The notes beneath the pieces are model-generated. The model was not told the origin of the DNA. It ran no database searches and saw nothing but the letters and a program-made list of their open reading frames with translations. A stretch of DNA of 34,130 nt from Cellulomonas algicola (GTDB lineage Bacteria > Actinomycetota > Actinomycetes > Actinomycetales > Cellulomonadaceae): contig NZ_BHYL01000171.1 of assembly GCF_003851725.1 (NCBI RefSeq), forward strand, positions 1 through 34,130, in the 5' to 3' direction. Below, one piece after another: positions 1 to 34,130 of this stretch. Made by a program: the position numbers and the translations under genes. Every line of letters starts with the position of its first letter. Position 1 is the stretch's first letter.

Positions 1-296
1 AGGCCGCCGTGCTGCCCGTGCTGGCGTGGTCGGCGCTCCGCCACCGGCCCGGCCCGGCGGTCGTCCTGGGCGCTGCCGCCGTGCTCGTCGCGTGGCGCGG
101 GCGCGAGCGGGCCGGCGGCGCCGCCGTCTTCCCCGCGACGTCCGCCGCGCTCGCCCCCGTGTGGGTGCTCGAGCGAGGCGTCTGCTCGTGGCTCGCACTC
201 GGTCGCCGCGTCACGGGAGGGATGCCCTACCGGGGGCGGCGACTCGTCCGCGCAGCGTCGCGGACCCGTGACCTGCGACGACGCTGCACGCTGTGA
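1..296 (+). CDS. Glycosyltransferase, C-terminal fragment (cut by window edge)
   Basis: The open frame runs in from the left edge and stops at TGA 294-296; about 97 residues are visible. It holds a hydrophobic segment followed by a basic tail with Trp-Leu-Ala-Leu-Gly-Arg-Arg and Gly-Gly-Met-Pro-Tyr-Arg-Gly-Arg-Arg. That ending resembles membrane-bound family 2/21 glycosyltransferases (HpnB or carotenoid glycosyltransferase type), which finish with membrane helices and a G-G-x-x-Y/W-R-G-R motif. The catalytic domain lies outside the window, so the substrate cannot be told. The GTG at 9 is probably an internal codon, not the start. Confidence 0.5.
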   Translation, partial: AAVLPVLAWSALRHRPGPAVVLGAAAVLVAWRGRERAGGAAVFPATSAALAPVWVLERGVCSWLALGRRVTGGMPYRGRRLVRAASRTRDLRRRCTL

Positions 297-591
297 GAGC
301 GGGCGCCGGCGGGCGCGCGGCCGCGGCGTCGTCCGAATGGCGGCCGTCGCGAGGCTGGCCTAGCGTCGAAACGTCGGGCGGCGCACAACCGTCCGGCAGA
401 CCGTCCCCCGGGGCAGGACAGGCACCCGGGTCGCGGCACGAGTCCCCCCGCCGAGCGCACGAGCGCCGGCATCCCGTGCCCACGACGGTCCATCCGCGGC
501 AAGAAGGTTCGCACTCCGTCGACTCCTCGACCTGAGCGCGAGCTGCGCCCACGTCGAGGTCGCACCCACCGATCCCGAGACGAGGCGCATC
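297..591. promoter_or_regulatory. Intergenic region with putative promoter for the 592 cluster
   Basis: No convincing gene lies in these 295 bases. TAGCGT at 361-366 matches the -10 hexamer used elsewhere in the window (same sequence at 32726-32731). It would start a transcript near 373 with a leader of about 220 nt before ATG 592. A weak GAGG sits just before ATG 592. No clear -35 element or terminator for the upstream glycosyltransferase is seen. Confidence 0.3.
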
Positions 592-1470
592 ATGGCTGAC
601 CCGTACACCAGCACCAACCCGGGCGGGAGCACCGTCCCCAGCGGCGGGAGCACGACGTCCGGCACCGCAGCGACCGGCGGCAGCACCGCGTACCCCAGCG
701 GGACGACGTCCGGCACGACGTCCGGCAGCACCTTCGGCAGCACCGGGACGACGTCGGGCACCACCGGCGGCTCCGGCTACGGCGGCTCGGGCGGCTCCGG
801 CGGCTCGCCGTCCGGTGGCTCGACGTCGAGCACCGCCGACACGGCCCGCGAGCAGGCGCAGCACCTCAAGGAGTCCGCGACCGAGGCGGGCGGCCAGCTG
901 CTCGGCGAGGCCAAGGAGGAGGCCCGCGCCGTCGGGCAGGAGGCGCGCCGCCAGCTCGGCGACCTGTGGCACCAGGCCCGTGGCGAGGTGGCCGACCAGG
1001 CCGGGACGCAGCAGCGCCGCCTCGCGGGCGGTCTCTCCACGACCGGCCAGCAGCTCACGCAGATGGCGTCGTCGTCGCAGGAGCAGGGTCTGGCGACGGA
1101 CCTCGTCCGCAACGTCGGCGAGCGGCTGGGCGACCTCGGCGACTGGCTCGACGGGCACGGCCCCGACGAGCTGCTCGACGAGGTGCGCCGCTTCGCACGG
1201 CGCCGGCCCGGCACGTTCCTCCTCGTCGCCGCGGGCGCGGGCATCGTGCTCGGCCGTCTCACGCGCGGTCTGAAGGACGCGTCGTCGGACGACACCTCGG
1301 GGTCGTCCCGCGGGACGCCGGGCACCAACCCGGTGCGCGTGAGCGCGGTGCCGGAGCGGTCGACGTCGGCCGCGTACGCGCCGACGACCACGGCGTACGA
1401 GCCGACGACCCCGCCCCCGACGGCGTCCACGACCACGACGCCGGACCCGCTGACGGGTGAGCTGCGATGA
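592..1470 (+). CDS. Gly/Ser/Thr-rich protein with amphipathic helices and one membrane segment
   Basis: 292 aa. Residues 1-82 are low-complexity Gly/Ser/Thr with imperfect repeats (SGTTSGT, GGSGGSGG). Residues 83-205 are Ala/Glu/Gln-rich amphipathic helices resembling LEA or apolipoprotein-like repeats. Residues 207-222 form one hydrophobic helix followed by basic residues. The tail (about 225-292) is Thr/Pro-rich. The stop overlaps the next start (ATGA at 1467-1470), so it is translationally coupled to the holin-like and DUF3618 genes. All three proteins combine membrane helices with long soluble helices, suggesting an envelope-associated complex; this is inference. I do not recognise a named family for the whole protein. 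Confidence 0.75.
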   Translation: MADPYTSTNPGGSTVPSGGSTTSGTAATGGSTAYPSGTTSGTTSGSTFGSTGTTSGTTGGSGYGGSGGSGGSPSGGSTSSTADTAREQAQHLKESATEAGGQLLGEAKEEARAVGQEARRQLGDLWHQARGEVADQAGTQQRRLAGGLSTTGQQLTQMASSSQEQGLATDLVRNVGERLGDLGDWLDGHGPDELLDEVRRFARRRPGTFLLVAAGAGIVLGRLTRGLKDASSDDTSGSSRGTPGTNPVRVSAVPERSTSAAYAPTTTAYEPTTPPPTASTTTTPDPLTGELR

Positions 1471-1874
1471 GTGAGACCGGCTCCGCTCCCCCGCAGCCGT
1501 CGGTCGGCGAGCTCGTCGGCGAGATCTCGCGCGACCTGTCGACGCTGATGCGGCAGGAGGTCGAGCTCGCGAAGGCCGAGGCCCGCCAGGCCGTGCAGCA
1601 CGCCGCCAAGAGCGGGTCGATGTTCGCCGGTGCGGGAGTCGCCGGGCACTTCGTGCTCCTGTTCCTGTCGATCGCGCTCTGGTGGGCGCTCGGCGACGCG
1701 ATCGGCCACGGCTGGTCCGCGGTGGTCGTGGCCGTCGTCTGGGCGATCGTCGCGGCTGTGCTCTTCGCACGCGGTCGCGCCGAGTCCAAGCGCGTCGAGG
1801 GGCTGCCCCGCACGACCGACACCGTCAGCAAGATCCCGAACGCCCTGCGAGGCCAGGAGGAGAAGAACGCATGA
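1467..1874 (+). CDS. Phage holin family protein (actinobacterial holin superfamily III type)
   Basis: 135 aa. An acidic N-terminal helix (VGELVGEISRDLSTLMRQEVELAKAEA, residues 13-39) is followed by two membrane helices at about 52-73 and 80-99 and a basic, soluble tail. This is the arrangement of PF07332-type proteins, annotated as phage holins but usually chromosomal and not linked to prophages. The neighbours are not phage genes, so a lytic role is unlikely; the DUF3618 partner suggests an envelope or stress function. Start ATG 1467 overlaps the upstream stop, and its own stop overlaps ATG 1871, both as ATGA. Confidence 0.8.
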   Translation: MSETGSAPPQPSVGELVGEISRDLSTLMRQEVELAKAEARQAVQHAAKSGSMFAGAGVAGHFVLLFLSIALWWALGDAIGHGWSAVVVAVVWAIVAAVLFARGRAESKRVEGLPRTTDTVSKIPNALRGQEEKNA

Positions 1875-2515
1875 GCACCGACCCGGAGCAGATCCGTGAG
1901 GACATCGAGCGCACGCGTGCGGAGCTCAGCTCCGACGTGGACGCGCTGACCGACAAGGTCAGCCCGAGCCAGGTCGTCCACCGGCAGACCGAGAAGGTCC
2001 GCACGGCGGTGGGCGGCGTGAAGGACCGCGTCATGGGCAGCACCTCGGACGCCGCCGGCTCCGCGAGCCAGGCCGCGCACGACGTGCGGGACCGTGCGTC
2101 CGGCATGGTGTCGTCCGTCGGCGACACGGCCGGCCACCTCCCCCAGGCCGCGAAGGAGAAGGCGCAGGGCAACCCGCTCGCCGCGGGCCTGGTGGCCTTC
2201 GGCATCGGGTGGCTCGTCTCGTCGCTGATGCCGGCGAGCCGCAAGGAGCAGGAGCTCGCCCGCACCGCCAAGGAGCAGGCCGCCCCGCTCGTCGAGGGCG
2301 CCAAGGGCGTCGCGCAGGACGTCGCGGGCAACCTCAAGGAGACGGCGCAGGAGGCCGCGACCGCGGTCAAGGACCGGGCGACCGAGGCCGGCCAGACGCT
2401 GCGCCAGGACGGCCAGGACGCGGCGGCGGACCTGAGGTCGCAGGCGGGCGGCGCGACCGAGGAGGTGCGCGGCGCGCACGCCGAGGGGTCGCCGACGTCC
2501 GGCACGGGCGTCTGA
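1871..2515 (+). CDS. DUF3618 domain-containing membrane protein
   Basis: 214 aa. The N-terminal sequence (DPEQIREDIERTRAEL, then ALTDKVSPSQV) is the DUF3618 signature. An Ala/Ser-rich helical stretch follows (about 40-100), then one membrane helix at about 103-120 and a charged Ala/Lys/Glu-rich helical tail (125-200) with LEA-like repeats. The molecular function of DUF3618 is not known. It is the last gene of the three-gene coupled cluster, with a strong GGAGGAGAA Shine-Dalgarno before ATG 1871 and a terminator hairpin directly after it. Confidence 0.85.
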   Translation: MSTDPEQIREDIERTRAELSSDVDALTDKVSPSQVVHRQTEKVRTAVGGVKDRVMGSTSDAAGSASQAAHDVRDRASGMVSSVGDTAGHLPQAAKEKAQGNPLAAGLVAFGIGWLVSSLMPASRKEQELARTAKEQAAPLVEGAKGVAQDVAGNLKETAQEAATAVKDRATEAGQTLRQDGQDAAADLRSQAGGATEEVRGAHAEGSPTSGTGV

Positions 2516-2522
2516 CGGACGC

Positions 2523-2554
2523 GGGCGGCGGGTGCTCCCCCGGCCCCGCCGCCC
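2523..2554 (+). terminator. Hairpin terminator after the DUF3618 gene
   Basis: Perfect 10-bp inverted repeat GGGCGGCGGG (2523-2532) / CCCGCCGCCC (2545-2554) with a 12-nt loop, starting 8 nt after the DUF3618 stop. There is no U-tract, as is usual in high-GC actinobacteria. It separates the envelope cluster from the catalase gene. Confidence 0.65.
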
Positions 2555-2642
2555 GTCGCCGGCCCGGCGCCGATCGTCGGGCGGGTCGAGCTGAGCAACG
2601 CCTGCGGGCCGGGTCCGGTCCGCTCCACCGAGGAGGTCGACC

Positions 2643-3605
2643 GTGTACCTGCACGTCCAGAGGCTCATCAACGAGATCGAGGCCGACGAGCCCGACCCGG
2701 CTGCCGCGAACGCGCTCCAGGAAGGTCTGGGCGGTCAGTTCGGCGAGATGCGGACGATGATGCAGTACCTGTTCCAGAGCATCAACTTCCGTGGACCCGC
2801 CGGGAAGCCGTACCGCGACCTGCTCCAGGGCATCGGGACGGAGGAGATCAGCCACGTCGAGCTCATCGGGACGACCATCGCGCGCCTCCTCGACGGCTCT
2901 CCCCGCTACCACGGCAAGAAGACGGACCCGCTCGACCAGCCGGGCAGCGGTGGCGACACGCCCCTGCGTCTCGCGCTCGACGAGAGCAACATCCACCACT
3001 ACCTCGTCGCGGCGCAGGGCGCGCTGCCCGTCGACGCCGCGGGCAACCCGTGGAGCGGGTCCTACGTCTACAACTCGGGCAACCTCGTGCTCGACCTGCT
3101 CTACAACCTCATGCTCGAGTCGACGGGTCGGCTGCAGAAGTGCCGCATCTACGAGATGACGGCGAACAAGACGGCGCGCTCGACGATCTCGTACCTCATC
3201 GTGCGGGACCAGGCGCACGAGAACGCCTACGCGCGTGCGCTCGAGACGCTCGGCGTCGACTGGGCGAAGGTGCTGCCGATCCCGAAGACGAACGCGGAGA
3301 AGTTCCCCGAGGTCAAGAAGCTGCTCGACCTGGGACTGCAGAGCAAGCAGTACTCGTTCGACCTGACGGCGGCCTCCGAGGCCGGTCGCATCTTCCAGGG
3401 CATGTCGCCGTCGAAGGACGGCACGACCCTCGACGCGTCCGAGCAGGCGCCCGCGGGGGTGCCGTCGACGATCGCCGAGGAGCGGTTCGAGGAGTTCTCG
3501 CCGGGTCTCGACCCGGAGCTGCTCGCGCTCATCCAGGCGACCGCGGACATCGAGATGGCCGAGGTCCAGCCGCTGTACGGGCCGGTCCCGCCGACGGCGG
3601 GCTGA
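2643..3605 (+). CDS. Manganese catalase (non-haem)
   Basis: 320 aa; dismutates hydrogen peroxide at a dinuclear Mn centre in a ferritin-like four-helix bundle. The expected ligands are visible: E35 in GQFGEMRTMMQ, E68 and H71 in GTEEISHVEL, E159 in LMLESTGRL, and H192 in RDQAHENAYARAL. The N-terminus (MYLHVQRLINEIE) is typical of the family and the length is normal. GTG 2643 is supported by an AGGAGG 6 nt upstream. The gene stands alone between a terminator and the convergent ATPase gene, with only 6 bp between the two stops. It is cytoplasmic and a common partner of actinobacterial general-stress genes. Confidence 0.95.
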   Translation: MYLHVQRLINEIEADEPDPAAANALQEGLGGQFGEMRTMMQYLFQSINFRGPAGKPYRDLLQGIGTEEISHVELIGTTIARLLDGSPRYHGKKTDPLDQPGSGGDTPLRLALDESNIHHYLVAAQGALPVDAAGNPWSGSYVYNSGNLVLDLLYNLMLESTGRLQKCRIYEMTANKTARSTISYLIVRDQAHENAYARALETLGVDWAKVLPIPKTNAEKFPEVKKLLDLGLQSKQYSFDLTAASEAGRIFQGMSPSKDGTTLDASEQAPAGVPSTIAEERFEEFSPGLDPELLALIQATADIEMAEVQPLYGPVPPTAG

Positions 3606-3611
3606 CCCGGT

Positions 3612-6401
3612 TCAGCGCTCCGTCGTGCGCGCCCGCACCGGGCTGACCGCCTCCTGGGGGGTCAGCGGTGCGGGTGTCGCACGACGGCGCCGCATGAACG
3701 CCTTGTCGATCTCCGCGACGAGCGGCAGCAGGAGCGCGAGCCCGATCGCCGCGAACCACTGCGGGCTCGTGAGCGACTGCGTCGTGAGCCACCCCTGCAG
3801 GAAGTCGAGCTCGGTGGCGAGCACGACGAGCAGCACCGGGACCGTCAGCACCTTGACGGCCGACAGCACGGGCGGCAGCAGCCCGGACTCGGGCTCGCGG
3901 CGCAGGACCAGGCCGGACAGGGTCGACCCGAGGCCCATCACGACGAACGCCATCGTCATGGACGCGCTCGGCTGGTCCTTGGACAGCTCGTCGGGGCCGA
4001 GGACGAGCGGCACGGCGGTCGCGAGGCACAGGACGACGCCGTAGAGGACCCAGCGGCCGATCGCGCGCCGGTTGCCGATCCCGAGCCTCGGGTCGCGCGG
4101 CGGGCGGCTCATGATCTCGGGCCCGACCGGGTCGAGCATGATCGCGATGACGGGCCCGACGCAGACGAAGAAGTTGAGGAACAGCACCATCATCGGCGTG
4201 AGCGCGACGCCGCCGTTGAGGTCCGCGATCGTCGCGAGCAGGAACAGCAGGACCAGGCCGATGAGCTGGCTCATCTGGAACCGGATGTACGCGGTGATCT
4301 TCTGGTAGATGCTGCGGCCGAGCTCGACGGCGTGCACGAGGGTCGAGAAGTTGTCGTCGGTGAGGACGAGGCGCGCGGCCTGCTTGGTGACCTCGCTGCC
4401 GGACCCCATGGCGACGCCGATGTCGGCCTGCTTGATCGCGGCGGCGTCGTTGACGGCGTCGCCGGTCATCGCGACGACGAGCCCCTGCCGCTGCATGAGC
4501 TGCACGAGCCGCAGCTTGTCCTCGGGGGTGACGCGGCCGAAGACGTGCAGGTCGGGCAGCCGGGCGAGCAGCTCGTCGTCGGTCATGCGGGCGAGCTCGG
4601 CGCCGCTGATCGCGCCGGGCGGCAGGCCGAGGTCGGTGCCGATCGCGGACGCGGTGACGGCGTGGTCGCCGGTGATCATGCGGACGTCGATGCCCGCGCG
4701 GTGGGCGATCTCGACGGACACCTTGGCCGACGGCCGCAGGGGGTCCATGATCCCGACCATCCCGACGAACACGAGCTGCTGCACGTACGCCATCGGGTCG
4801 GCGACGATGCCCGCTTCGTCGGCCGGCGTGAGGATGCGCACCGCGAACGCGAGCGTGCGCAGGCCGGACTGCGCGAGCCGGTCCTGCTCGGCGTCGATCG
4901 CGGGCCGCAGCTCGGCGATGTCGACGAACCGGCCGGGCGCGGCGAGCGCGTGCGTGCACCGCTGGAGCACGACGTCGGGCCCACCCTTGACCACCTCGAC
5001 GAGCACGCGTGGCTGGTCGCGCCAGGGCATCCAGTGCGCGGTCGCCATGAACTTGTAGGCGGAGTCGAACGGCACCTCGGCGACGCGCGGATAGGTCCGC
5101 CGGCTCTCCTCGGCGTCGACGCCCAGCTTCGCCGCGAGCACGACGAGGGCGGCCTCGGTGGGGTCGCCGACGACCGCACCGTCGTCCGAGACGAGCGCGT
5201 CGCTCGCGAGGCACAGCCCGTACGCGAGCGGGGTCAGGTCGGGCACCTCGGCACCCGCGGGCGACAGGATCCGACCGGTCTTCGCGTAGCCCGCACCCTC
5301 GACGGTGTAGTGCTGCCCGCCGAGCCAGAGCGCGGTCACCGTCATCTCGTTGAGCGTGAGCGTCCCGGTCTTGTCCGAGTTGATCGCGCTCGTCGCGCCC
5401 AGCGTCTCGACGTCCGCGAGGTTGGCGACGATCGCCTTCGCTGCGGCGAGCTGCTTCGCACCGTACGCGAGCATCGCCTGGACGAACGTCGGCAGACCGG
5501 TCGGGATCGCGGAGATCGCGACGGCGGTCGCGAGGAACAGCAGGTCGCCGATCGGGTCGCCGCGCAGCACGCCGATGACGACGATGAGCGCGACCGCGGA
5601 CCACGCGATCGCGCCGAGCACCTTGGTCAGTGCGTCGAGCTCGCGCTGCAGCGGCGACTTCGTCTTCTCGACCGACGACAGCAGCGTCGCGATGTGGCCG
5701 ATCTGCGTCGTCATGCCGGTCGCCGTGACGAGCAGGGTGCCGGTGCCGCGCGTCACCGCGGTGTTCTGGAACGCCATGTTGGCGCGGTCGCCGAGCGGCA
5801 CGTCCTCGTCCGCGAGCGGGTCGGTCGCCTTGCCGATCGGGGCGCTCTCCCCCGTCAGCGCCGCCTCCTGCGTCTCCATCGTCGCGGTGCGGACCAGCCG
5901 CCCGTCCGCCGGCACGATGTCCCCGGCCTCCAGCTCGACCACGTCGCCCGGCACGAGCTCGTGCGCCGGGACCAGCGAGATTGCGCCGTCGCGCCGCACC
6001 TTCGACATCGGCTCCTGCATCGTCGCGAGCGCGTCGACGCTCTTGCGCGCCTGCATCTCCTGCCGCGTCCCGATGACGACGTTGAGCAGCACGAGGAACC
6101 CGACGATCGCCGCGGTCGAGAACTGCCCGATGACGAGGCTCACGATCGCGACGGCGAGGAGCATGAGGTTCATCGGGTCGCGCACCTGCCCCAGCAGGAC
6201 CGACCACACCGACGGCGGCGCCTGCGCGGTCAGCGTGTTCGGGCCGTACTGCCGCTGGCGCATGCCGACCTCGCCGTCGGCCAGGCCCGTGCGCGGGTCG
6301 GTGCCGAGCGCGCGCGCGACCTCCTCCGCCGTGAGCGCCCACCAGCGCGTGTCGTTGCCGGACGTGCCGGGCGTTGCCGGCGCCTGAGTCGACTGGGTCA
6401 C
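3612..6401 (-). CDS. P-type cation-transporting ATPase with atypical PTGLP motif
   Basis: 929 aa from GTG 6401. Order: Cation_ATPase_N region (about 20-70), two membrane helices, actuator domain with TGES (183-186), M3-M4 with IPTGLP (residues 299-304), phosphorylation motif DKTGT with D343, nucleotide-binding KGGPD (472-476), TGDAVND (646-652) and a C-terminal helix bundle. D343 and the hinge Asp residues are intact, so it should be active. The M4 motif is PTGLP instead of the PEGLP of Ca2+ pumps, and the hinge reads TGDAVNDAAAI instead of TGDGVNDAPAL. The ion is therefore uncertain (Ca2+, Mg2+, Mn2+ and H+ are all possible). Start: an in-frame GTG at 6407 directly abuts the AGGGAGG; GTG 6401 has 6-nt spacing and is preferred. 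Confidence 0.9.
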   Translation of the reverse strand: MTQSTQAPATPGTSGNDTRWWALTAEEVARALGTDPRTGLADGEVGMRQRQYGPNTLTAQAPPSVWSVLLGQVRDPMNLMLLAVAIVSLVIGQFSTAAIVGFLVLLNVVIGTRQEMQARKSVDALATMQEPMSKVRRDGAISLVPAHELVPGDVVELEAGDIVPADGRLVRTATMETQEAALTGESAPIGKATDPLADEDVPLGDRANMAFQNTAVTRGTGTLLVTATGMTTQIGHIATLLSSVEKTKSPLQRELDALTKVLGAIAWSAVALIVVIGVLRGDPIGDLLFLATAVAISAIPTGLPTFVQAMLAYGAKQLAAAKAIVANLADVETLGATSAINSDKTGTLTLNEMTVTALWLGGQHYTVEGAGYAKTGRILSPAGAEVPDLTPLAYGLCLASDALVSDDGAVVGDPTEAALVVLAAKLGVDAEESRRTYPRVAEVPFDSAYKFMATAHWMPWRDQPRVLVEVVKGGPDVVLQRCTHALAAPGRFVDIAELRPAIDAEQDRLAQSGLRTLAFAVRILTPADEAGIVADPMAYVQQLVFVGMVGIMDPLRPSAKVSVEIAHRAGIDVRMITGDHAVTASAIGTDLGLPPGAISGAELARMTDDELLARLPDLHVFGRVTPEDKLRLVQLMQRQGLVVAMTGDAVNDAAAIKQADIGVAMGSGSEVTKQAARLVLTDDNFSTLVHAVELGRSIYQKITAYIRFQMSQLIGLVLLFLLATIADLNGGVALTPMMVLFLNFFVCVGPVIAIMLDPVGPEIMSRPPRDPRLGIGNRRAIGRWVLYGVVLCLATAVPLVLGPDELSKDQPSASMTMAFVVMGLGSTLSGLVLRREPESGLLPPVLSAVKVLTVPVLLVVLATELDFLQGWLTTQSLTSPQWFAAIGLALLLPLVAEIDKAFMRRRRATPAPLTPQEAVSPVRARTTER

Positions 6402-6463
6402 GACCACCCTCCCTGGGTCGACCCGGCGCGAACCGGGCCCGCGGTGCCTCGTCCTTCCGGCCG

Positions 6464-6469
6464 ACGCTA
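6464..6469 (-). promoter_or_regulatory. Putative -10 element for the P-type ATPase
   Basis: On the minus strand this reads TAGCGT, the hexamer also seen at 361 and 32726. It would give a leader of about 55 nt before GTG 6401, which has its own AGGGAGG ribosome binding site. No -35 is recognisable. Confidence 0.4.
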
Positions 6470-6544
6470 GGACGACGTGCCGGTCGGTCGCCTCACTCGT
6501 CGCAGGTGATGCCGTGCCACCGGGACGCCTCCGGGCGCCGGGTG

Positions 6545-6557
6545 CAGACTGCCACTG
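6545..6557 (+). promoter_or_regulatory. Leaderless promoter of the 6557 membrane protein gene
   Basis: CAGACT (6545-6550) lies exactly 6 nt before GTG 6557 and there is no Shine-Dalgarno. This is the geometry of a transcript beginning at the start codon. Confidence 0.5.
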
Positions 6558-7078
6558 TGACGACCGACAGCACCCGCCCCGAGCAGGCCGTCCGCGCGCT
6601 GTCGCACGCGCAGCAGCACCGGCGACGCGCGTCGCACCTGTACGGCCTCGTGATCACGGGCTCGGTGCTGGCGGCCGCGCCGGAGAAGTTCGGGCTCGCG
6701 CGCCTCGCGATCGCGCTCGTCGGCACCTTGCTCGTGTACTGGGCGGCCGAGACGTACGCGCACTGGATCGCGCTGCGTTCCCTGCTCGGCCGGCCGCTGC
6801 ACGGGCACGAGCGCACCGAGGTCGTCCAGGACGGCCTCCCGCTCGTCGCGGCGTGCCTCGTGCCCGTCGTGGTGCTGCTCGTGGAGGCCGCCATCGGCGT
6901 CGAGACGTCGCGCGGCGTGGAGATCGCGCTCGTCATCAACGTCGCCCTGCTCGGGTTCGTCGGCTGGAACATGGCCGGCGGCGGCGGGATCACGGGCTGG
7001 CGGCGGCTCGTCGCGAGCGTCCTCACCGCCCTGCTCGGGCTCGCGATGGTCGCGCTCAAGCTCTCGCTCCACCACTGA
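6557..7078 (+). CDS. Small polytopic membrane protein, function unknown
   Basis: 173 aa from GTG 6557, chosen because a -10-like CAGACT sits 6 nt upstream. A longer in-frame extension back to 6374 would overlap the divergent ATPase start and has poor composition. After a basic N-terminus there are four or five hydrophobic helices (about 28-42, 48-66, 95-112, 121-140, 150-170), with AAETYAHWIALRS at about 63-75 and a basic/acidic loop (HGHERTEVVQDG) between helices. I do not recognise a named domain. It is divergent from the P-type ATPase, with about 155 bp between the starts. Confidence 0.7.
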   Translation: MTTDSTRPEQAVRALSHAQQHRRRASHLYGLVITGSVLAAAPEKFGLARLAIALVGTLLVYWAAETYAHWIALRSLLGRPLHGHERTEVVQDGLPLVAACLVPVVVLLVEAAIGVETSRGVEIALVINVALLGFVGWNMAGGGGITGWRRLVASVLTALLGLAMVALKLSLHH

Positions 7079-7099
7079 CGACCGCTCCGCCGCACCTAC

Positions 7100-7114
7100 C
7101 ACCCGCCGCGGGTG
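7100..7114. promoter_or_regulatory. Palindromic operator candidate, site 1
   Basis: CACCCGC-C-GCGGGTG, a perfect 7-bp inverted repeat around one base, centred about 105 bp upstream of the DUF6325 start. The same 15-mer with the other central base occurs at 9805-9819 and a diverged copy at 12128-12142. The regulator is unknown. Confidence 0.5.
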
Positions 7115-7211
7115 ATGTGCGTGTGCCGGCGCGCGACGAGAGTGACGAACCCGTGGACCCGTCAGGCGCCCACGGGCACGCGCGCAGCGGGCACGACACG
7201 AGGAGGACGAC

Positions 7212-7658
7212 GTGAGCGACGTGGAGGACACGACCGAGGAGCTCGGGCCGATCGACTACCTGGTCGTCGAGTTCCCGAGGAACAAGCTGGACGGGACCGC
7301 GTTCCCGCTGCTGGTGGACCTGGTCGACCGCGGGATCATCCGCGTGCTCGACCTCGTCTTCGTGGAGAAGGACGAGGACGGCGAGGTGCACGCGCTCGAG
7401 CTGCACGAGGCCGCGTCGGGCGAGGTCGACCTCTCGTTCTTCGAGGGGGCCGCGTCGGGCCTCATCGGGGACGACGACGTGGCCGAGGCCGCGAAGGCGC
7501 TCGAGAACGGCTCGGCGGCGGGGATCCTCGTCTTCGAGAACCGGTGGGCGGCTCCGTTCGCGTCCGCGCTGCGACGCGGCGGCGGCCAGCTCGTCGCGAG
7601 CGGCCGCATCCCCGTGCAGGCGATCCTCGCGGCGCTCGACGACCTCGACGCCGCCTGA
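7212..7658 (+). CDS. DUF6325 family protein
   Basis: 148 aa, soluble. It matches the DUF6325 pattern: GPIDYLVVEFP near the N-terminus, LVDRGIIRVLDLVFVEKDEDGEV in the middle, a GLIGDDDVAEAAKALENGSAAGILVFENRWAAPF segment and a C-terminal GGQLVASGRIP. The function is unknown; these genes are often found beside SHOCT and stress genes in actinobacteria. GTG 7212 is preceded by GAGGAGG with 5-nt spacing. The SHOCT gene follows after 37 bp and is probably co-transcribed. The first palindromic operator candidate lies upstream. Confidence 0.85.
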   Translation: MSDVEDTTEELGPIDYLVVEFPRNKLDGTAFPLLVDLVDRGIIRVLDLVFVEKDEDGEVHALELHEAASGEVDLSFFEGAASGLIGDDDVAEAAKALENGSAAGILVFENRWAAPFASALRRGGGQLVASGRIPVQAILAALDDLDAA

Positions 7659-7695
7659 CGGACCCAGGTCGGACGAACCGGAGGAGGAGGAGACC

Positions 7696-8019
7696 ATGCC
7701 AGGACTGATCCGCGGGGTGGCCCGCACAGCCGTCGTCGCGGGCACGGCGAGCGCCGTGTCCGGACGCGTGCACCACCGCCAGCAGCAGCGCTGGGCCGAC
7801 CAGGCCCAGCCCCAGGGTTACGCCGAGCCGCAGGGCTACGCGCAGCCGGCCTACGCGCAGCCCGTGTACGTCGCGGCGCCGGCGCCCACGCCCGAGACCG
7901 AGAGCCCGGACATGGACACCAGGATCGCGCACCTCAAGCAGCTCGCCGAGCTGCGCGACCAGGGCGTGCTGACCCCGGCCGAGTTCGAGGTGCAGAAGGC
8001 GCAGATCCTCGCCTCGTGA
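7696..8019 (+). CDS. SHOCT domain-containing small protein
   Basis: 107 aa. A basic N-terminus with a short hydrophobic stretch (about 5-20) is followed by a Gln/Ala/Tyr/Pro-rich linker with a repeated PQGYA(E/Q)P unit (residues 37-55). A C-terminal SHOCT motif follows (about 77-107: HLKQLAELRDQGVLTPAEFEVQKAQIL). SHOCT is a short helical oligomerisation or membrane-association motif. GGAGGAGGAGACC precedes ATG 7696. It probably forms a two-gene operon with the DUF6325 gene and ends in a strong hairpin. Confidence 0.85.
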   Translation: MPGLIRGVARTAVVAGTASAVSGRVHHRQQQRWADQAQPQGYAEPQGYAQPAYAQPVYVAAPAPTPETESPDMDTRIAHLKQLAELRDQGVLTPAEFEVQKAQILAS

Positions 8020-8027
8020 CGGTCAGG

Positions 8028-8061
8028 CGGAGCCCCTCGGCGACGACGCCGGGGGGCTCCG
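8028..8061 (+). terminator. Hairpin terminator after the SHOCT gene
   Basis: Perfect 9-bp stem CGGAGCCCC (8028-8036) / GGGGCTCCG (8053-8061), 9 nt after the stop, followed by TCGTGCCT. It lies between convergent genes and could serve both strands. Confidence 0.7.
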
Positions 8062-8146
8062 TCGTGCCTCACGCGGGGGGGCGTCGTCATGCTCCCGCGG
8101 ACCGAGCGGGGAACGTGCACGGCCGCCGGTCGGCGGGCAGCGGCGG

Positions 8147-9736
8147 TCAGCCGAACGCCGCGCCCTCGACGGCGCTGTTCGGGGCGGGGTCGGGCAGGCG
8201 GCGCATCCGGAGCGCGTTGACGAGCCCGAGCAGGCCGGCGACGAGCGGCAGCAGCAGCGCGACCTGCAGCGCCCGCGGACGCACCTCGTCGTTGATGCGG
8301 ACGATCTCGTCCTGCACGGCCGGCGGCTCGTCCGCGAGCAGCTCGGTGAGCTGCGTCGTGCTCATCAGCTGCGCGTCGTCGTCGAGCGCACGCGACACCT
8401 GCTCCTGCTGGGCGCTGTCGAGGACCGTGCTCGCGTCGGTCTGCGCGGTGAAGCCGACGGCCAGCGCACCCAGCATGAGCGCACCGGCGAACGCGAGGCC
8501 GAACGAGAGCCCGAACGACCCCGCCGCGGAGTTCACGCCGGCGGCCTCGCTCACGCGCTCCTCGGAGATCGGCGACAGCGTGTAGTTGTTGAGCTGCGAC
8601 ACGAGCAGGCCGAGGCCCGACCCGACGACGAGGAGCGGGACGACCAGCCACCATCCGCTCGACGCGCGCGGCACGACGGGGATCAGCGCGCCGACCCCCA
8701 CGACCCCGAGCGCGAACCCCGCCAGCACCAGGTCGGCCGGGCGGCGCGCGCCCGCACGCTTCCCGGCGAGCAGCGCGACCGCGAACATGCTGAGGGACAG
8801 CGGCGCGAGCGACAGGCCCGCGGCCATCGCGTCGTACTCGAGCACCATCTGCAGGAAGATCGGCAGCGAGATCATGAGCCCGCCGAGCGCGATCTGCTGG
8901 AGCATCTGCTGCGAGACGCCGACGCGGAACAGCGGCGAGCGGAACAGGTCGGGGTCGAGCAGGACGGGCCGCCCCGCACGCTTGCGGCGCAGCAGCCAGC
9001 GGACCAGCACGACCAGCGCGATCGCGCCGACGCCGATGAGCGCGCCGACAGCCTCGCCGCCCTCCTGCCAGACGAGCACACCGAGGACGATGCCGCCCAT
9101 CGCGAGCGCGGACAGCACGGCGCCCACGACGTCGACGGACCGGTCGCCCGTGTACGGGACGTCCTTGATGAGCCGGATGCCGGACAGCACGACGGCGATG
9201 ACGACGGCCTCGAGCGCGAACGCGACGCGCCACGACAGGTAGGTCGTGATGAAACCGCCGAGGAGCGGGCCGACCGCCGCGGCGATCGACGCCGACGCCC
9301 CGACGAGCGCGTAGACCTTCTTCTGCGCGGGTCCGCTGAAGTTGCCGTGGATGAGCGACTGCATCGACGGCAGCAGCAGCGACGCACCGAGACCGCCGAC
9401 GACCGCCCAGAACACGATGATCGCGGTGAGCCCCTGCGCGAGCGTCATCGCGATCGCGCCGGTCGCGTAGCCGAGCAGGCCCACCACGTACGCGCGCTTG
9501 CGCCCGACGAGGTCGCCGACCTTGCTGCCGATGAGGATGAACGCCGCGGAGACGAGCGCCTCGAGCGCGATCGCCGACTGCACGCCGCTGACCGTGGTGT
9601 CGAGGTCCCGCACGACCGCGGAGATCGACACGTTCATCAGCGACGTGTCGACCACGAGCACGAACATCGCCATCGCGAGCAGGAGCGCGAGGCGGCGGTC
9701 GAGCGGTGCTCCGGACGGTGACGCTCCTGCGCTCAT
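8147..9736 (-). CDS. MFS transporter, DHA2-type 14-helix drug exporter family
   Basis: 529 aa, about 14 membrane helices. The N-terminal helix with VVDTSLMNVSISAVVRDL matches the DHA2 motif (D-x-T-x-x-N-V-A-L-P type). GSKVGDLVGRKRAYVVGLLGYA is the MFS loop 2-3 signature (about 65-86). GASLLLPSMQSLI and VGPLLGGFITTYLSWRVAF cover helices 4-5. A soluble segment of about 55 residues rich in D, Q and E separates the last two helices, as in many family members. It probably exports drugs or metabolites by proton antiport; the substrate is not predictable. Start ATG 9736 fits the family N-terminus. It is divergent from the hydrolase gene and shares the gap containing palindrome site 2. Confidence 0.85.
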   Translation of the reverse strand: MSAGASPSGAPLDRRLALLLAMAMFVLVVDTSLMNVSISAVVRDLDTTVSGVQSAIALEALVSAAFILIGSKVGDLVGRKRAYVVGLLGYATGAIAMTLAQGLTAIIVFWAVVGGLGASLLLPSMQSLIHGNFSGPAQKKVYALVGASASIAAAVGPLLGGFITTYLSWRVAFALEAVVIAVVLSGIRLIKDVPYTGDRSVDVVGAVLSALAMGGIVLGVLVWQEGGEAVGALIGVGAIALVVLVRWLLRRKRAGRPVLLDPDLFRSPLFRVGVSQQMLQQIALGGLMISLPIFLQMVLEYDAMAAGLSLAPLSLSMFAVALLAGKRAGARRPADLVLAGFALGVVGVGALIPVVPRASSGWWLVVPLLVVGSGLGLLVSQLNNYTLSPISEERVSEAAGVNSAAGSFGLSFGLAFAGALMLGALAVGFTAQTDASTVLDSAQQEQVSRALDDDAQLMSTTQLTELLADEPPAVQDEIVRINDEVRPRALQVALLLPLVAGLLGLVNALRMRRLPDPAPNSAVEGAAFG

Positions 9737-9804
9737 GGTCTGCCATCCCGTCGTCGGCACGTCCGGACCCTCGCAGCGTCCTGCCGCCGCGTACCCCCGG
9801 ACGT

Positions 9805-9819
9805 CACCCGCGGCGGGTG
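9805..9819. promoter_or_regulatory. Palindromic operator candidate, site 2
   Basis: CACCCGC-G-GCGGGTG, a perfect inverted repeat identical to site 1 except for the central base. It sits between the divergent MFS and hydrolase genes, about 70 bp from each start, where one bound protein could control both. Confidence 0.5.
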
Positions 9820-9869
9820 GTCCTGCGGCCGCGCGGTGCCGATCGCGGGCGCGGCGGCGTGCGACCTGC

Positions 9870-9882
9870 CAGGATCGGGCCG
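9870..9882 (+). promoter_or_regulatory. Leaderless promoter of the alpha/beta hydrolase gene
   Basis: CAGGAT (9870-9875), 6-nt spacer, GTG 9882, and no ribosome binding site. Confidence 0.5.
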
Positions 9883-10709
9883 TGGTCGACCTGGCTGCCG
9901 GCTGGACGGAACGGACCGTCCGCGTGGACGGGCGCCGCGTGCTCGTGCGGTGCGGGCCGCACGTCGAGGGCGCGGTGCCGATCCTGCACGTGCACGGTTT
10001 CGCGATCTCCGGGACGTCGTTGCTGCCGACCGCCGAGCGCCTCGCCCACCGCGCGTGGAACGTCGTGCCCGACCTGCCGGGGTACGGGCGCAGCGAGAGC
10101 CCGCCGTCGACGCTCGGCATCCCCGCGCTCGCCGACGCGGTGCTCGAGGTCCTCGACGCGCTCGAGCTCGAGCAGGTCGTCCTGGTCGGCAACTCGATGG
10201 GCTGCCCGGTCGTGCTCGAGGTCGCGCACGTCGCGCCCGAGCGCGTGCACCGCGCGGTCCTCGCCTCCCCCGCGGGCGGCATGTACAACCAGCCGTTCGT
10301 CCGGGGCCTGTGGCAGCTGCTCAAGGACGCGGGCCGCGAGAGCCCGGCGATGGCGCGCACCGCGGTGCCCGACTACCTGCGGTTCGGACCGGTCAACACG
10401 CTGCGCCTCTTCGACGAGCTCGTCCGGTTCCCGTCGCAGGAGCGGATCCTGCGGCTCGACGTGCCCGCGCTCGCGGTGATCGGCAGCCGCGACCCGATGA
10501 TGCCGCCGCCGTGGCGGGTGTTCGAGGTCGCGCGGCTCGCGCCCGACCACGTCACGCTCGCCGTGATCGTCGGCGCGGCTCACGCGATGAACTTCAGCCA
10601 CCCGGGCGAGCTCGCGCACGTCATCGGCGCGTGGCTGGACGACGTGCCGATCGTCGACGACCCCGACGAGCCCGGCGAGTCGCGCGTGCTGCAGGTGCCG
10701 CGGGACTGA
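9882..10709 (+). CDS. Alpha/beta-fold hydrolase
   Basis: 275 aa. The complete catalytic set is visible: oxyanion HGF (38-40), nucleophile S105 in GNSMG, acid D204 in GSRDPMMPP and H234 in GAAHAMNFSHP. The cap region (about 133-185) contains MYNQPFVRGLWQLL. DLPGYGRSESP (64-74) is typical of the serine hydrolase/haloperoxidase-like branch. The substrate is unknown. GTG 9882 was chosen because a -10-like hexamer lies 6 nt upstream; longer in-frame extensions run through the palindrome and have poor composition. It is divergent from an exporter gene, which may point to a shared small-molecule substrate (inference). Confidence 0.85.
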   Translation: MVDLAAGWTERTVRVDGRRVLVRCGPHVEGAVPILHVHGFAISGTSLLPTAERLAHRAWNVVPDLPGYGRSESPPSTLGIPALADAVLEVLDALELEQVVLVGNSMGCPVVLEVAHVAPERVHRAVLASPAGGMYNQPFVRGLWQLLKDAGRESPAMARTAVPDYLRFGPVNTLRLFDELVRFPSQERILRLDVPALAVIGSRDPMMPPPWRVFEVARLAPDHVTLAVIVGAAHAMNFSHPGELAHVIGAWLDDVPIVDDPDEPGESRVLQVPRD

Positions 10710-10717
10710 CCACCGGG

Positions 10718-10746
10718 AGCGCCTGCAGGCGTCACGACCTCAGGTC
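10718..10746. terminator. Tandem inverted repeats between convergent genes (bidirectional terminator candidate)
   Basis: A 12-bp palindrome CGCCTGCAGGCG (10718-10729) is followed by ACGACCT-C-AGGTCGT (10732-10746). They fill the 46-bp gap between the hydrolase stop and the CDGSH stop, so termination in both directions is the simplest reading. Confidence 0.5.
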
Positions 10747-10755
10747 GTCACGGTC

Positions 10756-10977
10756 TCAGGGCGCCTCGAACCCGATCGCCTTGTGGCTCCCGTCGCACCA
10801 CGGCTTGATCGCCGACGCCCCGCAGCGGCACAGCGCCACGGTCGCCCGGCGCTTGACGACGGGCTCGCCGCGGTCGTCGACCACGGGCACGTCCCCACGC
10901 ACCAGCAACGGACCGTCGGGGCACGCGACGATCGACCCGCGCACGGGCGTCGCGCCGTGCTCGTCCGCGGCGCTCAT
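10756..10977 (-). CDS. CDGSH iron-sulfur domain protein
   Basis: 73 aa. The C-terminus contains the full CDGSH pattern: C50-x-C52, S55, P59, C61-D-G-S-H65, which binds a [2Fe-2S] cluster with three Cys and one His. The N-terminal half (PVRGSIVACPDGPLLVRGDVPVVD) is the usual beta-rich part of bacterial single-CDGSH proteins. Its start overlaps the stop of the upstream diiron-protein gene (ATGA), so the two are translationally coupled. It probably carries electrons or a cluster for that partner (inference). Confidence 0.9.
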   Translation of the reverse strand: MSAADEHGATPVRGSIVACPDGPLLVRGDVPVVDDRGEPVVKRRATVALCRCGASAIKPWCDGSHKAIGFEAP

Positions 10978-11999
10978 GCCGCGACCCGCAGGGACGACTC
11001 GCCGCGCTCCCACGCGCCGACGAGGTGCGCGGCGACGAGGTCGTCGAGGAACAGGCACACGCACGCGCCGAAGAGGATGTCCGGCACGAGCTCGGGCTCC
11101 TGCTCCGCGAGGCCGCCGGCCAGGTCGCGGCCCGCGATCTGCTCGTGCACCGCGTCGGCCTCGACGTGCTCGTCGAAGTACTCGGTCACGTCGTCGCCGT
11201 AGCCGTGCCGCCGGAACCCGTCGCCGTACAGCCGGTTCGGCAGCGACGACGTCATCTCGAACGCCGCGAGGTGCCCCGCGATCGCGCCGCGCAGCCGACG
11301 GTGCAGCCCGAGCAGCGACATCGCGTTGACCGCGGCGAGCGTCACGGCGGGGACGTCCTCGACGTACCGGCCGAAGGTCGGCTCGAGCCCGACGCCCTGC
11401 ATCGTGCGGGCGAACAGCGCGCTGTGCATGCGGTCGGGCGCGCCGCCGCCGTACTCGTCGGCCTGGATCTCGACGAGCGCGGCCTTCGCGGCACCCGCGA
11501 GGCGCGGCACAGCCCACGTGTGCGGGTCGGCCTCCTTGAGCTGGTAGAGCGAGCGGTGCACCAGGAGCTCGTGCAGCTGCTCGTCGGTCGCCTGGCGGCC
11601 GACGTACCGCGACAGGCTCGGGCCAGGTGTCGGCGCGGTCAGTGCGAACAGGGTGTCGGCGACCGCGCGCCGGTCGGCCGTGACGCCGTCGGGCACCGTG
11701 ACCCGGTGGCGCAGCTCACGTTCGAACGCCTCCTCGAGGACCGCCCGCGCACGCAGCAGGTCCGGCGCCCACTCCCACGCCTCGTCGACCCCCTCGACGC
11801 CCGCGTAGTGCAGCTCGTAGAGCACGAACAGCGTGAGCTGGACGTCCTCGTCCGTCAGGAGGTCGGTGCTGTGCTCGACGGCACGCCGCGCGGCCTGCAC
11901 GAGACGGTCGTCCGCCGGGGCGTCCGTGCGCGGTGCCGCCGCCGTCAGGGCGTCGAGGACGGCCGCGCCGAGCGGGCCGCGGGGTTGGGGCGACTTCAT
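10974..11999 (-). CDS. Iron-containing redox enzyme, haem-oxygenase-like diiron family
   Basis: 341 aa, all-helical, matching the Haem_oxygenas_2 / iron-containing redox enzyme family. The C-terminal helix shows H278-x3-D282-x2-H285 (EYFDEHVEADAVHE), the spacing of the metal-binding helix in haem-oxygenase-like diiron oxidases. Other candidate ligands are E178, E182 and H192 (EIQADEYGGGAPDRMH) and E248 (AAFEMTSS). Family members oxidise varied amino-acid or lipid substrates; the substrate here is unknown. Start ATG 11999 has GGAG 5 nt upstream; an in-frame GTG at 12029 is less likely. It is coupled to the CDGSH gene downstream. Confidence 0.8.
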   Translation of the reverse strand: MKSPQPRGPLGAAVLDALTAAAPRTDAPADDRLVQAARRAVEHSTDLLTDEDVQLTLFVLYELHYAGVEGVDEAWEWAPDLLRARAVLEEAFERELRHRVTVPDGVTADRRAVADTLFALTAPTPGPSLSRYVGRQATDEQLHELLVHRSLYQLKEADPHTWAVPRLAGAAKAALVEIQADEYGGGAPDRMHSALFARTMQGVGLEPTFGRYVEDVPAVTLAAVNAMSLLGLHRRLRGAIAGHLAAFEMTSSLPNRLYGDGFRRHGYGDDVTEYFDEHVEADAVHEQIAGRDLAGGLAEQEPELVPDILFGACVCLFLDDLVAAHLVGAWERGESSLRVAA

Positions 12000-12127
12000 C
12001 GGGTCTCCGAGGTGGCCGGATACGGCCACGCCTCCGAAGCCGTCGAGCAGGTTCCAGCCTCACACGCGCGGGCGACCCCCGCACGGCGAGCCGCTCACCC
12101 TCCGCGTGGGCTCTGACCAGCGACGAT

Positions 12128-12142
12128 CACCCACGACGGGTG
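12128..12142. promoter_or_regulatory. Palindromic operator candidate, site 3 (diverged)
   Basis: CACCCAC-G-ACGGGTG: the outer five bases of each arm match sites 1 and 2, while the inner two pairs are weaker. It lies about 82 bp upstream of the SHOCT/PLDc_N gene and about 135 bp upstream of the divergent diiron-protein gene. Confidence 0.4.
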
Positions 12143-12216
12143 AGGAAAGTGCCCACCCGGTCGCGGGATCGTGGACCTGGCCGGGGACCCGCCGGCGAGG
12201 ACCGAGGAGGCACGCG

Positions 12217-12594
12217 ATGGATTCGTTCTGGGACTGGTTCTGGCTGCTGGTGTGGTGGTTCGTCTTCTTCATGTACCTGGTGCTGCTGTTCCAGATCATC
12301 GGTGACCTGTTCCGCGACCGGACGCTCGGTGGCTGGGGCAAGGCGCTGTGGGTGATCGGGCTGATCTTCCTGCCCTTCCTGACGGCGCTGATCTACATCA
12401 TCGCCCGCGGCCGCGGGATGGCCGAGCGGCAGATGGCGCAGCTCCAGGAGCACCAGGCGGCGACCGACGCCTACATCCGGCAGACCGCGCAGACGTCACC
12501 GGCGAGCGCGATCGCCGACGCCAAGAAGCTGCACGACCAGGGCGTGATCAGCGCCGAGGAGTTCGCGCAGCTGAAGGCCAAGGCGCTCGCCTGA
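12217..12594 (+). CDS. Membrane protein with PLDc_N-type helices and C-terminal SHOCT domain
   Basis: 125 aa. A Trp/Phe-rich N-terminus leads into two membrane helices (about 9-30 and 43-63; the second reads ALWVIGLIFLPFLTALIYIIARG), the PLDc_N layout. A Gln-rich helix follows, then a SHOCT motif (about 95-125: AIADAKKLHDQGVISAEEFAQLKAKALA). ATG 12217 has GAGGAGG with 6-nt spacing. This is the second SHOCT gene in the window; both have a copy of the same palindrome upstream. A hairpin terminator begins immediately after the stop. Confidence 0.85.
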   Translation: MDSFWDWFWLLVWWFVFFMYLVLLFQIIGDLFRDRTLGGWGKALWVIGLIFLPFLTALIYIIARGRGMAERQMAQLQEHQAATDAYIRQTAQTSPASAIADAKKLHDQGVISAEEFAQLKAKALA

Positions 12595-12635
12595 CCCGCC
12601 CGGCGATGGACGGGAGGGGCCCGTCGCCGGGCGGG
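12595..12635 (+). terminator. Strong hairpin terminator after the SHOCT/PLDc_N gene
   Basis: Stem of 12 bp, CCCGCCCGGCGA (12595-12606) / TCGCCGGGCGGG (12624-12635), with an inner CGGG/CCCG helix and a small TGGA bulge. It starts at the first base after the stop codon. Confidence 0.7.
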
Positions 12636-12656
12636 TCCGCGGGCCGCACCCGACGC

Positions 12657-13364
12657 GTGGTGCGGCCCGCGAACGCGCCCCCGGACGACTTCGGGGTCGT
12701 GCTGGGCCTGCTGTGCGTCGTGTACCTCGTGTTCGTCCTGACCGCCGAGCCGTGGACCAGCTGGTTCGTCGTCCTCGGCTACCTCGGGGCCCTGTTCTTC
12801 GCGGTCCGGACGTCGCGTCCCGGGCCGCGGCTCCGGCTCGCCGTCCGCGTCGTGCTCGTGGTCTCGGCGGTCGCCACGGTCGCTGCGCTCACGCTCCTGC
12901 CGCAGGAGCCGGCGACCGGCGTCGTCAACGGCGTGTTCTGCGTCCTGCTGGGCGTGACGCTCGTGACGATCCTCGGGCGGATCCTCACCCGCCGCGAGGT
13001 CACGCTCAGCACGATCGCCGGGGCGCTGAGCGCGTACCTCATCCTCGGTCTGTTCTTCGCCAACGTGTTCGGGGTGCTCGCGTGGCTCCTGCCCGAGCCG
13101 TTCTTCGCGGCCGGGCAGCCCGCGGACCAGCAGTCGCTCCAGTACTTCTCCTTCACGACGCTGACGACCGTCGGCTACGGCGACTACACCGCCGCGAGCT
13201 TCGCGGGACGCGGCGTCGCGACGTTCGAGGCGCTGCTCGCGCAGGTCTTCCTCGCGACGCTCGTCGCGCGGCTCGTCGCGTCGTACCGGCGTCAGCCTGC
13301 ACCGTTCGGCAGCCCCGACGGCGCCGACGCCGCCGACGACAGCACCGACCGCGCGGACCGCTGA
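12657..13364 (+). CDS. Two-pore-domain-type potassium channel protein (Ion_trans_2)
   Basis: About 235 aa from GTG 12657. Five hydrophobic helices precede a pore loop QYFSFTTLTTVGYGDYT with the K+ selectivity filter TVGYGD, then a final helix (FEALLAQVFLATLVARLVAS) and a short acidic tail. There is a single pore loop per chain, so a tetramer is expected. No RCK/TrkA-N domain is present. The start is uncertain: an in-frame ATG at 12606 lies inside the upstream terminator stem, so GTG 12657 or 12660 is preferred, but none has a clear ribosome binding site. Confidence 0.85.
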   Translation: MVRPANAPPDDFGVVLGLLCVVYLVFVLTAEPWTSWFVVLGYLGALFFAVRTSRPGPRLRLAVRVVLVVSAVATVAALTLLPQEPATGVVNGVFCVLLGVTLVTILGRILTRREVTLSTIAGALSAYLILGLFFANVFGVLAWLLPEPFFAAGQPADQQSLQYFSFTTLTTVGYGDYTAASFAGRGVATFEALLAQVFLATLVARLVASYRRQPAPFGSPDGADAADDSTDRADR

Positions 13365-13397
13365 GCCGCTCGCCGAGCGCCGCACGGGCCGCTCCCC

Positions 13398-13410
13398 CAC
13401 ACTTGCCGCG
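13398..13410 (+). promoter_or_regulatory. Leaderless promoter of the GCS2-type ligase gene
   Basis: CACACT (13398-13403), 6-nt spacer, GTG 13410; no Shine-Dalgarno. Confidence 0.5.
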
Positions 13411-14495
13411 TGCGAACCATGGGTGTCGAGGAGGAGTTCCTGCTGGTCACGCCCGACGGCGTGCCGTACGCGGTGGCGCCGACGGTGCTACGGCTCGCGG
13501 CCGACCTGCCGTCGGACCCGCGACCGGGCGGCGACCTGGAGAAGGAGTTCAAGCAGGAGCAGGTCGAGGTCTCGACGCACCCGTGCACCGACCTCGACGA
13601 CCTCCTCGCGCAGGTGCGGGACGGCCGCGCCCGCACCGATGCGGTCGCCCGCCAGGCCGGCGCGCGCATCGCCGCGATGGGCACCGCGCCGCACGTCGTG
13701 GAGTCGACGGTCATCCCCGACCGGCGCGCGAACGAGATCCGGGCCCGCTTCGGTCAGACGGCCCGCGAGCAGCTCACGTGCGGGTGCCACGTGCACGTCG
13801 CGGTCGCCGACGACGACGAGGGCGTGCACGTCATCGACCACCTGCGCGCCTGGAACGCGGTGCTCCTCGCGCTCAGCGCCAACAGCCCGTCGTGGCTCGG
13901 GTCCGCCACCGGGTACGCGAGCTACCGCTCGCAGGTGTGGGGCCGCTGGCCCACGGCCGGCGCGACCGCCCCGTTCGGCGACGCCGCGACCTACCGCGCG
14001 GTCATCGCCGAGCTGCTCCGCTCCGGCACCGCGCTCGACGACGGGATGATCTACTTCGACGCCCGCCTCTCAGCGCGCTACCCGACGGTCGAGGTCCGCG
14101 TCGCCGACGTGTGCCTCGACCCGCAGGACGCCGTGCTGCAGGCGGTCCTGGTGCGGGCGCTCGCGGAGACCGCGGTCCGGACCGACCCCGACCCCGCACC
14201 CGTGCGCGCCGAGATCCTGCGGTCGTGGACGTGGCGCGCCGCGCGCTCCGGCACGACCGGCGAGCTCGTGAGCCCCACCACCGGTGAGCCGCGGCCCGCC
14301 GCGGACGTCGTCGCCGAGCTCGTCGACCACGTGCACGACGCGCTCGTCGCGACCGGCGAGCTGGACTGGGTCCGGGCGCGCGTCGCCGACGTCCTGCGTC
14401 GCGGGAACGGGGCCGTGCAACAGCTCGCGTGGCGCGCGGAGGGCGCCGACGACGACGCGGTCGTCCGCCGGGCCGCCGACGTCACGCTCGGCTGA
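13410..14495 (+). CDS. Glutamate--cysteine ligase family 2 (YbdK-like carboxylate-amine ligase)
   Basis: 361 aa. It has the GCS2 signature GVEEEFLLV at the N-terminus, EKEFKQEQVEVSTHP (about 44-58), CGCHVHVAV (about 127-135), a YFDARLSARYPTVEVRVADVC segment for the active-site sheet, and RGNGAVQQ near the C-terminus. Family members form ATP-dependent gamma-glutamyl amides. In actinobacteria the true gamma-glutamylcysteine/ergothioneine enzyme (EgtA) is a different branch, so the amine substrate here is open. GTG 13410 fits the leaderless pattern; ATG 13419 is an alternative that trims three residues. Confidence 0.85.
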   Translation: MRTMGVEEEFLLVTPDGVPYAVAPTVLRLAADLPSDPRPGGDLEKEFKQEQVEVSTHPCTDLDDLLAQVRDGRARTDAVARQAGARIAAMGTAPHVVESTVIPDRRANEIRARFGQTAREQLTCGCHVHVAVADDDEGVHVIDHLRAWNAVLLALSANSPSWLGSATGYASYRSQVWGRWPTAGATAPFGDAATYRAVIAELLRSGTALDDGMIYFDARLSARYPTVEVRVADVCLDPQDAVLQAVLVRALAETAVRTDPDPAPVRAEILRSWTWRAARSGTTGELVSPTTGEPRPAADVVAELVDHVHDALVATGELDWVRARVADVLRRGNGAVQQLAWRAEGADDDAVVRRAADVTLG

Positions 14496-14518
14496 CCCGG
14501 CACGGGCACCGGCCGGGT
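14495..14518 (+). terminator. Hairpin terminator after the GCS2-type gene
   Basis: ACCCGGC (14495-14501) / GCCGGGT (14512-14518), a 7-bp perfect stem with 10-nt loop overlapping the last base of the stop codon. Confidence 0.5.
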
Positions 14519-14532
14519 TCCGCTGTGGCCCA

Positions 14533-14556
14533 CGAGGGCCGCGTGCCGGCCCGTCG
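14533..14556. terminator. Second hairpin in the convergent gap
   Basis: GGGCCG (14536-14541) / CGGCCC (14547-14552) with a 5-nt loop, extendable by CGA/TCG with one bulged base. It is 5 bp from the end of the minus-strand 59-aa gene and probably terminates that gene. Confidence 0.45.
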
Positions 14557-14560
14557 GCCG

Positions 14561-14740
14561 TCAGCCGGGGATGCCGCGCTCCTCGTCGCCGGAGCCGGCG
14601 GCCTCGCTCGCGTCGTCCTCCAGCGGCTCGGTCGTCGGCGCCTGGCTCTCGTGCCCCGGCGGAAGCGGGTCCGGGTCGGCACCGAGGGACGGCAGGTCGG
14701 GCTGCTTCGGGTCGAAGCTGTCAGGCAGGTTCTCGCTCAT
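14561..14740 (-). CDS. Small acidic Pro/Asp/Glu-rich protein, function unknown
   Basis: 59 aa, ATG 14740, preceded by GGTGAGG. It is strongly acidic and disordered in appearance, beginning MSENLPDSFDPKQPDLPSL and ending in an Asp/Glu/Gly-rich tail. No domain is recognised. It is supported by a plausible ribosome binding site, an adjacent terminator hairpin and the absence of a competing gene on the other strand. The divergent flavodoxin remnant begins close upstream. Confidence 0.55.
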   Translation of the reverse strand: MSENLPDSFDPKQPDLPSLGADPDPLPPGHESQAPTTEPLEDDASEAAGSGDEERGIPG

Positions 14741-14749
14741 CGCCTCACC

Positions 14750-15241
14750 GTGACACCGCGCACGGCACCGCGCACCCGCACGCCGCGGGCTGGTGCCCGA
14801 CGCCGTCGGTCCGGCCCCGGGGACGGCCGCGCGAAGATCCTCGACGCACAGATCCTCGTCGTGGCGGCGCCCACGTGGGTCGGGCACCCGTCGTCGTGGG
14901 CGCAGCGCGCGCTCGAGCGCATGGACGCGATGATCTCCGAGACCGACGACCAGGACCGGCCCGTCGCGTACGACCGGGTCGCGGGCGTCGTCGTCGCCGG
15001 GAACGAGGACGGCGCGCACCACGTGATCTCCGAGATCGTCGGCGGGCTCGGCGACATCGGGTTCACGATCCCGCCGCAGGCGTGGACGTACGGGAACCAG
15101 GGACCTGGCCCCGGACCGGACGACCGCGACACCGACCACGGCCACGACTGGTCGGCGTCGACCGGTCGCGCCATGGCGGGCAACCTCGTGGCCGTCGCCC
15201 GGGCGCTCGCCGCGAACCCGCTCCCGGCCCCCGCGTCCTGA
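14750..15241 (+). pseudogene. Flavodoxin family protein, 5'-truncated
   Basis: From 14822 to the stop the frame encodes the C-terminal two thirds of a flavodoxin/NAD(P)H-dependent FMN reductase: AKILDAQILVVAAPTWVGHPSSWAQRALERMDAMI, then RVAGVVVAGNEDGAHHV and a C-terminal GRAMAGNLVAVARALAANP. The usual N-terminal part of roughly 70 residues, with the first beta strand and the FMN phosphate-binding loop, is absent. Upstream, all frames give only Arg/Pro/Thr-rich sequence, and the space is taken by the minus-strand 59-aa gene. A residual ORF could start at GTG 14750 (163 aa) but its first 24 residues do not look like protein. Without the phosphate loop it should not bind FMN, so it is called a pseudogene. 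Confidence 0.65.
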
Positions 15242-15282
15242 CGGCACCGGTCGCGGCTCGCCACGCACGGGCCGACGATGGA

Positions 15283-15330
15283 CGTCGGGTGGAGAAGCGG
15301 CCCGCGGGCGGTCCGGCCGCCCACCCGACG
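15283..15330 (+). promoter_or_regulatory. Long hairpin in the leader of the 76-aa gene
   Basis: Outer perfect 10-bp repeat CGTCGGGTGG (15283-15292) / CCACCCGACG (15321-15330), inner 6-bp repeat GCGGCC (15297-15302) / GGCCGC (15315-15320), 12-nt loop. It ends 31 nt before ATG 15362. It could terminate the flavodoxin remnant's transcript or act as a leader structure or operator; its arms contain the CACCCG/CGGGTG half-site seen in the palindromes. Confidence 0.5.
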
Positions 15331-15361
15331 ACGCCCCGACGGGGCCACGGAGGTGCGCACC

Positions 15362-15592
15362 ATGAGCTTCGAGCAGGAGTCCGGCCAGCTGACCGGCACG
15401 AAGGACAAGGACTACAACATCCTGTGGTTCACCCAGACCTGCCTCGACAACGTCCTGCGGCTGGAGACGTACGCCCAGGACGCCGAGCGCGACGGGGACA
15501 CCGAGCTCGCGGAGTTCTTCCGCCGGGCCCAGGGCGAGAGCCGCAAGGGCGCCGAGCAGGGCAAGCAGCTCCTCGCGTCGCGGCTGCGCTGA
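15362..15592 (+). CDS. Small conserved-looking helical protein, function unknown
   Basis: 76 aa, ATG 15362 with GGAGG 8 nt upstream. After DKDYNILWFTQTCLDNVLRL comes a charged helix pair, AQDAERDGDTELAEFFRRAQGESRKGAEQGKQLL. The length, the two-helix character and the acidic/His-poor composition suggest a helical-hairpin protein, distantly like a half ferritin-like bundle, but metal ligands are not evident. The next gene begins 1 nt after its stop, so the two are probably translated together. Confidence 0.7.
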   Translation: MSFEQESGQLTGTKDKDYNILWFTQTCLDNVLRLETYAQDAERDGDTELAEFFRRAQGESRKGAEQGKQLLASRLR

Positions 15593-15593
15593 C

Positions 15594-16139
15594 GTGGGGC
15601 AGCACACCACACCACCGGTCGACCTCCGCCTGGTGCAGATCTACCTGAGCGACCACCTGACGGGCGCGTCGGGCGTGATCTCGCGCGTCGGGTGGATGGT
15701 CGAGCGGTACGCGGGCACGTCGGCCGAGCCGGTCCTGCTGCGGCTCCTCGAGGAGCTGCGCCAGGAGCGGCGGGTCGTGCGCGGGCTCGCCGAGCACCTG
15801 GGACTGCGGCTGTCGCCGTGGAAGCCCGCGGCGGCCGTCGCGGCGGAGCACGCGGGTCGGCTCAAGGTGAACGGCCGGCTCACGTCGAGGTCGCCGCTGT
15901 CGCTGCACCTCGAGCTCGAGGCGCTGCGCTCGGGCATCTCGGGCAAGCGGTCCCTGTGGGCGACGCTCGAGGTCTGGTCGGGCACGCTGCGGCTCGACCG
16001 CGCACGGCTTGCCGGCCTGCGCGTCCAGGCGGACAACCAGGTGCGCGCCGTCGACGAGCTCGCGGAGCGCGTCCGGACCGTCGCGCTGGCGACCGAGGCG
16101 GCGGTCCCCGACGTCACGGCGGACGCCTCACCGATCTGA
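15594..16139 (+). CDS. Helical protein of unknown function, paired with the 76-aa gene
   Basis: 181 aa from GTG 15594. N-terminal DLRLVQIYLSDHLTGASGVISRVGWMVERY is followed by helices rich in Leu, Arg and Glu (LLRLLEELRQERRVVRGLAEHL), a central LSLHLELEALRSGISGKRSLWATL and a final long helix. The pattern resembles a four-helix bundle with no membrane segment. I do not recognise a named domain. It follows the 76-aa gene with essentially no gap and lacks its own ribosome binding site, which suggests reinitiation and a functional pair. Confidence 0.7.
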   Translation: MGQHTTPPVDLRLVQIYLSDHLTGASGVISRVGWMVERYAGTSAEPVLLRLLEELRQERRVVRGLAEHLGLRLSPWKPAAAVAAEHAGRLKVNGRLTSRSPLSLHLELEALRSGISGKRSLWATLEVWSGTLRLDRARLAGLRVQADNQVRAVDELAERVRTVALATEAAVPDVTADASPI

Positions 16140-16155
16140 CGCGCGCCGTGACGGG

Positions 16156-16917
16156 TCAGCCCGCGAGCGCCGCCCGGAGGAACGCGATGTCCTCGGCCTG
16201 CCGCTCGGCGGGCGTCTCGACGACCGCGTCGCACCCGGCCTCCCGCACGACGTGCGCGATGAGCTCGGGCGGGATGGTCCCGGTCGCGAAGTTCGCGTGC
16301 CGATCGCGGCTGGACCCGGCCTCGTCGCGCGAGCTGTTGGCGTGCACGAGGTCGATGCGCCCGGTGATCGCGCGCAGGCGGTCGACGATCGTCTCGAGGT
16401 CCTCGCCCGCGGCCCACGCGTGGCACGTGTCGAGGCAGACGCCGACGTCGTAGCCGCCGATCTCGTCCCAGAGCATCGCCCACCGGTCGAGCGTGCGGGC
16501 GCACGCGTTCTCGCCGCCCGCGGTGTTCTCGACGAGCACGCGCACGGGGTAGGTCGCGCGCTCGAACGTCTTGCGCCAGTTGTCGATGCCGACCGCGACG
16601 TCGTCGCCGTCACCGACGTGCCCGCCGTGCACGATGAGCCCGCGTGCGCCGAGCCCGGCGGCGGCGGCCGCGTGCTGCGCGATCATGTTGCGGCTCGGGA
16701 TGCGGATGCGGTTGTTGGTCGACGCGACGTTGACGAGGTACGGCGCGTGCGCGTAGATCCCGAGCCCGCTCGCGACGAGCGCGTCGGCGTCGTCGCGCGG
16801 CACGGGCTTCTTCCAGCCCTGCGGGTCGGCCAGGAAGATCTGGACGGCCTGGGCGTCGACCTCGGCGGCGGCGGCCACCGGGTCGGCGTCGCGGACGTGG
16901 GCGCCGATGAGCACCAC
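16156..16917 (-). CDS. nfo: Deoxyribonuclease IV (AP endonuclease, Nfo family)
   Basis: 253 aa TIM-barrel endonuclease that incises DNA at abasic sites in base excision repair using a trinuclear zinc centre. Expected metal-site motifs are present: GAHV (5-8), YAHAPYLVN, HGGHVGDGD, ENTAGGEN, CLDTCHAWAAG, LVHANSS..DRHANF and VETP near the end. The protein is slightly shorter than E. coli Nfo, which is common in actinobacteria. GTG 16917 has AAGGAG 7 nt upstream. A TAGCCT hexamer (16961-16956, minus) suggests its own promoter downstream of the flavoprotein gene. Confidence 0.9.
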   Translation of the reverse strand: MVLIGAHVRDADPVAAAAEVDAQAVQIFLADPQGWKKPVPRDDADALVASGLGIYAHAPYLVNVASTNNRIRIPSRNMIAQHAAAAAGLGARGLIVHGGHVGDGDDVAVGIDNWRKTFERATYPVRVLVENTAGGENACARTLDRWAMLWDEIGGYDVGVCLDTCHAWAAGEDLETIVDRLRAITGRIDLVHANSSRDEAGSSRDRHANFATGTIPPELIAHVVREAGCDAVVETPAERQAEDIAFLRAALAG

Positions 16918-16955
16918 GGTCGTTCTCCTTCGGTGGGAGGCGTCGGGCAGGGGTC

Positions 16956-16961
16956 AGGCTA
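16956..16961 (-). promoter_or_regulatory. Putative -10 element for nfo
   Basis: Minus strand TAGCCT; a start about 7 nt downstream would give a leader of about 32 nt containing the AAGGAG ribosome binding site before GTG 16917. Confidence 0.4.
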
Positions 16962-16984
16962 GCCGCCGCCTCCGACGTCGGCCG

Positions 16985-18220
16985 TCAGGGGGCCGTGAGC
17001 GAGCCGAGCGGCACGTCGGGGTCGGCCAGCCGGTCGCGGTCGACGACAGCGCCCGACCGGATGAGCGCCTGCACGTCGTCGACGACGTCCCACACGTTGA
17101 CGTTCATGCCCGCGACGACGCGCCCCCCGCGTCGCCAGAAGGCCACCAGCTCGCGCGCCGCGAGGTCGCCCCGCACGACCACCTCGTCGTACCCGCCGTG
17201 CGGCGCGTGCCCGACGTACTCCATGCCGAGGTCGTACTGGTCGGTGAAGAAGTACGGGAGCCGGTCGTACGGCTCGTCGCGGCCGAGGATCGTCGCGGCG
17301 GCCGTGGTCGGCTGGTTGAGAGCGTTCGCCCAGTGCTCGACGCGCACGTGCGTCCCGAGCAGCGGGTGCGCCGCACGGGCGATGTCGCCCACGGCGAGCA
17401 CCTGAGGGTGGGACGAGCGCAGGTGCTGGTCGACGACCACGCCGTCCTCGACGTGCAGCCCGGCCGCCTCGGCGAGCGCGGTGCGCGGTGCCGCGCCGAT
17501 GCCGACCACGACGAGGTCCGCGGGCACGACCGTGCCGTCCTCGAGCGCGACCCCGCCGACCGAGGTGCCGTCACCGGCGGCGACGATCTCGGCGACCTCC
17601 GCGCGCGTGCGCAGGTCGACGCCGTGCTCGCGGTGCAGACCGGCGAAGAGATCGGCGAGCTCGGGTCCGAGGACGCCGACGAGCGGGAGGACGTCGCGGA
17701 CCAGCACGGTGACGTGCGCCCCGGCGCCGCTCGCCGCCGCGGCGACCTCGAGCCCGATCCAGCCGCCGCCCACCACCACGACACGCCGGTCCCGCGTGAG
17801 CGCCGCGCGCAGGCGGTCGCTGTCGGGGAGCGTGCGCAGGTACGCGACGCCGTCGAGGTCCGCCCCGGGGACGCCGAGCCGGCGCGGCTCGGAGCCCGTC
17901 GCGAGGACGAGGTGGTCGAAGCCCGTCCGGGTGCCGGCGTCGTCGACGACGTCCCGCGCGCCGAGGTCGAGCGCGGTGACCGTGGTGCCGGTCCGCAGGT
18001 CGACGTCGTGCGCGGCGTACCAGCCGGGCTCGTGGACGAACGCGGAGTCGCGCTCCTCGCTGCCCGTCAGGTAGCCCTTGGACAGCGGCGGCCGCTCGTA
18101 CGGGCGGTCCGGCTCGGCGCCGAGCAGCGTGACGCGGCCGTCGTACCCGCCCTCCCGCAGCGCCTCGACGGTCTTGGCACCGGCCAGGCCGGCTCCCACG
18201 ACGACGACCCGACCGGACAC
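16985..18220 (-). CDS. FAD-dependent ferredoxin reductase-type oxidoreductase
   Basis: 411 aa. The FAD-binding Rossmann motif is at the N-terminus (VVVVGAGLAGAKTVEALREGG), followed by RPPLSKGYL, a second NAD(P)-binding motif (VVVVGGGWIGLEVAAAA), the FAD motif VLAVGDIARA and a C-terminal reductase domain (EHWANALNQ, YFFTDQYDLGMEYVG). This is the layout of putidaredoxin/rhodocoxin/BphA4 reductases, which pass electrons from NAD(P)H to a small ferredoxin. No ferredoxin or P450 gene is adjacent. GTG 18220 has AGGAGG 5 nt upstream. It is divergent from glgX. Confidence 0.9.
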   Translation of the reverse strand: MSGRVVVVGAGLAGAKTVEALREGGYDGRVTLLGAEPDRPYERPPLSKGYLTGSEERDSAFVHEPGWYAAHDVDLRTGTTVTALDLGARDVVDDAGTRTGFDHLVLATGSEPRRLGVPGADLDGVAYLRTLPDSDRLRAALTRDRRVVVVGGGWIGLEVAAAASGAGAHVTVLVRDVLPLVGVLGPELADLFAGLHREHGVDLRTRAEVAEIVAAGDGTSVGGVALEDGTVVPADLVVVGIGAAPRTALAEAAGLHVEDGVVVDQHLRSSHPQVLAVGDIARAAHPLLGTHVRVEHWANALNQPTTAAATILGRDEPYDRLPYFFTDQYDLGMEYVGHAPHGGYDEVVVRGDLAARELVAFWRRGGRVVAGMNVNVWDVVDDVQALIRSGAVVDRDRLADPDVPLGSLTAP

Positions 18221-18363
18221 GACGACCTCCTGGGGAGACGTTCAGGTGTCCCGTCGGCATGCGGGCACCGTGCCCAGCGCAGCAGGTCAGGCGCGTTCCC
18301 GCAACGGCTCGGGGTGTGCGCAAGTCCACCCTGCTCCCCCGCGCCGGATCGGCGTGCGGCTGG

Positions 18364-18376
18364 CACATTGGGCGGA
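18364..18376 (+). promoter_or_regulatory. Leaderless promoter of glgX
   Basis: CACATT (18364-18369), 6-nt spacer, ATG 18376; no ribosome binding site upstream. Confidence 0.5.
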
Positions 18377-20628
18377 TGCTGATCTGGCCGGGACGCCCCT
18401 ATCCCCTGGGCGCCACCTACGACGGGACCGGGACGAACTTCGCGCTGTTCTCCGAGGTCGCCGAACGTGTCGAGCTCTGCCTCTTCGACGCGGACGGGAC
18501 CGAGACGCGCGTCGACCTCACCGAGGTGGACGCCTTCGTCTGGCACGGCTACCTGCCCGCGGTCGGCCCCGGGCAGCGGTATGGCTACCGCGTGCACGGG
18601 CCGTACGACCCCGCGCAGGGGCTGCGCTGCCACCCGTCGAAGCTGCTGCTCGACCCGTACGCGAAGGCGATCGACGGGCAGGTCGACAACGACCCGTCGC
18701 TCTACACGTACCGGTTCGACGACCCGACCGCGACGAACGACGACGACTCCGCGCCGCACACGATGAAGTCCGTCGTGGTGAACCCGTACTTCGACTGGGG
18801 CCACGACCGGCCGCCGCAGCACCAGTACCACGAGTCCGTCATCTACGAGGCGCACGTGCGCGGCCTCACGCAGCTGCACCCGGCGGTGCCGGAGGAGCTG
18901 CGCGGCACGTACTCGGGCCTCGCGCACCCGGCGGTCATCGAGCACCTCGTGTCGCTCGGCGTGACCGCGGTCGAGCTCATGCCCGTGCACCAGTTCGTCA
19001 ACGACCCGGTCCTGCAGGACAAGGGCTTGTCCAACTACTGGGGCTACAACACGATCGGGTTCTTCGCGCCGCACAACGAGTACTCGGCGTACGGCGAGAC
19101 GGGCCAGCAGGTGCAGGAGTTCAAGGCCATGGTCAAGGCCCTGCACGAGGCCGACATCGAGGTCATCCTCGACGTCGTCTACAACCACACCGCCGAGGGC
19201 AACCACCTGGGCCCGACGCTGAGCTTCCGCGGCATCGACAACGCGAACTACTACCGGCTGGTGGACGACGACCAGGCGCACTACTTCGACACCACGGGGA
19301 CGGGCAACTCGCTGCTCATGCGCTCGCCCAACGTGCTGCAGCTCATCATGGACTCGCTGCGCTACTGGGTCACCGAGATGCACGTCGACGGCTTCCGGTT
19401 CGACCTCGCGGCGACGCTCGCCCGGCAGTTCCACGAGGTCGACCGCCTGTCCGCGTTCTTCGACCTCGTGCACCAGGACCCCGTCATCTCGCAGGTCAAG
19501 CTCATCGCGGAGCCGTGGGACGTCGGCGAGGGCGGGTACCAGGTCGGCGGGTTCCCCCCGCTGTGGTCGGAGTGGAACGGGAAGTACCGCGACACGGTGC
19601 GCGACTTCTGGCGCAGCGAGCCGTCGACGCTCGGCGAGTTCGCGAGCCGCATCTCCGGCTCGTCGGACCTGTACGAGCACACGGGCCGCCGGCCGATCGC
19701 GAGCCTCAACTTCGTCACCGCGCACGACGGCTTCACGCTCGCGGACCTCACGTCCTACAACGAGAAGCGCAACGACGCGAACGGCGAGGGCAACGCCGAC
19801 GGCGAGAGCCACAACCGGTCGTGGAACTGCGGCGTCGAGGGCCCGACGGACGACGCCGACGTCCTGGACCTGCGCTACCGCCAGCGCCGCAACTTCCTCG
19901 CGACGCTCCTGCTGTCGCAGGGCATCCCGATGATCCTGCACGGCGACGAGCTGGGCCGGACGCAGCAGGGCAACAACAACGTCTACTGCCAGGACAACGA
20001 GCTGTCGTGGGTCGACTGGGACCTCGACGAGCGGCAGACGGGCCTGCTCGAGTTCACGCGACGCGTCGTGCGGCTGCGGCAGGACCACCCGGTGTTCCGT
20101 CGCCGCCGGTTCTTCGCGGGCAAGCCCGACGAGGCCGACCGGTCGGACCTCAAGGACATCGAGTGGCTCGCGCCGAACGGCGAGCACATGAGCCCCGAGC
20201 AGTGGAACAGCGACCTCGCGCGCGCGGTCATGGTGTTCCTCAACGGCGACGCGATCGCGGAGCCGGACATGCGCGGCGAGGAGATCGTCGACGACTCGTT
20301 CCTCGTGCTGTTCAACGGGGAGCCGGAGGCGGAGACGTTCGTCGTGCCGTCGCACCGGTACGGCGACTCGTGGACGGCGGTCTTCGACACCGACTCGCAG
20401 GTCGCGCCGGGCGAGACGCTCGACGCGGGCCAGGACGTCACGCTCGCGCACCACTCGGTCGTCGTCCTCACGCGCCCGCCGCTGCAGACGAAGCCGTCGG
20501 CGTCGGGCATCGGGGTCGTCGCGGACGCGTCGCACGAGGCGGCGCGCGTGCGCCGGCAGGGTGACAGCGGCCGGACGGCCGACAGCGACGAGCCGCGCCG
20601 ACGCTCGCGCAAGGCGCCCGGCGCATGA
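18376..20628 (+). CDS. glgX: Glycogen debranching enzyme GlgX
   Basis: 750 aa, GH13 with N-terminal CBM48. It hydrolyses alpha-1,6 branches of glycogen limit chains. The N-terminal PGRPYPLGATYDGTGTNFALFS is the classical GlgX/TreX start, which fixes ATG 18376. Catalytic residues: D343 in DGFRFDLA, E379 in LIAEPWD, D451 in FVTAHDGFTL. DVVYNHTAEGN (267-276) is conserved region I. A hydrophilic C-terminal tail of about 40 residues rich in Arg/Ser exceeds the usual length. Its last codons overlap treY (ATGA), giving a coupled debranching-trehalose operon. Confidence 0.95.
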   Translation: MLIWPGRPYPLGATYDGTGTNFALFSEVAERVELCLFDADGTETRVDLTEVDAFVWHGYLPAVGPGQRYGYRVHGPYDPAQGLRCHPSKLLLDPYAKAIDGQVDNDPSLYTYRFDDPTATNDDDSAPHTMKSVVVNPYFDWGHDRPPQHQYHESVIYEAHVRGLTQLHPAVPEELRGTYSGLAHPAVIEHLVSLGVTAVELMPVHQFVNDPVLQDKGLSNYWGYNTIGFFAPHNEYSAYGETGQQVQEFKAMVKALHEADIEVILDVVYNHTAEGNHLGPTLSFRGIDNANYYRLVDDDQAHYFDTTGTGNSLLMRSPNVLQLIMDSLRYWVTEMHVDGFRFDLAATLARQFHEVDRLSAFFDLVHQDPVISQVKLIAEPWDVGEGGYQVGGFPPLWSEWNGKYRDTVRDFWRSEPSTLGEFASRISGSSDLYEHTGRRPIASLNFVTAHDGFTLADLTSYNEKRNDANGEGNADGESHNRSWNCGVEGPTDDADVLDLRYRQRRNFLATLLLSQGIPMILHGDELGRTQQGNNNVYCQDNELSWVDWDLDERQTGLLEFTRRVVRLRQDHPVFRRRRFFAGKPDEADRSDLKDIEWLAPNGEHMSPEQWNSDLARAVMVFLNGDAIAEPDMRGEEIVDDSFLVLFNGEPEAETFVVPSHRYGDSWTAVFDTDSQVAPGETLDAGQDVTLAHHSVVVLTRPPLQTKPSASGIGVVADASHEAARVRRQGDSGRTADSDEPRRRSRKAPGA

Positions 20629-23150
20629 CCGAGGCCCGCACCTCGGCCTCGCGCCCGACGCCCGCCCGTCGGCTGCCGGGACCGGGACGTCCCGTCCCGG
20701 TGTCGACGTACCGCGTGCAGCTCGGCGCGGACCTCACGCTCGACGACGTCGCCGCGCGCGTCCCGTACCTGGCCGCGCTGGGGGTCACGCACGTCTACCT
20801 GTCCCCCGTGCTCACGGCGGCACCGGGCTCGACGCACGGCTACGACGTCGTCGCGCACGACGAGGTGTCGCCGGTGCTCGGCGGGCTCGCGGCGCTGCGC
20901 CGGCTGTCCGCGGTCGCGCACGAGGCCGGGCTCGGGCTGGTCCTCGACATCGTGCCGAACCACATGGCGGTGCCGACGCCCGTCTGGCACAACCGGCCGC
21001 TGTGGTCGGTGCTCGACAAGGGTGCGGACTCGCCGTTCGCGTCGTGGTTCGACGTGGACTGGTCGGCGGGCGGCGGCGACGTGCTCATGCCGGTGCTGGG
21101 CGACCGCATCGGCGCCGTCCTGGCGCGCGGCGAGCTCCAGCTCGACGAGGCCGAGATCCCCGGCGAGGGCGTGCGGCCCGTGCTGCGCTACTACGACCAC
21201 GTCTTCCCCGTGCGGGCGGGCACCGAGGCGCTGCCGCTCGCCGAGCTGCTCGAGCGGCAGCACTACCGGCTGGCCTACTGGCGGGTCGCGGACGAGGAGC
21301 TCAACTACCGGCGGTTCTTCGACGTCGGCACGCTCGTCGCGGTGCGCGTCGAGGACCCCGAGGTGTTCGACGCGACGCACCGGCTCGTCCTCGACCTCGT
21401 CGCCGACGGCACGCTCGACGGACTGCGCATCGACCACCCCGACGGCCTGGCGGACCCGACGGGCTACCTCGCGCGGCTGCGCGAGGCGAGCGGCCAGGCG
21501 TGGGTCGTCGTCGAGAAGATCCTGCAGGGCGACGAGAGGCTCCCGGGCGACTGGGACACCGCGGGCACGACCGGTTACGACGCTCTGTGGCGCATCCAGC
21601 AGACGTTCGTCGACCCGGGCGGCGCCGCGGTCCTCGCCGGGACCATGCACCGCCTCACGGGCGACACGTCCGACGCGTTCGCGTCGATCGCCGAGCACGC
21701 GAAGCGCGAGATCGTCGACGGTCCGCTGTACGCGGAGGTCCACCGCCTCACGGCCCTGGCCGCCGACATCTGCACCGAGGACCTGCGGCTGCGCGACCAC
21801 ACGTGGCGTGCGCTCGAGGAGTGCCTGGTCGAGCTGCTCGTCGCGTTCCACCGCTACCGCGCGTACGTCGTGCCGGGTGAGCACGTGCCGGCGGAGTCCG
21901 TCGAGGTCGTCGAGGCGGCCGCCCGGGAGGCCCGCGCGCGCCTGTCGCCCGAGCGCGGCGAGACGATGGACGTGCTGGTCGACCTGCTGCTCGGGCGCGA
22001 GGTCGGCAGCGCAGGCCTCACCCGCGGTCGGCGTCGCGACGAGCTGATCGTGCGCTTCCAGCAGACGTGCGGCGCGGTCACCGCGAAGGGCGTCGAGGAC
22101 ACCGCGTTCTACCGCTGGACGCACCTGGTCGGCCTGTGCGAGGTCGGCGGCGAGCCCGAGCGGTTCGCGCTGACCCCCACGGACCTCGCGGCGTGGGCCG
22201 CGGACCTGCAGGTGTCGTCGCCGCTCGGGATGACGACGCTCTCGACGCACGACACCAAGCGCGGCGAGGACACCCGCGCACGGCTCGGCGTGCTGTCGGA
22301 GCTGCCGCTCGAGTGGTCGGCCCTCGTCGACGCGCTGCGCGCGGCGTCCGCGCTTTTCCGCGGCACGCTGCTCGACGGGCGCACCGAGAACCTGCTGTGG
22401 CAGACGCTCGCGGGCACGTGGACGCCCGACGGCCCGATCGCGGCTGACCGGCTCACGGAGTACCTGACGAAGGCGATCCGCGAGGCGAAGTCCCGCACGA
22501 CGTGGACCGCGCCCGACGAGGCGTACGAGCGCGCGGTCCTCGACACCGCCCGCGCGGCGCTCCAGGATCCGACCGTCCGTGACCTGATGGCGGCGTGGGA
22601 GGTGCGCACGCGCCCCGCGGTGCGCGCGGCGACGCTCGGCACCAAGCTCGTGCAGCTCACGCTGCCCGGCGTGCCCGACGTCTACCAGGGCACCGAGGTC
22701 CCCGAGCCGACCCTCGTCGACCCCGACAACCGCCGGCCGGTCGACCACGACGCGCTCGCGGCGCGGCTCGCCCGCCTCGACGACGGCGCCGGACCGCGCG
22801 ACCTCGCCGACGAGAAGCTGCTCGTCACGGCACGCGCCCTGCGGCTGCGCCGGGACGTGCCCGAGGCGTTCGTCGGGCCCGAGGCCGGCTACGTGCCGCT
22901 CGCGCACTCGTCGGGGCACAGCCTCACGTACGCCCGGACGGTGGGCGGCGACCCGCGGGTCGCCGTCGTCGCGACGCGCCTCCAGGCGTCCGTCGACCGT
23001 CTCGGCGGCTGGGGCGAGCACACCGTCGCCCTCCCCGAGGGCGAGTGGCTCGACGTGCTGACGGACCGGCCCGTCACGGGCGGGGTACGCGAGGTCGGTC
23101 CGCTGCTCGACCGCCTGCCCGTCGCGCTGCTCGTCCGGACGGAGGGCTGA
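20625..23150 (+). CDS. treY: Malto-oligosyltrehalose synthase TreY
   Basis: 841 aa, GH13. It converts the reducing-end glucose of maltodextrins to a trehalosyl unit by intramolecular transglycosylation. STYRVQLGADLTLDDVAARVPYLAALGVTHVYLSP at the start is diagnostic. Catalytic D270 is in LRIDHPDGL and E297 in VVVEKIL; TTGYD follows. The C-terminal LPGVPDVYQGTE and a strand-rich end domain are typical. ATG 20625 overlaps the glgX stop. It supplies substrate to TreZ, 3 bp downstream. Confidence 0.95.
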   Translation: MTEARTSASRPTPARRLPGPGRPVPVSTYRVQLGADLTLDDVAARVPYLAALGVTHVYLSPVLTAAPGSTHGYDVVAHDEVSPVLGGLAALRRLSAVAHEAGLGLVLDIVPNHMAVPTPVWHNRPLWSVLDKGADSPFASWFDVDWSAGGGDVLMPVLGDRIGAVLARGELQLDEAEIPGEGVRPVLRYYDHVFPVRAGTEALPLAELLERQHYRLAYWRVADEELNYRRFFDVGTLVAVRVEDPEVFDATHRLVLDLVADGTLDGLRIDHPDGLADPTGYLARLREASGQAWVVVEKILQGDERLPGDWDTAGTTGYDALWRIQQTFVDPGGAAVLAGTMHRLTGDTSDAFASIAEHAKREIVDGPLYAEVHRLTALAADICTEDLRLRDHTWRALEECLVELLVAFHRYRAYVVPGEHVPAESVEVVEAAAREARARLSPERGETMDVLVDLLLGREVGSAGLTRGRRRDELIVRFQQTCGAVTAKGVEDTAFYRWTHLVGLCEVGGEPERFALTPTDLAAWAADLQVSSPLGMTTLSTHDTKRGEDTRARLGVLSELPLEWSALVDALRAASALFRGTLLDGRTENLLWQTLAGTWTPDGPIAADRLTEYLTKAIREAKSRTTWTAPDEAYERAVLDTARAALQDPTVRDLMAAWEVRTRPAVRAATLGTKLVQLTLPGVPDVYQGTEVPEPTLVDPDNRRPVDHDALAARLARLDDGAGPRDLADEKLLVTARALRLRRDVPEAFVGPEAGYVPLAHSSGHSLTYARTVGGDPRVAVVATRLQASVDRLGGWGEHTVALPEGEWLDVLTDRPVTGGVREVGPLLDRLPVALLVRTEG

Positions 23151-23153
23151 CGC

Positions 23154-24944
23154 GTGCGCCCGCACGTGTGGGCACCCGACGCCCGGAGCGTCGACCTCGT
23201 GCTGCCGGAGACGCGCGAACGCCTCGGCATGCTCCCCGACGGCGACGGCTGGTGGACCGTCAAGCGCGACCTGTCGCACGGCACCGACTACGCGTTCGCG
23301 CTCGACGGCGGCGGTCCTCTGCCCGACCCGCGCAGCGCGTGGCAGCCCGACGGCGTGCACGGGCCGAGCCGCGTCTTCCATCCCGGCCGGTTCACGTGGA
23401 CCGACGAGGGGTGGAGCGGGCTCGACGTCCGCGGACGCGTGGTCTACGAGCTGCACGTCGGCACGTTCACGCCGGGCGGGACCCTCGACAGCGCCGTTGA
23501 CGCCTTGCCGGAGCTCGTGTCGCTCGGCGTCGACGTCGTCGAGCTCATGCCCGTCGCGCCGTTCGACGGGCCGCGCGGCTGGGGCTACGACGGCGTCGGG
23601 CTGTACGCCGTGCACGACGCCTACGGCGGCCCGGAGGCGCTGCAGCGGTTCGTCGACGCCGCGCACGGCCTCGGGCTCGCGGTCTGCCTCGACGTCGTGC
23701 ACAACCACCTCGGCCCGTCCGGCAACTACACCGGCCTGTTCGGCCCGTACGCGACGGACGCCCACCACACGCCGTGGGGCTCCGCGATCAACCTCGACCA
23801 GCCCGGTGCGCACGTCGTGCGCCGGTGGATCGTCGACAGCGCGCTGCGCTGGTTGCGCGACTTCCACGTCGACGCGCTGCGCCTCGACGCCGTCCACGAG
23901 CTGCGCGACGACTCGGAGCAGCACCTGCTCGCGCAGCTCTCCGACGAGGTCGCCGCGCTGTCCGAGCGCGTCGACCGGCCCCTGTCGCTCGTCGCCGAGA
24001 CGGACCTCAACGACGTCGTCAGCGTCGCCCCCACCCCCACCGGGGGCTGGGGCATGACCGCGCAGTGGGCCGACGACGTGCACCACGCCCTGCACGCGCT
24101 GCTGACCGGTGAGCGGCACGGCTACTACGTCGACTTCGGCACGCCCGCCACGCTCCGGCACGCGATGACCCGCGTGTTCGTGCACGACGGCGGCTTCTCG
24201 ACGTTCCGCGACCGGGAGTGGGGCCGGCCTGTCCCGAGCGGGACCGACGGGCACCGGTTCGTCGTCAGCACGCAGACGCACGACCAGGTCGGCAACCGCG
24301 CGATCGGCGACCGGCCCGCCGAACGCCTCGACGCCGGCACCCTCGCCGGGTCCGCCGCCCTGCTGCTCCTGTCCCCCTTCACGCCCATGCTGTTCCAGGG
24401 CGAGGAGTGGGGCACGCGCACCCCGTTCCAGTTCTTCACGTCGTTCCCCGACCCCGAGCTGGGCCGGCTCGTGAGCGAGGGACGCCGCTCGGAGTTCGGC
24501 GAGCACGGCTGGGCCGACCTGTACGGCGGACCCGTCGAGGTGCCCGACCCGCAGGACGAGGCGACCTTCCGGCGGTCTGTCCTCGACCGGTCCGAGCGCT
24601 CCGAGCCGCCGCACGACCGGCTGCTCGACTGGTACCGCGAGCTGATCGCGCTGCGCCGGTCCGTCCCCGACCTCGCGTCGGGCGACCTGGCCGCGACCGA
24701 CCTCACGTGGGACGGCCCGGACTCCTCCGACGGTCCGTGGGAGGGCGTGCTCGTGCTGCACCGTGGCGCGGCGCGTGTCGTCGTCAACCTCACCGACGCC
24801 GAGGGCCGCGTGCCGCTCCCCTCCGACGCGCCGCTGGACGTCGCGGCCGCGTGGGAGCCGTGCACGCTCGAGCCGGGCAGCGAACCGCACGTGATGGTCC
24901 CCGCCCGTTCGGTCGCCGTCCTCGTGCCCGCCCTGGCGGACTGA
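23154..24944 (+). CDS. treZ: Malto-oligosyltrehalose trehalohydrolase TreZ
   Basis: 596 aa, GH13. It releases trehalose from maltooligosyl-trehalose made by TreY. A short N-terminal beta domain starts VWAPDARSVDLVLPE, followed by VYELHVGTFTPGG (98-109), the TIM barrel with nucleophile D245 in LRLDAVHEL and acid E282 in LVAETD, and QTHDQVGNRAIGDR. It lacks the long N-terminal extension of glycogen branching enzymes, which separates it from GlgB. GTG 23154 follows treY after 3 bp. With GlgX it completes the TreX-Y-Z route. Confidence 0.95.
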   Translation: MRPHVWAPDARSVDLVLPETRERLGMLPDGDGWWTVKRDLSHGTDYAFALDGGGPLPDPRSAWQPDGVHGPSRVFHPGRFTWTDEGWSGLDVRGRVVYELHVGTFTPGGTLDSAVDALPELVSLGVDVVELMPVAPFDGPRGWGYDGVGLYAVHDAYGGPEALQRFVDAAHGLGLAVCLDVVHNHLGPSGNYTGLFGPYATDAHHTPWGSAINLDQPGAHVVRRWIVDSALRWLRDFHVDALRLDAVHELRDDSEQHLLAQLSDEVAALSERVDRPLSLVAETDLNDVVSVAPTPTGGWGMTAQWADDVHHALHALLTGERHGYYVDFGTPATLRHAMTRVFVHDGGFSTFRDREWGRPVPSGTDGHRFVVSTQTHDQVGNRAIGDRPAERLDAGTLAGSAALLLLSPFTPMLFQGEEWGTRTPFQFFTSFPDPELGRLVSEGRRSEFGEHGWADLYGGPVEVPDPQDEATFRRSVLDRSERSEPPHDRLLDWYRELIALRRSVPDLASGDLAATDLTWDGPDSSDGPWEGVLVLHRGAARVVVNLTDAEGRVPLPSDAPLDVAAAWEPCTLEPGSEPHVMVPARSVAVLVPALAD

Positions 24945-24968
24945 CCGTCGGCGTCCGGTGCCGTTGCG

Positions 24969-24986
24969 CGCGGGCGCGCGCCCGCG
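24969..24986. terminator. Palindromic hairpin between treZ and zapE (bidirectional terminator)
   Basis: The 18-bp self-complementary CGCGGGCGC/GCGCCCGCG lies in the 61-bp gap between convergent stops. Flanking GGCGTCCGG and CGGACCGCC can extend the structure. Confidence 0.5.
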
Positions 24987-25005
24987 ACGCCCCCGGACCG
25001 CCGCG

Positions 25006-26073
25006 TCAGGCGGTGACGCGGGCCGCGCCGTCGGCGGCCAGCGCGCCGAGGCGGGACAGGGCGCGGTAGTACTTCTTGCGGTAGCCGCCGCGCAGCATCT
25101 CGGCCGAGAACAGGTCGTCCTCGCCCCCGCCGCCCAGCAGCACGGGCACGTCGCGGTCGTAGAGCCGGTCGACGAGCACGACGAGGCGCAGTGCGACGTC
25201 CTGCGTCGGCACGGGCGCGACGCCCGTGAGGCCGACGAGCTCGACGCCGTCGAGCAGCGCGCCGTACCGGCTGGGGTGCACGCGGGCGAGGTGGTCGAGC
25301 AGCGCGGGGAACGCGTCGAGCGTCGCGCCGGGGACGTCGGCGACGGCGCGCTGCACCTCGGCGTCGGCGAGCCCTTCGGCGTCGGTCACGACGGACCGGT
25401 GCCGGTAGTCCTGCCCGTCGACGCGCAGCACCTCGAACCGGGCGGCGAGCGCCTGGATCTCGCGCAGGAAGTCGTCCGCGGCGAACCGGCCCTCGCCGAG
25501 GGACTCGGGCAGCGTGTTCGACGTGGCGGCGAGCGCGACGCCGCGGTCGGCGAGCTCGCGCAGCAGGCGGGACATGAGGACGGTGTCGCCGGGGTCGTCG
25601 AGCTCGAACTCGTCGATGCAGACGAGCTTCTTGCCCGCGAGCGCCTCGACGGTCGGCAGGAACCCGAGAGCGCCGACGAGGTTGGTGTACTCGACGAACG
25701 TGCCGAACGCGGCGTCCTGGGTGCCGACGGCGTGCGCGAGGGACGCGAGCAGGTGGGTCTTGCCGACGCCGAAGCCGCCGTCGAGGTAGACGGCGGGCGC
25801 GGTGCGCCGGGACGCCCGCCGGAACAGGCCGCCACGACCGGACGCCCCGTCGGTGATGGTGCGGGCGACCGCGCGCAGGCGGTCGACGGCGTCGCGCTGC
25901 GAGGGGTGCGCCGCGTCGGGCACGTAGGTGTCGAACGACTCACCGGCGAAGTGGCGCGGCGGGACGAGCTCGGCGAGGAGCCGCTCGGGCGGGACGACGG
26001 GGGTGCGCTCGGTGAGCGAGGCCGGTCCCGGGTGCGCGCCACCGGGGCGGGCGGCGGGGTCGACGGCTGTCAC
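25006..26073 (-). CDS. zapE: AFG1/ZapE-family ATPase
   Basis: 355 aa from GTG 26073. Walker A is GGFGVGKTHLL, Walker B is LVCIDEFELDDP, and sensor-like ATSNTLPESLGEGRFAADDFLREI follows. RHFAGESFDTYVPDAAHPSQRDAV at the N-terminus is typical. In E. coli ZapE acts on the FtsZ ring under stress; actinobacterial members are annotated the same way but their role is not established. Start: a TAGGCT hexamer lies 8 nt upstream of GTG 26073, suggesting a leaderless mRNA; ATG 26097 (363 aa) is the alternative. Divergent from the sulfur operon. Confidence 0.85.
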   Translation of the reverse strand: MTAVDPAARPGGAHPGPASLTERTPVVPPERLLAELVPPRHFAGESFDTYVPDAAHPSQRDAVDRLRAVARTITDGASGRGGLFRRASRRTAPAVYLDGGFGVGKTHLLASLAHAVGTQDAAFGTFVEYTNLVGALGFLPTVEALAGKKLVCIDEFELDDPGDTVLMSRLLRELADRGVALAATSNTLPESLGEGRFAADDFLREIQALAARFEVLRVDGQDYRHRSVVTDAEGLADAEVQRAVADVPGATLDAFPALLDHLARVHPSRYGALLDGVELVGLTGVAPVPTQDVALRLVVLVDRLYDRDVPVLLGGGGEDDLFSAEMLRGGYRKKYYRALSRLGALAADGAARVTA

Positions 26074-26087
26074 GACGGACAAGCCTA
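26073..26087 (-). promoter_or_regulatory. Leaderless promoter of zapE
   Basis: Minus strand TAGGCT (26087-26082), 8-nt spacer, GTG 26073; no Shine-Dalgarno. Confidence 0.45.
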
Positions 26088-26173
26088 CGTCCGGCATCCG
26101 GGACGCACGCGCGGGGGTGAGCGGTGTCACTGCTGGGCACGTGGGCAGGCGCGTTCGCGCGGCTTCTACACCC

Positions 26174-26190
26174 GGACTGGACGTCCGTCC
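26174..26190. promoter_or_regulatory. Imperfect palindrome in the zapE/sulfur operon gap (operator candidate)
   Basis: GGACTGGACGTCCGTCC, a 17-bp near-palindrome centred on GGACGTCC, lies about 80 bp upstream of the presumed sulfur-operon transcription start. That position would suit an activator or repressor of sulfate assimilation; its identity is unknown. Confidence 0.35.
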
Positions 26191-26252
26191 CACATGCCGA
26201 TGCGCTCGTCTCACCATGCGGAACCCTTCTCCCGTGTCACCCGTTCGTCTGA

Positions 26253-26265
26253 CAGCCTCGTCGGG
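26253..26265 (+). promoter_or_regulatory. Leaderless promoter of the cysteine-rich leader and sulfur operon
   Basis: CAGCCT (26253-26258), 6-nt spacer, GTG 26265. An inverted repeat TCACCCG (26237-26243) / CGGGTGA (26262-26268) brackets the -10 and the presumed start site and could be an operator. Confidence 0.5.
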
Positions 26266-26357
26266 TGATCGCGACCGGGTCCCCCGCCATGTGTCGGTGC
26301 TGCTGCGCCGCCGCGGGCCCGGCCATGTCGATGTGCTGCTGTCCGCGGAGAGACTGA
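26265..26357 (+). CDS. Cysteine-rich leader peptide of the sulfate assimilation operon
   Basis: 30 codons from GTG 26265 to TGA 26355-26357. The peptide contains seven cysteines in two clusters, MCRCCC (codons 9-14) and MCCC (codons 23-26), and ends PRRD. GTG 26265 is 6 nt after a -10-like CAGCCT and has no ribosome binding site, so it is probably translated from the 5' end of the mRNA. ATG 26289 is an alternative start that keeps all the cysteines. Polycysteine leaderless ORFs upstream of cysteine and sulfate genes are known as cysteine-responsive attenuators in mycobacteria. The position 108 nt before sir fits that role. Ribosomes would slow at the Cys codons when Cys-tRNA is scarce, changing the folding of the sir leader. 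Confidence 0.75.
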   Translation: MIATGSPAMCRCCCAAAGPAMSMCCCPRRD

Positions 26358-26466
26358 CCCCGCCCCACGTCCCCCACGCTCGGGCGCGCGGTCTGCGCCC
26401 CGAGTCCCGTCCCCCCGGCGGTGGGTGCAGCACGCACGTCCACGATCCCCCGGAGGTAGCGCCCGA
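26297..26466 (+). promoter_or_regulatory. Candidate attenuator with alternative pairings before sir
   Basis: Three features are visible. GTGCTGC occurs in both Cys-codon clusters (26297-26303 and 26333-26339) and is complementary to GCAGCAC at 26427-26433; next to it CCGCCG (26308-26313) can pair with CGGCGG (26416-26421). CTCGGGCGC (26379-26387) can form a local hairpin with GCGCCCCGAG (26395-26404). The TCGGGCGC part can instead pair perfectly with GCGCCCGA (26459-26466), covering the spacer and first base of the sir start. The SD is GGAGG at 26452-26456. The pairings were found by eye; no folding energies were computed. Confidence 0.5.
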
Positions 26467-28127
26467 TGGCGCAGACCAGGATCGCCCCGCCCGCCGCTCG
26501 CCACGAGGGCCAGTGGGCGTTCGACGAGCAGCGCGAGCCGCTCAACGGCAACGAGAAGCTCAAGCAGGAGGACGACGGTCTCCACGTCCGCCACCGCATC
26601 GAGACGATCTACGCCCAGCAGGGCTTCGACTCCATCCCCGGTGACGACCTGCGCGGTCGGATGCGCTGGTGGGGCCTGTACACCCAGCGCAAGCCCGGGA
26701 TCGACGGCGGCAAGACCGCGACGCTCGAGCCGCACGAGCTCGAGGACTCGTACTTCATGCTGCGCGTCCGCTGCGACGGCGGCACCCTCACGCTGGGCCA
26801 GCTCCGCACGGTCGCGGGCATCTCGCGCGAGTTCGGCCGCGACACCGCGGACATCACGGACCGGCAGAACATCCAGCTGCACTGGGTGCGCATCGAGGAC
26901 GTCCCGGAGATCTGGCGTCGCCTCGAGTCCGTCGGGCTGACGACGCAGGAGGCGTGCGGCGACGTCCCGCGCGTCATCATCGGCTCCCCCGTCGCGGGCG
27001 TCGCGGCCGACGAGATCGTCGACGGCACCCCCGCGATCGAGGAGATCCACCGCCGCTACATCGGCGACCCGGCGTTCTCGAACCTGCCCCGCAAGTTCAA
27101 GACGGCGGTCAGCGGCTCGCCGCACCAGGACGTCGCGCACGAGATCAACGACGTCGCGTTCGTCGGCGTCGTGCACCCCGAGCTCGGTCCCGGGTTCGAC
27201 GTGTGGGTCGGCGGCGCGCTGTCCACCAACCCGATGCTCGGCAAGCGGCTCGGCGCGTTCGTCACGCTCGAGCAGATCCCCGACGTGTGGGTCGGCGTCG
27301 TGAGCATCTTCCGCGACTACGGCTACCGCCGGCTGCGTACGCGTGCCCGCCTGAAGTTCCTGCTCGCCGACTGGGGGCCCGAGCTGTTCCGGCAGGTGCT
27401 GGAGGAGGAGTACCTCGGCTGGACCATGGCCGACGGTCCCGCTCCTCCCCCGCCGCCGACCGGCCGCCGCGACCACGTCGGCGTGCACCCGCAGAAGGAC
27501 GGCCGCTTCTACGTGGGCGCCGCCCCGACCGTCGGGCGCGTGTCGGGCCCGCTGCTCGACGCCGTCGCCGACCTCGTGGACGCCGCCGGGTCCGACCGGG
27601 TGCAGCTCACGACCGAGCAGAAGCTCGTGGTGCTCGACGTCGCCGCCGACCGCGTCGACGCGCTCGTCGAGGGCCTGGAGGCGCTCGGGCTGCAGGTCCG
27701 CAACGCGTCGACGTTCCGTCGCGGCACGATCGCCTGCACGGGCATCGAGTTCTGCAAGCTCGCGATCGTCGAGACGAAGGCCCGTGCGGCGCTCATCATC
27801 GGTGAGCTCGAGCAGCGCCTGCCGACGTTCGACCAGCCGATCACGATCAACGTCAACGGCTGCCCCAACTCGTGCGCGCGCATCCAGACGGCCGACATCG
27901 GCCTCAAGGGCGCGCTCGCGGGCGGCGAGGAGGGCTACCAGGTCCACCTCGGCGGCGGGCTCGGCCTCACCAGCGGGCTCGGCAAGACGCTGCGCGGCCT
28001 GCGCGTCCCGTCGTCCGAGCTCCCCGACTACCTCGAGCGGGTGACGCGGAAGTTCGACGAGCAGCGCCTCGAGGGCGAGCTCTTCGCCGAGTGGGTGCAG
28101 CGCGCGGCGGAGGAGGACCTGCGATGA
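26466..28127 (+). CDS. sir: Sulfite reductase (ferredoxin), SirA/NirA type
   Basis: 553 aa; six-electron reduction of sulfite to sulfide. Two ferredoxin-like/SiR repeats are present. The siroheme-[4Fe-4S] site is C424 and C430 (ACTGIEFCKLA) plus C466 and C470 (NVNGCPNSCAR). Y72 in GLYTQRKPG and C164 in TQEACGD are 92 residues apart, matching the Tyr-Cys covalent pair of the M. tuberculosis enzyme (Y69-C161), which favours sulfite over nitrite as substrate. ATG 26466 has GGAGG 9 nt upstream. First structural gene of the operon; its stop overlaps the next start (ATGA). Confidence 0.95.
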   Translation: MAQTRIAPPAARHEGQWAFDEQREPLNGNEKLKQEDDGLHVRHRIETIYAQQGFDSIPGDDLRGRMRWWGLYTQRKPGIDGGKTATLEPHELEDSYFMLRVRCDGGTLTLGQLRTVAGISREFGRDTADITDRQNIQLHWVRIEDVPEIWRRLESVGLTTQEACGDVPRVIIGSPVAGVAADEIVDGTPAIEEIHRRYIGDPAFSNLPRKFKTAVSGSPHQDVAHEINDVAFVGVVHPELGPGFDVWVGGALSTNPMLGKRLGAFVTLEQIPDVWVGVVSIFRDYGYRRLRTRARLKFLLADWGPELFRQVLEEEYLGWTMADGPAPPPPPTGRRDHVGVHPQKDGRFYVGAAPTVGRVSGPLLDAVADLVDAAGSDRVQLTTEQKLVVLDVAADRVDALVEGLEALGLQVRNASTFRRGTIACTGIEFCKLAIVETKARAALIIGELEQRLPTFDQPITINVNGCPNSCARIQTADIGLKGALAGGEEGYQVHLGGGLGLTSGLGKTLRGLRVPSSELPDYLERVTRKFDEQRLEGELFAEWVQRAAEEDLR

Positions 28128-28315
28128 CCGACTCCGGACAGCGCGCCGTCCCGTACTACTGCCCGTTCTGCGCGAGCGAGGACCTGTGGCCCGCGGGCGA
28201 GACGCACGGCCAGTGGGAGTGCCGGTCGTGCGCCCGCGCGTTCGCGCTGCGGTTCGTCGGCCTGGCGTCCGCCGCGACCACCACCCCGGCAGCCCCGACG
28301 GGAGGAGACCGATGA
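28124..28315 (+). CDS. Small zinc-ribbon-like protein of the sulfur operon
   Basis: 63 aa. Two CxxC pairs, C13-x2-C16 (YYCPFCASEDLW) and C33-x2-C36 (WECRSCARAF), form a rubredoxin/zinc-ribbon-like knuckle, followed by an Ala/Thr/Pro tail. It overlaps sir upstream and cysH downstream by ATGA. To my knowledge a small ORF lies at the same place in Streptomyces sulfate-assimilation operons, but its function is not established. It may bind zinc or iron and serve sulfite or APS reductase as an electron carrier or assembly factor (inference). Confidence 0.8.
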   Translation: MTDSGQRAVPYYCPFCASEDLWPAGETHGQWECRSCARAFALRFVGLASAATTTPAAPTGGDR

Positions 28316-29031
28316 GCACCGCGACCCCCGCGATCGCCGACCTCACGCCCGACGAGCTGCGCGCGTTCGCCGAGCAGGCGGGCCGCGAGCTCGAGGGTGC
28401 GCACCCGAGCGAGATCCTGGCGTGGGCGGGCCGCACGTTCGGCGACGACCTCGTCGTCGCGTCGTCGATGGGCGACGAGGTGCTCGTCGACCTCGTCGCG
28501 AAGGCGGTCCCCGGCGCGAACGTCATCTTCCTCGACACGGGCTACCACTTCGCCGAGACCATCGGCACGCGCGACTACTACGCCGACTTCACGGACATCC
28601 GGCTCCGCACGGTCCTGCCGCTGCGCACCGTCGCGGAGCAGGACGCCGAGCACGGCCCGCGCCTGCACGACCGCGACCCGAACCTGTGCTGCGCGCTGCG
28701 CAAGGTCGAGCCGCTCGAGCGCGGCCTCGCCCCGTACACCGCGTGGGTCACGGGCATGCGCCGCGAGGACGCCCCGACCCGCACCGACATCCCGGTCGTC
28801 GGCTGGGACGCCAAGCGGTCGAAGGTCAAGCTCAACCCGATCGCGGCGTGGACGCAGGCCGACGTGGACGCCTACGTCGCCGAGCACCACGTCGTGCTGA
28901 ACCCGCTGCGGCAGGCCGGCTACGCGTCGATCGGCTGCGCCCCCTGCACGCGTGCGACGGCCCCGGGCGAGGACCCGCGGGCCGGACGCTGGTCCGGTAC
29001 CTCCAAGACGGAATGCGGTCTGCACACATGA
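28312..29031 (+). CDS. cysH: Adenylyl-sulfate (APS) reductase, 4Fe-4S type
   Basis: 239 aa. It reduces adenylyl sulfate to sulfite with thioredoxin. The ATP-pyrophosphatase-like core has SSMGDEVLVD (51-60) and FLDTGYHF (73-80). Cluster ligands C126-C127 (NLCCALRK) and C209-x2-C212 (GCAPCTRA) mark the [4Fe-4S] APS-reducing class, and the catalytic Cys is C235 in KTECGLH. No cysC (APS kinase) is present and CysN is not fused to one, consistent with direct APS reduction. ATG 28312 overlaps the upstream stop and has GGAGGAG before it; its stop overlaps cysD. Confidence 0.95.
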   Translation: MSTATPAIADLTPDELRAFAEQAGRELEGAHPSEILAWAGRTFGDDLVVASSMGDEVLVDLVAKAVPGANVIFLDTGYHFAETIGTRDYYADFTDIRLRTVLPLRTVAEQDAEHGPRLHDRDPNLCCALRKVEPLERGLAPYTAWVTGMRREDAPTRTDIPVVGWDAKRSKVKLNPIAAWTQADVDAYVAEHHVVLNPLRQAGYASIGCAPCTRATAPGEDPRAGRWSGTSKTECGLHT

Positions 29032-29978
29032 CGACTGAGGCCACGGCTCCCCCCACCGCGGCGGCACCCTCGCAGCGACCGACCCAGCGCCTGACCCAGC
29101 TGGACGCGCTCGAGTCCGAGGCGATCCACGTGATGCGCGAGGTCGCCGGCGAGTTCGAGCGGCCCGTGCTGCTCTTCTCGGGCGGCAAGGACTCGATCGT
29201 CATGCTGCACCTGGCGCGCAAGGCGTTCTGGCCCGCGCCCGTGCCGTTCGCGGTCATGCACGTCGACACGGGCCACAACTTCCCCGAGGTCATCGCCTAC
29301 CGCGACGCGACGGTCGAGGAGCACGGGCTGCGGCTCGTCGTCGCGAGCGTGCAGGACGCGATCGACGACGGCCGCGTCGTGGAGCGCCCCGACGGCTCGC
29401 GCAACCCGCTCCAGACGGTCCCGCTGCTCGACGGCATCACCGCGCACCGCTTCGACGCAGTGTTCGGCGGTGGCCGCCGCGACGAGGAGAAGGCACGCGC
29501 CAAGGAGCGGATGTTCTCGCTGCGCGACGAGTTCGGGCAGTGGGACCCGCGCCGGCAGCGTCCCGAGCTGTGGGACCTGTACAACGGCCGCCACAAGCCG
29601 GGCGAGCACGTGCGCGTCTTCCCGCTGTCGAACTGGACCGAGCTCGACGTGTGGCGCTACATCGAGCGCGAGCGGATCGAGCTGCCGTCGATCTACTACG
29701 CGCACGAGCGCGAGGTGTTCCTGCGCGACGGCATGTGGCTCGCGCCCGGCGAGTGGGGCGGCCCGCGCACGGGCGAGACGCTCGAGACCCGCACGGTCCG
29801 CTACCGGACGGTCGGCGACATGAGCTGCACCGGTGCCGTCGAGTCGACGGCCGCGACCGTCGCCGACGTCATCGAGGAGGTGGCCGTGAGCCGCCTCACC
29901 GAGCGCGGGGCGACCCGCGCCGACGACCGGGCCTCGGAGGCCGCCATGGAGGACCGCAAGCGCGAGGGCTACTTCTGA
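29028..29978 (+). CDS. cysD: Sulfate adenylyltransferase subunit 2
   Basis: 316 aa. It makes APS from sulfate and ATP together with the GTPase CysN. The PP-loop SGGKDSIVMLHLARKAF, DTGHNFPEVIAYRD, GGGRRDEEKARAKERMFSLRDEFGQWDP and WTELDVWRYIERERIELPSIYYAHER are diagnostic, and the C-terminus ends KREGYF as in the family. A low-complexity Thr/Ala/Pro stretch occupies the first 20 residues. ATG 29028 overlaps the cysH stop; its own stop shares one base with the cysN start (TGATG). Confidence 0.95.
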   Translation: MTTEATAPPTAAAPSQRPTQRLTQLDALESEAIHVMREVAGEFERPVLLFSGGKDSIVMLHLARKAFWPAPVPFAVMHVDTGHNFPEVIAYRDATVEEHGLRLVVASVQDAIDDGRVVERPDGSRNPLQTVPLLDGITAHRFDAVFGGGRRDEEKARAKERMFSLRDEFGQWDPRRQRPELWDLYNGRHKPGEHVRVFPLSNWTELDVWRYIERERIELPSIYYAHEREVFLRDGMWLAPGEWGGPRTGETLETRTVRYRTVGDMSCTGAVESTAATVADVIEEVAVSRLTERGATRADDRASEAAMEDRKREGYF

Positions 29979-31414
29979 TGACGACGACCACCGAGCTCGC
30001 CTCCTCCGACCCGACCGTGCACGCGCAGCGCGACCTGCTGCGCCTCGCCACGGCCGGCTCGGTCGACGACGGCAAGAGCACCCTCATCGGCCGCCTGCTC
30101 TACGACACGAAGTCCGTGCTGGCCGACCAGCTGAGCGCGGTCGAGCGGGCGACCGCCGCGCGCGGCGGGTCCGAGGTCGGCGCCGTCGACCTGGCGCTGC
30201 TCACCGACGGCCTGCGCGCCGAGCGTGAGCAGGGCATCACGATCGACGTCGCCTACCGGTACTTCTCGACGGCCCGGCGCGCGTTCGTGCTCGCCGACAC
30301 CCCCGGTCACGTGCAGTACACGCGCAACATGGTGACCGGCGCGTCCACCGCCGAGCTCGCGATCGTCCTGGTCGACGCGCGCAAGGGCGTGCTCGAGCAG
30401 ACCCGCCGGCACGCGACCATCACCGCGCTGCTGGGCGTCCCGCACGTCGTGCTCGCGGTCAACAAGATGGACCTGGTCGACTTCGACGAGGCGACGTTCC
30501 GCACCATCGCCGACGACTTCGCCCGGTACGCCGACGCGATCGGCCTGACCGACGTGCGGGCCGTCCCGCTGTCGGCGCTCGCCGGCGACAACGTCGTCGA
30601 CCGCTCCGACCGCACGCCCTGGTACGACGGCCCGACGCTGCTCGAGCACCTCGAGTCCGTCCCCGTCGGGCGCGACGCGCACGCCGAGGCGTTCCGGTTC
30701 CCCGTGCAGGTCGTCATCCGGCCGCGCAACGCCGAGCACCCGGACTACCGCGGCTACGCGGGCCGGATCGCGTCGGGGGTGGTGCGTGTCGGCGACGACG
30801 TCACCGTCCTGCCGTCCGGCAAGACGAGCACCGTCACGGGCATCGACACGTTCGACGGCCCGCTCGACGAGGCGCACGCGCCGCAGTCCGTCACGCTGCG
30901 CCTCGCCGACGACGTCGACGTGGCCCGCGGCGACGTGCTCGTGCCCACGGGCGAGACGGTCACCGTCGGCGCCGACCTGGAGGGCACCGTCTGCTGGCTC
31001 GCCGAGCGGCGCAGCGTCCTCGGCGCGCGCGTCCTCGTGCGCGTCGGCACGCGCACCGTCCGGGCGCTCCTGCGCGAGGTCAACGCCCGCCTCGACATCG
31101 ACACCCAGACCGTCGAGGTGTGGGACGGCGTCGACACCCAGTACACGGTCGACGCGACCGACACGTCGTCGGACACCGCGCCGCGCGCGCTCACGCTCAA
31201 CGCGATCGGTCGCGTGCGGCTGCGGCTCGCCGAGCCCGTCGTCCTCGACGACTACGCGACGCACCGCAGCACGGGCGGCTTCCTGGTCGTCGACCCCGCC
31301 GACGGGACGACGCTCGCCGCGGGGATGATCGGCCCGACGCTGCTCGACCGCCTCACGCCCACGCCGCCGCCCAGCGCGGCCGACGACGACTGGCTCGCCG
31401 GGGCCGGCATATGA
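29978..31414 (+). CDS. cysN: Sulfate adenylyltransferase subunit 1 (GTPase)
   Basis: 478 aa, EF-Tu-like GTPase that drives APS formation by CysD. GTP motifs: GSVDDGKST (27-35), DTPGH (107-111), NKMD (162-165). The switch region reads TDGLRAEREQGITIDVAYRYFST. Domains II and III follow, and the protein ends after these; there is no C-terminal APS kinase domain. That agrees with the APS reductase type of CysH. The stop overlaps an in-frame ATG for the siroheme gene (ATGA at 31411-31414). Confidence 0.95.
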   Translation: MTTTTELASSDPTVHAQRDLLRLATAGSVDDGKSTLIGRLLYDTKSVLADQLSAVERATAARGGSEVGAVDLALLTDGLRAEREQGITIDVAYRYFSTARRAFVLADTPGHVQYTRNMVTGASTAELAIVLVDARKGVLEQTRRHATITALLGVPHVVLAVNKMDLVDFDEATFRTIADDFARYADAIGLTDVRAVPLSALAGDNVVDRSDRTPWYDGPTLLEHLESVPVGRDAHAEAFRFPVQVVIRPRNAEHPDYRGYAGRIASGVVRVGDDVTVLPSGKTSTVTGIDTFDGPLDEAHAPQSVTLRLADDVDVARGDVLVPTGETVTVGADLEGTVCWLAERRSVLGARVLVRVGTRTVRALLREVNARLDIDTQTVEVWDGVDTQYTVDATDTSSDTAPRALTLNAIGRVRLRLAEPVVLDDYATHRSTGGFLVVDPADGTTLAAGMIGPTLLDRLTPTPPPSAADDDWLAGAGI

Positions 31415-31436
31415 CGGACGCGCCGCCCGCGACCGG

Positions 31437-31450
31437 CAGACTGGACGACA
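31437..31450 (+). promoter_or_regulatory. Possible internal leaderless promoter of the siroheme synthase gene
   Basis: CAGACT (31437-31442), 7-nt spacer, ATG 31450. It would let siroheme synthase be made independently of the cysteine-controlled operon. Confidence 0.4.
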
Positions 31451-32676
31451 TGCCTCGTCATCCCCTGCTGCTGGACGTCGCCGGGCGGCGCGTGGTCATG
31501 GTCGGCGGCGGTCCCGTCGCGGCGCGGCGCGTGGCGCGGCTCGTCGACGACGGCGCGGACGTGCTGGTCGTCGCGCCGCGCCTGTGCGAGGACCTGGCGG
31601 ATGCGGTCGCGCGCGGGCTCGTGCACTGGGCGGAGCGCGAGTACGCGACCGGCGACCTCGACGGCGCGTGGCTCGTGCACACCGCGACCGGTGAACCGGC
31701 CGTCGACGACGCCGTCGCCGCGGACGCCGAGGCGGCGCGCACCTGGTGCGTGCGTGCCGACGACGCCGCTCGCTCCACCGCATGGACGCCCGCGGTCGCG
31801 CGCGTCGACGACGTGACGGTCGCCGTGTCCACGGGCCGCGACCCGCGCCGTGCCGCCGCCCTGCGCTCCGCGCTCCAGGTGCTCCTGGACACCGGCGAGC
31901 TCCCGCTGCGGCACCACCGCCGCGACCCCGTCGGCACCGTCACGCTCGTCGGGGGCGGTCCGGGCGACCCGGGTCTCGTCACGACGCGTGGCCGGCGCGC
32001 CGTCGCCGAGGCCGACGTGGTCGTCGTCGACCGCCTCGCACCGCGCGCGCTGCTCGACACGCTCGACCCCGACGTCGAGGTCGTCGAGGCCGGCAAGTCC
32101 CCGCACTCGCACACGCTCACGCAGGAGCAGATCAACGAGGTCCTCGTCGAGCGCGCCCTGCGCGGCCTGCGGGTGGTCCGGCTCAAGGGCGGCGACCCGT
32201 TCGTCCTCGGCCGCGGCGGCGAGGAGGTGCAGGCCTGCCGCGCGGCGGGCGTGCCCGTCGAGGTCGTGCCGGGCGTGACGAGCGCGATCGCCGTCCCCGG
32301 CGTGGCCGGCGTCCCCGTCACGCACCGCGGGGTGTCCCGCCAGGTCACGATCCTGTCCGCGCACGACAGCGCGCCCGACTGGCCCTCGATCGCCGCGCTC
32401 GACGGCACGCTCGTGCTGCTCATGGGCGTCGGCCGGCTCGCCGAGCACGCCGCGACGCTCGTCGCGCACGGCAAGGACCCCGCGACGCCCGTCGCCGTCG
32501 TCGAGAACGGCACGCTGCCCGGGCAGCGCACGACCGTCGGCACGCTCGCGGACATCGCCGACCGCGCCGCCGCGCGTGGCGTCGGCAACCCCGCGGTGGT
32601 CGTCGTCGGCGAGGTCGCCGCGCTCGCCGACGTCCTGGGCCCGCACGACCGCGCGACCGGCCGCCTGCCGGGCTGA
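31450..32676 (+). CDS. cysG: Siroheme synthase (precorrin-2 dehydrogenase/uroporphyrinogen-III methyltransferase fusion)
   Basis: 408 aa. The N-terminal NAD-binding domain (HPLLLDVAGRRVVMVGGGPVAARR) oxidises precorrin-2. From about residue 160 the SUMT domain starts at GTVTLVGGGPGDPGLVT, with VRLKGGDPFVLGRGGEE, PGVTSAIAVPGVAGVPVTHR and VVENGTLPGQRTTVGTL. It makes the sirohaem cofactor of sulfite reductase. It is shorter than E. coli CysG because the domain between the two enzymes is reduced, so chelatase activity is uncertain. Start: ATG 31450 begins at the family-typical sequence and has a -10-like hexamer. ATG 31411 overlaps the cysN stop but lacks a ribosome binding site; both may be used. 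Confidence 0.85.
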   Translation: MPRHPLLLDVAGRRVVMVGGGPVAARRVARLVDDGADVLVVAPRLCEDLADAVARGLVHWAEREYATGDLDGAWLVHTATGEPAVDDAVAADAEAARTWCVRADDAARSTAWTPAVARVDDVTVAVSTGRDPRRAAALRSALQVLLDTGELPLRHHRRDPVGTVTLVGGGPGDPGLVTTRGRRAVAEADVVVVDRLAPRALLDTLDPDVEVVEAGKSPHSHTLTQEQINEVLVERALRGLRVVRLKGGDPFVLGRGGEEVQACRAAGVPVEVVPGVTSAIAVPGVAGVPVTHRGVSRQVTILSAHDSAPDWPSIAALDGTLVLLMGVGRLAEHAATLVAHGKDPATPVAVVENGTLPGQRTTVGTLADIADRAAARGVGNPAVVVVGEVAALADVLGPHDRATGRLPG

Positions 32677-32725
32677 CGTGCGGTTTCCCACACCGCCCCG
32701 GCTGTCCTGCCCCGCCGACCTGGCC

Positions 32726-32739
32726 TAGCGTGAAGGCCG
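32726..32739 (+). promoter_or_regulatory. Leaderless promoter of the RibD_C reductase gene
   Basis: TAGCGT (32726-32731), 7-nt spacer, GTG 32739. No ribosome binding site. Confidence 0.5.
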
Positions 32740-33551
32740 TGCTGGAGACCGACGACCTGCCCCCGCTCGACGTCCTGCTGCCCCTCGAACGCGCCGGTGA
32801 GCGCCTCGAGCCCCGCCCCGACGAGGCCGAGCTGCTCGCCCTCTTCACCGACCGCCTGCCCGTCGACCCACCGCGCGGCGTGCACGTCCGGGTCAACATG
32901 GTGAGCTCGGTCGACGGCGCCGCGACCGGCGTCGACCAGCGCAGCGGCACGATCAACGACCGTGCCGACTTCCGGGTGTTCCGGACGCTGCGGGCGCTCG
33001 CCGACGTCGTGCTCGTCGGCGCGCAGACGGCCCGGGTCGAGCGCTACACCGCGCTCGACGTGCCCGACGGCCTCGCCGAGGCGCGCCGTGCCTTCGGCCG
33101 GGCTCCCGAGGTCGAGCTCGCGATCGTGAGCGCGAGCGGGGACCTGCCGCCGGGGCTGCTCGACGAGGAGCGGCCCCCGATCGTCGTCACGACGAGCGCG
33201 AGCCCGCGCCTCGACGCGCTGCGCGAGCAGATCGGTCCCGAGCGCGTCATCGTGACCGAGTCCGACGCCGGTGTCGTCGACCTGCGGGTCGCGCTCGCCG
33301 CGCTCGGCGCCCGCGGCCTGTCGCACGTGCTCGCGGAGGGTGGGCCCACGCTCCTCGGTCAGCTGCTGGAGTCCGACCTGGTCGACGAGCTGTGCGTGAC
33401 GACGAGCCCGCTGCTCGTCGGCGGCCCCGCGCCGCGCATCGTGCACAGCACCGACTGGTTCAACCCCGCACGTCACCTGCGGCCGCTGCACCTGCTGCAC
33501 GGCGACGGTGTGCTGCTGGGACGCTGGCAGGTGGTTAGGCTCGGCGCGTGA
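32739..33551 (+). CDS. Pyrimidine reductase family protein (RibD C-terminal domain)
   Basis: 270 aa. The RibD_C/DHFR-like fold is shown by HVRVNMVSSVDGAATG (substrate/NADPH binding), DFRVFRTLRALADVVLVGAQTAR and SHVLAEGGPTLLGQLLESDLVDELCVT. The deaminase domain of RibD is absent. Relatives reduce a riboflavin precursor, but the actinobacterial stand-alone group is not functionally defined. GTG 32739 fits the leaderless pattern; GTG 32730 overlaps the -10 hexamer and is unlikely. Its stop overlaps the next start (GTGA). Confidence 0.85.
   Translation: MLETDDLPPLDVLLPLERAGERLEPRPDEAELLALFTDRLPVDPPRGVHVRVNMVSSVDGAATGVDQRSGTINDRADFRVFRTLRALADVVLVGAQTARVERYTALDVPDGLAEARRAFGRAPEVELAIVSASGDLPPGLLDEERPPIVVTTSASPRLDALREQIGPERVIVTESDAGVVDLRVALAALGARGLSHVLAEGGPTLLGQLLESDLVDELCVTTSPLLVGGPAPRIVHSTDWFNPARHLRPLHLLHGDGVLLGRWQVVRLGA
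33536..33548 (+). promoter_or_regulatory. Leaderless promoter nested in the end of the reductase gene
   Basis: TAGGCT (33536-33541), 6-nt spacer, GTG 33548. It lies in the last codons of the upstream gene, so the downstream gene may have its own mRNA in addition to read-through. Confidence 0.5.
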
Positions 33552-34033
33552 CCGACACGATCCTGGTCCTGGTCGAGGACACCCTGACCGCGTCCGACGT
33601 CGAGCACCTGCTGTCGCTGCACGACGGCGAGGAGCTCGCGTACCGGGTGCTCGTCCCCGCCGACAGCGACCGCCCGCTGCTCTCGACGATCATCGACAAC
33701 CTCAGCCTCGGCGAGCTGCGCGAGGCCTTCGACCGCGCACGCGGCAAGGAGCCGAGCGTCCGCGAGGCCCGCGCGACCGCCGCCGAGCAGCTCGCGGGCA
33801 GCGTCGCCGCGTTCACCGCCGCCGGGCGCACGGCGACGGGCGAGATCACCGAGGACGACCCGATCCCCGCCGTGCGTGCGGCCGTCGCCGCGGGCGGGGT
33901 CCGCGAGGTCGCCGTCGTCACCTATCCGCACGCGCTCGAGGACACGTTCCACCGCGACTGGGCGTCGCGGGCCCGCGAAGACCTCCAGGTGCCCGTGCTG
34001 CACCTGTACGCGGGCACCAGCGAGCTCGGCTGA
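33548..34033 (+). CDS. USP-like alpha/beta protein, function unknown
   Basis: 161 aa. The pattern of strands and helices (TILVLVEDT, YRVLVPADSDRPLL, a long charged helix, ITEDDPIPAVRAAVAAGGVREVAVVTYPHALEDTFHRDWASRAREDLQVPVLHLYAG) resembles a universal-stress-protein-like Rossmann fold. The classical GxxG-x9-GS ATP site is not visible. GTG 33548 overlaps the reductase stop as GTGA. It is the last gene in the window and is followed by a terminator. I do not recognise a specific family. Confidence 0.7.
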   Translation: MTDTILVLVEDTLTASDVEHLLSLHDGEELAYRVLVPADSDRPLLSTIIDNLSLGELREAFDRARGKEPSVREARATAAEQLAGSVAAFTAAGRTATGEITEDDPIPAVRAAVAAGGVREVAVVTYPHALEDTFHRDWASRAREDLQVPVLHLYAGTSELG

Positions 34034-34097
34034 CCCGCTCGGCCTGACCGCGCTCCCCGCGGACGCGGCGGCCGCCCGGCCCTGACACGACGACGAC

Positions 34098-34126
34098 GGC
34101 CCGTCCGCGCGGTGCGCGGGCGGGCC
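34098..34126. terminator. Hairpin terminator at the right end
   Basis: 13-bp stem GGCCCGTCCGCGC (34098-34110) / GCGCGGGCGGGCC (34114-34126) with one G-T pair and a 3-nt loop, 64 nt after the last stop. It may serve either strand. Confidence 0.65.
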
Positions 34127-34130
34127 GGCG

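Follow-up and report, generated by a model that had tools for sequence, protein, structure and literature searches.

Sulfate assimilation genes and a cysteine-rich leader ORF

The window analysed here is the whole 34,130 nt stretch of Cellulomonas algicola DNA (contig NZ_BHYL01000171.1). It carries sir, cysH, cysD, cysN and a cysG-like siroheme synthase gene, in that order, behind a short Cys-rich leader ORF; the ORF upstream of the leader, on the opposite strand, is zapE (Table 1). An earlier note on this DNA had described a complete sir-cysH-cysD-cysN operon. The genes do stand in this order, the cysG-like gene has to be added after cysN, and the name sir is based on context. Whereas cysH, cysD, cysN and cysG passed the NCBIfam cut-offs, the sir protein reached the cut-off of none of the NCBIfam models to which it gave a match, the best being ferredoxin-nitrite reductase, NirA family and CysI; because of this, the name sir was taken from the cysH-cysD-cysN-cysG context. 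The sir of the window and that of C. biazotea were 95% identical in their best segment.

Table 1. Features of the leader region and of the genes behind it (window coordinates).
Feature	Position	Strand	Basis or remark
Conserved motif TCTCACCATGCGGA, possible activator site or promoter part	26209..26222	+	alignment
CAGCCT, -10-like hexamer (xAxxxT)	26253..26258	+	6 or 7 nt from start codon in 51/51
Leader ORF rich in Cys (GTG start, 30 codons and a TGA stop), probably leaderless	26265..26357	+	sequence, conservation
First Cys cluster, CRCCC	26292..26306	+	variable in relatives
Second Cys cluster, CCC	26334..26342	+	last Cys codon at -5 from stop, 51/51
Strand 2, GACCCCGCCCC, starts inside stop codon, complementary to strand 3	26356..26366	+	conserved in alignment
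Segment rich in C and poor in G, where Rho might load	26358..26381	+	composition
Conserved long hairpin	26382..26441	+	covariation, arm test, fold energy
Hairpin base pairs	26382-26386 with 26437-26441	+	GGGCG with CGTCC
Hairpin pairs	26388-26390 with 26433-26435	+	GCG with CGC
GGTCTGCGCC, complementary at every position to 26468-26477 (sir start)	26390..26399	+	
Hairpin pairs	~26393-26400 with 26423-26430	+	TCTGCGCCC strand with GGGTGCAG
Inner hairpin	26407-26411 with 26417-26421	+	letters differ between clades
GGAGGT, Shine-Dalgarno of sir	26452..26457	+	
sir, sulfite/nitrite reductase family	26466..28127	+	ORF and profile match
cysH, phosphoadenylyl-sulfate reductase	28186..29031	+	ORF and NCBIfam match
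cysD	29100..29978	+	domain limits are those of the model match within ORF 28422-29978
cysN	30014..31414	+	5' limit approximate, from model match within ORF 29540-31414
cysG-like siroheme synthase	31459..32676	+	5' limit approximate, model match within ORF 31120-32676

The leader ORF encodes the peptide VIATGSPAMCRCCCAAAGPAMSMCCCPRRD, whose 30 sense codons, seven of them for Cys, are followed by a TGA stop at 26355-26357. The coordinates, frame and sequence given for it in the earlier note were exact, including the MCRCCC and MCCC runs with seven Cys, and inspection of the sequence confirmed the CAGCCT hexamer 6 nt before the GTG, the lack of a Shine-Dalgarno (SD) sequence and the gap of 108 nt between the leader stop and the sir ATG. 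Among the 99 short ORFs (10-60 aa) of the window the leader has the most Cys, the next best having five. The 386-nt upstream region was also simulated 20,000 times with a first-order Markov model, and 32 of the simulated sequences equalled the leader by containing a plus-strand ORF that had seven or more Cys and was no longer than 60 aa. The leader ORF is real, and its conservation, described below, outweighs these chance statistics as evidence.

The motif at 26209-26222 lies 42 nt before the leader start and is kept within the genus. Four exact matches to the pattern TCTCNNNATNCGGA were found in the C. algicola genome, this one included; the other three have no Cys-run leader behind them, and the motif was rejected as a sulfur regulon motif. 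Frame +2 of the leader region (RHVSVLL...GHVDVLL) was considered as a relic of an RHVDL leader and judged to be probably due to chance.

Conservation of the leader in Cellulomonas

Within the genus, sir was present at E<=1e-100 in 55 of 81 genomes. Five diverged sir loci (L133-L137; 70-72% identity, with other leaders) were left out, as was one genome (G016, locus L086) whose contig ends 94 nt upstream of sir. This gave 51 distinct upstream regions, from 49 genomes plus the named loci L012 and L013, with eight named loci representing identical copies. Each of the 49 Cellulomonas genomes in which sir is typical and the DNA before it can be read had an in-frame Cys-rich leader. The earlier note had held that the absence of a Cys-rich ORF from close relatives would speak against its proposal; this was looked for, and the ORF was there in 49/49. 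It had also expected conserved Cys codons and a variable linker, and all 49 of these genomes show that pattern.

The ORF was kept in 51/51 distinct upstream regions, with 4-8 Cys in each. Twelve length classes were seen, the shortest leader having 24 codons and the longest 43, and the stop-to-sir distances included all three residues modulo 3 (n=51). The first Cys cluster and the linker were variable over the 51 sequences, and the 3' block of the leader was conserved in frame, all 12 length classes agreeing. A Cys codon was found at position -5 from the stop in 51/51 and at -6 in 49/51; codon -5 was TGT in 50/51 and codon -3 was CGG in 48/51. At 26340-26348, the TGT at -5 and the CGG at -3 are fixed beyond the needs of the peptide, and no partner with which this strand would pair was found.

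The start codon was GTG in 49 of the 51 regions and ATG in two. An xAxxxT hexamer preceded it by 6 nt in 49 cases and by 7 nt in the other two; among 2951 control positions, 88 fitted the pattern. Letters resembling an SD sequence stood before the leader in 1/51 and before sir in 48/51. Judging from the sequence, the leader would be translated from a leaderless mRNA start.

A covarying hairpin behind the leader stop

The region between the leader stop and sir is conserved in the genus, as seen in the alignment, and contains a long hairpin (26382-26441; Table 1). In the plain alignment A1, made from 19 close sequences, no covariation was seen (one two-sided pair, 447/500 shuffles as high), and a first fold obtained from a plain alignment was discarded, the variable inner hairpin having been mis-aligned. 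In a model-guided alignment fitted to the structure (A2; 59 rows, 57 distinct, with one spurious row, window 3600-3707, kept), 16 of the 23 hairpin pairs had two-sided changes. The two-sided change cells in A2 numbered 139, versus 57.8 in shuffles, of which 0/500 were as high; slid versions gave 14-40. Since A2 leans to the structure and holds a spurious row, weight was placed on an alignment-free arm test. The 5' and 3' arms of the hairpin paired better with each other than with foreign arms (0/5000 permutations, with relatedness not removed), and the inner strands also paired better with their own than with foreign partners (0/5000, relatedness again not removed). The fold energy had a mean z of -2.76 against dinucleotide shuffles and was below -1 in 51/51 sequences; the variable middle alone folded no better than its mononucleotide shuffles (mean z -0.29).

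A covariance model built from 19 of the 51 sequences matched at the expected place in 58/58 loci of Cellulomonas and its sister genus. The weakest true match scored 24.1 bits, and the best chance match, at window 3600-3707, 23.4 bits. Over 47 other loci the best E was 0.049, and in the C. algicola genome the next match, among the 150 of 10,341 first-look candidates that were scored, had an E of 3.78, the weak window match not being among those listed. Among the loci searched, the hairpin RNA was detected only in Cellulomonas and the sister genus. A small hairpin at 26382-26400 was considered as the functional one and rejected: it had no own-versus-foreign preference (1280/5000) and was rare with the stop region hidden (mean 0.02).

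Exposure of the stop region and opening of the hairpin

The sequence GACC(C)CGCCC at the leader stop is the complement of the 5' base of the hairpin, a relation that an attenuator would require. Folds were run from just behind a modelled ribosome to just before the SD sequence. With the stop region hidden, the folding model closed the hairpin base with P>0.5 in 50/51 sequences. The mean base probability was 0.89 with the stop region hidden and 0.53 with it exposed (n=51), the drop exceeding 0.3 in 26/51. In the window it went from 0.93 to 0.11, the base being lost to pairing of strand 2 with the 3' half of the hairpin (0.64) and to a small hairpin. Pairing of strand 2 with strand 3 had P>0.5 in 16/51, was 0.03 in the window and showed a weak own-versus-foreign preference (198/5000).

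Controls were run in which the letters of the exposed region were replaced. With the same 14 nt shuffled, the base probability was 0.55, compared with 0.53 for the real letters, and with random upstream 14-mers it fell to 0.61; the real strand 2 outdid its own shuffles in only 23/51. Letters in shuffled order open the hairpin just as well as the real ones, so the folds lend strand 2 no specific support. As regards mutually exclusive helices, the hairpin covaries and, in the folding model, opens on exposure of the stop region, and shuffled letters act alike.

Proposed mechanism, its output and alternatives

The ORF and its conservation, the leaderless anatomy, the fixed distance from the Cys codons to the stop and the covarying hairpin are all directly visible at these loci. 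Together they point to control of the operon by cysteine, and the locus is probably a ribosome-mediated cysteine attenuator of sir-cysH-cysD-cysN-cysG. The mRNA would start at or beside the GTG at 26265 and be translated leaderless, and the ribosome would read the Cys-tRNA level at both Cys clusters, the second of which always ends 15 nt ahead of the stop. With Cys-tRNA plentiful, a ribosome at the stop would cover 26356-26366, the hairpin at 26382-26441 would close and expression would be low. A stall on the Cys codons would leave the stop region free, the hairpin base would be opened and expression would be high; given the usual footprint, a ribosome stalled while its A site holds the last Cys codon should leave strand 2 uncovered. 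The closed hairpin would act on transcription, either alone or via Rho at 26358-26381, or on sir initiation. The sensing half of this scheme has good support, unlike the strand 2 switch in its exact form, which on the modelled folds is best taken as tentative, being rather more likely to be wrong than right.

If the ORF instead encoded a small functional Cys-rich protein that binds metal or takes part in redox chemistry, with no regulatory role, its seven Cys in 30 residues and its conservation would be expected. However, outside its final residues and the Cys runs the peptide varies in both sequence and length, conservation runs beyond the stop as RNA structure, and the last Cys codon (TGT in 50/51) is constrained beyond the amino acid; such a protein is very improbable. 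The same low probability is given to a conserved RNA element that an untranslated ORF overlies by chance. Open frames are indeed common in GC-rich DNA, and a second frame was open in 50/51 regions, but the leader frame has a mean of 6.4 Cys against 2.3 and 0.9 in the other two, the start anatomy is kept, length differences amount to whole codons while the 3' block stays conserved, and other genera have different Cys-rich leaderless ORFs in this position.

As to the output of the cysteine attenuator, no U-tract or intrinsic terminator was found before sir, a result compatible with Rho as well as with translational control. In the Rho reading, the C-rich segment would load Rho when the ribosome terminates, and a stall or local pairing would keep Rho off. 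This is a serious contender, somewhat short of an even chance. The segment at 26358-26381 is the sole 24-mer so C-rich and G-poor on the plus strand of the window (1/34,106 positions), the corresponding segments of the 51 relatives average 72% C and 11% G, and Rho was proposed in 2005 for mycobacterial and Propionibacterium acnes cys leaders, as excerpts of that report have it (PMC1262725). Against this, the segment is short (17-25 nt), a stalled ribosome would leave it exposed too, and composition alone is weak evidence. A purely translational output of the same sensing, in which 26390-26399 or a start-codon hairpin would block sir once the leader is cleared, is plausible and a little less probable than the Rho reading. 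The 10-nt complementarity of 26390-26399 to 26468-26477 is exact in the window, with 10/10 pairs (G-U allowed) in 22/51 relatives and 9/10 in 15/51. Codon 2 of sir is GCG in 51/51, one of two single-codon sites among 127 invariant fourfold-degenerate positions in 34 full-length genes, and the M. smegmatis system is termed translation attenuation in excerpts of PMC13236596. Yet in only 19/51 sequences were 10 or fewer of 200 shuffles as good at forming the leader-to-start duplex (mean z -1.15), the pairing had no own-versus-foreign preference (2732/5000), and the GCG might alternatively be due to the start-codon hairpin, which is predicted at ~0.63-0.66 in all states. Further, folds that included the sir start, with ribosome footprints masked, gave no consistent change in the modelled access to the SD sequence and start codon between ribosome states, a point against a translational output. 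Overall, termination is the slightly preferred output of the attenuator, at close to even probability, and translational control in general comes slightly below it.

The sir start codon lies within a possible hairpin, GCGCC..ATGGCGC (26452-26477, and in relatives), and the constraint there looks to be at the RNA level.

Relation to known cysteine leaders

To our knowledge, the Cys-rich leaders tested so far are mycobacterial. Polycysteine leaderless short ORFs of mycobacteria confer cysteine-dependent attenuation on the downstream operon, according to excerpts of PMC9031893, PMC9094748 and PMC13236596, and conserved leaderless Cys-rich ORFs, one of them with ribosomes on it, appear in excerpts of Shell 2015 (PMC4633059). 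The Cellulomonas leader resembles these in being a leaderless short ORF with Cys runs directly upstream of sulfur genes. Unlike them, its peptide in the window matches neither of the NCBIfam models for mycobacterial leaders, it has two Cys clusters, the second of which keeps a set distance of five codons from the stop, and behind it lies a hairpin with covariation; among the loci searched, this RNA is specific to Cellulomonas and the sister genus. The idea in the earlier note of the same type of control in another lineage thus agrees with the anatomy, but not with the mycobacterial leader models of NCBIfam, which do not recognise the peptide. By analogy, the kind of system is most likely already known from the mycobacterial polycysteine attenuators, here in another lineage and with an RNA of its own. 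New in the present analysis are the constant distance from the last Cys codon to the stop, the hairpin with its covariation, and the turnover of such leaders across the family.

Cys leaders were predicted in Mycobacterium, Propionibacterium acnes and Bifidobacterium longum by Seliverstov 2005 (PMC1262725). In excerpts of that paper, no conserved terminator hairpins are given for the mycobacterial leaders and Rho is suggested, no further attenuator parts are described, and the mode of regulation is called unknown. Those leaders, as excerpted, share with the Cellulomonas leader Cys runs near the stop, a place upstream of cys genes and the lack of an obvious terminator, and their polypyrimidine stretches, considered to be Rho sites, have a counterpart in the C-rich segment; the conserved hairpin that follows the Cellulomonas leader sets it apart. 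To predictions that, in those excerpts, had no further attenuator part, the Cellulomonas locus adds a hairpin and a geometry, and because the hairpin covaries and the geometry is fixed, the question of transcription versus translation becomes approachable by paired mutations. It also places such a leader in a genus of free-living bacteria. In the open-licence literature covered, no report of a cysteine leader peptide or of cysteine attenuation in Cellulomonas was found, and the names Ms4527A and Ms5788A were not found among the matches listed.

As in trp/ilv-type attenuators, leader codons specify the end product and the position of the ribosome would be the signal; unlike them, the Cellulomonas leader has no U-tract terminator and its start is presumably leaderless. 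Tandem Cys codons in a uORF together with an RNA structure are also found in uORFC-8-2, located before cysS in Rhodobacterales (excerpts of PMC8632094); unlike the Cellulomonas leader, uORFC-8-2 has an intrinsic terminator with a U-run, and both the gene and the phylum are different. In S. lividans, the 'metL' leader MSTTSDRTPATEATTTPGARCMCRRMCAF, located before metNIQ, has three Cys codons near its end (PMC8079986, table 4, seen as an excerpt); it may be a leader for cysteine instead of methionine.

Annotation libraries miss leaders of this kind: nothing in NCBIfam, Pfam or Rfam matched the leader of the window. Its peptide hit no NCBIfam family at E<=1, including NF042936 (leader_Ms4527A), NF042933 (leader_Ms5788A) and NF042934 (cis_reg_atten), and no Pfam model; Rfam 15, run over 24000-34130 at E<=1, gave nothing in the leader region and one weak match elsewhere. 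Over the 81 genomes of the genus, NF042936 gave 14 weak matches at E<=0.01 and none above the cut-off; the weak match in the C. algicola genome lies on another contig, not in the window.

Leaders in other genera and a second leader type

A further 45 sir loci were inspected, namely the five diverged ones and 40 that belong to other genera of the family and were selected out of 147 sir-bearing genomes. With a strict leaderless criterion (TANNNT 5-8 nt before the start of an ORF of <=70 aa that has >=3 Cys), a Cys ORF was found at 26 of the 45 loci, compared with 3/900 shuffled controls. The seven sister-genus loci (L147-L153) had a putative Cys-rich ORF in place without the TA hexamer, and the other 12 showed neither pattern by these criteria, two of them (L133 and L134) carrying a leader of the RxHVDL type. 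At the level of sequence, conservation of a Cys leader holds for the family in a looser form. In six loci from other genera of the family (L157, L160, L166, L168, L175 and L177), the leader ends in CCR, CCCR or CCCC at the stop; the sensor geometry there would be unlike that of Cellulomonas, since the Cys run sits right at the stop.

An RRHVDL-type leader was found before sir in 67/70 non-Cellulomonas loci, mostly Streptomyces; one such leader scored above the NCBIfam cis_reg_atten cut-off and below that of the Ms4527A model. The leaders described by NF042934 (Streptomyces-type RRHVDL) are likewise leader peptides before sir, and are also present before the diverged sir of L133 and L134. They differ from the leader of the window in usually having a single Cys near the end, while the window peptide has no RRHVDL motif in frame.

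A broader reading, which is speculative and rather unlikely to be right in full, would be that the Cys leaders of actinobacteria each have a dedicated RNA partner, a hairpin gated by the stop region, with every genus rebuilding both peptide and RNA. As parts of this reading, the position of the ribosome 15 nt past the last Cys codon would set a gate controlled by Rho or by initiation, and the leaders would form a fast-turnover attenuator lineage leading from the one-Cys Streptomyces leader to the polycysteine leaders.

The C. algicola genome contains a second leader (L191; contig C30, 20234-20296, minus strand) that ends in ERRAVDLRRVASALCRPPHRPAGR and scores above the cis_reg_atten cut-off, so that leaders of the Cys-run type and of the cis_reg_atten type coexist within one genome. 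It lies ~190 nt before a candidate symporter ORF, which we take to resemble a dicarboxylate/cystine symporter.
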